Shown: positions 1-64,000 of the stretch, one piece after another
Position numbering within the stretch: the first letter of the stretch is position 1
Layout of the letters: each line of letters opens with the position of its first letter
Source: Pelosinus fermentans JBW45
GTDB lineage: Bacteria; Bacillota; Negativicutes; DSM-13327
Assembly: GCF_000271665.2 (NCBI RefSeq)
Contig: NZ_CP010978.1
Coordinates: 1,458,501-1,522,500, forward strand
Reading direction: 5' to 3'
Length of the DNA: 64,000 nt
The notes under the pieces: model-generated
Database searches by the model: none
What the model was told of the DNA's origin: nothing
Seen by the model: only the letters and a program-made list of their open reading frames with translations
Program-made: the position numbers and the translations under genes

Positions 1-1648
1 GCACGCCCAGTTCGTATTGGCGGCCAGTGGTTGGATCGAAGGCTTTGCCGTGGCGGTTTGTGCCGGCCTGGCCCTCAAAGGATTCATCATAGCTGATATA
101 AGGGAACAGCCCGTTGCCAGCATCATAAACCAGTCCTAGGCGACCGGTAAAGGCGCTCTGGTCAATGCGGGTGTGTGCATCCGTCTTGATATCGCGCGTG
201 TCCTGATCAAATTGGTCGTAACGACCGCCGGCAATTGCTGTCCAGCGTTGACCGAATTTTAGCTGATCCTGGACATAGAAGCCGGTTTGCTTCATTTTGA
301 TATCTGCCGAAGTCCAGGAGGCTAATGCAGTGGGGGTAGTAACCCCTTGTCCGTAGTTTAGGCTGTTAAGGTTAAGAGATGGCGCTAAACCTGACCGCCA
401 GATATAGCCATATTCATTGTTTTGATAATCAAAGCCTAGTAAAGTGGTATGGTCCACTGCACCGCTGGACCATTTCGCCTGAAAGTGAGTATCAATGACA
501 TTAGAGCTGAGATCGGTTTGAGAATAATATGCTGTACGTTTGGCGATACCATCCGTTACGCTGTCTATCGACAAATATTTGAAATCTGCGGAAATATCTG
601 AGTGGCGAGCGCTTTGGGTTACTGACCAGGTATCGTTAAAGCGGTGCTCAAAAATATATCCGATTTGCTTATCATCTCTGATAAAGCGGTCATAGCCCGG
701 TTCACCGTAAAAACCGGTACCAGAGTAGCCGTATAGCTTGTGCCCGGGTAAGTAGCGGTACGGATTGGTATCGTAGCTGCCCTTGATATCGTCTTTCTGG
801 TAATGGGCCAGGAGGGTCAGACTGGTATCATCGTCAGGTTTCCAGGTCAGAGCAGGGGCGATCATTTGCCGCTTAGCACTGCTGTAGTCTTCTGGCAAGT
901 CTTCATCGGAAGTACGGGCAGTCAGCCGGAAGAGCACATTCCCCTTTTCGTTCACTGCACCACCCAGATCAATGGCTCCACTGAGCTGATTGTCGTTGCC
1001 GGCTTGGATTTGAATCTCTCGCAGTTGTTCGCTGGTGGGGCGTTTGGAGACCTGATTGATAATCCCTCCAGGGCTATTGGCCCCGTAGAGAATACTAGCT
1101 GGGCCGCGCAGCACCTCGATGCGTTCAAAACTATAGGGGTCGTAATTGGACTTAGAAAAGCCTCCAGTTGACATGCGCAAGCCGTCCGTATAAACGGAAT
1201 AGTCAGTGAACCCACGGCTATTGGCCCTGAAAAATCGAGAATCCCGGTTGTAGGTGGCGTCACTAAAGCCGGGGGTGTAGCCTAGAGCGTCAAACAGATC
1301 AGTTACGCCACGGGCTTCCATCTGCTCTTGGGTAATGACGCTAATAGAGCGGGCGGTTTCCTCAAGGGGGGTGTCAGTCTTAGTTCCGACACTGCTGCGT
1401 TTGGCGACATAACCTTTATCGACAGCAACTTCTTTATTAGCTGTAACTTCCACGCCTTCCAGACTAAATTCCCGCTGACTTGCAGTTGCTTCAGCAGCTT
1501 GTTCATCAGCAGAATGCACTGCTGGCGGTGCGGTTTCTTTTGTTTCATCTGCTGCGTAAACGTGCGCAGGCAGATGCCAGAACAGACTGCTGCCAATCAG
1601 GGTATAGAGCAAGCTTCTTTGCGCTGCCCGGGATACGTATTTCTTCAT
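1..1648 (-). CDS. TonB-dependent siderophore receptor (FhuA/FpvA type), C-terminus beyond window
   Basis: Outer-membrane receptor for uptake of a ferric siderophore. The reading frame runs from ATG at 1648 leftward off the window edge (549 codons visible, roughly 190 residues of the barrel missing by comparison with the receptor at 14478-16640). It starts with a Lys/Arg-rich signal peptide ending near AHVYAA, followed by a linker, then the TonB-box-like segment EFSLEGVEVTANKE and a plug domain (SISVITQEQMEARG, VLRGPASILYGANSPGGIIN). The barrel part shows YVQDQLKFGQRW and DPTTGRQYELGV. The start is chosen from a GAGGGAG Shine-Dalgarno (SD) site about 10 bases upstream. A Fur box at 1678-1696 suggests iron repression. 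The plug resembles the 14478 receptor closely, so the two are paralogs, probably for related ligands. The ligand cannot be told from sequence. Confidence 0.92.
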   Translation of the reverse strand, partial: MKKYVSRAAQRSLLYTLIGSSLFWHLPAHVYAADETKETAPPAVHSADEQAAEATASQREFSLEGVEVTANKEVAVDKGYVAKRSSVGTKTDTPLEETARSISVITQEQMEARGVTDLFDALGYTPGFSDATYNRDSRFFRANSRGFTDYSVYTDGLRMSTGGFSKSNYDPYSFERIEVLRGPASILYGANSPGGIINQVSKRPTSEQLREIQIQAGNDNQLSGAIDLGGAVNEKGNVLFRLTARTSDEDLPEDYSSAKRQMIAPALTWKPDDDTSLTLLAHYQKDDIKGSYDTNPYRYLPGHKLYGYSGTGFYGEPGYDRFIRDDKQIGYIFEHRFNDTWSVTQSARHSDISADFKYLSIDSVTDGIAKRTAYYSQTDLSSNVIDTHFQAKWSSGAVDHTTLLGFDYQNNEYGYIWRSGLAPSLNLNSLNYGQGVTTPTALASWTSADIKMKQTGFYVQDQLKFGQRWTAIAGGRYDQFDQDTRDIKTDAHTRIDQSAFTGRLGLVYDAGNGLFPYISYDESFEGQAGTNRHGKAFDPTTGRQYELGV

Positions 1649-1677
1649 GCTTTCTTCGACTCCCTCTGTGATAGTAT

Positions 1678-1696
1678 AATAACAATAATCATTATC
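1678..1696. promoter_or_regulatory. Fur box upstream of siderophore receptor
   Basis: The 19 bases match the classical Fur box GATAATGATAATCATTATC at 16 of 19 positions. The site lies 30 bases upstream of the receptor start at 1648, where it would block transcription when iron is plentiful. Confidence 0.75.
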
Positions 1697-2055
1697 AATG
1701 AAATTCCTGATTGAAATGCTAAGTTAGTTTTTGATAAGCCGGCTCTGGCTAACTTGTGGCTAATTATAGCAAGGTAATTTTATGTTAGTCAACGGTTGGA
1801 CAGATGATAAATTGCTATGTAGAAAAATAAACTAAAGCTGGATTGAACGAGAAAAATTCTCATATTTAGAACTGTTAATAGAATCTTTCTGCGTTTTTTT
1901 GACACGATCTCATGTAATTTAAGCATAGAAAATTATTGTATCAGTTATTTAGTTTGCAATAGTAACATGGTATGATACATATAGATTGTAAGATAAGGAT
2001 CAGCGCGAATAAGCATATTTTGCTAATGAAACGTGGCAGTGGAAAGGATGCGGGT
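1697..2055. other. Intergenic region between receptor and AraC regulator
   Basis: AT-rich, no coding frame I trust. It should contain the divergent promoters for the receptor (minus) and the AraC pair (plus). An in-frame ATG at 1972 would lengthen the AraC protein, but the added residues are not shared with its two paralogs. Confidence 0.5.
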
Positions 2056-3039
2056 ATGGGTACTAATGAATATTTCAGCGGTAATCGCGAACTGGCAGCA
2101 CAGCTAGGCTGCATGACGGACAGCCAAAACCATGGAATTGTCTATCGGCTGCCCCCGAAAATAAGGGACAATTGGCTGGTAGATGTTCACCCTAAGCCTG
2201 GTTTGATTCTTAGCAACGTTTACTTTACACTGCCACAGCCAGTCATAAGAGTGTATGACATTGAACAGCCTGGTCTATGGCTGTGCTCCTTTGCCCGAGG
2301 TGATGTTACTATCTTAGAAAGGGGCAAGAAAAGCAAACGGCTGCAACCCGGCATCCATTTGTTGGTCAACCAAGGGCAGCCATTTAAAATTACATTTGGT
2401 AGTTCAGAGCCCATTTGGTACACCGCGGCCTGGATTTTCTCTGATTTCATTGCCAAATATCTAAAAGACAGGGAATGGGAAGAGCCTCTTACACTAGGCG
2501 ATGCTTTGAGCTGGCCAAACCATTACTACAATACCCCTGAACTGGTTATGCTGTTTGAACAGCTTAAATATGGTATAAGAAATACTGACAAGCCTCTGAT
2601 GTATTTTGAAGTTAAGATTATGGAGATCCTGTCCACCATCTTGAGTAGTGTCCAGCTTGAAGGGTATTCGGAAAAGTTTTTTCAAGCAGAACGTCCTAAG
2701 TATGTGACTTACCAAAACAAAAAATTTCTCTGGCAGGTCAAAACTGAAATTGATAAGGATATTCTGGTGTCGCCATCAGTTAAGCAATTGGCAGTTATTG
2801 CCGAAATGGGGACAACCAAACTGCGTCAGTTGTTTAAGTCTTATTATGGCGTGACCATCGACGGCTATGTACGGCAAGAGAAAATGAACTATGCATTACG
2901 GCTATTATCCCATGACGACATGAGCGTACAAAATATCAGCACTTTTCTAGGGTATGGATGCCCTAGTCGGTTTACAGCAGCATTTAAAAAAATTCACGGT
3001 TTTACACCCCAGCAGTTTCGGAAGTCACTCTCTTTGTAA
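2056..3039 (+). CDS. AraC-family transcriptional regulator (PchR/YbtA-like), copy 1
   Basis: Probable ligand-responsive activator of the neighbouring siderophore receptor (family knowledge: PchR and YbtA sense siderophores and activate their receptor genes). The protein has 327 residues: an N-terminal ligand/oligomerisation region of about 220 residues and a C-terminal double helix-turn-helix starting near SVKQLAVIAEMGTTKLRQLF and ending HGFTPQQFRKSLSL. I choose ATG 2056 (MGTNEYFSG) because the paralogs at 3102 and 17074 begin with the same words and GGAAAGGA lies about 7 bases upstream. It forms a tandem pair with the next gene, 62 bases apart. The two are clearly duplicates. Confidence 0.88.
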   Translation: MGTNEYFSGNRELAAQLGCMTDSQNHGIVYRLPPKIRDNWLVDVHPKPGLILSNVYFTLPQPVIRVYDIEQPGLWLCSFARGDVTILERGKKSKRLQPGIHLLVNQGQPFKITFGSSEPIWYTAAWIFSDFIAKYLKDREWEEPLTLGDALSWPNHYYNTPELVMLFEQLKYGIRNTDKPLMYFEVKIMEILSTILSSVQLEGYSEKFFQAERPKYVTYQNKKFLWQVKTEIDKDILVSPSVKQLAVIAEMGTTKLRQLFKSYYGVTIDGYVRQEKMNYALRLLSHDDMSVQNISTFLGYGCPSRFTAAFKKIHGFTPQQFRKSLSL

Positions 3040-3101
3040 GTGAAGTACCGTTTTAAGGCTGATGTTGTACTTGGATAAACAGATAGCAAGGAGGGGAGAA
3101 T

Positions 3102-4100
3102 ATGGCTACAAATGAATACTTTGACGGTAATGCCGAACTGGCTGCACAGTTAAGATGTACTAAAAATAGCGGGGAACTTAGCAGATGTCCGAAAGGTATT
3201 ACCTATGTATTTCCTCCTGAAAATGGTGATAGCTGGTTTATCGATATTCATCCTAAACCTGGTCTTTTTGTTAGCGATGCCTATTTTACACTGCATCAAC
3301 CAGTTACCAAGACTTATGAAATTGAGCAGCCAGGATTGTTCTTGTGCTCCTTTGAGAGCGGTGATGTTACCATTTTCGAAAGGGGCAAGAAAGCAAAGCG
3401 GATGAGGCAAGGCATTCATCTGATGGCTAACCAGGGCAAGCCATTTAAAGTAGTCTTTGGCAATGAAAAGCACATCCGATATACTGGTGTTTGGGTGTTT
3501 GCCGATTTTATCAGTAAATACTTGCAGGATAGAGAGTGGAAGGAATCATTGACCATAAACGATGCTTTAACCTGGCCAAGTCACTACTATAATACCCCAG
3601 AGTTGCTTCTGCACTTTCAACAGCTTCGATTTGCAATCAGAGGCGGTGTGACGCCGCTAATGTATTTTGAAAGCAAGGTAATTGCAATTTTGTCTTTAAT
3701 TTTATGTGCTGTGCAAACTCCGAAACATGCGGAATGGTTTCAAAAAAAGGAACGCCCCAAGCATGTAACGTATCAAAATCAACAATTTATTTGGAAAGTT
3801 AAGGCGGAGTTAGACAAGGAAATACTAAACCCGCCGTCAGTTAAGCAGTTAGCAGCTATTGCTGGAATGGGAACCACCAAGCTGCGCATATTGTTTAAAT
3901 CGTGCTATGGGATGAGTATAGCTGACTATGTACGGCAGGAAAAGATGAACCATGCACTGCGTTTGTTATGGCATGATGAGATGAGTATCCAAAATATCAG
4001 TTCACTTCTGGGGTATGCGAGGCCTAGCAAGTTTACGGAGGCATTTAAAAAAATTCATGGCTTGACGCCCAGGCAGGTGAGGCAGTCGTTTAATTTATAG
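3102..4100 (+). CDS. AraC-family transcriptional regulator, copy 2
   Basis: 332 residues, tandem paralog of the gene at 2056. It shares the opening TNEYFDGNAELAAQL, the mid-region YNTPELLLHFQQL and the C-terminal AraC DNA-binding domain (SVKQLAAIAGMGTTKLRILF; HGLTPRQVRQ). It is preceded by GGAGGGG 6 bases before the ATG. It is likely cotranscribed with copy 1 and probably controls iron-uptake genes nearby. Whether the two copies bind different ligands or form heterodimers cannot be seen. Confidence 0.88.
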   Translation: MATNEYFDGNAELAAQLRCTKNSGELSRCPKGITYVFPPENGDSWFIDIHPKPGLFVSDAYFTLHQPVTKTYEIEQPGLFLCSFESGDVTIFERGKKAKRMRQGIHLMANQGKPFKVVFGNEKHIRYTGVWVFADFISKYLQDREWKESLTINDALTWPSHYYNTPELLLHFQQLRFAIRGGVTPLMYFESKVIAILSLILCAVQTPKHAEWFQKKERPKHVTYQNQQFIWKVKAELDKEILNPPSVKQLAAIAGMGTTKLRILFKSCYGMSIADYVRQEKMNHALRLLWHDEMSIQNISSLLGYARPSKFTEAFKKIHGLTPRQVRQSFNL

Positions 4101-4125
4101 CAATGGTTCATGGCCAAAAGAAAAA

Positions 4126-4157
4126 GACGCAAAGGCTTTTTGAGCTTCCTTTGCGTC
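4126..4157. terminator. Bidirectional terminator between AraC copy 2 and ahpF
   Basis: Perfect 10-bp stem GACGCAAAGG/CCTTTGCGTC with a 12-base loop. A-rich sequence to the left and T/A-rich sequence to the right let it serve both convergent genes. Confidence 0.75.
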
Positions 4158-4164
4158 GTGAAAA

Positions 4165-5694
4165 TCAATTCCGTATTAAGTAGTCGAATGCGCCTAGTGC
4201 CGCATTCGCACCGGATCCCATAGCAATTATAATCTGCTTATAAGGAGTATTTGTGCAGTCTCCCGCGGCAAACACTCCCGGCACATTGGTTGCACCGCGG
4301 CTGTCTACAATGATCTCACCAAAACGGTTGCGTTCTACCATGCCATCCAGCCAATCGGTATTCGGAATAAGACCGATTAGGATAAATACCCCCTGAAGCT
4401 TCAGGTGATGTACGTCTCCTGTGCTGCGATTAATATAAGAAAGGCCATTGACCTTATCCGTACCGGTGATTTCTTTCGTTTGAACATTTTTCAAAACTGT
4501 CACATTCGGCAAACTGTAAAGGCGTTGCTGCAACACAACATCAGCTTTCAGTTCCGGCAAAAATTCCAGCACAGTCACATGCTCCACAATACCGGCCAGA
4601 TCAATTGCCGCCTCAATACCAGAGTTGCCTCCGCCAATAACGGCCACAGGTTTTCCTTTAAATACAGGACCATCGCAATGGGGGCAGTAAGCCACACCTT
4701 TATTTTTAAACTCGGCTTCTCCCGGTACGCCAATATTGCGCCAGCGGGCTCCTGTAGAAAGAATGACTGCTTTGCTCTTTAAGATAGCACCACTTTCCAA
4801 TTCAACTTCGATCAGCTCTTTTTTCTCCAAACGTCTGCCGCGCTGCAGCTTCATCACATCAATCGGGTATTCTTTCACGTGCTCCTCAAGATTTGCCGCC
4901 AGTTTAGGACCTTCGGTATATCTTACAGTGATAAAGTTTTCAATTCCAAGGGTATCCTTAACCTGACCACCAAACCGCTCGGCAGCAATCCCGGTACGAA
5001 GTCCTTTTCTTGCCGCATAAATAGCCGCGCTGGCTCCAGCCGGGCCGCCTCCCACAACAAGAATATCGAAGGGCTCTTTTTCTTCTAAATCGGAGACATC
5101 AGAGCTATCACTGAGTTTGGCAAGTATTTCCTCGACATCCATACGACCGCTGCTAAAAAATTCACCATTCAGATAAACTGAAGGCACCGCCATAATCTCT
5201 TTGGTCTGCACTTCTTCTTGAAAAGCAGCACCATCGACCATGGTATGCGTAATATCCGGATGAAGGACACTCATAAGATTCAGAGCTTGGACAACCTCTG
5301 GGCAATTATGGCAGCTCAAGTTGATATAGGTTTCAAAATGATACTTACCCTTAATCCCTTTAATCTGATCGATTATTTTTTGCTCAACCTTTGGCGCTCT
5401 GCCGCTGACCTGCAGCAACGCCAAAACCAAAGAGTTAAACTCATGTCCCAAAGGAATGCCAGCGAAGGTTATTCCACTATCTTCTCCTGCGCGATGGATA
5501 CTGAAACTCGGTGTTCTTGGCAGCTTTGTTTTCTCGATTGCGATCATGGGAGACATAGAGGCGATTTCATCGACCAGAGCAATCATGTCACTAGATATAG
5601 TATCGCTGCCTGCACTAACTTTAATCAGCACATCGCCTTCCATCAACAGAAGATATTGAGATAATTGTTCTTTTATATCCTGATCTAGTAACAT
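4165..5694 (-). CDS. ahpF: Alkyl hydroperoxide reductase subunit F (NADH:peroxiredoxin reductase)
   Basis: Cytoplasmic flavoprotein that passes electrons from NADH to AhpC. The 509 residues hold an N-terminal tandem thioredoxin fold with redox motif CHNC, an FAD-binding GGGPAGASAAIYAARKG, the thioredoxin-reductase active site CPHC, the NAD(P)H motif VIGGGNSGIEAA and the C-terminal FAD motif GVFAAGDC. Length is normal for the family. A GTG at 5703 extends the frame, but the ATG at 5694 is better placed behind AGAGGTGG. Only 12 bases separate it from ahpC, so the two form an operon. Confidence 0.96.
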   Translation of the reverse strand: MLLDQDIKEQLSQYLLLMEGDVLIKVSAGSDTISSDMIALVDEIASMSPMIAIEKTKLPRTPSFSIHRAGEDSGITFAGIPLGHEFNSLVLALLQVSGRAPKVEQKIIDQIKGIKGKYHFETYINLSCHNCPEVVQALNLMSVLHPDITHTMVDGAAFQEEVQTKEIMAVPSVYLNGEFFSSGRMDVEEILAKLSDSSDVSDLEEKEPFDILVVGGGPAGASAAIYAARKGLRTGIAAERFGGQVKDTLGIENFITVRYTEGPKLAANLEEHVKEYPIDVMKLQRGRRLEKKELIEVELESGAILKSKAVILSTGARWRNIGVPGEAEFKNKGVAYCPHCDGPVFKGKPVAVIGGGNSGIEAAIDLAGIVEHVTVLEFLPELKADVVLQQRLYSLPNVTVLKNVQTKEITGTDKVNGLSYINRSTGDVHHLKLQGVFILIGLIPNTDWLDGMVERNRFGEIIVDSRGATNVPGVFAAGDCTNTPYKQIIIAMGSGANAALGAFDYLIRN

Positions 5695-5706
5695 TGAACC
5701 CACCTC

Positions 5707-6270
5707 TTAAATCTTTCCGACAAGATCTAGGCTTGGTTTAAGTGTGGCAGCACCTTCCTGCCATTTAGCCGGGCAAACCTCGTTGGGATTTTTCCGAATA
5801 TATTGTGCGGCTTTAATTTTATTAACTAGTGTGCTTGCATCACGCCCGATGCCGCCGGCATTGATTTCAACCGCCTGTACGATGCCATCAGGGTCGATGA
5901 TGAATGTCCCGCGATCAGCAAGACCGTTCTCTTCAATCAGCACTTCGAAGTTTCTTGACAACGTATGGGAAGGATCACCGATCATTATGTAGGTGATTTT
6001 TTTAATGGTTTCCGAACTGTCATGCCAGGCTTTATGGGTAAAATGAGTGTCCGTGGAAACAGAATATACTTCCACACCCAGTTCTTTTAGCGTAGCGTAT
6101 TGATTTTGCAAATCCTCAAGCTCTGTCGGGCACACAAACGTAAAATCTGCCGGATAGAATAAGACTACGCTCCATTTGCCTTTTAAAGCCTCTTCTGTAA
6201 CTTCAACAAACTTTCCATTGTGATAAGCCTGCGCTTTAAACGGTTTTACTTCTGTTCCAATTAATGACAT
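5707..6270 (-). CDS. ahpC: Alkyl hydroperoxide reductase subunit C (2-Cys peroxiredoxin)
   Basis: 187-residue typical AhpC that reduces H2O2 and organic peroxides. Peroxidatic Cys47 lies in DFTFVCPTE and resolving Cys166 in EVCPAKW. It is first in the ahpCF operon and diverges from a MerR regulator. A perfect GATAAT-T-ATTATC palindrome lies about 65 bases upstream, indicating PerR or Fur control (inference). Confidence 0.97.
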
Positions 6271-6335
6271 AATAAATTACCTCCAAATATAAATTTTAAT
6301 TAATAATTAATGCTTGGTTGATGAATCAACTAAAC

Positions 6336-6348
6336 GATAATTATTATC
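6336..6348. promoter_or_regulatory. PerR/Fur-type operator between ahpC and MerR gene
   Basis: Perfect 13-bp palindrome GATAATTATTATC, the core of the 7-1-7 box recognised by Fur and PerR proteins. Its place upstream of ahpC favours PerR. Base sequence alone does not separate the two regulators. Confidence 0.65.
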
Positions 6349-6498
6349 TCTTGATTCATATTATCTTATCTATTTCATTAAATGTCAATAGTCAAAATGA
6401 AAAAAATTTATAAATTAAAATTACAAAAGCAAAAACACCCGGTCTTGACCAATGAAGCGTTTTGGGCGGGTGATAAAAAGTTAGAGCAGGTGATGCTG

Positions 6499-7344
6499 AT
6501 GAATGAAAAGAAGTGGACGATTGGTGAAATGGCCAAACTGTTTGACCTATCAACTGATACTCTGCGTTATTATGAAAAAGCAGGGCTGCTGTCTTCCAGT
6601 AAAAAGGCAAAGAATGGCTACCGATATTATTCTTATGATGATCTGGTCATTCTTATTGATATTCTGTTTTTTCGCAACATGGATGTGGCAGTTAAGGATA
6701 TTCGCCAGATTGTGACGAAGATGGATCTTCACGAGATCAAGGATGTCCTTAAACATAATCAGCAAGTCGTAGAGGACAAAATACAAGGGCTAATCAGACA
6801 GCGCAAAATGCTTACTCAGGTTGTAGAGCACTATGAATTATGTGAGCAAATGCTGGGGCAATTTTCAATTGTTCAGGCTCCCGATTTTCGTTATAAATTT
6901 GTCGGTGCACAAGCTGATGATTTGTTTAATATCGTTCGCAGCTACAAGAAACCGGATCGCTGTTGGCTGAATCAGATCAGGTATACTTTGTTTATCCCAC
7001 AGGCAGAGCTGCTGCAAAATCAGAGCTTTTGTCAGTCGCAGTTAGGTATTAGCTTCGCTGAAGAAAATTTACAACTGTTGGCCCATGCCGAACAGCAAGG
7101 GTTCTCAGCCATGAGAGAAGGCGATTATTTATATACCGTCACAGGCACAGATTACTCTGAACAGACCAACCATATGCTCGCGGAAGCTATGCAGTGGCTG
7201 CAAGACCAGGGGAATCAGGTTGCAGGTCCTCTAATTGGGCGATATTTGACAAGTGTTCACAAAGATGGACTTGATTACTATGAGATTTGGGTTCCTATTA
7301 AGAAAGATCGTTTAAGGACATCGTTTACTGGTCACAAAGAATAG
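6499..7344 (+). CDS. MerR-family regulator with GyrI-like effector domain
   Basis: Transcription factor divergent from ahpCF. The N-terminal winged helix is typical MerR (KWTIGEMAKLFDLSTDTLRY, YYSYDDLVILIDIL), followed by a coiled-coil dimer helix and a C-terminal region (residues about 120-275) resembling the GyrI/BmrR small-molecule-binding fold (DYYEIWVPIKK near the end). No metal-binding Cys set is seen, so it is more likely a drug or redox-type sensor than a metal sensor. Starts at 6382, 6493 and 6499 are in frame. I choose ATG 6499 because AGAGCAGG lies 7-8 bases upstream and MerR proteins begin just before this helix. It may regulate ahpCF or itself. Confidence 0.8.
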   Translation: MNEKKWTIGEMAKLFDLSTDTLRYYEKAGLLSSSKKAKNGYRYYSYDDLVILIDILFFRNMDVAVKDIRQIVTKMDLHEIKDVLKHNQQVVEDKIQGLIRQRKMLTQVVEHYELCEQMLGQFSIVQAPDFRYKFVGAQADDLFNIVRSYKKPDRCWLNQIRYTLFIPQAELLQNQSFCQSQLGISFAEENLQLLAHAEQQGFSAMREGDYLYTVTGTDYSEQTNHMLAEAMQWLQDQGNQVAGPLIGRYLTSVHKDGLDYYEIWVPIKKDRLRTSFTGHKE

Positions 7345-7372
7345 TAGTTGCAGCAAGGGCATCGTGGACAAA

Positions 7373-7492
7373 ATGCAGGAGAACTTTACGGAGAAAGAAA
7401 CTCTTGCAGGAGAAATCTATTATAATCAAGGATTCTGTGATGCCATAAAGCTCGTGATGCAGTCGTTAGCATGGGAGTCGGTTCGAAGGTAG
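7373..7492 (+). pseudogene. Short ORF, possible gene remnant
   Basis: Thirty-nine codons (MQENFTEKETLAGEIYYNQG and onward) directly after the MerR gene, ending at a strong terminator. The words look like real coding sequence, but I cannot assign a family and no convincing SD site is present. It may be the tail of a lost gene. Confidence 0.3.
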
Positions 7493-7538
7493 AAAGCAAA
7501 AGAAGCAAGGGATGATTCCTTTGCTTCTTTCTGCTTTT
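7492..7538. terminator. Bidirectional terminator
   Basis: Long imperfect stem with core AGAAGCAAGG/CCTTTGCTTCT. Flanking A-rich and T-rich runs allow use by the MerR side (plus) and the Crp/Fnr gene (minus). Confidence 0.7.
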
Positions 7539-7564
7539 CAACAGCTCTATTGCCACATCAATGC

Positions 7565-8248
7565 TTATTCATTAAGCATTGCTTCCAGTTGCGTTCTGTT
7601 CACAATGGTAATCGTTCGCTTATTTAATGTAATAATATTGGTTTTGCATAGATTTCCCAATTCCCGGCACAGTGAGGGACGCGGTACATTGAGATGCTCG
7701 GCCCAGGCTTTTTTGGAATAGGGTAGTTCAATCACCTGCGCCACTGGATTTTGGTTTATACAATGCAATAAAGAAAAAGCAATTTTACTTTGAATCGAGC
7801 AATAGGATAACAATTCTATTTTAGTATTCAACATGATGAGCTTATCAGACATAAGCTGCAGAAGGTTGGTCAAAAGACTGGGATTGCAGCCCAGAGCCTG
7901 GAACATATACTGTTTGGGTAGCAGCAAAATATCGGTTACTTCCCGTGAGGTTACCTGGCAGGGATAGGTTGGTATGGTAGAGAAGACAGTACCCTCAGCA
8001 ATAATTTCACCTCTTTCCTTATAAACCAGATTGATCATCCGACCCGACTGAATGACTTTTTGGACCTCTACACTGCCAGTGAGAACAATGCCGACATGAG
8101 TAATCTGCTGATCCATTCGAAAAATAAGTTGGTTTTTCTTATAGCGGTTTATACTGTAGTTTGTGCCGGCTAAAAACTCCCTAATTTGCAGGGTAGAGTG
8201 ATTTTTAAACAACGGACAATGAGCAATAATTTCCAAAATATCAGACAT
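7565..8248 (-). CDS. Crp/Fnr-family transcriptional regulator
   Basis: 227-residue cytoplasmic regulator. An N-terminal cyclic-nucleotide-binding-like beta barrel (residues about 10-120: QITHVGIVLTGSVEVQKV, YKERGEIIAEG) is followed by a dimer helix and a C-terminal HTH (KKAWAEHLNVPRPSLCREL). No N-terminal FNR-type four-Cys cluster is seen. I prefer ATG 8248 (MSDILEII) to the upstream ATG 8281, which has no SD site. It diverges from the receptor operon at 8395 and is a reasonable local regulator of it. Confidence 0.85.
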   Translation of the reverse strand: MSDILEIIAHCPLFKNHSTLQIREFLAGTNYSINRYKKNQLIFRMDQQITHVGIVLTGSVEVQKVIQSGRMINLVYKERGEIIAEGTVFSTIPTYPCQVTSREVTDILLLPKQYMFQALGCNPSLLTNLLQLMSDKLIMLNTKIELLSYCSIQSKIAFSLLHCINQNPVAQVIELPYSKKAWAEHLNVPRPSLCRELGNLCKTNIITLNKRTITIVNRTQLEAMLNE

Positions 8249-8394
8249 CGTTATCACCAGCTTGTCAAAACAATGTAACATGAGCTACGAAAAGTATACG
8301 TTCATTCTATTATAATAATAAACAGATGTAAATGATAAAGCATTTCATTATCAGCAGAATCGTTGGTAAGGATATAAAGCTAGGGAGGATGAAG

Positions 8395-10356
8395 ATGAAG
8401 AAGAAAACCGTATGTGCGTTCTTGTCACTGCTGCTTACTGTCCCTGTTGTTCAGGCCCAGGAAAGCGAAGAGGAGGTATTCCCTCTGTCCGAGGTAATTG
8501 TAACTGCTACTAAAACCAGCAGGGAGGTGAAAAGTGTTCCTACGGCCGTTCAGGTCATAACCAAAGCCGATATCGAGGCGCGGGGGGCACAGACGTTAAA
8601 AGATATCATCAGTACAGCCACCGGTATCAGTGTGATGCGATCAGACGGTAAAAATGCGATTTCCATTCGCGGTTTCGATTCCAGGTTTTCAATGATTTTG
8701 ATTGACGGCAAGCGGATTGCTTCGGAAATTGACCAAAACTATGAACTGGAGCGCATTGATCTGGATAATGTAGAACGTATTGAGATCGTCCGTGGGCCTG
8801 CCAATTCACTTTATGGCACGGATGCGTTGGGTGGTGTGGTAAATATTATTACCAAGAGCCCTGTCGAGCAAGCCCTTACCTTGCGGTTTGATCATAGAGC
8901 CTATGGGGGGAATGAGGGGGCAAGAGATAATTATCATTTTGCCTATGACTCCGGCAGAATCGGCAAATACGGTGTCACCATCTCAGGAGCCCAATTAAAG
9001 AATGATGCTTCCTTTAAGGATGATGGTACAACCTATGCGCCCTTTGGAAAAATCAATAACTTCAATACCAAGATGGATTATCACATCAGTGAAAATGAAA
9101 TTTTTACATTTACAGCGGCTTATATGGATGAAGATACGCGGGAGCATGTTTTTAAACAAACTCCGGCTGGCAAAGTTAAAACGGAGGTTCATGATGACAA
9201 TGAGCGAACCGAATATGCACTGAGCTACAGCAAACAACAGGACGATGTATCCGTATTTTTCCGGGCCTATTTATCAGATTATTATAAGAATGTAGATGTA
9301 CATAATCTTGCCAATAATAAATTTATGAACTTCGGTAAATCCCATCGTACGGTTCCCGGTTTTGAAACACGCCTAAGCAAGAACTATGGAGCCGATCATC
9401 TGCTCACCTTTGGCGGTGAATACCGGCCAGAGAAATTTCGCGGAACGGGGGTAAGAACCGGCAAGGGGATTTATACAGAAACCTACAAAGACCCGGTTTC
9501 TGGAGAAATAAAAACCCTGCAGGGATCAAAAGTTGATATTGATTATTCAGCCTTGTATGTTCAGGATGAATGGCAGGCATCTTCTAAGCTGCTTGCGGTT
9601 ACGTCGCTGCGGTATGATGACAGTAATAAATTTGGCAGCAATGTAAGCCCCAAACTGGGACTTACTTATCAGGCAGCTGATGATCTTAGGGTTAAGCTGA
9701 ATGTTAGTAAAGGATTCCGCAGCCCTACACCGAATCAGCTGTATATTAATTCCCAGGTAGTACGCAACGGTAAGGCAATGACTTTACTTGGAAATCCCAA
9801 CCTGGATTCAGAAGACTCCAATTCTTATGAGCTTTCCCTGGAGCGGGATTGGGGGCGGACTACCGGTAAAATTACCTATTTTACGAATAAGGTCAGCAAT
9901 ATGATTGAAGAGGATATGATAGACAGCAGTACGATTCAATATAAAAACATTGATAAAGCCACTATTCAAGGCATGGAAGCTGAGGTTGCCTATCCGTTGT
10001 CAGAAAAAATGCTTTGGACGACCAGTTATACCTATCTGGATGCGGTAAATGATACGGAAGGAAGCAGACTCTTTAATCGAGCCAGGCATAAAATAGCTTC
10101 CCGCTTATCCTACGTGGAGTCGTCAGCAGGTTTACGGGCTAATTTATGGGCTGAGACCTACAGCAATTATCTATATGAAGCTTCGGCGGGCGTTGGCAGG
10201 AACAAGTCCTATACCTTATGGAACTTAAATCTGGAGAAAGCAATCAGCAGTAATAGTGCAATCATTGTGGGAGTGGATAACCTATTAAATAAGCAGGATG
10301 ACGATTTATCAATCCAAGGCGCTTATATCCACACCAGTTACAAAGTTAAATTGTAA
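8395..10356 (+). CDS. TonB-dependent outer-membrane receptor (CirA/FepA/heme-receptor type)
   Basis: 653-residue receptor. Signal peptide MKKKTVCAFLSLLLTVPVVQ ending near AQA, TonB box region EVIVTATKTSREV, plug domain (VPTAVQVITKADIEARGAQT; VERIEIVRGPANSLYGTDAL) and a 22-strand-type barrel ending in YIHTSYKVKL, i.e. without the usual terminal Phe or Trp. ATG 8395 is 6 bases behind AGGGAGG; the earlier in-frame ATGs at 8332 and 8389 are worse placed. It heads an operon with a small membrane protein, a Fe-S protein and a FmdE-like protein. The substrate is unknown: catecholate siderophore, heme and metal chelate are all possible. Confidence 0.92.
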   Translation: MKKKTVCAFLSLLLTVPVVQAQESEEEVFPLSEVIVTATKTSREVKSVPTAVQVITKADIEARGAQTLKDIISTATGISVMRSDGKNAISIRGFDSRFSMILIDGKRIASEIDQNYELERIDLDNVERIEIVRGPANSLYGTDALGGVVNIITKSPVEQALTLRFDHRAYGGNEGARDNYHFAYDSGRIGKYGVTISGAQLKNDASFKDDGTTYAPFGKINNFNTKMDYHISENEIFTFTAAYMDEDTREHVFKQTPAGKVKTEVHDDNERTEYALSYSKQQDDVSVFFRAYLSDYYKNVDVHNLANNKFMNFGKSHRTVPGFETRLSKNYGADHLLTFGGEYRPEKFRGTGVRTGKGIYTETYKDPVSGEIKTLQGSKVDIDYSALYVQDEWQASSKLLAVTSLRYDDSNKFGSNVSPKLGLTYQAADDLRVKLNVSKGFRSPTPNQLYINSQVVRNGKAMTLLGNPNLDSEDSNSYELSLERDWGRTTGKITYFTNKVSNMIEEDMIDSSTIQYKNIDKATIQGMEAEVAYPLSEKMLWTTSYTYLDAVNDTEGSRLFNRARHKIASRLSYVESSAGLRANLWAETYSNYLYEASAGVGRNKSYTLWNLNLEKAISSNSAIIVGVDNLLNKQDDDLSIQGAYIHTSYKVKL

Positions 10357-10402
10357 CTTTCGAACTGGCTGCAGCCTATACTCAAAAACGGAGGCGTAAC
10401 CA

Positions 10403-10909
10403 ATGTATCATAGACTGACTAGAGCCGCGCTTTTGCTGGCACTGATGATTGCACTGCAATCCATCAGACTGCTTGTACCGATTCCATTTTTTATCTCGAT
10501 GTTTGTTATCGGCAGTGCGGTAAATGCCTGCCTGCTGCTGGCAGTGGAGAAAAGCGGCTGGAAGCCTGCAATCGTGCTGGCTGTAGCTGCGCCGACGGTT
10601 GCAGCTCTACAACAATTTTTACCAAGTCCGTTATTTATTTTTCCGATAGCTGCTGCCAATGTAATGTATGTTGCCAGCTATAGGATGCTGTTAACCGTCA
10701 ATCGCTGGCTGGCAGTTGGTGTAGCTGCCGGTTTAAAGATGGTGGGCATGTACATGGCAATTTCAATCCTACTGGAACTGATGAATGTATCGGACAAACT
10801 AGCGGCTGGTCTGAAAATGATGTTTGGTTACCCTCAGTTGATCACTGGAGCAATTGGAGGAGTATTATGCTATATGATAATGAAAAGACTGGAGGGGACC
10901 AGGTCATAA
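10403..10909 (+). CDS. Small integral membrane protein, ECF-transporter S-component-like
   Basis: 168 residues with about five hydrophobic helices (LLLALMIALQSI, FFISMFVIGSAVNACLLLA, AIVLAVAAPTVAAL, FIFPIAAANVMYVA, LITGAIGGVLCYMIM). Size and helix pattern resemble substrate-binding S components or COG4769-like Gx transporters. It follows the receptor by 46 bases with a clear GGAGG, and its 3' end overlaps the next gene by 43 bases. It may carry the receptor's cargo across the inner membrane (inference). No energising ECF subunits are nearby. Confidence 0.65.
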   Translation: MYHRLTRAALLLALMIALQSIRLLVPIPFFISMFVIGSAVNACLLLAVEKSGWKPAIVLAVAAPTVAALQQFLPSPLFIFPIAAANVMYVASYRMLLTVNRWLAVGVAAGLKMVGMYMAISILLELMNVSDKLAAGLKMMFGYPQLITGAIGGVLCYMIMKRLEGTRS

Positions 10910-11979
10910 CGACCAACCTGCTGCTTTTGTCCGGCTGCCGAGAGTGCCATATCTGTCTACAGCAATGTCCTTTACATAAAGGGAAGGGTGCAGGAACGAC
11001 AATGAAAATAGCTCTCAATCAGGGGTGTATTAATTGTGGCTTTTGTCTGCAAGACTGTCCGCAAAAAGTCATTGGCTACCAGGACGATATGGAATTGTTT
11101 CTGCAGGATTTGGCAAGGGGAAGGCAAATCTCTTTATTGGTTGCCCCGGCAGTTCAGCGTCACTTCAGCGATTATCGCCAGGTATTCGGTTTTTTGCAAT
11201 CCCTGGGTGTAAGAAAATTTTATAATGTAGTATTGCGGGCGGATATTACCCTGTGGGCCTATGTCCGGATCCTGGAAAGTAATTACGGCAAGCCCTTTAT
11301 CTCATCACCTTGCGCGGCTGTAACTGACTATATTATGAACCATGTGCCAGCTTTGCGCCCTCATTTGATGCCCGTGTATAGTCCGCTGGTGTGCAGCGCT
11401 GTGTTTTTGAAAAAATATCGGCAGCTTGATGATGATCTGGCATTCCTGTCACCCTGTATTGCGAAACGTGGGGAATTGAGGCAAAGTGGCAATAAGGTTC
11501 GATATAACGTTACGATAGGTAAGTTAAAGCAATATATAGTGGAGCGGGGTATTGATCTGAGTCGATATGAGGCTGTGGATTTTGCTGATAGCAATGAAGG
11601 GCAGGGAGTAACTTTGGGGGTAAGCGGCAGCGTGTGCTCAAGTATTCGAAAACACCTTCCGGGCAGACTGTTTAGAAAAATCAGCGGCAGCGGAGTATAT
11701 CCTTATTTGACGGAATATGAAGCTGCTCTTAAAGCTGGTGAGCTGCTGCCTGATTTGCTAGAAATATATAATTGTAAGGCAGGCTGTGATAGTGGTACCG
11801 GTACTGGTAAAATGCTGCCGGGGGTCGTCCCGCCTAAGGCAGCGTTTGGCAATGCTGACTTGCAGCAGGAGGCTGCAGCGACCTTTGATGCCTTTAACAG
11901 CACGCTTAATATAGCTGATTTCATTTGGCCGGAGATAAAACGCTATGACACTCATGGAAAAGACAGGGGGAGGATATAG
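10867..11979 (+). CDS. 4Fe-4S protein with [FeFe]-hydrogenase large-subunit-like domain
   Basis: 370 residues. Residues about 20-65 hold two ferredoxin-type Cys sets (CRECHICLQQC and CINCGFCLQDCP). The rest resembles the C-terminal domain of iron-only hydrogenases, with SSPCAAVTDYI, SPCIAKR and NCKAGCDSGTG in place of the canonical H-cluster motifs. The last motif deviates from the usual CPGGC, so a true hydrogen-activating cluster is doubtful; a sensory or electron-transfer role is more likely. ATG 10867 sits 5 bases behind GGAGGA. The gene is translationally overlapped with its neighbours on both sides. Confidence 0.8.
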   Translation: MLYDNEKTGGDQVITTNLLLLSGCRECHICLQQCPLHKGKGAGTTMKIALNQGCINCGFCLQDCPQKVIGYQDDMELFLQDLARGRQISLLVAPAVQRHFSDYRQVFGFLQSLGVRKFYNVVLRADITLWAYVRILESNYGKPFISSPCAAVTDYIMNHVPALRPHLMPVYSPLVCSAVFLKKYRQLDDDLAFLSPCIAKRGELRQSGNKVRYNVTIGKLKQYIVERGIDLSRYEAVDFADSNEGQGVTLGVSGSVCSSIRKHLPGRLFRKISGSGVYPYLTEYEAALKAGELLPDLLEIYNCKAGCDSGTGTGKMLPGVVPPKAAFGNADLQQEAAATFDAFNSTLNIADFIWPEIKRYDTHGKDRGRI

Positions 11980-12527
11980 TGCAAAAGGCTTTTAGGATTA
12001 AAGATGGCAATGATGTATTGGTGATAAGCTATGAGGATATGCTTAAATACCACGGGCGGCAGTTTATTGGCGGTGTAGCGTTGGCGTATAAACTGCTGGA
12101 ACTGGCTTTGCGTGAGTTAGTACCGGATGAGGTTCCGGTGCGTGACCGAATTACGATAACGCTGGGAGTATATGGCCCGGGCATTATCGATGGTATTGAA
12201 ATGGTTACCAGAGCTATGAGAAGAAATGCGTTACTGGTTAAACCACAGCTGGCTGCTGATAAATTGGCACCTGATGCGGCTGACGGGCAGGGGGGCAAGT
12301 ATTATTTTGAAATTGCTTATGACGACGATAAACTGAATATTACCCTAAAGCCGGGGTTGTTACCGAATGAATTTATTCAGCTTGCTTATAAGACTCATGA
12401 TGGGACGATAACCGAAGGGGAACAATTGCGTTTGCAGGATCTTAAAGAAGAAATTGCTCAATTCCTTCTAATGCAAAAGCCAGAAGACTTATTTGACTAT
12501 TGCCAGACGAAGCTGTCCGATTCATGA
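11979..12527 (+). CDS. FmdE-like protein without metal-binding cysteines
   Basis: 182 residues, GTG start overlapping the preceding stop by one base (TAGTG) behind GGGGGAGG. The segment YHGRQFIGGVALAYKLLELA matches the FmdE N-terminal pattern (usually FHGH-CPG-ALGYRA), but the Cys is replaced, and GIIDGIEMVTRAM replaces the usual Cys-containing CAVDAIQ region. FmdE proteins are often tied to molybdopterin or Fe-S enzymes. Here the metal ligands appear lost, so its biochemical role is unclear. It belongs to the 8395-12527 operon. Confidence 0.5.
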   Translation: MQKAFRIKDGNDVLVISYEDMLKYHGRQFIGGVALAYKLLELALRELVPDEVPVRDRITITLGVYGPGIIDGIEMVTRAMRRNALLVKPQLAADKLAPDAADGQGGKYYFEIAYDDDKLNITLKPGLLPNEFIQLAYKTHDGTITEGEQLRLQDLKEEIAQFLLMQKPEDLFDYCQTKLSDS

Positions 12528-12589
12528 TTGTAAAATATCACTGCCACCTCTGACAAAGAGGTGGCAGTGATATTTTACAATCATGAATC
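12519..12589. repeat. Perfect 33-bp inverted repeat spanning the stop codon of the FmdE-like gene
   Basis: Arms 12519-12551 and 12557-12589 are exact reverse complements, separated by GACAA. The left arm contains the last codons and the TGA stop of the upstream gene. No T-run follows, so it is not an ordinary intrinsic terminator. It may be an mRNA stabiliser, a very strong hairpin terminator or the footprint of a snap-back duplication. Confidence 0.9.
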
Positions 12590-12622
12590 GCTAATTTACA
12601 TAGAAATAAAGCCAGAACGTAA

Positions 12623-12652
12623 TTGACAGTGATTATCGTTATCGCATATAAT
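12623..12652 (+). promoter_or_regulatory. Sigma-A-type promoter with embedded Fur box
   Basis: TTGACA at 12623-12628 and TATAAT at 12647-12652 with an 18-bp spacer. Positions 12625-12643 match the Fur box in 15 of 19 positions, placing a repressor over the -35 element and spacer. It drives the ABC transporter gene at 12704. Confidence 0.7.
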
Positions 12653-12703
12653 TATGTTCATAATTGGCAGTATCAAAAGGATACGTTTGAAGGGTGAACA
12701 AAG

Positions 12704-14416
12704 GTGGAGCATTTTAGCCTATTACAAGGGATCTGGAAGGTTGGTAACCATTATTGGCGATCGAAAGCAAAAAACTATGCGATATTGCTATTGCTGGTTA
12801 TTATTGGGCTGAATATTACCAGTGTTTATATCCAGGTGTGGTTGAATCAATGGCGCAATGTGTTTTTCAATACATTACAGGACAGGGATATGGCGGCATT
12901 TCTGGAGTCCTTATATCTTTGGGGTGGGTTGATCCTGGCGGCTTGGGCGGTAAGTGTCTACCAAAACTATCTGCGTCAGCTGTTGGCGGTGAGTTGGCGC
13001 AGCTGGCTGACCGATCGGCTATTGGGGGAATATTTGCAGTCAAAAAAATATTATTGTCTGCAGCTTCAGGATAACGGTATTGATAATCCGGATCAGATGA
13101 TTTGTGAAGATGTAAAATTATTTATTGATTCCCTCTTGACGATTTTTTTGTGGTTCTTGTACAATCTTGGAATCCTATGCAGTTTTACATTGATTCTGTG
13201 GGAGTTGTCAGGTAGTTTTTCTTTGTCCTGGAGGGAGTCGAGTATCACAATTCCTGGTGATATGGTTTGGATTGCCTTGGGATATGCTTTGATGGTGGAT
13301 TGTGTTATGGGGAAAATGGGTCATCCCCTGGTACAGCTCAATTTTTTACAGCAACGTTATGAAGCAGATTTTCGTTTTGCCTTAGTGCGCTTGCGGGAAT
13401 ATGCAGAGGAGATTGCTTTGTATTCGGGAGAGCATCGGGAACGCCATTTGCTCAGGAATTATTTTAAAAAAGTGTATGATAACCTTCATCAATCCATAAA
13501 ACGCCAAAAAATCTTAGACAGTTTGATTTTTTTCTTGTGCAGGGGTACGGAGCCTCTTCCCTACATTGTTGCGGTTCCGCGCTTTTTTAGCGGAGAGCTT
13601 CAACTAGGAGGTCTGATGCAGGTCACGGGAGCTTTTGAAAAGGTACAACGGTCACTCCTGTTTTTTTCTAGTTGGTATAAAGAGATTACGGAGTTAAAGG
13701 CCATTGTAAAACGATTGGTTATTTTGATGGATACCATGGAAGAGTTTAAGCGATTGGACCAGAAACAGTCAATTCGGATTATTGACGCTCCTGACTCGGC
13801 TTTTTCGGTAGAGAATTTGAACCTCAAGCTGCCAAATGGGGAGCTATTGCTGGACAACTTTGCCATGAGGCTGCAGCCTGGTGAATCTTTGCTGATTACC
13901 GGATCATCTGGTTGTGGCAAAAGTACATTGATCAAGGCAATTGCCGGGATTTGGCCTTTTGGCGAGGGGCATATTCACATTCCCCAGAATCAGCAGTGTT
14001 TGTTTTTACCCCAGTCGCCCTATTTACCTGTCGGAACCTTACGGGAAGCGCTGCTTTATCCACGCTCCAGTCAGGAATATTCAGAGGAAGCCATTCAGGG
14101 GATACTGAGGAAATGTTGTTTGGAGCATTTACTGGAACGCTTGGATGATCAGGAGAACTGGTCCCATGTTCTTTCCCTGGGCGAGCAGCAGCGCATTGCC
14201 TTTGCCCGGGCCATTTTACTGCGGCCGCAGTGGCTGTTTCTGGATGAGGCTACTTCTGGATTGGATGAAGCTACGGAGAAAAAGCTATATAGTCTGATTC
14301 GAAGCGAGTTAAAGGGCACTGGAGTCATGAGCGTTGGTCATCGTAAGGACTTATTTGTCTATCATCAGAAAATCCTGACCATCAAAGGAAAAGGATGCTG
14401 GGATTTAGTGGCCTAA
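12704..14416 (+). CDS. ABC transporter, fused permease/ATPase of YddA (SbmA/BacA-like) type
   Basis: 570 residues. The N-terminal membrane domain (about 330 residues) has helices such as NYAILLLLVIIGLNITSVYI and LYLWGGLILAAWAV, typical of the ABC_membrane_2 group. The C-terminal ATPase carries Walker A GSSGCGKST, a degenerate signature LSLGEQQR, Walker B WLFLDEAT and a switch His in SVGHRK. The start is GTG 12704 behind AAAGG. Fur-box control and neighbouring siderophore receptors suggest transport of a ferric siderophore or its parts across the inner membrane, but YddA-type substrates are not established. Confidence 0.88.
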   Translation: MEHFSLLQGIWKVGNHYWRSKAKNYAILLLLVIIGLNITSVYIQVWLNQWRNVFFNTLQDRDMAAFLESLYLWGGLILAAWAVSVYQNYLRQLLAVSWRSWLTDRLLGEYLQSKKYYCLQLQDNGIDNPDQMICEDVKLFIDSLLTIFLWFLYNLGILCSFTLILWELSGSFSLSWRESSITIPGDMVWIALGYALMVDCVMGKMGHPLVQLNFLQQRYEADFRFALVRLREYAEEIALYSGEHRERHLLRNYFKKVYDNLHQSIKRQKILDSLIFFLCRGTEPLPYIVAVPRFFSGELQLGGLMQVTGAFEKVQRSLLFFSSWYKEITELKAIVKRLVILMDTMEEFKRLDQKQSIRIIDAPDSAFSVENLNLKLPNGELLLDNFAMRLQPGESLLITGSSGCGKSTLIKAIAGIWPFGEGHIHIPQNQQCLFLPQSPYLPVGTLREALLYPRSSQEYSEEAIQGILRKCCLEHLLERLDDQENWSHVLSLGEQQRIAFARAILLRPQWLFLDEATSGLDEATEKKLYSLIRSELKGTGVMSVGHRKDLFVYHQKILTIKGKGCWDLVA

Positions 14417-14428
14417 CAAGGAATAGTA

Positions 14429-14454
14429 AAGCAACCGCCGATCGGCGGTTGCTT
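14429..14454. terminator. Bidirectional terminator between ABC transporter and receptor
   Basis: Perfect palindrome AAGCAACCGCCG/ATCGGCGGTTGCTT followed by TCTATTTTTAT. It can end both the plus-strand ABC gene and the minus-strand receptor gene. Confidence 0.85.
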
Positions 14455-14477
14455 CTATTTTTATGAATTGTCTTGTC

Positions 14478-16640
14478 TTACCAGCGCCGCGTCGCTGTCA
14501 GGATGATCGTTCGCTCCTCGCCTTGGAAGGTCATGGTGTTGCCATAGGCGGATGCTTCATAAAATTTATCAAATAGATTACGTACGTTAAGCTTATACTG
14601 CCAGTCTTTGGCATTGTAGCGGATGGATGCATCGGCAAGCCAGATGCCGCTGAGTTTAATCGTATTGTCAGTATTATAGCGGGAGCCTATGTAACGTACG
14701 CCAACTCCTGCATCCCAGCCATGCTGGGTTTGCTTGTCTTTGGCAGTGTCCAGCCATAAGGCGGCAGTATGCTTTGAGACACCAGCGGTACGTCGGCCAA
14801 TTGCCGTTTCATCAGTGTCTTGTGTAATCTTATGATTGAGAATGGTATAGGAGGCAGTCAGACTCAAGTCTTTGAATGCTGCCATATTTGCTTCTAATTC
14901 CAGCCCCTTGGAAGCAACTTCTCCTGTTTGGATACTGAAATTGGTGTTTACAGGGTCTGTTGTCAGTGCGTTTTGCTGGCGAAGATCAAATAGTGCTGCC
15001 GTAAAGCGGGCATTCATATTTTCCGGCTCATATTGTATACCCAGCTCATACTGCTGGCCGGTGGTCGGTACGAATTGCCGATTATTGCGATCCCTGCCGG
15101 ATTGGGGCTCAAAGGATTTGGAATAGCTGATGTAGGGAGACAGTTCCTTGGTGGCGTGATAGACGAGTCCGGCGCGACCTGTAAAAGCGTCCTGGTCGAT
15201 CTCGGTTATCGCCCCATTTTGCGGATTCACACCATTTTGCTTATACCAGTCTTTGCGTCCGTTTAGCGTAGCCGTCCACTTTTCGCCAAAGTCAATCTGA
15301 TCCTGGACATAGATTCCGGTCTGCTTGACTTTGCCCCTGTAGACCACAGCAGTTTCAGGCGCAACCCAGGAAGTGCCGTAGTGCAAATCATCGAGGTCAA
15401 CAGCAGGAATACTGCCGCCTTTACCGTAACGGTTTGTCAGGTTGCCGTGCCGATAATCAATGCCGATGAGAGCCTGATGACTGACAGCGCCGTTCTTCCA
15501 TTTCGCTTCCCCGTAAGTGTCTAGCTGATAGGAAGTGGCAGTGTCATCATAGGCGAGGGGGTCGAAGGTAACCGTGTGACCATCCCCTTGAAGGGTCGCC
15601 CAATTCTGATTATAAACGGTATTGGTCTTGCCGTAGCGAAAATTCTGATGAAGTGACCATGTATCATCTACTTGGTGATCCAGGAGATAACCGTAATAAT
15701 ATTGCTCTCGCTGATAACCGGTGTAGCCCGGTTGTCCCAGTAATAGTCTGCCGGAGCGACCATAAAAGTCGTTGTTTGGACGGTAAAGGGAAATGCTATC
15801 AGCAGAGCCTTCCAGTTCATCCTTTAAATAATGGGCCTGAAAGGTAATATTGGTATCTTGATCAATTTTCCAGGCCAGAGATGGAGCAATAAACTTTCGT
15901 TTGAAGCTGCTATAGTCCACTGGCAAATCCTGATCTCGAGTCAGTCCTGTCAAGCGGAACGTCAGATGATCCTGACCGTCGATTTTTCCGCCAAGATCCA
16001 AAGCGATGCTGCGGTAGTTGTCAGTGCCGCCCTGGATCTGGATTTCCTGGAGTTGATCTGCTGTAGGGCGTTTGCTTACTAAGTTAAACATTCCTCCTGG
16101 TGCGTTGCTGCCATAAAGGGTTGAAGCTGGTCCGCGCAGAACCGCCACTTGTTCTAAGCCATATTGTTCAAAATCCCACAGGGCGAAGTTGCTTGTTGTT
16201 AGTTGCAAGCCATCAACGCGTCTATCGACGTCAAATCCTCTCACCAGGCTTGCATTCCAGCGGTAATCCGTACCTTGTTGATTGGAAGTGACGCCGGCGC
16301 TGTATTCTAATGCTTGTGTAAGGTTTGTCGCACCTCGGGCATCCAACTGCTCCCGGGTGACAATACTGATGGACTGGGGCGTATTCACGAGCGCTGCATC
16401 GGTCTTGGTGCCAACATTGTTGCGCTTGGTAACATAACCTTTACCATATGTATCTTTGTCTGCCGTTACTTCAACGCCTTCCAACGTGAATTCAGATTGG
16501 GGTGAAGCGATATTGGCTACAGTACTTTGAGGTTCAACTGACTCTTCGGCGGAGGAAGCATTAGGCCACTGCCAGAGCAGGCTGCTGCCTAGCAAGGCAT
16601 ACAGAAGTTTTTTTTTGGCATGAGATGTTGTTTTTTCCAT
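14478..16640 (-). CDS. TonB-dependent siderophore receptor (FhuA/FpvA type)
   Basis: 720-residue complete receptor: signal peptide (MEKTTSHAKKKLLYALLGSS, cleavage near NASSA), segment EFTLEGVEVTADKD, plug (SISIVTREQLDARGATNLTQ, VAVLRGPASTLYGSNAPGG) and a beta barrel ending RTIILTATRRW with the C-terminal aromatic residue needed for outer-membrane insertion. ATG 16640 is preceded by AAGGAG at 8 bases. Upstream in-frame codons to 16745 run through the Fur box and are unlikely to be translated. It is a paralog of the left-edge receptor and diverges from a PchR-like AraC gene at 17074, the usual regulator-receptor arrangement. Confidence 0.95.
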   Translation of the reverse strand: MEKTTSHAKKKLLYALLGSSLLWQWPNASSAEESVEPQSTVANIASPQSEFTLEGVEVTADKDTYGKGYVTKRNNVGTKTDAALVNTPQSISIVTREQLDARGATNLTQALEYSAGVTSNQQGTDYRWNASLVRGFDVDRRVDGLQLTTSNFALWDFEQYGLEQVAVLRGPASTLYGSNAPGGMFNLVSKRPTADQLQEIQIQGGTDNYRSIALDLGGKIDGQDHLTFRLTGLTRDQDLPVDYSSFKRKFIAPSLAWKIDQDTNITFQAHYLKDELEGSADSISLYRPNNDFYGRSGRLLLGQPGYTGYQREQYYYGYLLDHQVDDTWSLHQNFRYGKTNTVYNQNWATLQGDGHTVTFDPLAYDDTATSYQLDTYGEAKWKNGAVSHQALIGIDYRHGNLTNRYGKGGSIPAVDLDDLHYGTSWVAPETAVVYRGKVKQTGIYVQDQIDFGEKWTATLNGRKDWYKQNGVNPQNGAITEIDQDAFTGRAGLVYHATKELSPYISYSKSFEPQSGRDRNNRQFVPTTGQQYELGIQYEPENMNARFTAALFDLRQQNALTTDPVNTNFSIQTGEVASKGLELEANMAAFKDLSLTASYTILNHKITQDTDETAIGRRTAGVSKHTAALWLDTAKDKQTQHGWDAGVGVRYIGSRYNTDNTIKLSGIWLADASIRYNAKDWQYKLNVRNLFDKFYEASAYGNTMTFQGEERTIILTATRRW

Positions 16641-16702
16641 AGTATCGACTCCTTGGTTCATCAGGGTGATTTTCGTTGCTGGCCTAACAGCAAAAATCAT
16701 AT

Positions 16703-16721
16703 GATAAAAATAATCAATATC
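16703..16721. promoter_or_regulatory. Fur box upstream of receptor 14478-16640
   Basis: GATAAAAATAATCAATATC matches the Fur consensus at 16 of 19 positions, about 63 bases upstream of the ATG, at the expected promoter region of the minus-strand receptor. Confidence 0.7.
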
Positions 16722-16864
16722 AATAAAATTGCTTATTACATTCACTAGTGACAGTTAGCCCTACTAGGATTAGTAAATAGTGGACCAACCTGGATCTATT
16801 ATAGCAAGGCTTTTTTTATAGAGTCAATTGAAGGAGAAGGTGATTTTTGGGGGTGTAAAGAATC

Positions 16865-16915
16865 AATCAGCAGCCTATAATATGAGAATAATTATCACAA
16901 TATAGGCTGCTGATT
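16865..16915. promoter_or_regulatory. Inverted repeat enclosing a second Fur-like box
   Basis: Arms AATCAGCAGCCTATA (16865-16879) and TATAGGCTGCTGATT (16901-16915) are perfect complements. The 21-base loop contains TGAGAATAATTATCA (16883-16897), one mismatch from the Fur 7-1-7 box. It lies in the divergent promoter region between receptor and AraC gene and may be a composite operator. Confidence 0.6.
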
Positions 16916-17073
16916 GAGATGATTTTGCGATTTAAAACCGTATCTTAGTGGTATTTGACAGTATGAAATTGCAATACAGGTTATTTTTTCTATTGATTCC
17001 ATGTTATGATAAAGAAACAGATTACGTGAATTAAACTCTAACGTCTCGCCAATTGTTGGAAAGGAAGATCGCC

Positions 17074-18057
17074 GTGGGAACGAATGAATACTTGACAGGC
17101 AGTGCGGAGTTGGCCGCCCAGTTAGGCTGTACAAAAATTAATCAGAATAATGTTGTTGAATATTGCTTACCGCCAGAACATGGTGACAGCTGGCTGATGG
17201 AAGCACATCCTTCTGCTGGATTATTTGTTACTAACGCCTACGTTACTTTGCTGAAGCCCGTTGTCAGGGAATATGACATCAGGCAGAATGGGCGGTGGCT
17301 ATGCTCGGTGACTAATGGTGTGATTACGATTCTAGAGCCTGGAAAGAAAGCACGGCGGCTACAGCCTGGTATTCATTTAGTGCAAACAGGAAGGCAGCCA
17401 TTTAAAATTGTATTTGACGCTGATGCACCAATTTGGTTTACCAGCATTTGGCTGTTTGATGGATGGATTCATGTACATTTGCGAGATAAATCAGTAGAGC
17501 CGTCTTACAATTTCGCTGATTATGATGGGTGGCAGTTTGCCCAGTATAATACTCCGGACATCCTGTTGTTATTTGAGCAGCTAAAATATGCCCTAAGAAT
17601 TGCCAGTGTACCGTTAATGTATTATGAGAATAAGATCGGCGAATTGCTGGCATTGATTATACGTAATGTTCGTTATGAATGGTTTTGGAAAAGGCAGCTG
17701 CAAGAGGAGCGACGCCGTTATGTTACGTATCAAAACAAGAAATATATGTTTTTGGTCAAGGAGGAACTTGATAAAAACATTTTAAATCCGCCCTCAATTA
17801 AACAGCTTATCGCCGTTGCCGGCATGGGTGCAACCAAACTGCGCCAGTGCTTTAAGGAAACCTTTGGATATACCATGGATGAATATCTGCGTCAGGAGAA
17901 GATGAAAGAAGCTATGCGGCTGTTATCAAATGATGATTTGAACGTTAAAAACATTGCGGCGGCAGTTGGCTATAAAAACAGCAGTCAATTGATTGCCAAC
18001 TTCAAAAAAGTGCATGGCTTTACGCCTAATGAGTTTCGAAAGTTGTTCGGTTTGTAG
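17074..18057 (+). CDS. AraC-family transcriptional regulator (PchR/YbtA-like), copy 3
   Basis: 327 residues, paralog of the regulators at 2056 and 3102 (opening GTNEYLTGSAELAAQLGCTK; C-terminal SIKQLIAVAGMGATKLRQCF and HGFTPNEFRKLFGL). GTG 17074 is chosen because it aligns with the paralog starts and AAGGAAG lies about 7 bases upstream; an in-frame TTG at 17053 is less likely. Divergent from the siderophore receptor at 14478-16640, its probable target. Confidence 0.87.
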   Translation: MGTNEYLTGSAELAAQLGCTKINQNNVVEYCLPPEHGDSWLMEAHPSAGLFVTNAYVTLLKPVVREYDIRQNGRWLCSVTNGVITILEPGKKARRLQPGIHLVQTGRQPFKIVFDADAPIWFTSIWLFDGWIHVHLRDKSVEPSYNFADYDGWQFAQYNTPDILLLFEQLKYALRIASVPLMYYENKIGELLALIIRNVRYEWFWKRQLQEERRRYVTYQNKKYMFLVKEELDKNILNPPSIKQLIAVAGMGATKLRQCFKETFGYTMDEYLRQEKMKEAMRLLSNDDLNVKNIAAAVGYKNSSQLIANFKKVHGFTPNEFRKLFGL

Positions 18058-18189
18058 CTGAAAGTGGATTATGAAAAGTTCTAATTGGAAAGTATTTTGT
18101 AGTGGCAATATGAGTAATCAGTTATAATAAGAAGCATAGAATAAAGCTTTTGAAGCTGAAATAAGTGTAGAGATTGGAGAGTGGCACAT

Positions 18190-18426
18190 TTGGCTAATGA
18201 AAATTTGAAAAAAACTATTTTACAGGTTGTAGACAACCAACTCAGAGAGAATAATCCACCAATAACGAAAATTACATTTGAAAGACTGCAACAATCCGGA
18301 TATACAACGCAGCAGGCAAAAGAAAAAATTGCTGCTATCTTGCTAGAAGAGATGTACGATGTGCTGAAGACTGGACAGCCATATAATGAAGAACGATACA
18401 GTAATAAATTATTGAAGTTGAAATAG
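18190..18426 (+). CDS. Conserved small protein of unknown function
   Basis: 78 residues from TTG 18190 (read as M-ANENLKKTILQ), behind GGAGAG at 9 bases; a GTG at 18181 is the alternative but overlaps the SD site. It is mostly alpha-helical and charged, with ITKITFERLQQSGYTTQQAK and ILLEEMYDVLKTGQPYNEER. Proteins of this pattern occur in Clostridia and Negativicutes, but I know no function. It stands alone between the AraC gene and a terminator. Confidence 0.65.
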   Translation: MANENLKKTILQVVDNQLRENNPPITKITFERLQQSGYTTQQAKEKIAAILLEEMYDVLKTGQPYNEERYSNKLLKLK

Positions 18427-18490
18427 TATGCTGCGGTGGGAGAACCCTTTTGCCAAAACTTGAAGAGCAATTAAAATTATTGATAAAATG

Positions 18491-18526
18491 AATCACAATC
18501 CGCTGATTTTTCGGATTGTGTGATTT
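18491..18526 (+). terminator. Terminator after small conserved gene
   Basis: Hairpin AATCACAATCCG/CGGATTGTGTGATT with a two-base bulge, followed by TTATTT. Confidence 0.6.
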
Positions 18527-19206
18527 TATTTACGGTGATGGTTTCTTGAGCGTTATTGCAACAAAAGCCCTAGTGAAAGTCCAACGTAAAAACGATATTT
18601 ATGTAGATGATTCATAAAGAATTCGTGACAGGAAGAAAGCCATTTCTCTATATGCAAAGTGAATAGAAATGGAACTAGTCTCTAGTCATGGGAAAAGCAG
18701 CACCTTCCCGAGGGAAGGGGGCTGCCTTTTGGAATGCATGAATAATGTGGGCTGAACATTGCGAGCTTAACGTCAAGAAATCCTTATTTTAATTTTGAAA
18801 AAGGTATTATAAATACTCCGAAATGATATATTTATGCTCTTATATATCACGAAATTATTTGCGTTACCGTAGTAATAATGCTGGTTATCTTGCCTTTGTA
18901 AGGGGGAGGCAGGTTTGGTTGGAGTCGTTTATATCGAGCTAGAATGCTTGACGAATGAAAGAAAGGGTTGTTATACTAATAAAAGTCACCAACTTTCAGC
19001 TGATGTAGCGTACTGCATAATTGAAAAGGACTGTGGATAGGAAAAAAAATTAAGCATTTGATGATAATGATAATTATTATTGAATGCTTTCTGCATGACA
19101 ATTGCTTGGGACAGTACCTATACCGCTGCAAAATTTACGCTGTATATGTTGAACCATTTACATAGGATTGTTCTGGTAATGCAGGCAGGAGGAGTTTTTC
19201 GAAACA
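18527..19206. other. Intergenic region with a second hairpin and a strong Fur box
   Basis: No credible gene. A hairpin at 18694-18730 (GCAGC...CTTCCC GA GGGAAG...GCTGC, then CTTTT) looks like an isolated terminator, perhaps of a lost gene or small RNA. A Fur box at 19063-19081 belongs to the PepSY gene at 19207. Confidence 0.5.
19063..19081 (+). promoter_or_regulatory. Fur box upstream of PepSY gene
   Basis: GATAATGATAATTATTATT matches the Fur consensus at 17 of 19 positions, the best in the window, 126 bases upstream of the ATG at 19207. Confidence 0.8.
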
Positions 19207-20499
19207 ATGAAATACTGGTATAAAATTCACAAATGGACAAGTTTGATTTGCGCAGTTTTTCTGTTGAGTATGTGTGCAAGTGCCTTGCCTCTGATCTTTG
19301 GCCGAGAAATAGCGGCATTTAATCAGGTTAGTGAACCTACGGCTTTAGGAGTATCCTTAGTAGATTTGACAAAACTGTCTGTGGGGAAGCAGGCAGAAAC
19401 CGTGCTGGAGCGTTACCCCGGCTACAATCTGCTTGCTGTCTATCTGGATCATGAAAAGCATACGAACGGCTTTTCCATACAGTCTCAAGACAAGGGCTAT
19501 GAGTATATTCGTCTAGATTTGAACACAGCCCGATTCATAAAACGGTCTAATGAACAAGTGAGGTATGAGGTGATTCCGAAGTTTATGGAATTTGCCTATC
19601 GGATGCATGTTGATATGTATCTTGGGTCATTCGGCAGGAACTTGTTCGGAGCGATGTGCGGATTGAGCGTTGTAGCTTTGATCTCGGGCATCTGGTTGTA
19701 TGCCCCTTTTATGAAAAACATCTCCTTTGGGACGATTCGTTCTTCTCATCGGCGTATTTATTGGATGGACTGGCATAAATTACTGGGGATTGCCACACTT
19801 TCCTGGGCAGTATTATTAAGTGTAAGCGGATTTATTTTTATATTTGCTGGTCCGGTTCATAATGCTTGGAACGAAAGCATACGCAAGGAATTTTTGATCG
19901 ATTATCAAGACAAGCCCTTTCCTGTCCAGCGTATTTCTATTGATGAAGCAATGGAAGTGACCCAAGCCGCTTTACCCGATCGCAGAATAACGGGGATCGA
20001 AGTGCCCCAGGAAGATGGGAAAATGCGCTGGCATTATACGGTTCGCACACAGGGGGAAGGTTGGGACGCGCACTTGAATAAGCCTGTCTGGGTTGATGCG
20101 TCTACGGGAAAGGTTACCGCCGTCATTCAACAGCCTTGGTATATCCAGACGCTTTCTATGGCTAGTCCAGTTCACTTTAGCAATCATGACACCTTACCGT
20201 TGAAAATCTTATGGTTTATTACGGATGCCTTGACCTGCATTATGATCATCACTGGCATTTATGCCTGGTTTGTCAAATTCAGGCCGAGCAAAAGCAATGC
20301 GGCGAATAGGCAGCAGGCTAAATCTGTCCCTCCGGTACGGCAGTCGTCCAGGCAAATATGGCTGCTGCCTGTAGTTATTATATTGATTACGTTGTTCGGA
20401 ATTATCGCGCCTTTGGCTGGCAAGGAATGGAGTGCCATATCGGCTGTTGCTCTGGCAATACCCCTTGTGCTCACCGGATATTACTGGCTGCGCAGTTAA
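19207..20499 (+). CDS. PepSY-associated transmembrane protein (PiuB-like, putative ferric-siderophore reductase)
   Basis: 430 residues, inner membrane. The N-terminal WYKIHKWTSLICAVFLLSMC helix, a paired helix set (GAMCGLSVVALISGIWLYA; KLLGIATLSWAVLLSVSGFI), two periplasmic PepSY-type segments and C-terminal helices (LLPVVIILITLFGIIAPL, AISAVALAIPLVLTGYYW) match PepSY-TM proteins. Conserved His in HKW, HVDM and WHK could bind heme. Fur-box control fits a role in iron release or reduction after siderophore uptake. Function by family context only. Confidence 0.85.
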   Translation: MKYWYKIHKWTSLICAVFLLSMCASALPLIFGREIAAFNQVSEPTALGVSLVDLTKLSVGKQAETVLERYPGYNLLAVYLDHEKHTNGFSIQSQDKGYEYIRLDLNTARFIKRSNEQVRYEVIPKFMEFAYRMHVDMYLGSFGRNLFGAMCGLSVVALISGIWLYAPFMKNISFGTIRSSHRRIYWMDWHKLLGIATLSWAVLLSVSGFIFIFAGPVHNAWNESIRKEFLIDYQDKPFPVQRISIDEAMEVTQAALPDRRITGIEVPQEDGKMRWHYTVRTQGEGWDAHLNKPVWVDASTGKVTAVIQQPWYIQTLSMASPVHFSNHDTLPLKILWFITDALTCIMIITGIYAWFVKFRPSKSNAANRQQAKSVPPVRQSSRQIWLLPVVIILITLFGIIAPLAGKEWSAISAVALAIPLVLTGYYWLRS

Positions 20500-20517
20500 T
20501 TACGGCACGAAAAGAAA

Positions 20518-20565
20518 AAGAACCTTTGCCGCACCTTAAGATAAAAGGATGCGGTAATGGTTCTT
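20518..20565 (+). terminator. Terminator after PepSY gene
   Basis: Bipartite stem AAGAACC/GGTTCTT enclosing CCGCACC/GGATGCGG-type pairing, followed by TCTTAATT. Confidence 0.65.
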
Positions 20566-20623
20566 TCTTAATTAAAATATAAGTTGGAGAATATTAATCA
20601 CAAAGAGTTATAAAAAAAGTGAT

Positions 20624-20720
20624 GAACCGCGAATAGGCGAAGAAATGTGAAGGACACGAAGGGATGTTATAGATATTTTTATTCTTCGTGTTCTTCATAT
20701 TCTTCGTGTCTTTGCGGTTC
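20624..20720. repeat. Imperfect long inverted repeat (possible miniature element)
   Basis: Left part GAACCGCGAATAGGCGAAG and ACACGAAG, right part CTTCGTGT, TTCTTCGTGTC and TTTGCGGTTC can fold into one long imperfect stem of about 95 bases. It contains no gene. This sequence style is reminiscent of dispersed intergenic repeats, but no second copy lies in the window. The remaining 20721-20919 holds only the PTS-regulator promoter region. Confidence 0.5.
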
Positions 20721-20919
20721 AAAATGCTTTATTTTTTAGCTGAGGACAAGTTTATAATATTATTTTTATCTGTTACATTTCATTTTGCAATGAGTCAAGT
20801 GTCTTCGATTGAGAGAATATGCAGGCTTTAGGTCGTACTTCCACAAGCTGTGGAAGTTTAATGTCTAGGTGGAGCGGTAAGTTGCTGTTATAATCAACTT
20901 GTAGCAAGCGAGGTGTAAG

Positions 20920-22314
20920 GTGTTGGAGATTCAGAGCAAAAGGATTTTAAAAATACTGAAACTGTTTGATATTGAAAAAAAAGTACTCAATAGTGCTAGT
21001 ATGGCTGTTTTGATTGGTGTAAGCTCAAGGACGATTCGCAATGATATTAAAGAATGTAATGCTATGATTCAGAAACATGGTGCTCAAATTCAGGCAGAAA
21101 CTGGTGTCGGGTATATGCTGAAAATTTATGATGAGAACCGTTATGATGCATTTAAAGATGCACAGAGCAATGAAGGCCGGAAAGGCTGGCTGAAGAACCA
21201 TATCATTCCTTCAGACCACAATGATAGAATTTCCTTTATTATTGCTGAGCTTCTGCTAAACTCCTTACATGAAAGAGTCGTTACAGAGTCAGAACTGGCC
21301 GATGAACTTTTTATTAGTCTTTCCACCTTGAAAAAATACATGAAAGACATAAAAAAAAGTTTGCGTCGCTTCGGCGTTGAGATTATTGCTGATCGAATGA
21401 ATGGTGTCCGTATTAAGGGGGATGAGGCACAAATCCGTTATTGTATTTCAGAATATATTTTTAATAGCAATGATTTGGTAGATTTGGCTCAGAATGTATT
21501 TTACCGGAAGCTTTTCTCACTGGAAGAAATTGAAAAAGTAAAACAGATCATCCTGAAGGTCATCTTAAAATATAATATTCATCTAACTGACATTGCTTTT
21601 AAGAATTTATTGGTGCATATCATTATTACACTGAAACGGGCCGATAGGAAAAATACGACGGAATATAGTAAAGAACAAATGATGATTTTGGAAGAATCTA
21701 TCGATTTTTCTGTAGTAAGCCCACTTTATGAGATAACAGAAGAAACGATAAAAAGTGTTGACTTCATCTTTACCACCGTACCGATTCAAGGAATCCATTC
21801 CGAAAAGATTATTCAAGTAGAGCCAATTTTGACCGAAGAGGATTTGGGAAAAATCGAAATGATTATCCATGGAGATGAAGCAGAATCCCAGGAGCATTTT
21901 TTTAGAGAAGATTTGTTTTTTCCGGGATTAAAGGCAAATTCTAAAATGGATGTTTTAGAAAAAATGACGGACCTAATGTTAAAAAAAGGATACATCGATC
22001 AAGCAGGGAAAAAATCGGTATTTGCCAGAGAACAGATGGCATCAACGGAATTAGGCAGCTTAATTGCTATTCCCCATGCTTTAGAAAATCATAGTAAAGA
22101 GGCGGCAATTGCTGTGGCAGTTTTGGAAAAGCCGATTCTTTGGGATAAGGAAAAAGTGCAGGTTGTATTTTTGTTAAGTATCCCGAAAAGTAAATGTCGG
22201 GTATGGGAACCTGTTTTTGAAAGATTATATCGTTATTTTATTAGTGACTTTGGCGTGAATACATTGATTAAAAATGCCAAATTTAAAGTGTTGATAGAAA
22301 AACTTGGAGAATAG
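20920..22314 (+). CDS. PRD/PTS-EIIA transcriptional regulator (MtlR/LicR-like), internally shortened
   Basis: 464 residues; usual relatives have about 640-700. Order seen: N-terminal HTH (residues 1-60), Mga/HTH linker with LADELFISLSTLKKYMKD, one PTS-regulation domain (LVHIIITLKRADRK), a short piece like the end of an EIIB-like domain (SVDFIFTTVPI) and a C-terminal EIIA domain with the phosphorylatable His in LIAIPHALE. The second PRD and most of EIIB are missing without a frameshift. The GTG start follows AGGTGTAAG. It precedes EIIA and EIIB genes of the ascorbate family and should respond to their phosphorylation state. Confidence 0.8.
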   Translation: MLEIQSKRILKILKLFDIEKKVLNSASMAVLIGVSSRTIRNDIKECNAMIQKHGAQIQAETGVGYMLKIYDENRYDAFKDAQSNEGRKGWLKNHIIPSDHNDRISFIIAELLLNSLHERVVTESELADELFISLSTLKKYMKDIKKSLRRFGVEIIADRMNGVRIKGDEAQIRYCISEYIFNSNDLVDLAQNVFYRKLFSLEEIEKVKQIILKVILKYNIHLTDIAFKNLLVHIIITLKRADRKNTTEYSKEQMMILEESIDFSVVSPLYEITEETIKSVDFIFTTVPIQGIHSEKIIQVEPILTEEDLGKIEMIIHGDEAESQEHFFREDLFFPGLKANSKMDVLEKMTDLMLKKGYIDQAGKKSVFAREQMASTELGSLIAIPHALENHSKEAAIAVAVLEKPILWDKEKVQVVFLLSIPKSKCRVWEPVFERLYRYFISDFGVNTLIKNAKFKVLIEKLGE

Positions 22315-22335
22315 TAGGAAAAGGGGCTAGGGTAG

Positions 22336-22779
22336 ATGTTAAAGGATTTGACCAGTGAGAAACTGATTCGTTTGAATATTGACGCGAAAGATTGGGAAGA
22401 TGCAGTTCGTCAAGCAGCAGATGCCTTGTTGCAAAATGGAAAGATAAAGTCATCGTACATTGAAGCGATTATAAAGACGGCTAAAGAGGGGGGGCCTTAT
22501 TTCGTTCTTACGAAGCACGTTGCCTTACCCCATGCTAGGCCGGAGGCGGGTGTAATTGAAAGTGCTATCGGTATTGCAACATTAAAGGAACCGGTTGTAT
22601 TTGGAAATAAAGAAAATGATCCAGTAAAATATTTATTTTGTTTGAGTGCTCTAGATAGTGAAAGTCATATCAATGCTTTGGCAGATTTGACGGGATTGTT
22701 GGAACGTAAAAAATTTTACGAGTTTTTGGATCAAGCGAAAGATGCGTCAGAGGTAATGCAGTATATTAAAAGTTTATAG
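22336..22779 (+). CDS. PTS sugar transporter subunit IIA, ascorbate/SgaA family
   Basis: 147 residues with phosphorylation-site His66 in VALPHARPE, the signature of mannitol/ascorbate-type EIIA. It takes phosphate from HPr and passes it to EIIB. It starts 21 bases after the regulator, in the same operon. Confidence 0.88.
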   Translation: MLKDLTSEKLIRLNIDAKDWEDAVRQAADALLQNGKIKSSYIEAIIKTAKEGGPYFVLTKHVALPHARPEAGVIESAIGIATLKEPVVFGNKENDPVKYLFCLSALDSESHINALADLTGLLERKKFYEFLDQAKDASEVMQYIKSL

Positions 22780-22800
22780 AAAAAAAGGGGTATGAAAAAA

Positions 22801-23088
22801 ATGGAATTTAAAGGGTTAGTTGCTTGCCGTGCAGGCGTAGGATCAAGTTTGATGCTAAATATCAAACTCAAACAGGTGATTAGTGAAAATAAGCTTCCAA
22901 TCAAGATCGAACATGGTTCGCTGGATGCAGTTGCAGGTTTTAATGGAGCTTTGATTGTTACGTTGAGCGATGTTGCTAAAGAATTGGAATCAAAGAAATT
23001 GCCGCAGAAAATCATTGGTATTGACAATATTATGAACAAGGTCGAAATTCTGACGAAATTAAATGCTTTTCTTGCTGAAGCCAAGTAA
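22801..23088 (+). CDS. PTS sugar transporter subunit IIB, ascorbate (UlaB/SgaB) family
   Basis: 95 residues from ATG 22801 (ATG 22792 also possible). The phospho-accepting Cys sits in VACRAGVGSSLM, where the family usually has C-G-x-G-x-GSS. It needs an EIIC permease, which should follow, but none is encoded downstream. The pair is therefore orphaned unless it works with a remote EIIC. Confidence 0.85.
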   Translation: MEFKGLVACRAGVGSSLMLNIKLKQVISENKLPIKIEHGSLDAVAGFNGALIVTLSDVAKELESKKLPQKIIGIDNIMNKVEILTKLNAFLAEAK

Positions 23089-23804
23089 AAAGAGCAAGAC
23101 GTAATAGATATCAATTATGGATATGATGCTCCTATGTTAAAACGGTATTAAGCATTAGATTTAAACCGTGATGTTAGTCTGACATAGGAGTGACGTTTTT
23201 AAGCATAATGAAAACACCAATCTTTTCAGCTATGCTGGAAGGCAGTGATGTTTTCAGCAGTATTAAATATGTGAAAAAACCTCCTATCATAAAACAATAT
23301 TGGAGCCTAAGCTAATATCAAAACAGGAGGCATTTCCAATGTACAGTTTAAGTCTAGCATATACAAAATAAAAATGCCAGTATTATACAGTTCTTATTTC
23401 ATAATATAAGAAGATGTTATGTAAGTATTCCGTCAAAATCGACAATGTCAGAATTTATAGAATAATCTTTTAATAAAAATGCACTGATGATACATGATAA
23501 ACATCCAGAATTAGTGAACAAATGAGAAAAAGAGTTTTGGCACGAGAATATATGTACGTAGCAGTAAGCAAAATTGCAGAAGATGCAATAAGAAATACAT
23601 TAAGAACAGCAAGAAGAAGCGAACATGGCAAAATATTTCATACATATAGGAGGCAGAAATTATGGATTTTATAGTTAGTTTATCAGCTCCTCCGTTTTTT
23701 GAGGTTACAGAGAAATCGTCTATATTAATTCGTCTTTTTATGATAAATTATTGCATCTAGCCTATTAGGTGCAATGTCCGTCCCAGCCTACTCTCCATTG
23801 GTCA
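23089..23804. other. Non-coding stretch with likely gene remnants
   Basis: A hairpin-like pair CTCCTATGT/ACATAGGAG (about 23131-23189) may terminate the PTS operon. A 50-codon ORF (23522-23674, beginning MRKRVLAREYMYV) has protein-like composition but no known match. A 32-codon ORF at 23662 overlaps it (separate entry). This looks like decayed sequence at the junction between the PTS locus and the AT-rich cluster. Confidence 0.45.
23662..23760 (+). pseudogene. Possible 5' remnant of a PTS EIIC gene
   Basis: Begins with a good AGGAGG 8 bases before ATG and reads MDFIVSLSAPPFF, similar in style to the start of ascorbate-type EIIC permeases, which follow EIIA-EIIB in such operons. It then stops after 32 codons. 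The link to EIIC is an inference from position and a dozen residues. Confidence 0.25.
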
Positions 23805-25010
23805 TTAGGATGTATAATCAGCATTTTTCTTTATATAATCATACGAAAAATCGCAAGTCCAAATTTCTATTCTGCTATTGCCTTGATTAAAATCAATTAA
23901 TATATTAATGTCTCTATTTTTTAAGGATTGCTTTGCTTTTTTATATTCTTCATCATCAATAATTGGTTCACCACATTTAACGATTAAGTGATTATTTATG
24001 TAAAGATCTATAATACTACAATCCATTTTTGTCATAGCCTTACCTGTTGCCATTAGAATTCTGCCCCAATTAAGGTCTTCACCAAATAAAGCAGTTTTAA
24101 CAAGTGGAGAATTCGCAATTGATAAAGCAACTGCTTTGGCTTTATCTCTGCTTGGAGTATTGATAATATCAATAGTTATAAATTTAGTGATACCTTCACC
24201 ATCCTTAACGATTTCTTTAGATAGGTGCTTCATCAGAATTTTCAAATGGTTGTAAAAATTTTCATATCCTTTATCATTTATGTTTTCTATCTTCTTGTTA
24301 TTAGCCACCCCGTTTGCAAGTAAGAAAATGGAATCATTAGTGCTCATATCTCCATCTATTGTTATACAATTAAAAGTATCTTCGGCAGATTCACTTAAGG
24401 ATTTCTTCAGAAGCTCATGGGATATTAATGCATCGGTGGTTAAAACACTAAGCATTGTAGCCATATTAGGCATTATCATGCCTGAACCTTTAGCACAGCC
24501 TGCAATAGTTACTTCTATTCCGTCAATATCAAACTTTATAGATGCTTGCTTAACTTTTGTATCAGTTGTCATTGTTGCTTCAATAAAATCCAGGCTATTT
24601 TTTTCATCAAGCTTTTCAGTAAGTGTTTCTAAATTATTTATAATTGAGTCAGCATTAAGCTTTTTCCCTATGACGCCGGTCGAAGCTATATAGCATTCTT
24701 CTATATTTATTTTTAAACTTTTAGAAAGTTCTAATATGCAACGCTCCCCATCTATTAATCCTTGTCTACCTGTAAATGAATTTGAACTTCCACTATTTAT
24801 CAGAATAGCTCTTTTCTTATTAGATAATTCATCCATTTTCTTTGATATCACAATAGGTGCAGCAATAACATCGTTTCTTGTGTAAATAGCAACACCTAAA
24901 GTATCTTCTACTGTGGAATATAACAATCCTATATTTTTCTTTAGTCCATTAGAGCAGACTCCTGCGAATTTGAAACCTTTAACTGCTTTAAGTCCATTAA
25001 AATCTATCAT
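23805..25010 (-). CDS. argJ: ArgJ homolog 1 (glutamate/ornithine N-acetyltransferase family)
   Basis: 401 residues, full family length. The self-cleavage site Ala184-Thr185 in MIMPNMATML is intact (Thr185 becomes the N-terminal nucleophile), as is the TTDTKVKQ region. The SGNANA-type substrate loop is altered to SGSSNS. ATG 25010 has AAGGAG 8 bases upstream. It is the third gene of the leftward LoaP operon, after a terminator. Its close paralog is at 56706. The position at the cluster edge and the altered loop suggest a cluster-specific acetyl transfer rather than arginine synthesis, comparable to the OAT proteins of clavulanic acid clusters (established for that system; inference here). Confidence 0.88.
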   Translation of the reverse strand: MIDFNGLKAVKGFKFAGVCSNGLKKNIGLLYSTVEDTLGVAIYTRNDVIAAPIVISKKMDELSNKKRAILINSGSSNSFTGRQGLIDGERCILELSKSLKINIEECYIASTGVIGKKLNADSIINNLETLTEKLDEKNSLDFIEATMTTDTKVKQASIKFDIDGIEVTIAGCAKGSGMIMPNMATMLSVLTTDALISHELLKKSLSESAEDTFNCITIDGDMSTNDSIFLLANGVANNKKIENINDKGYENFYNHLKILMKHLSKEIVKDGEGITKFITIDIINTPSRDKAKAVALSIANSPLVKTALFGEDLNWGRILMATGKAMTKMDCSIIDLYINNHLIVKCGEPIIDDEEYKKAKQSLKNRDINILIDFNQGNSRIEIWTCDFSYDYIKKNADYTS

Positions 25011-25058
25011 TCGTTCTTTCTCCTTTTGGCGAATAATTTAACGGTTAACTTATTTCCA

Positions 25059-25101
25059 AAAAAACTATATTGAATAATCCTTTTATTCAATATAGTTTTT
25101 T
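25059..25101 (-). terminator. Strong intrinsic terminator between acyltransferase and argJ1
   Basis: Perfect 19-bp stem (25059-25077 with 25083-25101), loop of five bases, with A6/T6 at the stem ends. It lies within the leftward operon, so downstream argJ1 would need read-through, for example by LoaP, or its own promoter. Confidence 0.8.
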
Positions 25102-26386
25102 ATTCCCCCATACACATAACTAATTCATTTAGCATAGTATCAACAAACTGTTCTACAATTACTTTCTTGGTTGTTGACTGATAAAAATTTACAGATAGAC
25201 TCAGAGTGTTATTAAAGATACTGGCTAGCATTACAAGACCTGGTGAAAAGGGTGCCGGCCCTATCATATAACAGTCTAGAATATCTAGAAATCCGAATTT
25301 CGTTGTATCTTTGGTAATAACTCCGACATTTGAGAAGACAGGCATATGTACTTTGTTTTTTATAGTGTAATTTCTGAGTCGATAAATATGAGCATTTGCA
25401 TATTTAAGATTTAATTTTCCAAGTTTTTCTAATTCAAAAGCACTTTTTAAACCAGGCCAATCTTTTTTTATTTTGGTTGTTTCATGCACAATTTTAGCTA
25501 ATGTTTCATTAAATGATTCATTTATATTTTGAGTAGACATAACAATTTGCTTTCCAGAAAAATTACAAATTGGCATTTTCTTATTTGCGGGCAGATATCT
25601 GCGCAAGTTAACTGTTAAATGTATAGATATAGTATTATCTTGTATTTTTGCTATTTTGGAAAGAGATCTATGGAAGCCAGTTAAAAGGATATCATTAGTT
25701 GTAGCTCCATTTTTATGAGCGTAACTTGTAATAGAATTGAGTTGTTTGAAATTCAATTGTCTTAATAAAAATTTTTGTTCTTGACTCTCACCTATAGTAC
25801 AAGGAAATGCTACTGTAGGACTAGGATTAGGTTTATTGCATATCGCGTTAATATCAGCGGTAAGATTAAGAATATGTTCTTGGCTACGATTTGCGTAGAC
25901 ACTGGGTTCTACAATATATGGCTGTTCATAAAATAAATGATTATAAATGGATGACAATAAATTTAGATATTGTTTGAATGCCTCTACATCCGAACAAGTA
26001 TGATTCAATTTTACACAAATTGTGTCGAATTCAGCTCTTAATACTTTTATCTTTATTTGACAGTCGTTCGTAGAATTAAAGGGAGTGCTAATGAAATTTT
26101 GTAATTCGGTTTCATCTTCTTTAGTTTCAATGGTAGAGCACAATTCTGTCTCCTCAATATTATCGTTGCGTTTCCAAACAAGATTGTTATTTTCTTCTAT
26201 TAGGCAGCAACCTAAAATGGGTTCAACATCTAAGGAGATGCGAACAGCTTGTTTTAGCATTGTATCATTTATTCTTCCATTAAGTTTTAAGACGCAATTA
26301 ATCTGATTATTTGTAAAATGCTTACCAGTAAGATAATTACCAATATCTTGGGCGACAGGTGGAAAATAGATAGGTGACTTTTTCAA
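25100..26386 (-). CDS. Stand-alone condensation-domain-like acyltransferase
   Basis: 428 residues resembling NRPS condensation domains and PapA/alcohol-acyltransferase proteins. The catalytic motif HHxxxDG appears as NHTCSDVEAF (second His and Asp kept, Gly replaced), and the latch part shows LTVNLRRYLPANKK and ANVGV-like SNVGVITKD. TTG start behind AAGGAGG at 7 bases. It would join an acyl or aminoacyl thioester (perhaps on ACP1 or ACP2) to an alcohol or amine acceptor. It lies 34 bases after loaP in the same operon. Confidence 0.7.
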   Translation of the reverse strand: MKKSPIYFPPVAQDIGNYLTGKHFTNNQINCVLKLNGRINDTMLKQAVRISLDVEPILGCCLIEENNNLVWKRNDNIEETELCSTIETKEDETELQNFISTPFNSTNDCQIKIKVLRAEFDTICVKLNHTCSDVEAFKQYLNLLSSIYNHLFYEQPYIVEPSVYANRSQEHILNLTADINAICNKPNPSPTVAFPCTIGESQEQKFLLRQLNFKQLNSITSYAHKNGATTNDILLTGFHRSLSKIAKIQDNTISIHLTVNLRRYLPANKKMPICNFSGKQIVMSTQNINESFNETLAKIVHETTKIKKDWPGLKSAFELEKLGKLNLKYANAHIYRLRNYTIKNKVHMPVFSNVGVITKDTTKFGFLDILDCYMIGPAPFSPGLVMLASIFNNTLSLSVNFYQSTTKKVIVEQFVDTMLNELVMCMGE

Positions 26387-26420
26387 AAATATTCCTCCTT
26401 AATTCGTTCATCACATTAAA

Positions 26421-26924
26421 TTAAACTATTTCTATTCCAACGTCAATTAATTTGGGAGTGTTTAATAAGTTTATTAATATTTTAGCTCTTTTCTTATGCT
26501 TATCAATTCGCTTTACAATTCCTTCTAAATTCTTCAAAGGTCCATTCAAGATGAATATTTTCGAGTTTTTTATATGTATGCGAGAAATTTTTACAATATC
26601 TCCTGATCCTACTAGAGAAAGAATAATATTTATTTCAGAGTCATCTATAGCGGAATAATAGGATCCGTTGCTATTTAGTATTTTTATTATTTTAGGAATT
26701 TTTTTTATTATATTATATATAATATAATTCATATCTGCACAGATAAATACATATCCTGGAAACATTTTTTTTTGAACGAGATGGGCTACACCTTGTCTTT
26801 TCTCTATTAACAATCTTTTGGGTATCAAAGAGTGCAAGGTATTATAATCAAAGTAGGACTGAAGGCATTTTTGTATACCTTCCTCCGCTCCTGTTTTAAC
26901 CCAGAGTACATACCAGTACATCAT
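26421..26924 (-). CDS. loaP: LoaP-type NusG paralog, processive antiterminator
   Basis: 167 residues. NGN domain with YWYVLWVKTGAEEGIQKCLQ and MFPGYVFI, then a C-terminal KOW domain with GPLKNLEGIVKRIDKHKKRA. LoaP proteins bind a leader RNA and keep RNA polymerase moving through terminators in long biosynthetic operons of Firmicutes (established). I choose ATG 26924: the upstream codons to 26984 contain the sequence GAAAGGG that acts as SD and have no SD of their own. The gene diverges from the main operon and begins its own leftward operon. Two repeated leader elements followed by terminators (27478, 58186) are its likely targets. Confidence 0.9.
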   Translation of the reverse strand: MMYWYVLWVKTGAEEGIQKCLQSYFDYNTLHSLIPKRLLIEKRQGVAHLVQKKMFPGYVFICADMNYIIYNIIKKIPKIIKILNSNGSYYSAIDDSEINIILSLVGSGDIVKISRIHIKNSKIFILNGPLKNLEGIVKRIDKHKKRAKILINLLNTPKLIDVGIEIV

Positions 26925-27309
26925 ATAACTATCATCCCTTTCACTGGGCTCAAGGCACAATTCAGAACTGAACTTTACTCTCATAAAACATGTGTACTAT
27001 ATTTAAAGTTACAAATAGTGTGCCATTGAGCACGTAAGTAATTTTTTCAAAAAATGTATGTGATTATGCTGCTTTTTTTCAGAGAAATCGTAGCAACATA
27101 TCAGCAAAAATTATAATTCAACAGGGCACACAGCTTGCGCAGGTGAATGCCAACGTAAAGCTATCTAGACATTTTAAAATTAAGCAGAGTCTATTTTTTA
27201 CAATAAGTCTGGCTGTTTATGAGTATGAAAATTCCAAAATAGTTTATTGTTTGACCACCTCTGTATAAATAATATTTTTACAAAATATGTATTTAAACTT
27301 ATTATAGAA
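26925..27309. other. Upstream region of loaP
   Basis: AT-rich, no credible gene on either strand. It should hold the leftward promoter of loaP; I see no clear consensus. Confidence 0.4.
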
Positions 27310-27363
27310 ATATGTAAAATAAATGTCAATATGTAAAATAAATGTTAATATGTAAAATTTAAG
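27310..27363. repeat. 19-bp tandem direct repeat, 2.8 copies
   Basis: Units ATATGTAAAATAAATGTCA (27310-27328), ATATGTAAAATAAATGTTA (27329-27347) and a partial third (27348-27363). The set lies upstream of the main promoter and may be a regulator-binding array. Confidence 0.75.
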
Positions 27364-27373
27364 AAAATATATA

Positions 27374-27402
27374 TTGACAGAAATAAATATTTTACTTATT
27401 AT
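27374..27402 (+). promoter_or_regulatory. Probable promoter of main biosynthetic operon
   Basis: TTGACA (27374-27379), 17-bp spacer, TATTAT (27397-27402). The -35 box is part of ATATTGACA, inverted relative to TGTCAATAT at 27324-27332. A second candidate is TTGATG-16-TACAAT at 27432-27459. Confidence 0.5.
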
Positions 27403-27454
27403 TACAATATATCAACAATTTGTAATAATAATTGATGTAAAAAATATTTATTTT
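27381..27454. repeat. AT-rich nested inverted repeat
   Basis: Inner arms TTATTATTACAA (27396-27407) and TTGTAATAATAA (27420-27431) are perfect complements. Outer arms AAATAAATATTTTAC and GTAAAAAATATTTATTT pair with a two-base bulge. It can form a cruciform over the start region of the operon. Confidence 0.7.
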
Positions 27455-27477
27455 ACAATAACTTGAAGAACTTTATA

Positions 27478-27577
27478 CGAAGCTGCGTGCACGTTAGAGT
27501 TCCGATAGGATCAGATGGAATGTTATGAACTAGTGTATAAAGTCTATACATGTTTGGGCGAAGCTATGACCAGGTAG
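27478..27577 (+). ncRNA. Leader RNA element A (putative LoaP-responsive element)
   Basis: Conserved with element B at 58186-58288. Shared order: CGAAGCT, GCACG, CGATAGG, hairpin TGTATA-loop-TATACA, GGCGAAGCT, CAGGTAG. The hairpin stem here is 27534-27539/27545-27550 with loop AAGTC. A terminator follows at 27659, and the first structural gene at 27832. No SD or ORF inside. Confidence 0.7.
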
Positions 27578-27658
27578 TGGTTAGAGTATAAAATTGTGCA
27601 TAATGATACAGCAATTATAAGAATAAAAGAATTACAGACATTTAAATTTTGTATCTAA

Positions 27659-27693
27659 ATTGTGGGTAGTATAGGCTGCCCATAATTTTTTTA
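27659..27693 (+). terminator. Intrinsic terminator in the leader of the main operon
   Basis: 11-bp stem ATTGTGGGTAG/CTGCCCATAAT (two G-U pairs) followed by TTTTTTTATTT. It lies before the first gene of the operon, as expected for antitermination control. Confidence 0.75.
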
Positions 27694-27831
27694 TTTAAGC
27701 TGGTGCAGCCTAATGATTATGTCTAATTTAAAAAAATATTAAAATCAAAAATGAGAAAGTTGTAAAAATTTAACAAATAAAGCAGGGAAATAAATTTCTT
27801 AATCTTGTCAAGGCTGATGTAGGGGGATAGG

Positions 27832-29340
27832 ATGAGGATCGAGAATTTATTATTAAATAATAAAATTAAAAACAAGGTTTTTTCAATTGTGGATGATTTT
27901 GGAGAATGGGATAGTACTAGCTTATGTAAGAGAGTAATCGCACTAAGAGATGTCTTATTAATTAATGGAGTAAAGCATTTAGACAAGGTTGCAGTTATTT
28001 GTGATAATGGAGCATCATTTATTATTGCAATAATGGGGGCATTAGCTGCTGGTTGTATTGTAGTTCCTATAGATCCTCAATTACCTATTTCTGATGTCTT
28101 TGATATATTGCATGGTAGTGAGACAAGGCGGATGTGTATTTCTGGGGTGAGGTCCGAGGTAAATTACAGCAAAAAAAGAAATGAGGACGTACAGATATTT
28201 TCAGAAAATTTAGGGGAATGGGAAAGTGATGAGACTCTTAGCAAATGTTTTCAAAAAATACAAAATTATACAAGTAAAGAACCCGCATTTATACTTTTTA
28301 GTTCGGGCACATCAGGAACTAGAAAAGGAGTAGTCTTGACACATGATGCCATAAGTACAAATGTAGATGCTATTATCGACTATATGATACCTAAAAGTAA
28401 TGATATTTTCTATATCACTAAATCAATGATACATGCATCAACTCTCGTTGGGGAAGTTTTAGTTGCACTTAAAATTGGAGCAAGAGTTATTGCGCAAAAT
28501 CCTATCGTACCTCTATCAACTACTTTAAAGAGGATTGCCACATTTAGACCTTCTATTATCTTTGTTAATCCTACGATTCTCCGATTATTACTTAAAGCTA
28601 AGAGCAAATATTCGAATGTGGAGAGTATTCGATTGGTGTATGTTAGCGGAGAAGTTGCAGATGGAAAGTTGCTAGCTGAGGCTGAACAATTTTTTTATAA
28701 TGGACAAGTACATAACGTTTATGGTTTAACGGAAGCTGGGCCTAGAGTAGCTGCGCAACGTGTCAACAATAGATATATAAAGCATGGGTCTGTAGGAAAA
28801 CCAATACGTGGTGTTAGTATTGCTATAAAAAATAAAAACGGGGTACGATGCAAGTGTAATGAAATAGGGATGATATACGTGAAGACTAGAAGCGCGATGC
28901 TACAATACTGGAATGATGATGTGGCTACTTGCAGGAAATATTTTAATGGTTGGTTAATGACAGGTGATTTGGGTTATATGGATAATGAAGGTGATTTATT
29001 TATTGTGGGCAGAGCAGATGATATAATAATCCGTGGTGCACATAAGATAGATCCATACCGCGTGGAAAGTATAATAAAACGAATACCTGGAATAGATAGC
29101 TGTATTGTGTTTGGTATTCAAGATCAAATTCAAGGGAATCGTGTTATTTGTATATATCTGAATGATGAAGGTGTATCAGTTGATACTGATACAATTATGA
29201 TAGCCTGCAGGGAGAGCTTAGCGCTTTACGAGATTCCGCAAGAATTATATTCAGTAAAAAAAATACCAACTACATTAGGCGGCAAAGTTTCGAGAAGGTT
29301 AGCTATCTCATTTTATTATAAACACCTGCTGAAAAATTAA
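27832..29340 (+). CDS. AMP-forming acyl/aminoacyl ligase (ANL family)
   Basis: 502 residues. Adenylation motifs: LFSSGTSGTRKG (P-loop, about residue 155), YGLTEAGPR, TGDLGYMDNEGDLFIVGRAD, and C-terminal GGKVSRR with the catalytic Lys. It should activate a carboxylic or amino acid and load it onto ACP1 or CoA. Together with ACP1, two alpha/beta hydrolases and a PLP decarboxylase it resembles the ligase/ACP/hydrolase/decarboxylase set of exosortase-A loci. First gene of the main operon. Confidence 0.9.
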   Translation: MRIENLLLNNKIKNKVFSIVDDFGEWDSTSLCKRVIALRDVLLINGVKHLDKVAVICDNGASFIIAIMGALAAGCIVVPIDPQLPISDVFDILHGSETRRMCISGVRSEVNYSKKRNEDVQIFSENLGEWESDETLSKCFQKIQNYTSKEPAFILFSSGTSGTRKGVVLTHDAISTNVDAIIDYMIPKSNDIFYITKSMIHASTLVGEVLVALKIGARVIAQNPIVPLSTTLKRIATFRPSIIFVNPTILRLLLKAKSKYSNVESIRLVYVSGEVADGKLLAEAEQFFYNGQVHNVYGLTEAGPRVAAQRVNNRYIKHGSVGKPIRGVSIAIKNKNGVRCKCNEIGMIYVKTRSAMLQYWNDDVATCRKYFNGWLMTGDLGYMDNEGDLFIVGRADDIIIRGAHKIDPYRVESIIKRIPGIDSCIVFGIQDQIQGNRVICIYLNDEGVSVDTDTIMIACRESLALYEIPQELYSVKKIPTTLGGKVSRRLAISFYYKHLLKN

Positions 29341-29393
29341 TTAATTAATGGATAAGGATGGTAATCGGCAAAAAAAGTTGGAGGTTAAGAGAT

Positions 29394-30302
29394 ATGGAAA
29401 ATAAAAGATGTCTCGACGCTTCGGTTATTATACCAGTGTATAATCAAGCAGAGTCACTCCAGATTACATTGAATTTTTTTAAATTTCAAAGCTATGATTC
29501 AAAAAAATATGAAATTATAGTAGTTGATGATGGTTCGACTGATGGATTAAGAGACAAAATTAGGGAAGATAAATGGCCTCAATTACCATGTAGCATAAGT
29601 TATATTTATAGTGAAAATAAAGGAAGAGCAGTTGCAAGAAATAAAGGAGCCGCTATAGCTAGGGGAAAAAGGCTAATCTTTTGTGATGCTGATAGATTTC
29701 CAGATCGAGATTATATAAAGAATTATATTGTAAGCAGTTCAGAGTTAAATAAGATTGCTATTGTGGGAAGCCCATGGGATTATTTTGGACATATAAAATA
29801 TTTATTAGGAAATCATTGTGGAAATATTAGCATTATACGGAAATATTCGAGGTTGCCTTTATATTATTTAAAGGTGAAAAATTTATATGACGCCAAAGGT
29901 AGCACAAACTCGGGAATCGCTTGGGCAACTTTTCTTGTTGGTAATTCTTGCGTGAAAGCGGAAGATTTCGAGACAATTGGTGGTTTTGACGAAGATTTTA
30001 ATACCTGGGGTTTTGAGCACTTTGAATTTGCTTTGCGTTTACAAAAAATAGGAGTTAAATTTCGCAATTGTCCTGAAATCTCAAGTTTCCATATACCGCA
30101 TGCAAGAGGGGAGGGACACTATAAATCAGCAATAACAAATAGTATACAATTATTTAAAGCAAAGCATCCGAACTGTAATCTAGATAGCCTCAGAGGTTTT
30201 TTATTTGGAGAAATGTCATTGCAGGATTTTGAGTTACACTTTTGTGGAACGCAAACTACTTACTTAGGAGAAAGTGAATCCATATATTATAATGTAGTTT
30301 AA
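29394..30302 (+). CDS. Glycosyltransferase family 2
   Basis: 302 residues from ATG 29394 behind GGAGG. GT-A fold motifs: SVIIPVYNQAESLQ, VVDDGSTDG, nucleotide/metal motif CDAD, and FNTWGFEHFEFALRL of the galactosyltransferase-like C-terminal part. It transfers a sugar from a nucleotide-sugar donor. In this cluster it suggests a glycosylated product or intermediate. An in-frame TTG/ATG further upstream lacks an SD site. Confidence 0.88.
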   Translation: MENKRCLDASVIIPVYNQAESLQITLNFFKFQSYDSKKYEIIVVDDGSTDGLRDKIREDKWPQLPCSISYIYSENKGRAVARNKGAAIARGKRLIFCDADRFPDRDYIKNYIVSSSELNKIAIVGSPWDYFGHIKYLLGNHCGNISIIRKYSRLPLYYLKVKNLYDAKGSTNSGIAWATFLVGNSCVKAEDFETIGGFDEDFNTWGFEHFEFALRLQKIGVKFRNCPEISSFHIPHARGEGHYKSAITNSIQLFKAKHPNCNLDSLRGFLFGEMSLQDFELHFCGTQTTYLGESESIYYNVV

Positions 30303-30396
30303 TTCTTATTATAATATATGGATATTTTGTAATTACCTTATATCAAGATAAAAGAGATTTTGATATTACAATATTAAAAAAGTTTGGAGGATCAAT

Positions 30397-30660
30397 ATGT
30401 CATTAAAAGAAGTTGTTAATCAATTAGAAAATATAATTAGGGAAGAACTTCGTTTAGGTGAAGGTATGAAAATTACTTATGATACAACATTAGAAGAAAT
30501 TGGTGTTGATTCTATCACTATGATGCAATTATTAGTTTTTATTGAAGAGCGCTTCGGATTTGAATTTGGTGAGGATGCGTTATTACGAGGTAATATGATG
30601 TGTATTCATGATTTGGTAGATTATATTTTACCAAGAATTCAAGAAGATGATAATTGCTAA
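30397..30660 (+). CDS. Acyl carrier protein 1
   Basis: 87 residues, four-helix carrier protein. The phosphopantetheine Ser39 is in GVDSITMMQL. It closely matches ACP2 at 58735 (same MSL-VVNQL opening, LGEG, and EERFGFEF/EEHFQFEF). Probable carrier for substrates of the ligase, decarboxylase, condensation-like enzyme and thioesterase. It is preceded by TTTGGAGG. Confidence 0.93.
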   Translation: MSLKEVVNQLENIIREELRLGEGMKITYDTTLEEIGVDSITMMQLLVFIEERFGFEFGEDALLRGNMMCIHDLVDYILPRIQEDDNC

Positions 30661-30682
30661 ATTTTGATGAAGGGTGTTTTGT

Positions 30683-31507
30683 ATGTTTACACAGTTTTGG
30701 CTAGTCAATAATAAAATATCGCTTGCTGCAGTATCACACCGAAATGATTTAGACAGAAAAAGCGTGTGTGGAGTTGTCCTAATAGCTGGATTTTCGCAGC
30801 CTATGTGTGACGTTGACTATTTTATGAGTAAACTTGCTCGGCAGCTGTCCAATTTAGGAATATTTGTTTTACAAGTAGATCCACGTGGACATGGTGACAG
30901 TGAAGGTAATCTGGAAAATGTGAATTTGTACACTCTTCGCGAAGACTTATCCATTGCCGTTAATTTTGTAGCAGAACAAGTAGGCGATAAGGTATTTTGT
31001 ATAGGACGAGGGCTAAGTGCTACGTTATTTGCTGAGATATCTTCATTAGCTCCAATTCGAGGTGTTGTAGGAATTAGTCCATATTGTATAGAGCCGTCTA
31101 TTGTATCCGAAATATGGGCTAATATTAAACCGGGAATTTTCGATGTTAATGACATTATGCCCGGAACGGATTATAAGTCTTTTAGCAATTTTGATATAGG
31201 GAAAATTGCATTTTGTAATGCTATTGGTGCATTGCCATACAATCTTCATGGACAGGTAATGTCTACGGAGATTTTATTTAATTTATTTGAATATAAACCT
31301 CTCGAAGTACTTAAAAAATGTAAAGATAAATCTCTTTGGTTACTATCTGAAGGTAAGGATAATAATCGTATAGTACATTGGCATCTAGAAAATGAAAAAT
31401 TATATCCTAATCTAAATAATTATGTAAAAAATGCAATAATTAGAGATCCACTTTGGCAATACGATATTATAGAACGTATCTGCAATTGGATTAAGAAATA
31501 TAAGTAG
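30683..31507 (+). CDS. Alpha/beta hydrolase-like protein 1, nucleophile apparently missing
   Basis: 274 residues with an alpha/beta-hydrolase fold (VVLIAGFSQPMCD; VDPRGHGDSEG). The nucleophile elbow reads CIGRGLSAT, so the position of the usual Ser in G-x-S-x-G is Gly. C-terminal His is present in RIVHWHLENEK. It may be a pseudo-enzyme, or bind or transfer acyl groups by another mechanism. Resembles the hydrolase-1 member of exosortase-A loci. It follows ACP1 by 22 bases. Confidence 0.75.
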   Translation: MFTQFWLVNNKISLAAVSHRNDLDRKSVCGVVLIAGFSQPMCDVDYFMSKLARQLSNLGIFVLQVDPRGHGDSEGNLENVNLYTLREDLSIAVNFVAEQVGDKVFCIGRGLSATLFAEISSLAPIRGVVGISPYCIEPSIVSEIWANIKPGIFDVNDIMPGTDYKSFSNFDIGKIAFCNAIGALPYNLHGQVMSTEILFNLFEYKPLEVLKKCKDKSLWLLSEGKDNNRIVHWHLENEKLYPNLNNYVKNAIIRDPLWQYDIIERICNWIKKYK

Positions 31508-31589
31508 GAAATAAAATTAAATGTTAGTGAATATTCTAATTGGGAAGTTGAGTTTTAAAGATAAATTTATGTAATGAAGGAGACGTTAT

Positions 31590-32402
31590 ATGCAAGTTCC
31601 TGTTCAGATATATGCAAAGGGACGTAATCTAGCTGGAGTCATACATATCCCGTCTGTAAGAGCCATAGGTGCACCGATTATCATAATGTGCTATGGACTA
31701 AATGGCGATCGTGTTGAAGTCCACAGGATGTCAGTTTTTGCGGCTAGGAGAGCTGCGCAGTTAGGTATAACATTTATACGTTTTGACTATAGTGGATTGG
31801 GATTAAGTGATGATGAGTTTTGGCATTCATCTATCAATACAAAAGTTGAGGATGTTTTGGCAGTTATTGATTTTGTGAAAGGATGTTTTCAAACTGAAAA
31901 TCCTACATTAGTATTATTAGGATTTAGTGATGGGGGAAGAGTTGCGTGTCGGATCGCTAATATTTGTAAAGAAGTTTCCGGTTTAGCGATGTGGAATCCT
32001 ATGTTTTCAGCTATGCCACCTATTCTACCAAACTCAGGATTTGTACCTAAATTTGTCCGTGAACCACAGACTAGAGAATTTGTTTATCCATTCTTTGGGC
32101 TTTGGATGGGAAGTGAGTATGTAAGAGACATAAATTCAAGTATGAATATAGAAGAGTTTAATACCTATGATAAGGATAAATTGTTGATTTTTGGAGGAGA
32201 CGATCTTTATTCAAAGGAAACAAGGGAGCAAATAATTAGGGATCCTTCTAACTTGACCACAAATGTTAAGATTATTAGTATTCCGGGGGCTAATCATTTG
32301 TTTAATCGTGTAGAGTGGACGGAACAAGTAATTAGTAAAACGATGGAATGGGTTCTTGAAGTTGGAAGGTTAAAAAAACGAATGAAGGAGGAACTTAATT
32401 AA
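31590..32402 (+). CDS. Alpha/beta hydrolase 2
   Basis: 270 residues, serine hydrolase. Catalytic elbow LLGFSDGGRVA (G-F-S-D-G), acid in LLIFGGDDLYS, His in PGANHLF. SD AAGGAG before the ATG. Possible thioesterase or acyltransferase acting on the ACP-bound or CoA-bound intermediate; partner of hydrolase 1. Confidence 0.85.
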   Translation: MQVPVQIYAKGRNLAGVIHIPSVRAIGAPIIIMCYGLNGDRVEVHRMSVFAARRAAQLGITFIRFDYSGLGLSDDEFWHSSINTKVEDVLAVIDFVKGCFQTENPTLVLLGFSDGGRVACRIANICKEVSGLAMWNPMFSAMPPILPNSGFVPKFVREPQTREFVYPFFGLWMGSEYVRDINSSMNIEEFNTYDKDKLLIFGGDDLYSKETREQIIRDPSNLTTNVKIISIPGANHLFNRVEWTEQVISKTMEWVLEVGRLKKRMKEELN

Positions 32403-32424
32403 ATGCTAATAATTCAAAATAGTG

Positions 32425-32470
32425 AAAATGACTTCATACTATTAATATAGCAGTGAGGTCATTTTTGTTG
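32425..32470 (+). terminator. Terminator-like hairpin inside the operon, upstream of carB
   Basis: AAAATGACTTCA (32425-32436) pairs with TGAGGTCATTTT (32454-32465) with one G-U pair, then TTG. Genes beyond it would need read-through or a local promoter, which fits LoaP antitermination. Confidence 0.6.
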
Positions 32471-32544
32471 GCAGGAGATTTTAGAAAGTAAATTGTTGAA
32501 CTAAAAAATGTGTAGACATGATTTAAAAAACAGGAGGTAATAAA

Positions 32545-33333
32545 ATGTGTGCAGTAAATATTGATAGGAAAGAAAATGTTTTAGTTATTGAATCCCTCAG
32601 TGATGGAGTTCTAACGATCCAATTTAATCATCGACATTATAATAACCCTTTTAGTGATTCTATGCAGGATGCTGTAATAAATAGTCTGCAATCTGCTGAA
32701 GAAAACTCAAATGTTAAAGCAATAATATTAACAGGAGGAGTCGGCAGATCCTTTAGTGTTGGCGGGGATTTCAATGAAGTCAAGACACTACAGGGAGGAC
32801 AGGAAGTTGATTTATGGATAGATAGAATAACTAAAATGTACACTGCTTGTCTAAGGGTATCGAAGCCTACTATTGCAGCTGTAGATAATTATGCAATTGG
32901 TATAGGGTTTCAATTGGCTTTAACTTGTGACTATAGAATAATGACAGAGCGCGGTAAATTTATCATGCCAGAGTTAAAGCATGGGATTGCTTGTACCTTA
33001 GGTCAATGCATGCTGGAAAAATCGTTAGGTAGGAATGCTATGTTGGAAATAATTTATGAATGTGAGGCTATTCCGTTACAAAAATGTTTTGATTACAGAT
33101 TGATAAATAAAATCTCATCTCCAGACAAGCTGCTTGAAGACTCACATCTATTAGCGAAGAGATTGGCCAGTTATCCTGAAGTAGCTTTTAGAAAAACTAA
33201 AAAAGTAGTTAATGAAAGTTATGTAGAACAGCTGATAACAGTTACGGAACAAACAAAACTAGCTCATCGGATGACTTTTGGTGACGGAAGAGCACAGCAA
33301 TTTATGCGTAAAGTTGTAGGTGAAACAGTGTGA
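32545..33333 (+). CDS. carB: Carboxymethylproline synthase-like crotonase (CarB/ThnE family)
   Basis: 262 residues of the crotonase fold. CarB joins malonyl-CoA with pyrroline-5-carboxylate/glutamate semialdehyde to give carboxymethylproline, the first committed step to carbapenems (established). Seen here: oxyanion loop SVGGDFNEV with Gly74, Trp91 in LWIDRI, Ile120/Gln123 in AIGIGFQLAL, Glu143 in MPELKHGI and His241 in KLAHRMTF. These fall at CarB positions Gly62, Trp79, Met108, Gln111, Glu131 and His229 (CarB numbering from memory) with one offset of 12, and only Met108 is changed (Ile). It is coupled to the next gene by a GTGA overlap. Ordinary enoyl-CoA hydratase is the alternative but lacks this combination. 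Confidence 0.88.
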   Translation: MCAVNIDRKENVLVIESLSDGVLTIQFNHRHYNNPFSDSMQDAVINSLQSAEENSNVKAIILTGGVGRSFSVGGDFNEVKTLQGGQEVDLWIDRITKMYTACLRVSKPTIAAVDNYAIGIGFQLALTCDYRIMTERGKFIMPELKHGIACTLGQCMLEKSLGRNAMLEIIYECEAIPLQKCFDYRLINKISSPDKLLEDSHLLAKRLASYPEVAFRKTKKVVNESYVEQLITVTEQTKLAHRMTFGDGRAQQFMRKVVGETV

Positions 33334-34691
33334 AGGATACATTGAAGAAAACTATATATATATCATCTAAAAAATTGTCAAAAGAAATTAATTTTTGTAA
33401 AGAGTTTACATATAATGGATTATATGTAGGATATGGTTCAGATTTACAGAAAATTAATGAGAAATGTGAGTCATTAATAATTTCTTTTGAGAAGGGGTGC
33501 ATAGAGGCAGATTCAATACCGAAAAATAATTTTATAATGATAGGTAAGGATAACCTAGTTATAGTTGGCAGTGATATGAATACTCAGGCGATATTTTATA
33601 TAAATATTCCTGAAAAAGGTATATTTGCTGTTTTTAATGATCTGTTTATAGCGAAAGATATATTGCAAGGAATTGGACTAGAAGTAGAATATGATGTAGA
33701 AAAGAATGGTGAGAATTTAACATTTTTTAAGTATGTAAGCCGTTTAAAGCATGGCGAAAAAATTGAAGTGCACTATAATAACAACAATTTGAAAGTAGAA
33801 AAAAATTTGCAGAGTGATATTCTCTTGCAGCCTTCTTGCAGCATGGCACTTGATAAAGCAAAAGAAAGGTTTTATGAAGTTTTATTTAACGCAACTAAAG
33901 AATTAACGAAATGGGACGAGGAAATCTGTATCTCTCTTTCTGGAGGTATTGATTCTGGAACAATTGCGTACATCCTTAAAAAGCTAAATAAAAAAGTGTG
34001 CGCATATACTTTGGGAACAGATTGGGGTAACGAATATAAGGAGGCACAAGAAACGGCAGATTTTCTAGGGATTAATTTAATAAAAATTCATTTGAGTAAC
34101 GAAGAAATTCTGCGGGAAGTACCAAATGTAATAAGGTACTTTGCATTTAAGGATGTCGTGCCAATAGAGGTTGCTTTGGTCGCAGTTTCTCTTTATCAAA
34201 AACTATATAAAGAGATTGGAAAAAAGATGACTTTTGTTACTGGATACGGATCAGACCTCTTGAATGCTGGAATTTACTCTAATTTTAATTACTATTCAGA
34301 ATTAGAAGACCAGATCGCTAATGGCTTACGTAAAACTCAAATTTCTAACGAATTTAGTAATTTATTTGCACTAAATGTTGGCATAAAGACAATACATCCT
34401 TTTTGGCATTCGGATGTCATTAAAGAGGCTCTTAAAATTCCTGTTGAATATAAAGTAAAAGATGGAAAGGACAAATACTTTTTTAGAAGTATGATGGAGG
34501 GGAGACTTCCAGCAAGCGTTGCATGGCGTACTAAAAAAGGCGCTCATCAGGGAACTGGGTTAAGTACCTACTTAAAAGGAGCTCTTGAAAGCTCCTTTTG
34601 CAATAACTACGACAATCAGAATGACTATCAGAGTATAATAAAAAGCATTCATAAAGATATATTTCTTCAAGGAAAATACCCATGGAAATAA
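33330..34691 (+). CDS. carA: Carbapenam/beta-lactam synthetase-like protein (CarA/ThnM/BLS family)
   Basis: 453 residues, asparagine-synthetase fold. CarA adenylates carboxymethylproline and closes the beta-lactam ring (established). Seen: no Cys at position 2, so no glutaminase activity; reduced N-terminal domain; PP-loop SLSGGIDSG (residues 202-210); TGYGSD (304-309); and a C-terminal loop WRTKKGAHQGTG with Lys402 or Lys403 in the place of the catalytic Lys of beta-lactam synthetase, where asparagine synthetase B has none. GTG start overlaps the carB stop. Ordinary AsnB is unlikely because the N-terminal Cys is absent and the protein is short. A hairpin AAAAGGAGCT/AGCTCCTTTT lies inside the gene at 34574-34599. 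Confidence 0.85.
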   Translation: MKDTLKKTIYISSKKLSKEINFCKEFTYNGLYVGYGSDLQKINEKCESLIISFEKGCIEADSIPKNNFIMIGKDNLVIVGSDMNTQAIFYINIPEKGIFAVFNDLFIAKDILQGIGLEVEYDVEKNGENLTFFKYVSRLKHGEKIEVHYNNNNLKVEKNLQSDILLQPSCSMALDKAKERFYEVLFNATKELTKWDEEICISLSGGIDSGTIAYILKKLNKKVCAYTLGTDWGNEYKEAQETADFLGINLIKIHLSNEEILREVPNVIRYFAFKDVVPIEVALVAVSLYQKLYKEIGKKMTFVTGYGSDLLNAGIYSNFNYYSELEDQIANGLRKTQISNEFSNLFALNVGIKTIHPFWHSDVIKEALKIPVEYKVKDGKDKYFFRSMMEGRLPASVAWRTKKGAHQGTGLSTYLKGALESSFCNNYDNQNDYQSIIKSIHKDIFLQGKYPWK

Positions 34692-34755
34692 AGTAGATAA
34701 CAAGTAGGCGATGCAATTTGGTGAATAATACTTATAGAATGGAGAGAAAATTCTG

Positions 34756-34956
34756 ATGGACTTTAAAAAGGAAGCAAATAAATCTAATTGTGCGTGTACT
34801 TATCTGGCTTGTCCTCGCAGAGGAGATTGCTATGCTTGTGTTGAACATCATCGTGGCAATGCAGAGTTACCTGGTTGTTTTTTTACTTCTGAGTCTGAAA
34901 AAACATATGATAGAAGTATAAAAAACTTTATACAAACTATAGCAGATAAAGAATAG
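34756..34956 (+). CDS. Small cysteine-rich protein (DUF6485-like)
   Basis: 66 residues with Cys-rich pattern NCACTYLACPRRGDCYACV, then HHRGNAELPGCFF. This arrangement is known from small Firmicute proteins of unknown function and may bind Zn or a Fe-S cluster. Why it lies between carA and metK is unclear; a chaperone or metal role for the radical SAM enzymes is only a guess. Confidence 0.7.
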   Translation: MDFKKEANKSNCACTYLACPRRGDCYACVEHHRGNAELPGCFFTSESEKTYDRSIKNFIQTIADKE

Positions 34957-35046
34957 AGTAGATGCTTTAAAAAGATCTATTTCTTCAATTAAAAAGTTTG
35001 GCGCGCAAGATATTTGTTGTGTATTTAACAATAGGAGGGATTGTTT

Positions 35047-36237
35047 ATGGAGAAGAAATGTGTATTGCTAACTTCAGAGTCAGTTACTGAAGGACATCCT
35101 GATAAAATGGCTGATCAAATATCAGATGGAGTATTAGATGCAATTATGGCAAAGGATCCTATGGGACGGGTAGCATGTGAAACTCTTCTTACTACAGGAC
35201 AAGTTCATGTGGTAGGTGAAATTAGCACTACTTGTTATGTAGATATTCCTAAAATTGTGCGTGACACGATAAAAGAAATTGGTTATACGCGAGCAAAATT
35301 CGGTTTTGATGGAGAAACTTGTGGCATATTAGTTTCCATTGGTGAGCAATCGGCGGATATTGCTATGGGGGTAAATAAAGCGTTAGAGGCAAAGAAAGGC
35401 GAAATGGATGAATTTGAAGCAATTGGAGCTGGTGACCAGGGAATGATGTTTGGTTATGCTACCAATGAAACTGCGGAGTATATGCCTTTGACAATATCCT
35501 TAGCACATAAGTTAGCTTATCGTTTAACTGAAGTACGTAAAAACAAAGAAGTGGATTATTTACGTCCTGATGGAAAAACCCAGGTGACAGTTGAATATGA
35601 AGATGGTAAACCTGTGCGTGTTGATACGATAGTTATTGCTGCTCAGCATAGTTCGGAAGTTGATTTAGCAACTATTGAGAAGGATATGATTGAGAAGGTT
35701 ATTGTACCAATTGTTCCGGCGGAGTTATTAGATAAAAATACTAAATATTATATCAATCCAACAGGTCGTTTTGTGGTAGGTGGCCCTCAAGGTGATGCTG
35801 GTTTAACAGGTCGTAAAATTATAGTTGACACTTATGGCGGAATGGCACGTCATGGTGGTGGTGCTTTCTCGGGTAAGGATTGTACAAAAGTTGATCGTTC
35901 TGCTGCTTATGCTGCTCGTTATGTTGCTAAAAATATAGTGGCTGCAGGACTGGCTGATAAATGTGAAATTCAGTTAGCATATGCCATAGGCATTGCCTAT
36001 CCTGTATCTATCATGGTGGAGTCTTTTGGAACTGCTAAAGTAGATGAAGCTTTAATTGCCGAGCTTATTAAAAAGCATTTTGATTTACGTCCAGCTGGTA
36101 TTATAAAGACTTTGGATTTGCGACGTCCAATATATCGTCAAACAGCAGCTTACGGTCATTTTGGTCGCACTGATGTTGATCTTCCATGGGAACGGATAGA
36201 TAAGGCAGAAGAATTGCACAAAGAAGCCAATTTATAA
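35047..36237 (+). CDS. metK: S-adenosylmethionine synthetase
   Basis: 396 residues, complete. Motifs [49 protein letters not shown] and [20 protein letters not shown]. It makes SAM from methionine and ATP. ATG 35047 is 6 bases behind GGAGGG; TTG 35041 is less good. Its location inside the cluster, directly before the radical SAM genes, suggests a dedicated SAM supply. No SAM riboswitch is visible in its short upstream gap. Confidence 0.97.
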
Positions 36238-36332
36238 TTCGAAAAAATAATTTCATAGTTGAAACGTAATTAAAAATTTAATCGACATTCAAGTTAAGTT
36301 TTGAGAAACGTAAGGTAAGGAGGCAATTGGTT

Positions 36333-37433
36333 ATGTTTAATAAATGTGTTTATAAGTTAAATAACGAATATTTGAGAGAAATTCTAAACATCCATTTTGA
36401 TAAGGAAGAAGGGGCGAAATACTGGCTTGAAAGAGAAAAGCAGCTGAAAATTAATACACTTGAAGAAATAAATGATTTTAAAAAATTTAAGCAATACTAT
36501 TCATTTAAAAATAGAAATGAAATGGACAAATATGAAAATGACTTAAGACATAGACAGGTGGAAGATTTTATCCCGTTAAGTGCATCAAAGGGGGATAAGT
36601 GGATATGGACAGCAGAAACAGGAGGAACTACAGGAATTGCTAAACGAGGAACATGGGGAAGTATATATTGGGAGAGTATTTTGAACTTTTCAGATGAGTT
36701 TCTAAACCTTCACTGTGTTCCTAAAAACGAGAACTGGCTATTTATAGGACCTACTGGGCCGCATACGACGGGAAGATTAATGGTCTCAATTGCAGAGAAT
36801 AGAGGTGGTAAAATATTTTGTATCGACATGGATCCTAGAATTGTCAGAACGTATTTGCAAGAGGGGAATGGAGAGGCGGTAAATAAATATATTCAACATA
36901 TATGGGATCAAGTTGATCCTATCATACGATACCAAAATATTGGAGTTTTATTCTGTACATCAAGTCTTTTAGAACTTTTACCTCAATATATGGATATAAA
37001 TTTATTTAAAAATATAAAGGCGGTGCTTCACGCTGGCTTAGCCATGTCTCGTGATACTCATAAGTATTTGCGTGAGAACTTGTTCAAAGGAAAAGCGATA
37101 GTCGGTATATATGGAACTTCGGTGTCTGGAATTAGTTATCAGAAACCATATGAAAAAGAAGATAATTATCATGTTATTTATATACCTAGCCAGCCGTATA
37201 TAGTAATTGACATTATAAATGGAGAGGGGCTTCCGGTTAATTATGGTGAAGAAGGCGAGGTAAGATGTTTTAGATTTACGGAAGATTCTATTATTCCTGG
37301 TTTTATAGAAAGGGATAAAGCTGTGAGAATTAAGCCTTTTGGAAAGTTTGCATCAACGTACAATTGGGATTGGATTTCTGACCCTCATAGTCCGGCAGGT
37401 TTATCCGGACAGAAGATGGAAGGAGTATATTAA
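36333..37433 (+). CDS. LuxE-like acyl-activating (adenylate-forming) enzyme
   Basis: 366 residues of the LuxE/phenylacetate-CoA-ligase-like group. Nucleotide loop TAETGGTTGIAKRG near residue 95-110, VGIYGTSVSG, and C-terminal GEEGEVRCFRF. LuxE activates an acyl group and hands it to the reductase LuxC. Its stop overlaps the LuxC-like start (TAATG), so the two act together. ATG 36333 is chosen, 9 bases behind AAGGAGG. Confidence 0.8.
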   Translation: MFNKCVYKLNNEYLREILNIHFDKEEGAKYWLEREKQLKINTLEEINDFKKFKQYYSFKNRNEMDKYENDLRHRQVEDFIPLSASKGDKWIWTAETGGTTGIAKRGTWGSIYWESILNFSDEFLNLHCVPKNENWLFIGPTGPHTTGRLMVSIAENRGGKIFCIDMDPRIVRTYLQEGNGEAVNKYIQHIWDQVDPIIRYQNIGVLFCTSSLLELLPQYMDINLFKNIKAVLHAGLAMSRDTHKYLRENLFKGKAIVGIYGTSVSGISYQKPYEKEDNYHVIYIPSQPYIVIDIINGEGLPVNYGEEGEVRCFRFTEDSIIPGFIERDKAVRIKPFGKFASTYNWDWISDPHSPAGLSGQKMEGVY

Positions 37434-38842
37434 TGATAAATATTCCTGTAATCATAAATAATGAATGTATAGATACGATAGAATATCAAGGGGTTTATTC
37501 TTTGAAGAATGAGCCCCTTGCTACATTGTCAAATTTCCCTGTTATAAGAATCCGAGAAGTTAAAAATATGAGTGAACAAAATTTTGATAAGATGCGTGCA
37601 ATGCCAGCAAAAGATATTTTTAAAACATTTAAGAAAGCCGCACAAATTTTTAGGGCAATGAACTTTAGTATTAATGGAGTTAACATTAATAAAACAGACT
37701 ATATTAGATTGGTCTCATCCTGTACTGGCTTGCCCCAAAGTCTGATAGAACAAGAAATCGAAGAAATAGCATATATAATGGATAATTTAGAAGGCATTAA
37801 TTCTATGCAAGTTCCTGGAGGTTCGGTGGAAATATTTGATACTAACTGCTATTATATAGAGAATCAAGAAATTGGGTTTTTTCCAGCAGGAAAAAATTTA
37901 ACTATTAAATTACCAGGAAATATTCCGACAATTTGCATTTATTGGTTAATACCGTTGTCACAGAAGAGACCTATTATACTTATTCCTCCGAAAGAAGATC
38001 CGTTTACTCATTTTCTTATATATAATGCAATTAAGTTAGCCGATCCGCTTTTAGCATCGTGCATTAGTTTTTTGCCGTGCAGTGAAAGTGCGATTGGCTA
38101 TTTAGCTAGGATATCTGATCAGCTTATGATTCCTGAAAGCGCAAAGTCATTAATAGCATCATCGAAAGATTATATACAAAAAACTTATTTTATACATTAT
38201 GGCAGAAGCAAATTTATTATTACTGATGATTTTGATGATCATATTATTGATGCAATATATAGAAGAATGACTTGGAATTGCGGCAGAACATGTACAGGGC
38301 TTACTTCAGTAATTTTTAAAGGAGATGCGAACAGACTCGCACATGCTGTGGTAGAGCGAATAAAAAAAGATTGTATAGATATGAATAGAGGTAGTGATAT
38401 AGTACCAATGTTCAGTATGGAAAAAGCGAGACATCTTGATATGATGATTGAGTCTTACCTTCAGAAAGGTGACGCGATTGATGTAACCAAAGAGGTGAGA
38501 GGGGATACTCGTCTTATAAAATGCGGGGATGAAGGATGTTTGCTTCCTACTGTATTATTGGTGAAAAATAAAAAAAGTGAAATCTTCGGATTAGAATTAC
38601 CATTCCCATTTATAACCATTATTGAAGCCGAAAGTGATGAAGAGCTTATAAAGTACGCCCAAAATACCCTTATATTAAGCGTTGCCTCAGAAAACAAAGA
38701 ACTGATTCAGAAATTATGTGTAGAAAGATCAATTATGAAGGTTTTTGGTGGAAAGCATATTGAACGTGGTTATAATTATTATGACCCCCATGAAGGTTAT
38801 ATTGCAGATTTTACATATCAAAAGAAAGCGGTATTATTTTAA
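37433..38842 (+). CDS. LuxC-like acyl reductase (aldehyde-dehydrogenase superfamily)
   Basis: 469 residues. NAD(P)-dependent reduction of an activated acyl group to an aldehyde. Features: LVSSCTGLPQSLIEQEIEEI, GFFPAGKNLTIKLPGNIPTI, and catalytic Cys in NCGRTCTGLTSV. Paired with the LuxE-like enzyme. It could release an ACP-bound chain as an aldehyde or produce a semialdehyde such as glutamate semialdehyde for CarB (inference). No luxAB luciferase genes are present. Confidence 0.85.
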   Translation: MINIPVIINNECIDTIEYQGVYSLKNEPLATLSNFPVIRIREVKNMSEQNFDKMRAMPAKDIFKTFKKAAQIFRAMNFSINGVNINKTDYIRLVSSCTGLPQSLIEQEIEEIAYIMDNLEGINSMQVPGGSVEIFDTNCYYIENQEIGFFPAGKNLTIKLPGNIPTICIYWLIPLSQKRPIILIPPKEDPFTHFLIYNAIKLADPLLASCISFLPCSESAIGYLARISDQLMIPESAKSLIASSKDYIQKTYFIHYGRSKFIITDDFDDHIIDAIYRRMTWNCGRTCTGLTSVIFKGDANRLAHAVVERIKKDCIDMNRGSDIVPMFSMEKARHLDMMIESYLQKGDAIDVTKEVRGDTRLIKCGDEGCLLPTVLLVKNKKSEIFGLELPFPFITIIEAESDEELIKYAQNTLILSVASENKELIQKLCVERSIMKVFGGKHIERGYNYYDPHEGYIADFTYQKKAVLF

Positions 38843-38928
38843 TGTCTGCTTGGTTTATGACCGATTAATTATTCATAGCTCAGGCAAATTTTTTATCTAT
38901 TGATTACTAATTACGGAGATGATGTTTA

Positions 38929-40281
38929 GTGAATATTCTATTGGTTTGGCCACCTTCTGCTGATTATTGTATCTTAAATGAAAAATTCAGCTGTTGTGAG
39001 CCACTTGGGCTTGAATACATAGCAGCTCCTCTTTTAAAGGAGTTTACAGTTGACATTGCGGATATGAGATTTGAAAAAAGTATTGAGGATTTATTAAAGA
39101 AAAAGAAATATGATGTTGTGGGCGTTGCCATTCCGTTTACTACAAGTGTTAATGTTTGCAATAGGATGTTGCAGCAAATAAAAGAAAATGATGAAAGGGT
39201 AAAAGTAGTTATCGGTGGACATTATCCTACGGTTACTTTAGACAACATTTATCTTCAGTATGTTGATTATGCCATTATTGGAGAAGGTGTACATTCCTTT
39301 TACGAGTTGGTGAAAGCTATAGAAAATCAAACTTTGATTGATGACGTTAAAGGGATAGCAATTATAGAGGATCAACTAGTCAAGTATACTGATAAAATAA
39401 TTTTTAATACGTTGGATCATTATCCAATTCCTGCAAGAAATTTAGTTTCAAAATATCAAAATAAATATTTTCATGCACATTATACACCAGTTACGTTGAT
39501 GCGATTTTCAGCAGGGTGTCCACATAATTGTACGTTTTGTGTATTGTGGAAATTAACAAATCGCGAATATATAGTGAGAAGCAATGATTTGATTATACAA
39601 GAACTCAAAGGTATCGATTGTGAAAATATATATGTTGTAGATGATGAGGCATTCATAAACGCTCCCAAAATGTACGAGTTGGCACAGAAAATAATCGAAA
39701 AAAATATACGGAAAAGATTTCACATGTATGTTAGAGCAGATACCATTATTAATAATGCGGCATTATTTGAATTGTGGGCTAAGGCTGGATTAGATTCTGT
39801 CTTAATTGGACTTGAATCAATATTTGATGATGAGTTAAAGGGATATAAGAAAAACATAACTAGTGAGATGGCTCATAAATGCGTAGAAATACTTCATAAA
39901 AACAGTATAGAAATAAGAGCGAATTTCATAGTTAAACCAGAATATTCCCGGGAGAATTTCCAAGAACTAAAACAGACAGTTTTTGAGCTTGATATAGATC
40001 TTCCTACTTTTGCAGTATTAACACCTTTTCACGGGACAGATGAATATGAAAAAGTAAAAGACCAATTTATTATTGATAAATTGGAGTTTTTTGACTGTTA
40101 TCATACGTTTCTAAAAACTAAATTATCATTAAAAGATTTCTACCAAGAATTTTCCAATTTATTTAGATCTGCAAAATTAAGAGATAAACGAGAAGAGCAT
40201 GGTACAGTTTTTTATGCAGGCAAAGGACAAGATTTTGAAGAAATGACACAAAAAATGGAGAATTCTTACTTGTATTATTAG
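38929..40281 (+). CDS. B12-binding radical SAM protein
   Basis: 450 residues. An N-terminal cobalamin-binding Rossmann domain (residues 1-140: LLVWPPSADY, VVIGGHYPTVTL, AIIGEGVHSFYEL) precedes a radical SAM barrel with Cys197, Cys201, Cys204 in CPHNCTFC. C-terminal helical region with SLKDFYQEFSNLFRSAK. Such proteins methylate unactivated carbons or cyclise. GTG start behind GGAGAT. It differs from the five PhpK-like paralogs and heads the radical SAM series. Confidence 0.92.
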   Translation: MNILLVWPPSADYCILNEKFSCCEPLGLEYIAAPLLKEFTVDIADMRFEKSIEDLLKKKKYDVVGVAIPFTTSVNVCNRMLQQIKENDERVKVVIGGHYPTVTLDNIYLQYVDYAIIGEGVHSFYELVKAIENQTLIDDVKGIAIIEDQLVKYTDKIIFNTLDHYPIPARNLVSKYQNKYFHAHYTPVTLMRFSAGCPHNCTFCVLWKLTNREYIVRSNDLIIQELKGIDCENIYVVDDEAFINAPKMYELAQKIIEKNIRKRFHMYVRADTIINNAALFELWAKAGLDSVLIGLESIFDDELKGYKKNITSEMAHKCVEILHKNSIEIRANFIVKPEYSRENFQELKQTVFELDIDLPTFAVLTPFHGTDEYEKVKDQFIIDKLEFFDCYHTFLKTKLSLKDFYQEFSNLFRSAKLRDKREEHGTVFYAGKGQDFEEMTQKMENSYLYY

Positions 40282-40296
40282 GTAAGGAGGAAAATT

Positions 40297-41901
40297 ATGG
40301 ATAAAATAGATTGTTTACTAATTGGTCATAATCAAATTACAGGTTTGAAATGTGAGAGAACTTCAAGGGTTATGTGGGGAAGAAACTCTCAATTTTATAA
40401 AGAAGCCGTAACACTAAGATATATAAAATATGAAGATCAATTATATACTCCTACGCAAATATCAAATAAGTTTACTCAGAAAAAAAATGGAGAAAGTTCA
40501 TTTGAACATTTAAGTTATGAGCCTACATTAAATGGTGCAATAGCTTATTTAGGAAGCTACCTAAATAAATCAGGTTTTACCTTTGATTTTATAAATTGCC
40601 TTAAAAGTGAACAAGATAAGCTTGCATCAATATTAAAAAGAAATGAATTACATGCGGTTGCAATATCTACAAGTATGTATACAACAATATTTCCTATCTT
40701 AGAAGCGATTGCATTTATAAAGAAGCATAATGCTTCAGTAAAAATAGTTATTGGTGGTTCATTTATAGCCAACCAGGTTAGAGAGCAGGAAGAGGCTGAA
40801 TTGCAGCAGATGTTTGGAGTTATAGGCGCGGATGTTTATATTTATAGTAACGAAGGAGAACATACCTTAGTTAAGGTGCTCAGAGCAATAAAGGAAATGT
40901 CACCTTATACAGATATTAATAATATATTTTACAAAGATTTGGGGAAATATTCATTTACTTTTCCAGAGGAAGAGAAAATCGGGTTAGATGATAATCTAAT
41001 AAATTGGAATTTATTTGAAGGAAATCAATATAAATACGTTAATGTCAGAACTACAGTTTCATGTCCTTTTTCTTGTGCTTTTTGTGGTTACCCAAAATAT
41101 GGAGGAAAGTATAGGCAGCTGAGTATTGAAGCATTAGAGAAGCAACTTAACATGATTAGAGAGAATCCAAAGGTTAAGGGTATCTATTTTATCGATGATA
41201 CTTTTAATTTTCCGGCAGAGAGATTCAAAAATATTTTACGAATGATGATAAAAAATAAATATAACTTCAAATGGCATTCCTTTTTTAGATGTCAATATGC
41301 TGATAGAGAAACAGTTGAGTTAATGAAGGAAAGTGGTTGTCAAGTTGTTTATTGTGGAATAGAATCAGCAAACCAAGTAATACTTGATAATATGAACAAA
41401 AATACTACTGTTGAGCAGTATAAAAAGGGTATAAGTCTACTTAATGAATATGGCATTGCGAATATCGCGTCTATCATAATAGGTTTTCCGGGGGAAACTT
41501 ATCAAACGTATTTGGACACTTATAACTTTATTGAAGAGTTGGGGCCTACGTTCTTTAGATCGCATGTGTGGTATGCTGATGCTGAATCCCCAATTTATTC
41601 TAAAAAGAAGTTATACAAATTAGAGGAATCTGGTTACGAATGGAGTCATTCAACAATGGATGCTAAAACAGCTGCGACATTAACAGACCTAATGTTCTTG
41701 AATATAAAAAATTCTGTATATGATTCAGATTATCCAATTGCTTTTGATTTATTAGTTAAGGGATATAGTATTGAGCAGATCAAAAAGTTTATAAATGGGT
41801 TTAATATGTGTATGAAAAAGGGATTAAATGCTCCAATTTTAGCAGAAGCTGATTATCAATACATACAAGAAATGAAAAGTGCATTGGGTTCACTAAATTA
41901 G
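40297..41901 (+). CDS. PhpK-like radical SAM protein 1
   Basis: 534 residues. N-terminal family signature MDKIDCLLIGHNQI and IKYEDQLYTPTQI, a B12-binding-like domain with KIVIGGSFIANQV and GADVYIYSNEGEH, then a radical SAM domain with Cys256, Cys260, Cys263 (CPFSCAFC) and YFIDDTFNFP. The PhpK family contains the P-methyltransferase of phosphinothricin biosynthesis (established), but no phosphonate genes are here, so C-methylation or another radical step is more likely. First of four tandem paralogs. Confidence 0.9.
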   Translation: MDKIDCLLIGHNQITGLKCERTSRVMWGRNSQFYKEAVTLRYIKYEDQLYTPTQISNKFTQKKNGESSFEHLSYEPTLNGAIAYLGSYLNKSGFTFDFINCLKSEQDKLASILKRNELHAVAISTSMYTTIFPILEAIAFIKKHNASVKIVIGGSFIANQVREQEEAELQQMFGVIGADVYIYSNEGEHTLVKVLRAIKEMSPYTDINNIFYKDLGKYSFTFPEEEKIGLDDNLINWNLFEGNQYKYVNVRTTVSCPFSCAFCGYPKYGGKYRQLSIEALEKQLNMIRENPKVKGIYFIDDTFNFPAERFKNILRMMIKNKYNFKWHSFFRCQYADRETVELMKESGCQVVYCGIESANQVILDNMNKNTTVEQYKKGISLLNEYGIANIASIIIGFPGETYQTYLDTYNFIEELGPTFFRSHVWYADAESPIYSKKKLYKLEESGYEWSHSTMDAKTAATLTDLMFLNIKNSVYDSDYPIAFDLLVKGYSIEQIKKFINGFNMCMKKGLNAPILAEADYQYIQEMKSALGSLN

Positions 41902-41914
41902 AAAGGAGAAAGAT

Positions 41915-43519
41915 ATGGAAAAGATCGATTGTTTTTTTGTTGGCTATAATGAACTTTCTATGCCAAGGCAGAGACAATTATTGCGGCTGACCTATGGGGA
42001 AAACTCTTATTATTATACTGAAACGAATTCATCGAAATTAGGGTATCTAAAATATCAAAAAGAACTATACTCTACTTCACAAATATTTAATATGTTCAAC
42101 AAAGAAAAAAGAATTGTTGACAATTCTTTTGATGACATTAATATGCATGAAACTTTTAATTTAGCAATTGCATATTTAGGTAGTTATTTACATAAAAGAG
42201 GATTTTCAATTGATTATATTAATTCATTTAATAACGCTAAGGAAAAATTAGCAAATTTGTTAACAGAAGATAGAATTAGAACAATTGCAATTCCGACTTC
42301 TTTTTACATATTTGCATATCCAATTCTTGAAATCATATCCTTTATTAGAAATTACAGCAGTACAGTAAAGATCTTAGTGGGTGGGACGTTTATTGCAAAT
42401 CAAGTTAGATCACTGGATAAAATAGCACTACAGAGTTTTTTCATCTCGATGGGTGCTGACGTATACATATACAGTAATGAAGGAGAATATGCATTAAGCA
42501 GGGTGGTTCAAGGGATTAAAAATGGACAGGCTTTAGAGGAAATAGAAAATATATACTTTAAGAGTGGGAAGAATTATGTATTTACAAAAGTACAAATCGA
42601 AGAAAATTCAATAAATAATAATCCAGTAAATTGGAATTTATATTCTAATGATATGGGAAAATTTGTTAATATGAGAACATCCATTTCATGTCCGTTTTCA
42701 TGTAGCTTTTGTAATTTCCCACGGTATGCTGGTAAGTATAGATTGGCCGATTTGGAGGCAGTAGGTAATGAAATAGCGAAACTTAATGATATAGGGAAAG
42801 TTTCGGGTATGTGGATTATAGATGACACATATAATTTTCCCCCGGATAGGTTTAAAGATATATTGCGTGTAATGATTAAAAATAGGAACAAAATTAAATG
42901 GCAGGCACATGTCAGATGTCAGTATCTTGACGAGGAAACAGTTAAACTTATGAAAGAGAGTCAGTGCGAGCATGTAGTGCTTGGGATTGAATCTGGCAGT
43001 CAAAAAATAATAAACAATATGAATAAAAAAGTAACCGTAGAAAAGTATAGGCAAGGAATATCACTATTGAATGAATATAATATTATGAATACAGCTTTAT
43101 TAATAATGGGCTTTCCTGGTGAAACCTCTGAAACATATGAGGAAACATATAATTTCATTGAAGAAACAAAACCGACTTTTTATCAGGCAAGACTGTGGTG
43201 GTGCGATCAAGATACACCAATCTATAAGGAACGAGAAAAGTATAAGTTAGAGGGGTCTGGGTATACGTGGAGTCATGCTACGATGAATTCGACTACTGCA
43301 TATAATTTAGTGTATGATATGTTTTCTAATCTAAGAAACTCTATTTTTGAAAGTGATTTTCCAATACCGTTCCATCTTTCAACACGAGGAATTAGTACTG
43401 ATAAAATAAAGAATTTTATCGGTAGTTTTAATGAATGTATCAGGCATAAGATAAGTAACCCACTTGAGGAAGAAACTAATCCTGAAATGATCGAAAAAAT
43501 GAGAGCAACTCTGTATTGA
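41915..43519 (+). CDS. PhpK-like radical SAM protein 2
   Basis: 534 residues, tandem paralog. Signature MEKIDCFFVGYNEL, LTYGENSYYY, cobalamin-domain words LVGGTFIANQVRS and GADVYIYSNEGEY, and radical SAM cysteines 259, 263, 266 in CPFSCSFC. C-terminal SHATMNSTTAYNL is shared with the other copies. It follows paralog 1 by 13 bases with GAAAGGAG. Confidence 0.9.
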   Translation: MEKIDCFFVGYNELSMPRQRQLLRLTYGENSYYYTETNSSKLGYLKYQKELYSTSQIFNMFNKEKRIVDNSFDDINMHETFNLAIAYLGSYLHKRGFSIDYINSFNNAKEKLANLLTEDRIRTIAIPTSFYIFAYPILEIISFIRNYSSTVKILVGGTFIANQVRSLDKIALQSFFISMGADVYIYSNEGEYALSRVVQGIKNGQALEEIENIYFKSGKNYVFTKVQIEENSINNNPVNWNLYSNDMGKFVNMRTSISCPFSCSFCNFPRYAGKYRLADLEAVGNEIAKLNDIGKVSGMWIIDDTYNFPPDRFKDILRVMIKNRNKIKWQAHVRCQYLDEETVKLMKESQCEHVVLGIESGSQKIINNMNKKVTVEKYRQGISLLNEYNIMNTALLIMGFPGETSETYEETYNFIEETKPTFYQARLWWCDQDTPIYKEREKYKLEGSGYTWSHATMNSTTAYNLVYDMFSNLRNSIFESDFPIPFHLSTRGISTDKIKNFIGSFNECIRHKISNPLEEETNPEMIEKMRATLY

Positions 43520-43619
43520 TATTTTAACCCTAGTAAAGTTACCCCACGTCAATTGAACCAGCAGTGCAAAACGCGTATATAGAATAATCCTACTCTAATA
43601 GCAGTAAAGAGGTGATTTT

Positions 43620-45230
43620 ATGAGAACAATAGATTGTTTTTTTATAGGACATAATGAAATCGATATGATGAGACAAAGACAATTACTAAGGTTAAGTTAC
43701 GGTGAAAATTCACATTTATATAATGAAACGAACATGTCGAAACTTGGATATATAAAATATAAAGGTAATTTATACTCGTCTTCGCAGATTTTTAATAAAA
43801 TTAATCAAGAAGAAAATATAGTCAATAAATCATTTTCTGATGTTGGCATCTCAGAGACGTTTAGCCTTAGTATTGCATATTTAGGAACATTTCTACATAA
43901 AAATGGCTTTTCGATAGATTTTATTAACTCATTTAATAAAGAGAAAGACTATCTGGCAAGTGTGCTATCTAATAATAAGGTTTTATCAGTAGTAATCCCT
44001 ACAACGTACTATGTTTTTGCCTCCCCTATTCTTGATATTATTTCTTTTATAAGAAAATATAACACTAGAACTAAAATAATAGTTGGTGGGCCCTATGTAG
44101 CCAATCGAGTTCGTTCACTAGATGAAGAGGCATTGCAAAGAGTATTCAAAGCCATGGATGCAGATATTTTTATATATAATACAGAGGGAGAAAAAGCACT
44201 AGGGAAAGTGATGCATGCTATAAAAAATAACCTTCCTCTAAATAATATAAAAAATATATTCTACAAAAATAAAGATAAATACTGGTACACTGGACATGTT
44301 CATGAAAGCAATGAGCTAGATGAAAACATAGTTCAATGGGAGTTGTTTGCTGATCGGGTAGGCAATTTTGTAAATGTCAGAACGAGTATATCGTGTCCAT
44401 TCACTTGCCAATTCTGCAATTACCCTATTTATGCGGGAAAATACAGGCAGGCAAGTATAGATACAATAGAAGAAGAAATGAATCGGCTTAACAATATCAG
44501 TGGCATAACTGGTATGTGGATTATTGACGACACGTTTAATTTTCCCCCATCACGATTTAAAGAGATACTAAAAATGATGATAAGAAACCGATATAAATTT
44601 AGATGGCATTCTTTTTTAAGATGTCAATACTTAGATGAAGAAACGGTTCGTCTAATGAAGGAAAGTGGGTGCGATCATGTTCTTCTTGGTATTGAATCTG
44701 GAAGTCAGAAAATTCTAAATAATATGTCTAAAAATACTACTGTTCATAAATATTACGATGGTATAAGTCTGCTTAATAAATATGAAATTGCAAGTACTGC
44801 ATCAATGATAGTAGGATTTCCGGGAGAAACTTTGGAAACATATACAGATACTGTCAAGTTAATAGAAGAAGCTCAGCCGACTTTTTTTCGATCCCATATG
44901 TGGTACTATGATTCAAATGCACCAATTAGCAAGCAGAAGGACAAATACTCTTTGGGTGGCGAAGGTTTGGAATGGAAACATGATACCATGGATTCTCAAA
45001 TGGCATGTACTCTGAATGAAGGGCTTTTCAAGTCGATTAAAAATTCAATATATGAAACTGAATGTCCAATACCTTTCCATCTTTTGAATAGGGGTATAAG
45101 TATATCTAAAATTCAAAGGTTTTTGTCTAGTTTTAATGATTGCATAAAGGAAAAGATAAAAAAACCTGTTGAAGAAGAAACAAGTTTCGAGATGTATAAA
45201 AAGTTACGTGACTCTTTAATTAGCGAATAA
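43620..45230 (+). CDS. PhpK-like radical SAM protein 3
   Basis: 536 residues, most similar by eye to paralog 2 (MRTIDCFFIGHNEIDMMRQR; LSYGENSHLYNETNMSKLGY). Cofactor cysteines 259, 263, 266 in CPFTCQFC. Includes GMWIIDDTFNFPPSRFKE and LLGIESGSQKILNNM. A 100-base gap separates it from paralog 2. AGAGGTG is placed 5 bases before ATG. Confidence 0.9.
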   Translation: MRTIDCFFIGHNEIDMMRQRQLLRLSYGENSHLYNETNMSKLGYIKYKGNLYSSSQIFNKINQEENIVNKSFSDVGISETFSLSIAYLGTFLHKNGFSIDFINSFNKEKDYLASVLSNNKVLSVVIPTTYYVFASPILDIISFIRKYNTRTKIIVGGPYVANRVRSLDEEALQRVFKAMDADIFIYNTEGEKALGKVMHAIKNNLPLNNIKNIFYKNKDKYWYTGHVHESNELDENIVQWELFADRVGNFVNVRTSISCPFTCQFCNYPIYAGKYRQASIDTIEEEMNRLNNISGITGMWIIDDTFNFPPSRFKEILKMMIRNRYKFRWHSFLRCQYLDEETVRLMKESGCDHVLLGIESGSQKILNNMSKNTTVHKYYDGISLLNKYEIASTASMIVGFPGETLETYTDTVKLIEEAQPTFFRSHMWYYDSNAPISKQKDKYSLGGEGLEWKHDTMDSQMACTLNEGLFKSIKNSIYETECPIPFHLLNRGISISKIQRFLSSFNDCIKEKIKKPVEEETSFEMYKKLRDSLISE

Positions 45231-45288
45231 ATATGAATTATTTACATATTGCGAGGAGAATAATAAAGCTGTTATTGGAGAGATGAAA

Positions 45289-46914
45289 ATGGAAACAATA
45301 GATTGTTACTTTGTTGGTATAAATACTGTCAGTATTGCAAAGCAAAGAAACTTTGCAAAAATTATCCATGGGGAAAATTCACACGAATATAGGGACGATT
45401 CGAATTTTCGATTTGTCAAATGTAACAATAAATTATATACGCAGTCACAAATTTTTGAATTATTTTATAATGATGAAAAAGTTAGTAACTCTTATGAACT
45501 TTCTGTTTTTGAAGAAACATTTAATAGTGCGATAGCCTATTTGGGCACATATCTTACTAAGAGAGGTTTATCAATTGAATATATAAACTCATTTAATAGT
45601 GAGAAGGAAGAACTTGCTTCAAAACTGGTTGGAGCAAATATACATGCTGTTGCAATACCAACAACACATTATACTACCGCTTTTCCGATAACTGAAATCG
45701 TGTCTTTCATAAAAAAATATGATGCCAAAGTAAAAATAATAGTTGGTGGGCCTTTTATTACAAATCAAGTCAGATCATTAAATGGCGATGCATTACAAAG
45801 GCTCTTTTATTCAATTGGTGCTGATATTTATGTTTATAACAGTGAGGGGGAATATGCTCTTAATGAAACGGTTAAAGCTATAAAAGATAGCTTACCGCTA
45901 GACAGTATATCTAATATATATTACAAAAAAAACAATAAATTTGTCATAAATGATTATTATCCTGAGGAAAATGATCTGGATAATAATTCAACAGATTGGA
46001 ATCTATTTGCGAATCGTCTTGGCAAATATGTTAGTGTAAGGTCTGCGATGTCATGTCCATTTTCCTGTGGTTTTTGTACCTATGGTGGTCGCGGATTTAA
46101 GGAAAAATACAGGTATTCAAGTATTGAGACACTGGAGAAGGAACTTGATGATTTAAAAAATAGTGGCAAAGTCTCAGGTATTTTCTTTAGTGACAATACG
46201 TTTAATGTGCCATTGAAAAGATTTAAAGACATATTACGATTGATGATAAGGAAAAGATATAATTTTAAATGGCAGACTCATATAAGATGTCAATTTATTG
46301 ATGAAGAAACAGCAGCTCTATTGCAGGAAAGTGGATGTGTACAGGTTTTCTGTGGATTGGAATCAGGTAGTCAAAAAATACTTAATAACATGAATAAAAG
46401 GGCGACTCTGGAAGAGTGTAAAAAAGGAATTGAATTATTAAACAAATACAACATCATGAGCGTAGCATCATTTTTTATAGGGTATCCAGGTGAGAGTGAC
46501 GAGACTGCCATGGAAACATTTAAATTTATAGAAGAGACAAAACCGACATTTTTTCAAATTCGCTTATGGTGGTATGCGCAAAATGCTCCAATCTTTAACC
46601 AAAAAGAAAAATACAATCTAACAGGATCAGGTTTTAACTGGTGTCATGAAACGATGAATGCGGATTATGCGCATGAACTTGTTGATAAATTCTATCTAAC
46701 TATAAAAAATTCAACACATTTAGGGGATACTCAAAATATATTCGATATGAAAAATAGAGGAATTAGTGTGAATAATATTAAAGGCTTCGTTGATGCATTT
46801 AACAATTGTGTTAAAGAAAGATTGGGAAATCCAAGTGTGGAAGAGACCAGCTGTGAGCTGTTGGATAAATTGAGAATTGCTGCAAAACGTTGTGTCGTAT
46901 CTCATGAAAGCTGA
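45289..46914 (+). CDS. PhpK-like radical SAM protein 4
   Basis: 541 residues. Opens METIDCYFVGINTV, which aligns with the starts of its paralogs, so ATG 45289 is preferred to ATG 45283. Cysteines 256, 260, 263 in CPFSCGFC, followed by an altered loop TYGGRGFKEKYR instead of the (F/Y)P-Y(A/G)GKYR of the others. Also DNTFNVP replaces DDTFNFP. This is the most divergent of the tandem set and may have a different substrate or reaction. Confidence 0.9.
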   Translation: METIDCYFVGINTVSIAKQRNFAKIIHGENSHEYRDDSNFRFVKCNNKLYTQSQIFELFYNDEKVSNSYELSVFEETFNSAIAYLGTYLTKRGLSIEYINSFNSEKEELASKLVGANIHAVAIPTTHYTTAFPITEIVSFIKKYDAKVKIIVGGPFITNQVRSLNGDALQRLFYSIGADIYVYNSEGEYALNETVKAIKDSLPLDSISNIYYKKNNKFVINDYYPEENDLDNNSTDWNLFANRLGKYVSVRSAMSCPFSCGFCTYGGRGFKEKYRYSSIETLEKELDDLKNSGKVSGIFFSDNTFNVPLKRFKDILRLMIRKRYNFKWQTHIRCQFIDEETAALLQESGCVQVFCGLESGSQKILNNMNKRATLEECKKGIELLNKYNIMSVASFFIGYPGESDETAMETFKFIEETKPTFFQIRLWWYAQNAPIFNQKEKYNLTGSGFNWCHETMNADYAHELVDKFYLTIKNSTHLGDTQNIFDMKNRGISVNNIKGFVDAFNNCVKERLGNPSVEETSCELLDKLRIAAKRCVVSHES

Positions 46915-46967
46915 TCAACTAAAATAATATTAGGAAACCAAATACATTATGAGTAATTGGAGGATTT

Positions 46968-48236
46968 ATGAAGTTAAGTATAATTGAAGAAGCGATAAGA
47001 CGTTATGGTACACCTTTATATTTATTTAATGGTGAAGATATTATAAGCAAATTTAATATTTTAAAAGGAAGTCTACCAGATAGCTTTGAAATATTATATT
47101 CGATGAAGGCCAATCCTTTGTTAGGAATATGTCAGTTGATTAAGAAGGCTGGAAGTAAAGCTGAAGTGGCTTCAATAGGTGAAATGCACGTCGCACTAAC
47201 TGCAGGATATAAATCAAATGATATTGTTTTTACAAGCCCTGGGAAAACTACTGAAGAGATTGAATATGCAATAGATAGAAATATTTATTGCATAAATGTT
47301 GAATCAATGCAAGAAGCGGTCTTGATTAATGAAATAGCCAACACTAAATCTAGGAAGGTAGACATAGCGATAAGAATTAATCCCCATTTTAATTGTATTG
47401 AAACAGATATAAAAATGGGGGGAGTGGCAACCCAATTTGGAATTGATCAATCTCAAGTTGGGTTGGTTTTTCAAGCTTTAGAAAAACTAGTGAATTTAAA
47501 TATTATAGGTATCCATGTATATGTAGGAACTCAGATCCTTAATGCAGGTGATATTGTTAAAAATACAAATGAAATTATAAAACTTGCAATAGAATTATCC
47601 GATAAATATGAGTTTTCTCTGAAATTTATCGATTTGGGCGGCGGATTCGGAATACCTTATTTTGCCGAAGAATCAAATTTAGATATGAATATCTTAAAAC
47701 ACGGTATGGATGAGTTATGGTCGAGATATAAATCTAGGCTCACAGATACGCGGATTGCAGTGGAAAGCGGTAGGTTTTTAACAGCAGATTCAGGTACGTA
47801 TATCACTAAAATTTTATATAGCAAAGAATGTAAGGGAAAAAAATACTTGGTATGCGATGGAGGTTATAGTCAACATCCGGCAGCATCCTTTTTGGGAAGG
47901 TATAATAAAAACAGATTCCCCATTCGTACTCTTCATGAAAACAGCATAAAGGAGAATGTTACTGTAGTGGGGCCTAGTTGTACTCCCATTGATATTCTAG
48001 GTAAAGATATAACTATTGCTAAAGCGCAACCAGGTGAATATTTATTAGTAGATAAGTCAGGAGCATATGGTTTAACTAATAGTCCCACATCCTTCTTAAG
48101 CCATTCGTCTGCTGCGGAAGTCTTTTGTTATAGGGATAGCCTTCATTTACTTCGACGTAGGAGTACCTTGAATGATCTTCTAAGTAAACAGTATGGTCTC
48201 GATATTATTAGAATGGAGGACGATTTATATAAATGA
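46968..48236 (+). CDS. PLP-dependent decarboxylase, fold type III (LysA/BtrK-like)
   Basis: 422 residues. PLP Lys47 in YSMKANPLLG, IAIRINPHFN, phosphate-binding GGGFGIPYF, ESGRFLTADSG, and the C-terminal Cys-containing GPSCTPIDIL with DKSGAYG. The fold is that of diaminopimelate decarboxylase, but ligase, ACP and hydrolase neighbours suggest decarboxylation of an ACP-bound amino acid, as BtrK does in butirosin formation or as in exosortase-A loci (established for those). It overlaps the next gene by four bases. Confidence 0.85.
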   Translation: MKLSIIEEAIRRYGTPLYLFNGEDIISKFNILKGSLPDSFEILYSMKANPLLGICQLIKKAGSKAEVASIGEMHVALTAGYKSNDIVFTSPGKTTEEIEYAIDRNIYCINVESMQEAVLINEIANTKSRKVDIAIRINPHFNCIETDIKMGGVATQFGIDQSQVGLVFQALEKLVNLNIIGIHVYVGTQILNAGDIVKNTNEIIKLAIELSDKYEFSLKFIDLGGGFGIPYFAEESNLDMNILKHGMDELWSRYKSRLTDTRIAVESGRFLTADSGTYITKILYSKECKGKKYLVCDGGYSQHPAASFLGRYNKNRFPIRTLHENSIKENVTVVGPSCTPIDILGKDITIAKAQPGEYLLVDKSGAYGLTNSPTSFLSHSSAAEVFCYRDSLHLLRRRSTLNDLLSKQYGLDIIRMEDDLYK

Positions 48237-49462
48237 AAAAGGACAAAAAGAACATCTTTGTAGGAATGAGTGGGGGATTTGGTCCTTTATCACAAGTTTT
48301 ACCAATTATTGAGAGCTTTGATAAAGAAAAATTTGATATTACTTGCTTTATAGCAAGTTCTTCAGCTACTCTAGTCAAAAATCTTAAATATAAATTTCTT
48401 GAAGCACCATATGTAGAACCTCCTAAGAACTTGATTCCTAAAGGACATAAATGGTGTAATATTGATCATTATTGGGGTAGATTTGGGTATATTGATTCCG
48501 ACTATGTAAATGCAATGATTCCAGCGAGAGTTGAAGCCATCAGAACATGTTCTCCAGATTTTATCATATCGCAATTCAGTCCACCCACAGAAATAGCTGC
48601 ACGAATTCTAAAGGTTCCTCTTATTTCCATAACGCAGTCGTGTATGCATCCAAAAGGAAAGAGAGTTTCATGGTGGGAGGAAGCAACAGAAAGCTATCCA
48701 AAAGCGGCACCTATAGTAAGTGACTTAATGAAAAGGTATGGACTAGATCCTATAGACAGAATGGAAGAACTAAATAGAGGAGATTTGACTATTATACCTA
48801 GTTTTCCAGAATTTGACCCGATTGACGATGATGTAATTTATATAGGTCCTCTACTTTGGGAGAGTTCAGGAAAACAATACGAAACAATCAAAATTAAAGA
48901 TAATTCCAGTTGGAAGAAAAATCGTCCATTAATTTATGCTTATACAGGTAACCTGTATGATTCAGCAGGAGCATCGGGTATAAAAATTCTTAAAAATGTA
49001 ATAAAAGCTTTTGGTAATTCGGAATTCGATGTCATAGTGTCTACCGGATTGGGGCAATCCCTTAAAGAGATTCGTGAAATTCCAGGAAATATAAAAATAA
49101 TGGATTGGGTTCCTGCAACAGAACTTATAAAAGAATGTGATATAACCATTCATCACGGAGGACATGGAAGTTGCATGTTAAATATAATTAATGGTATACC
49201 AGCAGTAATTATACCTACTTTCTCAGAAAGGGAATTTAATGCGCGACAAGTGAAAGCATTAGGTGTAGGTAACTTTATTTTACCAATGGAATTAACCCCA
49301 AGTGGACTTTATGATGAAGTCCTAAGATGTTTAAGGGATGAAAGGGTATTTAATCGAGCGAAAGACTTGGCTTATAAAATAAGACTGAGAAACTATGGTG
49401 GTGGTATAGAAGCGAAAAAATATATATTAGATTATGTAAATAGGAGGAACCATTCAGTTTAA
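48233..49462 (+). CDS. Glycosyltransferase, GT1/MGT-type (GT-B fold)
   Basis: 409 residues. N-terminal FVGMSGGFGPLSQVLPI acceptor domain; C-terminal donor site with DWVPATELIKECDITIHHGG and GHGSCMLNIINGIPAVIIP. It resembles UDP-glycosyltransferases that glycosylate antibiotics or give self-protection. ATGA overlap with the decarboxylase. It is the second glycosyltransferase in the operon. Confidence 0.85.
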   Translation: MKKDKKNIFVGMSGGFGPLSQVLPIIESFDKEKFDITCFIASSSATLVKNLKYKFLEAPYVEPPKNLIPKGHKWCNIDHYWGRFGYIDSDYVNAMIPARVEAIRTCSPDFIISQFSPPTEIAARILKVPLISITQSCMHPKGKRVSWWEEATESYPKAAPIVSDLMKRYGLDPIDRMEELNRGDLTIIPSFPEFDPIDDDVIYIGPLLWESSGKQYETIKIKDNSSWKKNRPLIYAYTGNLYDSAGASGIKILKNVIKAFGNSEFDVIVSTGLGQSLKEIREIPGNIKIMDWVPATELIKECDITIHHGGHGSCMLNIINGIPAVIIPTFSEREFNARQVKALGVGNFILPMELTPSGLYDEVLRCLRDERVFNRAKDLAYKIRLRNYGGGIEAKKYILDYVNRRNHSV

Positions 49463-49499
49463 TTAGTAGTATTTTCCTCATAAATAAGGAGATTTACTA

Positions 49500-49967
49500 A
49501 TGGCATTTAGCAAGGGATTTAAATATAAGCTCTTAATATTTACAGTTAAAAAACCTCATGCAGTTTTTATAGGCTTTGCTTTGATATTAATCTTAGTATT
49601 ATATATAACCAACACTTCATACACAGGTATATATATTAAAGCGACTGGTACTTTAAATTATGATAGTAATGATCAAAGGTGTATTCATATTACTACTGAT
49701 ATTAGTAATAAATATAAAGATGCAATAGACTCCAAAAATTATACAGTATGGTATGTGAGAAGTGATGGAAAGAGGTACTATGGGTCAATAACCAATATCC
49801 AAAATTTGAAATCTTCAAATCGTTTGCAAGTAGAAGTTATTGCAAGACGTGAGGATTGTTATGAAGAATTAGGTGCAAATTATATAGAATATAAGGGGCC
49901 TATTAATTTAGAAATATACTTTAAAAGGAAAAATATTATAAACAAGATATTAGATAAATTATTTTAA
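49500..49967 (+). CDS. Membrane-anchored extracytoplasmic protein, unknown
   Basis: 155 residues with one N-terminal helix (AVFIGFALILILVLYI) and an exported beta-rich domain (YIKATGTLNYDSNDQRCIHI, YVRSDGKRYYGSITNIQNL). It has no clear family. Position just before the HlyD adaptor and ABC genes suggests an accessory subunit of the exporter. Confidence 0.6.
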   Translation: MAFSKGFKYKLLIFTVKKPHAVFIGFALILILVLYITNTSYTGIYIKATGTLNYDSNDQRCIHITTDISNKYKDAIDSKNYTVWYVRSDGKRYYGSITNIQNLKSSNRLQVEVIARREDCYEELGANYIEYKGPINLEIYFKRKNIINKILDKLF

Positions 49968-50099
49968 ATTAAAAGTAGAAAATAATTACCTTTCCCAATA
50001 TTCTTTCATTTCACATAGAGAGACTAGGCTTCACATTAAGGAGAATATTAAAACAAGAAGTATTAATTGACTAGTTCAAAAATGGGAGAGCATCAAAAT

Positions 50100-51263
50100 A
50101 TGTATATTAATTCGCATAAATTATTGATTAAGTTTATTAGCACAACTTTGTTACTTTTATTAGTATCTATTTGTTCAGGATGTGACCTTCAATATGATTT
50201 AAGAGCCTTTTTTTTTAATGAAGTTATATTAAATGGTCATGTAGAGTCAAATCAGATAAGTGTAAATTCGGAAGTTATAGGTAAAATTATTGAAATATAT
50301 AAGGAGGAAGGTCAACAAGTAAAGAAAGGTGATTTACTAGCGCACATAGATAGTACCGCTAAAGAATTAGAAATAATTCAGATGAGAATAAAAATTGGAG
50401 TCAAAGAAGTAAAACTTAAGCAACTGAAAGCCGGTACTAGATACGAGCAAATTCAGGAGGCTGAGGCAGCGGCGAAAGTCGCAAAATATAAGCTTGATGA
50501 AGAGATGCAAGGAGCGAGGCCCGAAGAACTTGAACGAGCTGCATTAATAATGTCATCTGCACAAGCAGAGTATGAATACTATAAGGATAATTACAAAAAA
50601 TTAAAATATTTATATGCACAAGATGCAATACCAGAAAGAGAGTTAATTAAAGCACAACAAGAGCTTACGAAATATGAAATCAACTTTAAAACTGCTATGA
50701 GTCAGTTGGAACAAACTAGAAATGGTCCTACAAACCATGTACTTTACGGTGCACAGGCAAATTACGAAAAAGAGTTAGCGCAGTTAGAATTATTAAAGAA
50801 TGGTCCGACGTTGGAAGAGATAAGAACTGCAGAACTTGAGCTGGAAGATGCAAAGGCTGATTTGGAGCAGACAAAATTAAGTCTTTCAAAGTGTAATGTA
50901 GTGTCACCTGTAGACGGAATATATATATTGAAAAATGCAAATGTAGGTGACACAGTGAACGTGGGCACTAATATAGGCAAAATCTCGGATTTGTCTGATT
51001 TATATGCAAAAGTATATATTGCTCAAAAAGATGTTACTTTAATTTCACTTGGTCAGTCGGTGAATTTAAGATCGATTTCTTTATCAGGGCAATTAATAAA
51101 AGGTAAAGTGATATATATTGCAAGCCAATCGGAATTTCTACCAGAACATATTGATAAAGATGAGGCAGAAAAAAGTACCGTTTTTGAGGTTAAAGTACAA
51201 ATATTGGATAATATCGAAAAATTACGGATGGGTATGACGATAGAAGCATATGTACCTAAATGA
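50100..51263 (+). CDS. HlyD-type periplasmic adaptor lipoprotein
   Basis: 387 residues from ATG 50100 behind GGGAGAG. N-terminal lipobox VSICSGC (lipid-modified Cys), biotinyl-lipoyl-like segment EVIGKIIEIYKEEGQQVKKG, a long coiled-coil (LKQLKAGTRYEQIQEAEAAA onward), return lipoyl half SPVDGIYILKNANVGDTVNV, and a C-terminal barrel. It bridges the two ABC half-transporters to the outer membrane. This matches the diderm envelope and indicates export of the product. Confidence 0.9.
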   Translation: MYINSHKLLIKFISTTLLLLLVSICSGCDLQYDLRAFFFNEVILNGHVESNQISVNSEVIGKIIEIYKEEGQQVKKGDLLAHIDSTAKELEIIQMRIKIGVKEVKLKQLKAGTRYEQIQEAEAAAKVAKYKLDEEMQGARPEELERAALIMSSAQAEYEYYKDNYKKLKYLYAQDAIPERELIKAQQELTKYEINFKTAMSQLEQTRNGPTNHVLYGAQANYEKELAQLELLKNGPTLEEIRTAELELEDAKADLEQTKLSLSKCNVVSPVDGIYILKNANVGDTVNVGTNIGKISDLSDLYAKVYIAQKDVTLISLGQSVNLRSISLSGQLIKGKVIYIASQSEFLPEHIDKDEAEKSTVFEVKVQILDNIEKLRMGMTIEAYVPK

Positions 51264-51344
51264 CGAGTTGAGAGGAAGATGGATTGAAATAGTATTTGAT
51301 TCTTAATTATCAGTAATTTTGAAAAAATTTTGAGAGGATCTATT

Positions 51345-53096
51345 ATGAATGCTAAATATTTATCAAAAGAACTACAAATTATATGGGAGCTTGCCAAACC
51401 ATATAAAATTAGCTTTTTTTTACTGTTTTTTTGTGTTACGGTTATTTCATTAATTAGCGTAATATATCCTTATTTATTAGGAATGATGATAAATGAAATG
51501 ATTTATCATCGGAATATGCAGTTTTTCATGGTTGCTGGACTTGTTTATGTAGTCTTATTCTTAGGGGAAAGGCTGATGCATTTTATACAATCAAATATTT
51601 GGACATATCTTTCTACAAAGTTTTTGTTTGATATACGAAAGAAGGTATTTAATAAAATAATTACATCCAAAGCCAAGACTTTAGCAGATAGTAATACAGG
51701 AGACGTTATTTCAATCATAAATAGGGATACAAGTATGTTTATGGATTTAATACACATGAATATATTCCATATGTTCAATATACTTGTACGGTTTATATTA
51801 TCCATAGTTTTTGTTTCAGCAATTAATGATACATTAGTAATATTAATGCTTATCGTTATTCCGACCTCAATATATATATCCTCATATTATTCAAAAAAAC
51901 AAAAGTTGATTTTCAGTGAGTACAGAGACCTGTACGGAAGCTTTATAAGTTGGGTATACGAGATGTTAAACGGTATAAGAGAGATCCAGCTTCTCGCAAG
52001 CGAGAACACTGTAAGGCGCTCTTTTACTAAAAAACTAATGGAAATCTTACGATTACAAAATAGTACCTACTATACGGAATTTATATCAGAGAGAACAATT
52101 GTTCTGGTATCATTATTTTCTGATTTATCTTTGTATGTAGTTTCGGGTATTTTAATTATCAAAGGAGAACTAACAGTAGGTGGATTTATAGCGGCAATAG
52201 AATATTTTAATAAGGCTAACTTTGCACTTAAAAATCTTAACGAAGCTAGTATGCGTATAGGTAATAATTTGAGTTCTGTTAAAAAAATTTCTAAACTACT
52301 TTCGCTGCAAACTGAAACTGAGAGAATAACTTGCAGAGATATTGGTATAAAACAAGGACATATTGAATATATAGATGTTTCTTTTGGTTATAACGAAAAA
52401 ATTATTCTAGACAATATTAACCTTACAATTAGCCAGGGAGAGAAAATGGCAATTGTTGGAGAAAGTGGAGCTGGAAAGAGCACATTAGTTAGTTTGATTA
52501 CAAGACTGTACACTCCCACTAAAGGTGTTATTAAGATCGATGGCACAGATATATCACAGTGCTCGTTAAAATCTCTTCGAAGGGCAATCGGTGTTGTTCA
52601 GCAAGAGGTAGTATTATTTGATGGGACAATTAAAGATAATCTTCTTTTAGCTAGACCCAAAAGTACAGAGAGAGAGATTTTGGATGCCTGCGAACAATCA
52701 TATGCAATGGGCTTTATTAGGAAACTCCCTGATGGCTTAAATACTATTATAGGAAAGAGTGGTTTGAATCTATCCGGCGGGCAAAAACAAAGAATTGCAA
52801 TTGCGCGGATAATATTAAAAAACCCTAAGATATTGATTTTTGATGAGGCTACATCTGCACTTGACTATGAAGCTGAGAAAGCAATTCAAGCAGCGTGGGA
52901 TCGTTTAAGTAAAAATAGAACATCAATAATTATTGCTCACCGTTTGACAACTATACTGAACTCTGACAAGGTTGCAGTAATAAATAACGGGAAAATAGTG
53001 TCATGTGATCACCACTTAAAATTGATTAATGAATGTGAGTATTACCAACAACTATTTCATAAACAATATCTTGGTGTGAAGGCTTGCGCTATATGA
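51345..53096 (+). CDS. ABC exporter half-transporter 1 (permease-ATPase)
   Basis: 583 residues. Six-helix exporter domain, then ATPase with Walker A GESGAGKST, signature LSGGQKQR, Walker B ILIFDEAT and switch His in IIAHRLTT. ATG 51345 follows GAGAGGA by 7 bases. Its last codons overlap the next ABC gene (ATGA). The two probably form a heterodimer working with the HlyD-like lipoprotein. Confidence 0.93.
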   Translation: MNAKYLSKELQIIWELAKPYKISFFLLFFCVTVISLISVIYPYLLGMMINEMIYHRNMQFFMVAGLVYVVLFLGERLMHFIQSNIWTYLSTKFLFDIRKKVFNKIITSKAKTLADSNTGDVISIINRDTSMFMDLIHMNIFHMFNILVRFILSIVFVSAINDTLVILMLIVIPTSIYISSYYSKKQKLIFSEYRDLYGSFISWVYEMLNGIREIQLLASENTVRRSFTKKLMEILRLQNSTYYTEFISERTIVLVSLFSDLSLYVVSGILIIKGELTVGGFIAAIEYFNKANFALKNLNEASMRIGNNLSSVKKISKLLSLQTETERITCRDIGIKQGHIEYIDVSFGYNEKIILDNINLTISQGEKMAIVGESGAGKSTLVSLITRLYTPTKGVIKIDGTDISQCSLKSLRRAIGVVQQEVVLFDGTIKDNLLLARPKSTEREILDACEQSYAMGFIRKLPDGLNTIIGKSGLNLSGGQKQRIAIARIILKNPKILIFDEATSALDYEAEKAIQAAWDRLSKNRTSIIIAHRLTTILNSDKVAVINNGKIVSCDHHLKLINECEYYQQLFHKQYLGVKACAI

Positions 53097-54847
53097 AAAA
53101 GTTACTAACAGAGAATATAAGAATATTCCAAGAAATTAAGCCTTTCATAAAAAATTATGAAAGGCAGTTAATTATCTTAAGTATTAATAAGCTATTACAA
53201 CTTCCAATAGGAATTGCTATGCTTTTTCTCTTTAAGGAATTAATAGATGAAGTTATGAATAGGAAGCAATTAGATATCTTACGATGGATTTGTATAGGAT
53301 ACATTTTGCTTTTTTTCTTACAGACATTGTTCTTATCTTATCAAAAGATAGTTGGTACAAAGATGTATAATAAACTTATTTTCGATATTAGATTAAAAAT
53401 ATGGAATTCTTGTATAAGGATGCCGCAAGATAGTTGGAAGAGTTTTGATAAAGGAGATTTAAAAAATAGAATAGATTCAGATGTAAATAGCTTTTCTATT
53501 TTTTTAGAACAGCAAATATTTGAAAATGCTTTCGCGTGGATAAGTATTTTTACATATGGTTTTATACTTCTTATAATATGTTGGAAACTAGCTTTATTTA
53601 GTTTTGGGATTATACCTATGTTTTTTTTATTAGGAAATTGGATAGCAGCCCGACAAAAAGAGGCATCTGAAGATTACAGGAATATATGGGGTGAATATGA
53701 AGGATGGATGTTTAATTGTTTTCAGGCTTGGAAGGAGGTGAAAAATCTTTCTATTGAGAAAGTACAAACAAAAAAATTTGTGCGTTATTGGCGCAAACTT
53801 ATAAAGTTGTTTTATAGACAATGTATGTATATGTATGCGAGCATGTCATTTGATAATTTTAAAGATATTTTCATAAATAAAATAAGTATATACTTTCTCG
53901 GAGGAATACTGATCTACACAAATGAGCTGACAATAGGTCAGCTCTTAATTTTTACTAAATTTTATGAACAGATGTTTAATAATTGCAGTACAGTTAGTAA
54001 TCTTTATATTCAATTAGGTACTAATTTGCCAGCCATGGAAAGAGTATTAGAAATAATGAAATATAATACGCGCTACCAAGGTATCAAACTTGACCAAAAT
54101 AACTTTTCCAGTAGCATTGAGTTTAGGAATGTAGGCTTTACATATAGTGAAGGTCAGCCTGAGATTTTAAAAAATATAAATCTTAAAATAGAAGCAAATG
54201 AGCGAATCGCTATCATAGGGAAAAGTGGAAGTGGAAAATCGACCATTTTAAAACTACTTCTAGGGCTACATAAACCACAACAAGGAGAAATATTGATTAA
54301 TGGCTATCCAATTGAAGAAATAAACTATAGTAGCTTGCATAGGATAATTGGTGTAGTTATGCAAGATAATATGGTTTTTAATTTGACTATTAAAGATAAT
54401 CTATTGTTGGCTAATCCTTATGCTACTGACGCTGAAATTAAAGACGCTTGCAAAACTGCTTATATTGATAAATTTATAACTGCGCTGCCTAATGGCTATT
54501 TGACACTTATTGGTGAAAATGGTGTTAAATTATCAGGAGGACAAAAGCAACGACTGGGAATTGCAAGGGCTTTACTAACTAACCCCAATGTTATTGTTTT
54601 TGACGAAGCTACTTCTGCTTTGGATCATATATCTGAACAAGAGATTACTATGGCAATTGATAATATAGCTAAGAAAAAGATAATTATTGTTATTGCTCAT
54701 AGGCTATCTTCCATTTTATCCGCAGACCAGGTTATTGTAATCGATAATGGTACTATCGCTGGATACGGGCACCATAGTGAGCTACTAGGTAAAAATTCTG
54801 CATATGATGTGTTATTTAAGGATCAGTATAAAAATATTGCTTTTTAG
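53093..54847 (+). CDS. ABC exporter half-transporter 2 (permease-ATPase)
   Basis: 584 residues. Membrane domain with LQLPIGIAMLFLFKELIDEV, ATPase motifs GKSGSGKST, LSGGQKQR, VIVFDEAT and VIAHRLSS. All catalytic motifs look intact in both halves. A decayed copy of part of this gene is found at 59156-59283. Confidence 0.93.
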   Translation: MKKLLTENIRIFQEIKPFIKNYERQLIILSINKLLQLPIGIAMLFLFKELIDEVMNRKQLDILRWICIGYILLFFLQTLFLSYQKIVGTKMYNKLIFDIRLKIWNSCIRMPQDSWKSFDKGDLKNRIDSDVNSFSIFLEQQIFENAFAWISIFTYGFILLIICWKLALFSFGIIPMFFLLGNWIAARQKEASEDYRNIWGEYEGWMFNCFQAWKEVKNLSIEKVQTKKFVRYWRKLIKLFYRQCMYMYASMSFDNFKDIFINKISIYFLGGILIYTNELTIGQLLIFTKFYEQMFNNCSTVSNLYIQLGTNLPAMERVLEIMKYNTRYQGIKLDQNNFSSSIEFRNVGFTYSEGQPEILKNINLKIEANERIAIIGKSGSGKSTILKLLLGLHKPQQGEILINGYPIEEINYSSLHRIIGVVMQDNMVFNLTIKDNLLLANPYATDAEIKDACKTAYIDKFITALPNGYLTLIGENGVKLSGGQKQRLGIARALLTNPNVIVFDEATSALDHISEQEITMAIDNIAKKKIIIVIAHRLSSILSADQVIVIDNGTIAGYGHHSELLGKNSAYDVLFKDQYKNIAF

Positions 54848-54909
54848 GATAGATCACGTTGAGAAATGAAGAAAATACGCCATTATTACCTTGAAAGGAC
54901 TTTGATAAA

Positions 54910-55638
54910 ATGAATTTTAGCAAGACTAAAAAAATAAAACTATTCTGTCTGCCATATGCAGGAGGATTATCATCATTTTATAATAAGTGGAATAAATGTT
55001 TAAGTGAATATATAGATATATGCCCCATTGAATATCCAGGCAGGGGAAGAAGGGTTAAAGATCCGCTATATGGTAATTTTGATGATGCACTCAAGGATAT
55101 TTATCAAAGTATTTTTAAAGAGCTTAATACTGATAATTATGCATTGTTTGGTCATAGTCTTGGATGCGTATTAGCTTACGAATTTGCCTGTTGGATGAAA
55201 GCAGAAAAGCAAGTAATTCCAAAACATATTTTTTTATCAGGAGCTCATCCACCAAATTCCTTTAAGGATAATATGTTTAATTTACATACATTACCTGATG
55301 ATGAATTTATAGAAGAAATTTTTAGATACGGTGGCACAATGAAACAAATACTCTCTGAAAGGAAAATGCTTAGTGCATTTATTCCAATAATTAGGGCTGA
55401 TTGTAAAGCTTTTGAAACATATAGAGAAGTACCTAAAATAGATAAATTGAACTGTGATATTACTGTTTTAACAGGCAAAGATGATGAAATAGCTCTTCTT
55501 GAAAGTACTGCTAAGTGGCAAATACGTTTCAATGGGTCATATAAAAGATATTTATTCGATGGTGGGCATTTCTTTATTAATGGCAATACTGAGAAAATTG
55601 TTAAAATAGTTAATGAAACACTCATTAACTACGTCTAG
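54910..55638 (+). CDS. Type II thioesterase
   Basis: 242 residues, NRPS/PKS editing thioesterase type. KLFCLPYAGGLSSFY, EYPGRGRR, catalytic Ser83 in FGHSLGCV and His in DGGHFF. It probably removes stalled or wrong acyl groups from the ACPs. Its presence supports carrier-bound chemistry even though no modular NRPS or PKS is in the window. Confidence 0.92.
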   Translation: MNFSKTKKIKLFCLPYAGGLSSFYNKWNKCLSEYIDICPIEYPGRGRRVKDPLYGNFDDALKDIYQSIFKELNTDNYALFGHSLGCVLAYEFACWMKAEKQVIPKHIFLSGAHPPNSFKDNMFNLHTLPDDEFIEEIFRYGGTMKQILSERKMLSAFIPIIRADCKAFETYREVPKIDKLNCDITVLTGKDDEIALLESTAKWQIRFNGSYKRYLFDGGHFFINGNTEKIVKIVNETLINYV

Positions 55639-55753
55639 TAAGTATCACTCTGAATGTTTTTCTAATTCGAAAAAGTTGATTTATCATATTAAGAACTAAA
55701 ATCAATAATGTGTATGATTTGACTACTGAAAAATACCCAGGTGGTGAAATAAA

Positions 55754-56323
55754 ATGAAAAATAGAAAAGAGCTAATTACTAGTACAAAAAGAGTTATAAT
55801 AAAATTATATTTAAGCGTGATAATAGACAATACAGGTAATTTGAAATGGAATTACTTTAAGCATATAATGCGTTCAGTATTTGCTATATCAAATCAAGGA
55901 TTTGATATAATAATAGTTTTTCAAGGCGCAGTATATATAGGCATGAAACGTCTTGGCTTAAAAAAGATTCCTAGTTCTATTCATGAGTATAAGGCTGTTA
56001 GTGCTGTAGGATATGGACTATTTATTTATCTATTGGACGAAATGTTTACAGCGAAAGGATTGATAGTAGCGCCAATAACATTACCTCTTGAGGTATTACA
56101 ACGAAATTCAGGTTATATAAATATTTGCCAAACCCTTCTAATTCTATTAAAGTCAAATATAATACCTATTATATTCAGCGATGATGCTATCATAGAAAAT
56201 ATTGAATACCAAAATAGTATGATATTCAATATTATAGCTAACTTGTTAGATGCTAATTTGTTAGTTATTCCCACTGAGGATAGTATACATGAAGAATCTA
56301 TAAGAAATTATAAAGGGGAATAA
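55754..56323 (+). CDS. Truncated, degenerate glutamate 5-kinase (ProB) homolog
   Basis: 189 residues aligning with the amino-acid-kinase half of ProB: KELITSTKRVIIKLYLS (ProB: K-V-G-S-S), RLGLKKIPSS, NICQTLLILLKSNIIPII, ANLLDANLLVI. Catalytic and binding motifs are changed: the first loop KVGSS to KLYLS, SSGAV to FQGAV, the NENDA loop to FSDDA, GDNDTLSA to YQNSMIFN. Normal ProB has 260 or more residues. The open frame remains intact, so it may be a pseudo-enzyme, or a decaying gene that once fed glutamate semialdehyde to CarB. Confidence 0.75.
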   Translation: MKNRKELITSTKRVIIKLYLSVIIDNTGNLKWNYFKHIMRSVFAISNQGFDIIIVFQGAVYIGMKRLGLKKIPSSIHEYKAVSAVGYGLFIYLLDEMFTAKGLIVAPITLPLEVLQRNSGYINICQTLLILLKSNIIPIIFSDDAIIENIEYQNSMIFNIIANLLDANLLVIPTEDSIHEESIRNYKGE

Positions 56324-56705
56324 TCTAGGTCTACCTAAAATTTCCCTTGCAGTAAAGAAATAAATGAAATCACTTGAAAGGGGAGAATTTATTTCTTGAT
56401 GATAAGCTATTAAAAGAATAAGGCGGTTAATGGCTAAATCAAATATTTATAACGCTGCTAATATAATTAATAATGATAAAAAAATGTTTTATAGATTGTA
56501 AAGGATCTTGATAAATAATTAGCATATGTATATAATGTTAAGAAGATCAATTGGAATATAAAAACAATAGATACAGATAAATCCAATAATAGAAGATAAT
56601 TATAGTCAAAAAACAGTTACATGCATTGTTTAATATCTTGAAATGTTCGAACATAAGGAAATTTTATCTAATCATTGAACCAAGGAAGGGAATGGGTGTG
56701 TATAC
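56324..56705. other. Gap between proB-like gene and argJ2
   Basis: Contains a hairpin AAGAAATAAAT/ATTTATTTCTT (56355-56397) with GGGGAG in its loop, and a 23-codon frame beginning MAKSNIYNAANII. The latter lies where proA would follow proB and could be a remnant, but the resemblance is too short to claim. Confidence 0.35.
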
Positions 56706-57917
56706 ATGAATAAGGAAAAAAGTTTAACAATAGTTAAAGGTTTTAAATTTGCAGGTATTATTGCTGGAGATAAGAATAAGAAAAATATAGGTCTTATTTA
56801 CTCAACTGTTGATGAAACATATGGAGTTGCAGTATATACGAAAAGTGATATACTTGCAGCGTCTGTAATCCTATCTAAGAATAACGATAAAATTACTAAT
56901 AAAAAGAGGGCTGTTCTTATCAACAGTGGCAATGCAAATGCTTTTACTGGAAAAAAGGGTATCATGGATGCTCAAAAATGTATCTCGAAGGTTTCCGAGC
57001 TGTTATGTATAAGTGATGAGGAGGTTTATTTAGGATCAACAGGGGTTATTGGGCGCGAACTTGAGTTGGATATTATACTAAAAGGGATTGACAACGTTAT
57101 TGAAAATTTAGATACGAACGATAAAAGTGCTATTGATTTTATTGAATCCTCTATGACTACCGATACAAAAGTTAAGCAAGCTTGTATCAGTTTTGAGCTT
57201 GATGGAAAGACTGTGAATATTGCTGCATGTGTTAAGGGCGCAGGGATGATTATGCCTGATATGGCTACAATGTTAAGCGTTGTAATTACCGATGCCAAGA
57301 TTTCTCCCTCAATGATGCAAAAAGCTCTAAAAAGTTCAGTGGAAAAAACCTATAACTGTATTACTATAGATGGTGATACCAGTACAAATGATAGTGTTTT
57401 TTTGTTGGCTAATGGTCTAGCTGGCAATAATATTATTTCATCTGAAAATGAAAATTATCATAGATTTGCGGATCACTTAAATCTGCTTTTAGAACAGATG
57501 GCAAAAGAAGTTGTTAATGATGGTGAAGGAATTACAAAATTTATTACAATAAAAGTAATTAATACTCCAACGAAGGAAAAAGGGAAAACTATTGCAATGT
57601 CAATAGCTAATTCTCCTCTAGTAAAAACTACATTTTACGGTCAGCAGTTAAATTGGGGGAGGTTGTTGATGGCTATTGGTAAAGCGCAAACACGATTAGA
57701 TTGCAGCAAAATTGATATTTTTATTAATAACTACAAGATTGTTTCTAACGGTGAACCTGCATTGAACAGTGAGGAATATATAAAGGCAGAGGAATCTTTA
57801 AAAGAAAGAAATATTGATGTCTTAATTGATTTCAAACAAGGTGAAAGCGAAATTACTATCTGGACATGCGATTTTTCTATTGAGTATGTTAAAATAAATG
57901 GTAATTATTTGACATAA
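56706..57917 (+). CDS. argJ: ArgJ homolog 2 (glutamate/ornithine N-acetyltransferase family)
   Basis: 403 residues, close paralog of ArgJ1 at 23805. The SGNANA loop is intact (LINSGNANAFTG), as are TTDTKVKQ and the self-cleavage site in MIMPDMATML (nucleophile Thr188). It could transfer acetyl groups between ornithine and glutamate or an analogue. With ArgJ1 it frames the main cluster. Clavulanic acid clusters also carry OAT homologs (established). Confidence 0.9.
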   Translation: MNKEKSLTIVKGFKFAGIIAGDKNKKNIGLIYSTVDETYGVAVYTKSDILAASVILSKNNDKITNKKRAVLINSGNANAFTGKKGIMDAQKCISKVSELLCISDEEVYLGSTGVIGRELELDIILKGIDNVIENLDTNDKSAIDFIESSMTTDTKVKQACISFELDGKTVNIAACVKGAGMIMPDMATMLSVVITDAKISPSMMQKALKSSVEKTYNCITIDGDTSTNDSVFLLANGLAGNNIISSENENYHRFADHLNLLLEQMAKEVVNDGEGITKFITIKVINTPTKEKGKTIAMSIANSPLVKTTFYGQQLNWGRLLMAIGKAQTRLDCSKIDIFINNYKIVSNGEPALNSEEYIKAEESLKERNIDVLIDFKQGESEITIWTCDFSIEYVKINGNYLT

Positions 57918-58065
57918 ATTGATTGTATTTACGGCATCTGATAGTCTTATAGCGTTATCTGAGAATGCATTATGAACTAAGTACTTTATTTTCAAAGCGT
58001 GTGGAATTGTCTGTGTGTAAATAAGTATGAAGTAGCTTCTATTTCCTAGGCTTGTAGCAAGCGAT

Positions 58066-58114
58066 AAAAATGTCAATATAAAACATAAAAGATAAGTTAT
58101 ATATTGACATTTTT
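58066..58114. promoter_or_regulatory. Inverted repeat at promoter of second leader
   Basis: AAAAATGTCAATATA (58066-58080) and TATATTGACATTTTT (58100-58114) are perfect complements. The right arm contains TTGACA (58104-58109), a likely -35 box; TATTAT at 58124 gives only a 14-bp spacer. The same TGTCAATAT/ATATTGACA pair occurs upstream of the main operon (27324-27332, 27371-27379). Confidence 0.65.
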
Positions 58115-58185
58115 ACGAAATAGTATTATTCTTCATATGTACATATGAGGAGTAAATTTTGGAAAATAACTGGAGAAAAACCATT

Positions 58186-58288
58186 CGAAGCTTCGGCACG
58201 ATAATTTTTCGATAGGGTTATAATTATAAGATTGTAAGTAGTGTATAGTTTTATACATGAGATGGCGAAGCTTTGCTTAGACAGGTAG
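58186..58288 (+). ncRNA. Leader RNA element B (second copy of putative LoaP-responsive element)
   Basis: Same motif order and spacing as element A: CGAAGCT (58186), GCACG, CGATAGG (58210), hairpin TGTATA-GTTT-TATACA (58242-58257), GGCGAAGCT, CAGGTAG (58282). The hairpin loop sequence differs while the stem is kept, which argues for RNA function. A terminator follows at 58481. Confidence 0.7.
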
Positions 58289-58480
58289 AATCTGACAAAA
58301 AACAGTACCTCAAGGGGCTTTAACATACGCCTTGTGATTCTCAGCGTACCTAGCATCTGGTGTTATTTTAAGCAAGTTCATATAAGAAAGTATAAGTCTT
58401 TCTCACTACATGAGTGGCGTCAATATCAGTTTAGCTGGCATTGAAACAAATATTGGTAAAATACTATTAAGACGTTTAAT

Positions 58481-58530
58481 AATAGCAACAAATACGCATT
58501 TCTATAAAGTGCGAATTTGTTGCTATTGTT
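58481..58530 (+). terminator. Intrinsic terminator between leader B and ACP2
   Basis: 18-bp stem with one mismatch (58481-58498 with 58510-58527), 11-base loop, followed by GTTATTATTTATT. It lies upstream of acp2. The rest of 57918-58734 shows no gene. Confidence 0.75.
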
Positions 58531-58734
58531 ATTATTTATTGTTTGGAATGCCTTAAAGAATTTTTATTTTAGGAAATATCATTGCAAGATATTGTGTTGC
58601 GTTTGTGAAAGGTTATCTGCAAGGTTGGAAACAGTGATCTAATATACTATGAATCGGTCTGGTGGCTAAGTGAATAGTCTTTTGTTGGATTTGTTAAAAC
58701 GCTAAAAAAATATTGTATGGGAGGAAAACTAATT

Positions 58735-58995
58735 ATGTCTTTAGAGCAAGTTGTTAATCAGCTTTCATTATTTATCACAGAGGAACTTAACTTAGGAGAG
58801 GGAGTCGAAATAACTTATCATACATCATTAAATGATATAGGTATTGATTCTATTGCTATGATGCAATTACTTGTTGTTGTTGAAGAACATTTTCAATTTG
58901 AATTTGATGAAGACCTTTTACTGCAAGGCAGTATATTGTGTATTAGTGATTTGGTAGATTGTATTATGGCGAAATCACAAATTAAAGTCAGCTAA
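58735..58995 (+). CDS. Acyl carrier protein 2
   Basis: 86 residues, paralog of ACP1, with phosphopantetheine Ser39 in GIDSIAMMQL. ATG 58735 lies 12 bases downstream of GGGAGG; an in-frame ATG at 58717 overlaps that SD. First gene after leader B. It may be redundant with ACP1 or serve the fifth radical SAM enzyme. Confidence 0.9.
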   Translation: MSLEQVVNQLSLFITEELNLGEGVEITYHTSLNDIGIDSIAMMQLLVVVEEHFQFEFDEDLLLQGSILCISDLVDCIMAKSQIKVS

Positions 58996-59155
58996 TATAA
59001 GAAGTATATATTTGTAAACATTGATTGATTGCTATTCAGTTTCTTTCAAAAAAGTAAATGGAAATTTATTTTGTAATGAGATGATAATGACTCATATTCG
59101 AAGGAAACAGGGAGGAATTACTTAAATTTCTTAGATGGCTCTATAAGTTTTTATT

Positions 59156-59283
59156 ATGACAATCAAAGAAAACCAATTACTGGCTAATCCATACGCCCGA
59201 AGCTGAATGATGATACGCTTATTTGATGAGAATGGTACGAAGTTATCAGGTGGACAAAGGCAACGCCTAGCAATAATATTCAA
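59156..59283 (+). pseudogene. ABC transporter ATPase remnant
   Basis: The segment starting TMTIKENQLLANPYA-like and the later ENGTKLSGGQRQRLAI (in a shifted frame) match the region TIKDNLLLANPYAT...ENGVKLSGGQKQRLGI of half-transporter 2 at 54385-54580. About 100 bases between them are deleted and stop codons interrupt the frame. Clear debris of a second exporter copy. Confidence 0.8.
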
Positions 59284-59302
59284 GGTGAAGGGGTAGATTT
59301 CT

Positions 59303-60835
59303 ATGATTGATTGTTTTGTAATTGGGCATAATGAGTTAGATATAAATAGACAAAAACAACTTATTAGATTAAGCTATGGCGAGAGTTCTACTACATATAA
59401 AGAAAGGCATAAATTTAATTTAGCGCAGGTTGAGTATCAAAAAAAGCTTTATACACCAGTACAATTTTTTAACGAATTTCATAATGAAAAAAAAGACTAT
59501 ACAAAGTCTTTGGATGTTTTCAATGAATCCTTTAGTCTTGCTGTAGCGTATTTAGGAACTTATCTAAGACGAAAAGGTTTAACAATAGATTATATTAATT
59601 ATTTTAACGGTGAAAAGGAGGCGCTGGCTTTACGACTGAAAAATAATGAAATTAGGACTATTGCAATTACCACCACTTATTATACATTTCCATATCCTAT
59701 TCAAGAAATATTAAAATATATTCGAAAATATTCTAAAAATGTTAAAATAATTGTAGGTGGTCCATATATAGCGGCTAGTGTTCGAGCGATGAAGGAAGAT
59801 GAGATTCAGAGTTTTTTAAAATCTTTGGGTGCAGATGTGTATATTTATAATGCAGAAGGTGAACGTGCATTGTACGAAACCGTTTGTGCCATAAAGAATC
59901 AATCAGGTCTTGATTCTATTGCAAATATATATTATGACACAGGGGACAAATATAAGTTCACTTCATCAGTCAGAGAAGATAATGATTTAGATAAAAATTT
60001 CATTGATTGGCAACTCTTTAAGGAGCGAATAGGTACTAATGTGAATTTGAGAACATCTATATCTTGTCCTTATGCATGCTCCTTTTGTACATTTCCTCAA
60101 TATGCCGGCAGATATAGAACCACAAGTTTAGAGATTGTTGAACGTGAATTAGACTTGCTGAAGAGTATTCCTACAGTAACAGGCTTTTGCATAATTGATG
60201 ATGCGATAAACATTTCAGCAGATAGATTTAAACAGTTTTTGCGTATGCTAATAAAAAAGAATTATGGCTTTAAGTGGAGTTCATTTTTAAGGTGTCAACA
60301 TATTGATAGAGAAATTGTTGAACTAATGAAGGAAAGTGGCTGTCAGGTAGTATTTTGTGGGATAGAATCAGGAAGTCAACGTATTTTAGACAACATGAAC
60401 AAAAATGCCAAAGTAGAGGAGTATAAAAAAAGCTTGGCAATACTTAATGAATATGGAATTTTAAGTATTGCCTCCATTATTGTGGGTTTTCCAGGAGAAA
60501 CTCACGAAACATTTTATGAAACATATAATTTTGTTGAAGAAACGATGCCCACATTCTTTCAAGAACGTTTATGGGCTTATGACCATCAAGCGGCAATTCA
60601 TAGTAAAAAGACTGAATATGAATTAAAAGGATCGAATTATGATTGGTCTCATGCTACAATGAATTCAGAAACAGCTTTACATCTTGGCAACAAAATGTTC
60701 TTAGAAATTAAAAATTCGATACATGTGACAGAGTACCCGATTATTTTCCATTTGTTAAATCGGGGGCTGAGTGCAAATGAAGTTAAAGAATTCTTAGGTA
60801 ATTACAATGACTTCTTAAAAAGAAGTATTGAATAA
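59303..60835 (+). CDS. PhpK-like radical SAM protein 5
   Basis: 510 residues. MIDCFVIGHNELDINRQKQL opening, cobalamin-domain words KIIVGGPYIAASV and GADVYIYNAEGER, cysteines 255, 259, 262 in CPYACSFC, IIDDAINIS in place of DDTFNFP. Separated from the four tandem paralogs by 12 kb and located with acp2 in the duplicated right end. Slightly shorter at the C-terminus than its relatives. Confidence 0.9.
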   Translation: MIDCFVIGHNELDINRQKQLIRLSYGESSTTYKERHKFNLAQVEYQKKLYTPVQFFNEFHNEKKDYTKSLDVFNESFSLAVAYLGTYLRRKGLTIDYINYFNGEKEALALRLKNNEIRTIAITTTYYTFPYPIQEILKYIRKYSKNVKIIVGGPYIAASVRAMKEDEIQSFLKSLGADVYIYNAEGERALYETVCAIKNQSGLDSIANIYYDTGDKYKFTSSVREDNDLDKNFIDWQLFKERIGTNVNLRTSISCPYACSFCTFPQYAGRYRTTSLEIVERELDLLKSIPTVTGFCIIDDAINISADRFKQFLRMLIKKNYGFKWSSFLRCQHIDREIVELMKESGCQVVFCGIESGSQRILDNMNKNAKVEEYKKSLAILNEYGILSIASIIVGFPGETHETFYETYNFVEETMPTFFQERLWAYDHQAAIHSKKTEYELKGSNYDWSHATMNSETALHLGNKMFLEIKNSIHVTEYPIIFHLLNRGLSANEVKEFLGNYNDFLKRSIE

Positions 60836-61001
60836 TCGGAAGAGAATGAAATAAGTAATTGCTTTTGAAGCAACTTAGGGAATCAATATTAAACACGAAC
60901 CTTTTTTAATGTATAGTCATGTATTGTCTATCAACAGGAGATAGCATAGCTTCACCAACAGTATTCAATGAAGCTTAAGGATGAAGACTGGGGGGATTTT
61001 A

Positions 61002-61805
61002 ATGAGACGAGTATTTTTCTTAGCATTAGTCATTGTCATTATTGTTGCTGGATTACTAACTGGCGTTTATGAGAGAAAGCTCGAATCCAAGAATGATTTT
61101 GGAAAATATTTTGAGGGATTTACTGGCACTTTTGTAATGTACGATGAGACTAATAATAAGTATAGCGTCTTTAATGAACCTCAAAGTAAGATTCGCCTTT
61201 CACCATGTTCTACCTTTAAAATTTATAATTCACTTGCAGGGTTGGAAATCGGTATTCTCGATAAAGAAGATGTGTACACCTTATTTAAATGGAACGGAAC
61301 GCAATATCCGTTTCCAGCTTGGAATCATGACCAGACACTAGCATCAGCTACGCAGGATTCAGTAGTTTGGTATTATCAAGAGTTGGCTTCTCGGATTGGA
61401 AGCGAAAGAATGCAGAAGTATCTTAACAAAATTGAATACGGTAACCACGATATTTCAGGAGGTTTGACTACTTTTTGGCTGCGGTCATCATTGAAAATTT
61501 CAGCTCAAGAACAGGTAGATTTGTTGTATAAGGTGTATTCGGGCAAATTACCAGTTTCTCCAGAAAATGTAGAGATAGTAAAAAAGAATATTACTCTGTC
61601 AGAAAAGGATGGAGTACGAATTATAGGCAAAACTGGTTCAGGCTATCAAGATGGTAAATGGTTATTAGGGTGGTTTGTAGGCTGTGTAGAAAAACAGGGA
61701 AAACGTTATTTCTTTGCTACAAACATTCAAGCATCCGATGGTGCAAGTGGTGGGAAGGCCAGAGAGATTACATTAGTAATCCTAAAGGATCTTGGTATTT
61801 TGTAA
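61002..61805 (+). CDS. bla: Class D (OXA-type) beta-lactamase
   Basis: 267 residues. Class D motifs in order: Ser70-Thr-Phe-Lys73, Ser120-Val-Val122, Tyr146-Gly-Asn148, Lys210-Thr-Gly-Ser213, plus WLRSSLKIS. N-terminal hydrophobic segment (VFFLALVIVIIVAGLLTGVY) for export, possibly as membrane anchor. ATG 61002 lies 6 bases behind GGGGGG. It should hydrolyse beta-lactams in the periplasm. Followed by blaI and blaR1, so probably beta-lactam inducible. Base composition is less AT-rich than the cluster, so it may be host-derived. Confidence 0.92.
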   Translation: MRRVFFLALVIVIIVAGLLTGVYERKLESKNDFGKYFEGFTGTFVMYDETNNKYSVFNEPQSKIRLSPCSTFKIYNSLAGLEIGILDKEDVYTLFKWNGTQYPFPAWNHDQTLASATQDSVVWYYQELASRIGSERMQKYLNKIEYGNHDISGGLTTFWLRSSLKISAQEQVDLLYKVYSGKLPVSPENVEIVKKNITLSEKDGVRIIGKTGSGYQDGKWLLGWFVGCVEKQGKRYFFATNIQASDGASGGKAREITLVILKDLGIL

Positions 61806-61871
61806 ACAAGGTTCAGTACAAATTAGGAAGAAAGAACTATATTATACTTGTAATCTTGAGAGGTGAAATCT

Positions 61872-62246
61872 ATGAAGAATTTACCACAGATCTCGGACGC
61901 GGAATGGCAAATCATGAAGATATTATGGGACAGAGCTCCACTTACCGCTAGCGACGTCATTAATAAAGTTGATGGTGTTACTTCATGGAAGCCAAAGACA
62001 GTTAAAACGCTACTTGGGCGGCTGTTAAAAAAAAATGCTATTTCGTTTCATAAGGAGGGCCGGACGTACGTTTATTACCCTCTCGTAGCAGAGGATGAGT
62101 GTGTGAAAGCGGAAAGCCAGTCTTTTTTAGAAAAGGTATTCTGCGGTGCCTTAAATGTGATGTTTGCTAAATTTTTAGAAGAACAAGAATTATCCAGAGA
62201 AGAGATAGCGGAACTAAAACGTATCTTGGATCAAAAGAAAAAATAA
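61872..62246 (+). CDS. blaI: BlaI/MecI-family repressor
   Basis: 124 residues. N-terminal winged helix (LPQISDAEWQIMKILWDRAP; WKPKTVKTLLGRLLKKNAIS) and C-terminal dimerisation helices with a region cleaved on induction in relatives. ATG 61872 behind GAGAGGTG. It represses the adjacent beta-lactamase and blaR1 in known systems. A TACAnTGTA-type operator was not located with certainty. Confidence 0.92.
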   Translation: MKNLPQISDAEWQIMKILWDRAPLTASDVINKVDGVTSWKPKTVKTLLGRLLKKNAISFHKEGRTYVYYPLVAEDECVKAESQSFLEKVFCGALNVMFAKFLEEQELSREEIAELKRILDQKKK

Positions 62247-62286
62247 AAGAGTTGAGGTTTTGAGAGCTTATTAAGGGAGGCCTCTT

Positions 62287-64000
62287 ATGGTACTGTATTC
62301 TTTTATTCCCTGGCTGCTATACTCTTCACTTATGGGAAGCATTTTAATAGGGTTAATCATAGTCCTACGACTGGTCTTCGCAAATAGGATGGGCGTCAAT
62401 CTGCAGTATCTATTATGGTTTTTAGTGATAATGAAGTTGTTAATTCCTTATACGCCTGAAAGCTCTTTAAGCGTGTTCAACATCTTTAATCATCTGAACA
62501 TTCAGGTCTTATCCGGAAATTACTTTGAGACCCAGGGTAATGAGATGACAGACCAGACTACAGCAAAAGAGCTGCCGTTAACGAAAATGGTGAACGTTGC
62601 TCATGATTACGCCTTATCTGTAAACAGGACTTTCCTTGACTCTAGGGAGGTTGCTGCATTTTGGTTCTGGCTAGTTGGAGTGATAACTCTTACTGTTTAC
62701 TTGATTCATGGGACGATTAAGCTGCAATGTATTCTGAGGAGCACTCTCAGAGTAAATGACAGCTGTGTTATTAACTTGCTTGAGGAGTGTAAGCACAGGA
62801 TGAATATCAAGGGCAATACTGTGCTGGTTGAATCACCGTTAATTCGAAGTCCAATGGTTATGGGAGCAATCAGACCGCATATTATACTGCCGGCTGGCAT
62901 TAACGGTAATTTAAGCAAATCGGAATTACGATTCATTTTATTACATGAATTGGCCCATCTTCAACGTAGAGATCTTTATGTAAATTGGATTACATCTTTT
63001 TTGCAAATCATCCACTGGTTTAACCCAATTATTTGGTACGCTTTTTATCAAATGCGTCAGGATCGGGAATTGGCTTGTGATGCTTATGTGCTTTCCTTAC
63101 TAAAACCCGATGAATATAAAAGCTATGGCGCTGCGATTATTTCTTTTCTCGAAAGATACTCATATTCTGTTTATGATTACACGATAGCCGGGTTGGCAAG
63201 TGGCAGAGCCAATATTAAGAAAAGAATGGAAATGATTGCCTTGTATAAAAAAGAGACAATATTTGGGATTGTTTGGAGAATTATTCTTTTTTTACTGATG
63301 GGGTGTTTTGTGCTGACCAACGCAAAAGGAACAGCTCAGGCAGAAAAATCACCAAAGATAAGTCATAGCATTGCATATGAAGATTTGAGCGATTATTTCC
63401 AGGAATACAATGGAACTTTTGTTTTGCTTGACATGAAAAGAGATCACTATCAGGTGTATAATGATGGATACAGCAAAAAGCGCGTATCTCCGGATTCAAC
63501 ATATAAGATAATTAGTTCTTTAGTCGGTCTTGAAACTGGAGTTTTAACAGATGAAGAGACTTCATTAAGGTGGGATGGAACCATATATCCAATCCAACCC
63601 TGGAACAGAGACCAGACACTAACTTCCGCAATTTCCTACTCTGTAAATTGGTATTTTCAGAGAGTCGACTCTAGCGTGGGCGAAACTAGTATAAAGAATA
63701 ATTTAAAGGAAATTGGATACGGCAATTATGATATTTCTGGCGGAATTAATGACTTTTGGATTGAATCCTCATTAAAAATTTCTTCTCTAGAACAGGTAGA
63801 GATGCTTAAAAAACTATTTACTTATGAAATGCCCTTTTCTCGAAGGAATATAGACATTGTCAAAAAAATAATCAAAGTGTGGGAGCTGGACAAGGTAACT
63901 TTATACGGGAAAACTGGCACTGGAACTGTGAATGGAAATAACATTAATGGGTGGTTTATAGGGTGTGTAGAAAATGAAGGAGAGAATTATATTTTTGCTA
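62287..64000 (+). CDS. blaR1: BlaR1-type sensor-protease with class D sensor domain, 3' end beyond window
   Basis: 571 codons visible. N-terminal transmembrane helices (LLYSSLMGSILIGLIIVLRL), M56 metalloprotease site HELAH at residue 220 with ELACDAYVL, a further helix (IILFLLMGCFVLTNA), then a periplasmic class D beta-lactamase-like sensor domain with Ser404-Thr-Tyr-Lys, YGN and KTGT. The sensor domain is closely similar to the enzyme at 61002 (FVLLDMKRDHYQVYNDG vs FVMYDETNNKYSVFN). ATG 62287 follows GGGAGG. Confidence 0.93.
   Translation, partial: MVLYSFIPWLLYSSLMGSILIGLIIVLRLVFANRMGVNLQYLLWFLVIMKLLIPYTPESSLSVFNIFNHLNIQVLSGNYFETQGNEMTDQTTAKELPLTKMVNVAHDYALSVNRTFLDSREVAAFWFWLVGVITLTVYLIHGTIKLQCILRSTLRVNDSCVINLLEECKHRMNIKGNTVLVESPLIRSPMVMGAIRPHIILPAGINGNLSKSELRFILLHELAHLQRRDLYVNWITSFLQIIHWFNPIIWYAFYQMRQDRELACDAYVLSLLKPDEYKSYGAAIISFLERYSYSVYDYTIAGLASGRANIKKRMEMIALYKKETIFGIVWRIILFLLMGCFVLTNAKGTAQAEKSPKISHSIAYEDLSDYFQEYNGTFVLLDMKRDHYQVYNDGYSKKRVSPDSTYKIISSLVGLETGVLTDEETSLRWDGTIYPIQPWNRDQTLTSAISYSVNWYFQRVDSSVGETSIKNNLKEIGYGNYDISGGINDFWIESSLKISSLEQVEMLKKLFTYEMPFSRRNIDIVKKIIKVWELDKVTLYGKTGTGTVNGNNINGWFIGCVENEGENYIFA

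Follow-up and report, generated by a model that had tools for sequence, protein, structure and literature searches.

A likely oxygen-independent relative of thienamycin-type biosynthesis genes in Pelosinus fermentans JBW45

Whether a strict anaerobe can carry genes for a complex carbapenem is the question raised by two adjacent genes of Pelosinus fermentans JBW45 (PMC4582584). They lie in a 64,000-nucleotide stretch of its genome, referred to as the window, and had been presented in a preliminary description as a CarB-CarA-like pair forming a carbapenam core. The host is a groundwater bacterium, and thienamycin-type genes are known from oxygen-breathing Streptomyces. The carbapenems in clinical use derive from thienamycin.

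The CarB- and CarA-type gene pair

The crotonase gene (32545..33333, plus strand) and the synthetase gene (33330..34691, plus strand) are both intact and share four bases (33330-33333, GTGA). The crotonase, a carboxymethylproline synthase-like protein, aligns without gaps to CarB (PDB 2a7k) at an offset of +12, with Gly74, Trp91, Gln123, Glu143 and His241 equalling CarB Gly62, Trp79, Gln111, Glu131 and His229. The claim of a constant offset with Met108 to Ile120 as the sole change therefore held. Gly62 and Met108 make up the CarB oxyanion hole (PMC6542682), and other CarB-type rows display Val, Ile or Leu at the latter position; Gln111, Glu131 and His229 are referred to as active-site residues as given in the preliminary description. 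Among PDB matches, CarB comes first (219 bits), followed by the CarB homologue 5o34 (196 bits), the first generic crotonase reaching 92 bits, and BLAST relates the protein to ThnE at 38% (202 bits). In a tree of 8 CarB-type versus 13 other crotonase-family rows, it falls within the CarB/ThnE clade (support 100/99) and not among fatty-acid enoyl-CoA hydratases, its nearest row by path being CarB 2a7k. Trp91 is weakened as a mark of the CarB type, as Trp is also found in 4kd6 and in a hydratase of the same genome (L020). Thus, the crotonase is of the CarB/ThnE type by clade and residues, whereas carboxymethylproline synthesis itself is inferred from sequence alone.

The synthetase counts 453 aa, against 458 for ThnM (translated in this analysis) and 503 for the CarA chain. 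It begins with M-K and thus lacks the Cys2 glutaminase nucleophile, so that its portrayal as asparagine-synthetase-like without Cys2 held. Its best PDB match is CarA (95 bits), ahead of beta-lactam synthetase (81 bits) and Escherichia coli AsnB (44 bits), and BLAST finds ThnM at 30% over 247 aa (112 bits). In a tree of 10 rows of this kind versus 5 AsnB-type rows, the protein belongs to the beta-lactam synthetase/CarA/ThnM clade (97/96) and not to the true AsnB proteins, on a diverged branch of length 1.57. It carries Tyr306, Glu341 and Lys402; the dyad and Lys of CarA are Tyr345, Glu380 and Lys443. Tyr306 and Glu341 are discriminating, both being missing in all 5 AsnB-type rows. The idea that a C-terminal Lys loop marks beta-lactam synthetases failed, since the position of Lys402 is occupied by Lys in 15 of 15 alignment rows, those 5 included, and is therefore not diagnostic. 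A single-sequence AlphaFold model (mean pLDDT 34.8) was left out of the evidence. Clade, dyad and absence of Cys2 assign the synthetase to the beta-lactam synthetase/CarA type, carbapenam formation being again inferred from sequence only.

The surrounding gene set and island

The pair itself was confirmed, and the carbapenam-core label proved too narrow. Indeed, because homologues of ThnN, ThnO and ThnL are present 3' of it, the locus holds a thienamycin-type set and not just a carbapenam core. These downstream homologues had been missed in the preliminary description. The ThnN homologue (36327..37433, plus strand; 46% to ThnN, 389 bits) is an atypical, EhpF-like member of the ANL adenylating enzymes, with EhpF at 217 bits in a profile search and matched by the predicted structure (E 2.5e-26, TM 0.75-0.82). 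The ThnO homologue (37433..38842, plus strand; 33% to ThnO over 382 aa, 190 bits) is an aldehyde-dehydrogenase-type reductase with a Pfam Aldedh domain, for which no PDB sequence match was obtained at 0.01. The ThnL homologue (38929..40281, plus strand; 39% to ThnL, 369 bits) combines B12-binding and Radical_SAM domains, retains the radical-SAM CxxxCxxC motif and falls in the ThnL clade (100/99); ThnL is named as the thioether-forming enzyme of thienamycin (PMC13331322). The homologues of ThnE, ThnM, ThnN, ThnO and ThnL thus stand together, all on the plus strand, with intact frames of 262, 453, 368, 469 and 450 aa, respectively, against 294, 458, 381, 471 and 474 aa for the Thn counterparts as translated in this analysis.

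Other thienamycin functions were not recovered. A BLAST comparison of 31 proteins, limited to the window, gave no hit at 1e-3 to ThnG, ThnQ, ThnR, ThnH or ThnT, and no ThnK or ThnP orthologue is found in the window, where radical-SAM matches are weak (32.7-34.7 bits to ThnK, 67-84 bits to ThnP). The TauD-type oxygenase domain (CarC, 2OG oxygenase) is absent from the Pfam-scanned window proteins, not all island proteins having been scanned.

The island includes eight PhpK-related B12 radical-SAM paralogues. Five lie on the plus strand of the window at 40297..41901, 41915..43519, 43620..45230, 45283..46914 and 59303..60835 (TIGR04479 at 543.9, 541, 550.7, 534.9 and 554.9 bits) and three past its end, at L031:5370-10219 (534.3, 562.8 and 513.7 bits). 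TIGR04479 is the best NCBIfam match for 8/8, near full length, all being under its cutoff of 600 (513.7-562.8 bits), and they form a separate clade (100/98) apart from ThnK/ThnP. No phosphonate genes were noticed in the island, without a dedicated search. An S-adenosylmethionine synthetase, MetK (35041..36237, plus strand; TIGR01034 591 bits, cutoff 309), is located inside the cluster.

Further genes lie on both sides of this set. Upstream are an ArgJ (23805..25010, minus strand; NF003802 428 bits, cutoff 351), a condensation-domain-like acyltransferase (25100..26386, minus strand; Pfam Condensation E 1.4e-8) and, on the plus strand, an AMP-forming acyl/aminoacyl ligase (27832..29340; Pfam AMP-binding E 1.2e-54), a family 2 glycosyltransferase (29358..30302; Pfam E 4.5e-24), an acyl carrier protein (30397..30660; Pfam PP-binding) and two alpha/beta hydrolases, TIGR03101-like (30674..31507; 40 bits, cutoff 203) and TIGR03100-like (31590..32402; 62 bits, cutoff 168). 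Downstream, all on the plus strand, are a TIGR03099-like PLP decarboxylase (46968..48236; 350 bits, cutoff 478), an MGT/EryCIII-type glycosyltransferase (48233..49462; family model below cutoff), an HlyD-type periplasmic adaptor (50067..51263; below cutoffs), an ABC exporter (51330..53096; MsbA-type models, below cutoffs) and a second one (53084..54847) assigned by its 33% likeness to the first without a profile scan, a type II thioesterase (54910..55638; Pfam Thioesterase E 3.8e-41), a short, probably degenerate ProB-like protein of 189 aa (55754..56323; TIGR01027 91.5 bits, cutoff 186, profile 1-166 of 363), a second ArgJ (56706..57917; 58% to the first, NF003802 424.5 bits, cutoff 351) and a second acyl carrier protein (58717..58995; 62% to the first).

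The island also carries class D beta-lactamases. A class D beta-lactamase-like protein with STFK, SVV, YGN and KTG motifs (60981..61805; class D model 243.8 bits, cutoff 250), a BlaI-like repressor (61863..62246; NF012168 152.7 bits, cutoff 180) and a BlaR1 sensor continuing past the window (62287..64000; NF000326 583 bits, cutoff 400) are all on the plus strand. A fourth class D match of this genome stands far from the island, and the relatives G074 and G076, without a CarA-like match, have a class D gene of 73% identity next to a frame as long as a BlaR1 gene. Because relatives without the cluster possess them, these genes are only weak evidence, and their use as proof of beta-lactam production is undermined.

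The island is of low GC, spans about 48.6 kb, extends beyond the window and is flanked by a 2.1-kb direct repeat (left copy 18775..20916, plus strand; right copy L031:11401-13527, 89.8% identity). It encodes the antiterminator LoaP (26421..26984, minus strand; NF033641 202.4 bits, above the cutoff of 125), a protein tied to antibiotic operons (PMC12691694). The leader of the main operon displays a promoter-like site (27374..27402, plus strand; 11/12 matches) and a terminator-like hairpin of 14 pairs followed by a T run (27657..27688, plus strand), a possible LoaP target. The promoter scan was near chance overall, with 57 sites vs 50.3 in shuffled sequence, and 5 terminator-like sites were counted vs 4.1 in shuffles. 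A simple scan of the LoaP target leader for a UNCG hairpin (C-G-closed TNCG loop, stem of at least 5) returned zero, and the window yielded neither an Rfam match (gathering thresholds) nor a tRNA.

Distribution and competing explanations

A CarA-like protein was found in 1 of 380 genomes of the class (at most 4 candidates scored per genome), no second holder of the cluster was found in the genomes searched (only 3-4 candidates scored per genome), and a contig scan with the CarA-like protein alone as query gave no relative. Few candidates were scored per genome (3, up to 4 or up to 6 depending on the search), each phylum search sampled 388-398 genomes, and comparator loci came from 8 records out of 45 matched. 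A CarB-profile match in genome G405 was discarded, as this crotonase is more distant (34% to ThnE at 113 bits) and the 3.7 kb examined gave no CarA-like match. The CarA-like protein groups with counterparts from Rhodococcus fascians, Acinetobacter indicus and three Streptomyces (97/92). The R. fascians and A. indicus plasmid loci are small, with CarB-type and CarA-type genes beside an AMP ligase and ArgJ, and their CarA-type proteins have lost the Tyr-Glu dyad, whereas that of the window has kept it. A common ArgJ origin among CarB/CarA loci is rejected, the island ArgJs clustering with the third ArgJ of the host (100/100). The ThnN/ThnO pair is likewise rejected as a carbapenem-only marker, as distant pairs without a CarA/CarB match exist in 5/6 planctomycete loci and 2 further genomes of the same phylum. 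The sixth locus has ThnN alone, ThnO is truncated by the contig end at one planctomycete locus, and two gammaproteobacterial loci have ThnN alone; the ThnN scan relied on two short patterns.

The island likely specifies an oxygen-independent pathway related to that of complex carbapenems of the thienamycin type, its product being unproven in the absence of product, activity or expression data. By homology, ThnN-like adenylation and the ThnO-like reductase would yield an aldehyde from a carboxylate; glutamate is the most likely substrate, with glutamate semialdehyde/pyrroline-5-carboxylate as product. Carboxymethylproline would arise when the CarB-like enzyme adds malonyl-CoA. The CarA-like enzyme would close the beta-lactam at the expense of ATP to give carbapenam, and the ThnL-like enzyme would form the C2 thioether. 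Some of the PhpK-related enzymes may stand in for ThnK/ThnP as methylases of the ring or side chain, with the extra MetK as their supplier. An additional acyl or sugar moiety would probably be made and added by the ligase, carrier proteins, decarboxylase, hydrolases and glycosyltransferases, the HlyD/ABC proteins may export the product, and LoaP may ensure polymerase read-through of the long operon. The strict-anaerobe host and the absence of ThnG or ThnQ matches among window proteins favor an oxygen-independent route. Against the complex-carbapenem reading stand the divergence of the CarA-like protein (30% to ThnM, branch 1.57), the PhpK-related scores (514-563 bits vs cutoff 600) in a family whose named reaction is P-methylation, and the limited value of the ThnN/ThnO pair and of class D genes as markers. 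Since the window has no ThnK/ThnP orthologue and no ThnR/ThnH/ThnT match, C6 alkylation and the thiol source are without an assigned gene.

It is unlikely that the CarB/CarA pair makes another beta-lactam or a beta-amino acid from a different aldehyde or acyl-CoA, as perhaps the R. fascians/A. indicus plasmid loci do. The ligase and ArgJ shared with these loci, the grouping of the CarA-like protein with theirs and the Streptomyces ones, and a ligase/ACP/decarboxylase set suggesting unusual building blocks speak for it; however, the dyad lost there is retained here, the ThnN, ThnO and ThnL homologues suggest that the substrate is a carbapenam, and the island ArgJs do not group with those of these loci. 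Still less probable is a silent, decaying or repurposed cluster making no beta-lactam. In its favor stand a short ProB-like gene that scores far under cutoff and the marks of acquisition of the island with its duplicated flanks, and selection is not measurable as no other holder was found, whereas the five Thn-type frames are intact with lengths near their counterparts, and the checked catalytic residues of crotonase and synthetase are kept, as is the CxxxCxxC of the ThnL type. An ordinary enoyl-CoA hydratase and asparagine synthetase brought together by chance can practically be dismissed: generic Pfam and NCBIfam models do match both proteins, but this reading is contradicted by the two trees and by the residue tests, and downstream of the pair, beyond a MetK gene, come the ThnN, ThnO and ThnL homologues.

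A bolder version of the complex-carbapenem reading, toward which the balance tilts slightly unfavorably, is that complex-carbapenem synthesis proceeds wholly without oxygen in a strict anaerobe, the ThnL-type and eight PhpK-related enzymes (some being C-methylases) replacing ThnK/ThnP and the oxygenases to give a heavily alkylated, glycosylated beta-lactam. If so, E, M, N, O and L shared with Streptomyces would be the minimal complex-carbapenem set, and C5 inversion and double-bond formation would fall to members of this set or to the paralogues. In thienamycin synthesis, C5 epimerization and ring desaturation were unclear at the time of a review, in which the thn cluster is stated to have no close CarC homologue (PMC6097109). 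A distant cluster of a strict anaerobe in which homologues of ThnE, M, N, O and L are kept, with no ThnG/ThnQ match in the part compared, shows likely core genes and makes this question testable. The likely complex-carbapenem reading would also extend such genes to Bacillota and anaerobic metabolism, the eight B12 radical-SAM paralogues are candidates for new alkylation chemistry, and the link of the ThnN type to EhpF-type adenylation suggests a function for the ThnN/ThnO pair.

Comparison with known systems

EhpF, from D-alanylgriseoluteic acid biosynthesis, resembles the ThnN type in sequence and predicted fold, whereas the pathway differs. The named reaction of the PhpK family (TIGR04479) is P-methylation, and the island paralogues all score below its curated cutoff. 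As in the car cluster of Pectobacterium (CarA-CarB-CarC), a CarB-type crotonase overlaps a CarA-type synthetase, but no TauD-type oxygenase domain occurs in the Pfam-scanned window proteins, and the window has ThnN, ThnO and ThnL homologues, which the car pathway is not known to include. The Streptomyces zagrosensis (L009) and Streptomyces sp. B-S-A8 (L010) loci likewise gather CarB-, CarA-, ThnN- and ThnO-type genes and ArgJ within about 11 kb, without a BLAST match to ThnL, ThnK or ThnP in 21 kb of each. With the thienamycin (thn) cluster of Streptomyces cattleya, the island has ThnE, ThnM, ThnN, ThnO and ThnL in common as homologues; its window includes no ThnK/ThnP orthologue and no ThnG, ThnQ, ThnR, ThnH or ThnT match, the eight PhpK-related enzymes being found instead, and the island adds LoaP, ArgJ, MetK, an ACP/ligase/decarboxylase set, glycosyltransferases and a class D beta-lactamase.

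The CarB-CarA-like pair

The crotonase (window 32545-33333, forward strand) and the synthetase (33330-34691, forward strand) are encoded by intact open reading frames overlapping at 33330-33333. The alignment of the crotonase with CarB (2a7k) is gap-free, and the preliminary description was right that Gly74, Trp91, Gln123, Glu143 and His241 correspond to CarB residues at an offset of +12, with Met108 changed to Ile120. Its top PDB matches, among 192 matched sequences, are CarB with 219 bits and its homologue 5o34 with 196 bits; the aligned letters of 5o34 match translated ThnE of the Streptomyces cattleya thienamycin region (L003), and the first generic crotonase reaches 92 bits. ThnE itself gives 38% and 202 bits. 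In a 21-row tree, the crotonase clusters with seven CarB-type proteins (support 100/99), away from the 13 other rows. These comprise 4kd6, a 165-aa fragment from the Streptomyces locus L008 and 11 crotonase-family proteins encoded by this genome or its sisters. Inside the CarB-type clade, only weak support (80/63) places the crotonase with CarB 2a7k and a protein from Streptomyces decoyicus.

The synthetase matches, in order, CarA (95 bits), beta-lactam synthetase (BLS, 81 bits) and AsnB (44 bits) in the PDB, and ThnM at 30% and 112 bits. In the synthetase-domain tree (15 rows), it falls with nine BLS/CarA-type proteins (97/96), leaving five AsnB-type rows outside, and its own branch is long (1.57). 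The proposed CarB-CarA-like pair is upheld by trees, residues and PDB ranking, and it sits in a larger thienamycin-type island. One argument failed: the Lys loop, cited as a mark of beta-lactam synthetases, is not diagnostic because its Lys is kept in all 15 aligned rows, AsnB-type ones included. In the same alignment, Tyr306 and Glu341, which align with the CarA/BLS catalytic dyad, are kept in the synthetase, both ThnM, BLS, CarA and the proteins of two Streptomyces loci (L009, L010), and both are missing from all five AsnB-type rows. These positions hold Leu and Gln in R. fascians, Val and Glu in S. decoyicus, and Met and Leu in the CarA-type synthetase of the Acinetobacter indicus locus L007. 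Membership of the pair in the CarB and CarA families is strongly supported and very likely; carbapenam as its product is unproven, its formation being inferred, and we consider it likely.

Other Thn homologues and the radical-SAM paralogues

Plasmid records were searched by tblastn with the CarA-like protein; 45 matched, and comparators were taken from eight, including L003. L003 is unannotated, and its Thn names were assigned here from the gene order of the thn cluster and from translation. A BLAST-type comparison of 31 proteins from the window against 15 from the Thn set revealed, at window 36327-40281 and after a MetK, homologues of ThnN (46%, 389 bits), ThnO (33%, 190 bits) and ThnL (39%, 369 bits), the last grouping with ThnL at 100/99. 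According to reviews, ThnL is the thioether former and ThnK a methylase. Among the 31 proteins, ThnG, ThnQ, ThnR, ThnH, ThnI, ThnJ, ThnS and ThnT had no match at 1e-3, and ThnK and ThnP had only weak radical-SAM matches (32.7-84 bits).

The four genes following the ThnL-like gene and a fifth at 59303-60835 encode B12 radical-SAM proteins sharing 45-56% identity, and three further paralogues beyond the window's right end (L031) bring the number to eight. PhpK is the best family match of all eight, though their 514-563 bits fall short of its cutoff of 600, and they form a separate clade (100/98) away from ThnK, ThnP and ThnL. With the first paralogue, tblastn matched 112 plasmid records, none with 80% coverage. 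When three candidates were scored per genome, PhpK-related proteins appeared in one of 380 class genomes (E 1e-60) and one of 398 phylum genomes (E 1e-50). Before paralogues 6-8, L031:3710-5301 encodes another family 2 glycosyltransferase, 54% identical to the first, and a protein judged GNAT-like by eye that has no NCBIfam match.

A profile of ten ThnN-type sequences found EhpF (217 bits). A model predicted from the ThnN-type alignment (pLDDT 77) had EhpF as its best structural match (E 2.5e-26 to 3.4e-24, TM 0.75-0.82), the next protein standing at E 3e-13. EhpF is named an atypical ANL adenylating enzyme in the title of its structure paper; it works together with a reductase, yielding an aldehyde. 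ThnN/ThnO-type proteins may, by inference and without activity data, form a carboxylate-reductase pair. Glutamate as substrate is a guess, possible in that it fits the CarB co-substrate. Distant ThnN and ThnO relatives adjoin in five of six planctomycete loci, and such a pair also occurs in two high-GC genomes of the host's phylum (L028, L029), all without CarA/CarB match; two gammaproteobacterial loci have ThnN only, without ThnO. The pairs of the planctomycete MAGs (L012-L016), L028 and L029 perhaps represent a general carboxylate-reductase pair.

The island and its accessory genes

GC content is 29-37% at 24-60 kb and 39-49% in the window's first 22 kb. Against a 38-kb stretch of the sister genome G071 (matches of at least 200 bases), similarity ends at window 23139 and restarts at window-equivalent 71738; the roughly 48.6 kb in between have no equivalent in that stretch. 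The right-hand G071 matches come in an order that reveals a partial duplication of the flank. A 2.1-kb direct repeat (89.8% identity; window 18775-20916 and L031:11401-13527), a PepSY-type gene region named by eye, lies on both sides of the island; it has one long match each in G071, G072, G073 and G077, and only short matches in the other three sister genomes. The duplicated flanks would be explained if a circular molecule had been taken up by homologous recombination, a possible but inferred origin. By eye, TonB-receptor-like and AraC-like fragments lie by the right-hand repeat (region L031:10810-13527), and three related AraC-type regulators lie near TonB-dependent-receptor-like genes at 1972-4100 and 17053-18057.

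LoaP scores over its cutoff; difficidin and macrolactin operons are linked to LoaP (PMC12691694). The main operon leader contains a terminator-like hairpin of 14 pairs as well as a promoter-like site, with scan counts near chance. The island also includes a class D bla/BlaI/BlaR1 set, then a second class D gene. This set is weak evidence for self-resistance, since class D or BlaR1-type matches occur in six of eight genus genomes (own one counted), and two sister genomes with no CarA-like match have a 73% identical class D gene. At 27832-32402 and 46968-48236, the exosortase-A-associated set (TIGR03098, TIGR03101, TIGR03100, TIGR03099) has look-alikes, all scoring below cutoff: a ligase, two hydrolases and a decarboxylase, with an ACP alongside. 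A short ProB-like protein (55754-56323) is possibly a degenerate glutamate 5-kinase, the remnant of a precursor-supply gene.

Distribution and comparison with known loci

Pelosinus fermentans JBW45 is a strictly anaerobic member of the Negativicutes whose genome has 5,380,816 bases and 39.5% G+C (PMC4582584); the genome used here is a single contig of 5,380,816 bases. The open-access literature searched yielded nothing on carbapenem biosynthesis in Negativicutes; matches for Pelosinus and carbapenem concerned other subjects (judged from titles and abstract starts), and broader searches gave no title on carbapenem genes in the class (judged mostly by title). The CarA-like protein was found in one of 380 class genomes, its own. 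The CarB profile matched two of 388 genomes, the second with a more distant crotonase, and the ThnN profile three of 398 phylum genomes, of which the two besides the host lack a CarA/CarB match nearby.

On plasmid NZ_CP044456.1, the A. indicus locus groups a CarB-type crotonase, the CarA-type synthetase, a TauD-type dioxygenase, an AMP ligase and ArgJ. On the S. decoyicus plasmid NZ_CP108348.1, a DAHP synthase gene and a TrpC gene lie upstream of a group (L005, 6656-16708) in which CarA- and CarB-type genes are accompanied by AMP ligases, a TauD-type oxygenase and an NRPS-type gene.

Scanning named genomes for ThnN gave 11 loci, with at least 42% identity in three only, all Streptomyces; one of them, L008, is a thn-like cluster in which ThnE was not seen in the stretch compared. 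The other two, L009 and L010, without ThnK, ThnL or ThnP match in the stretch compared, combine ThnE, ThnM, ThnN and ThnO with ArgJ. Our verdict is a thienamycin-type island adapted to, or derived for, anaerobic life, its metabolic role being inferred.
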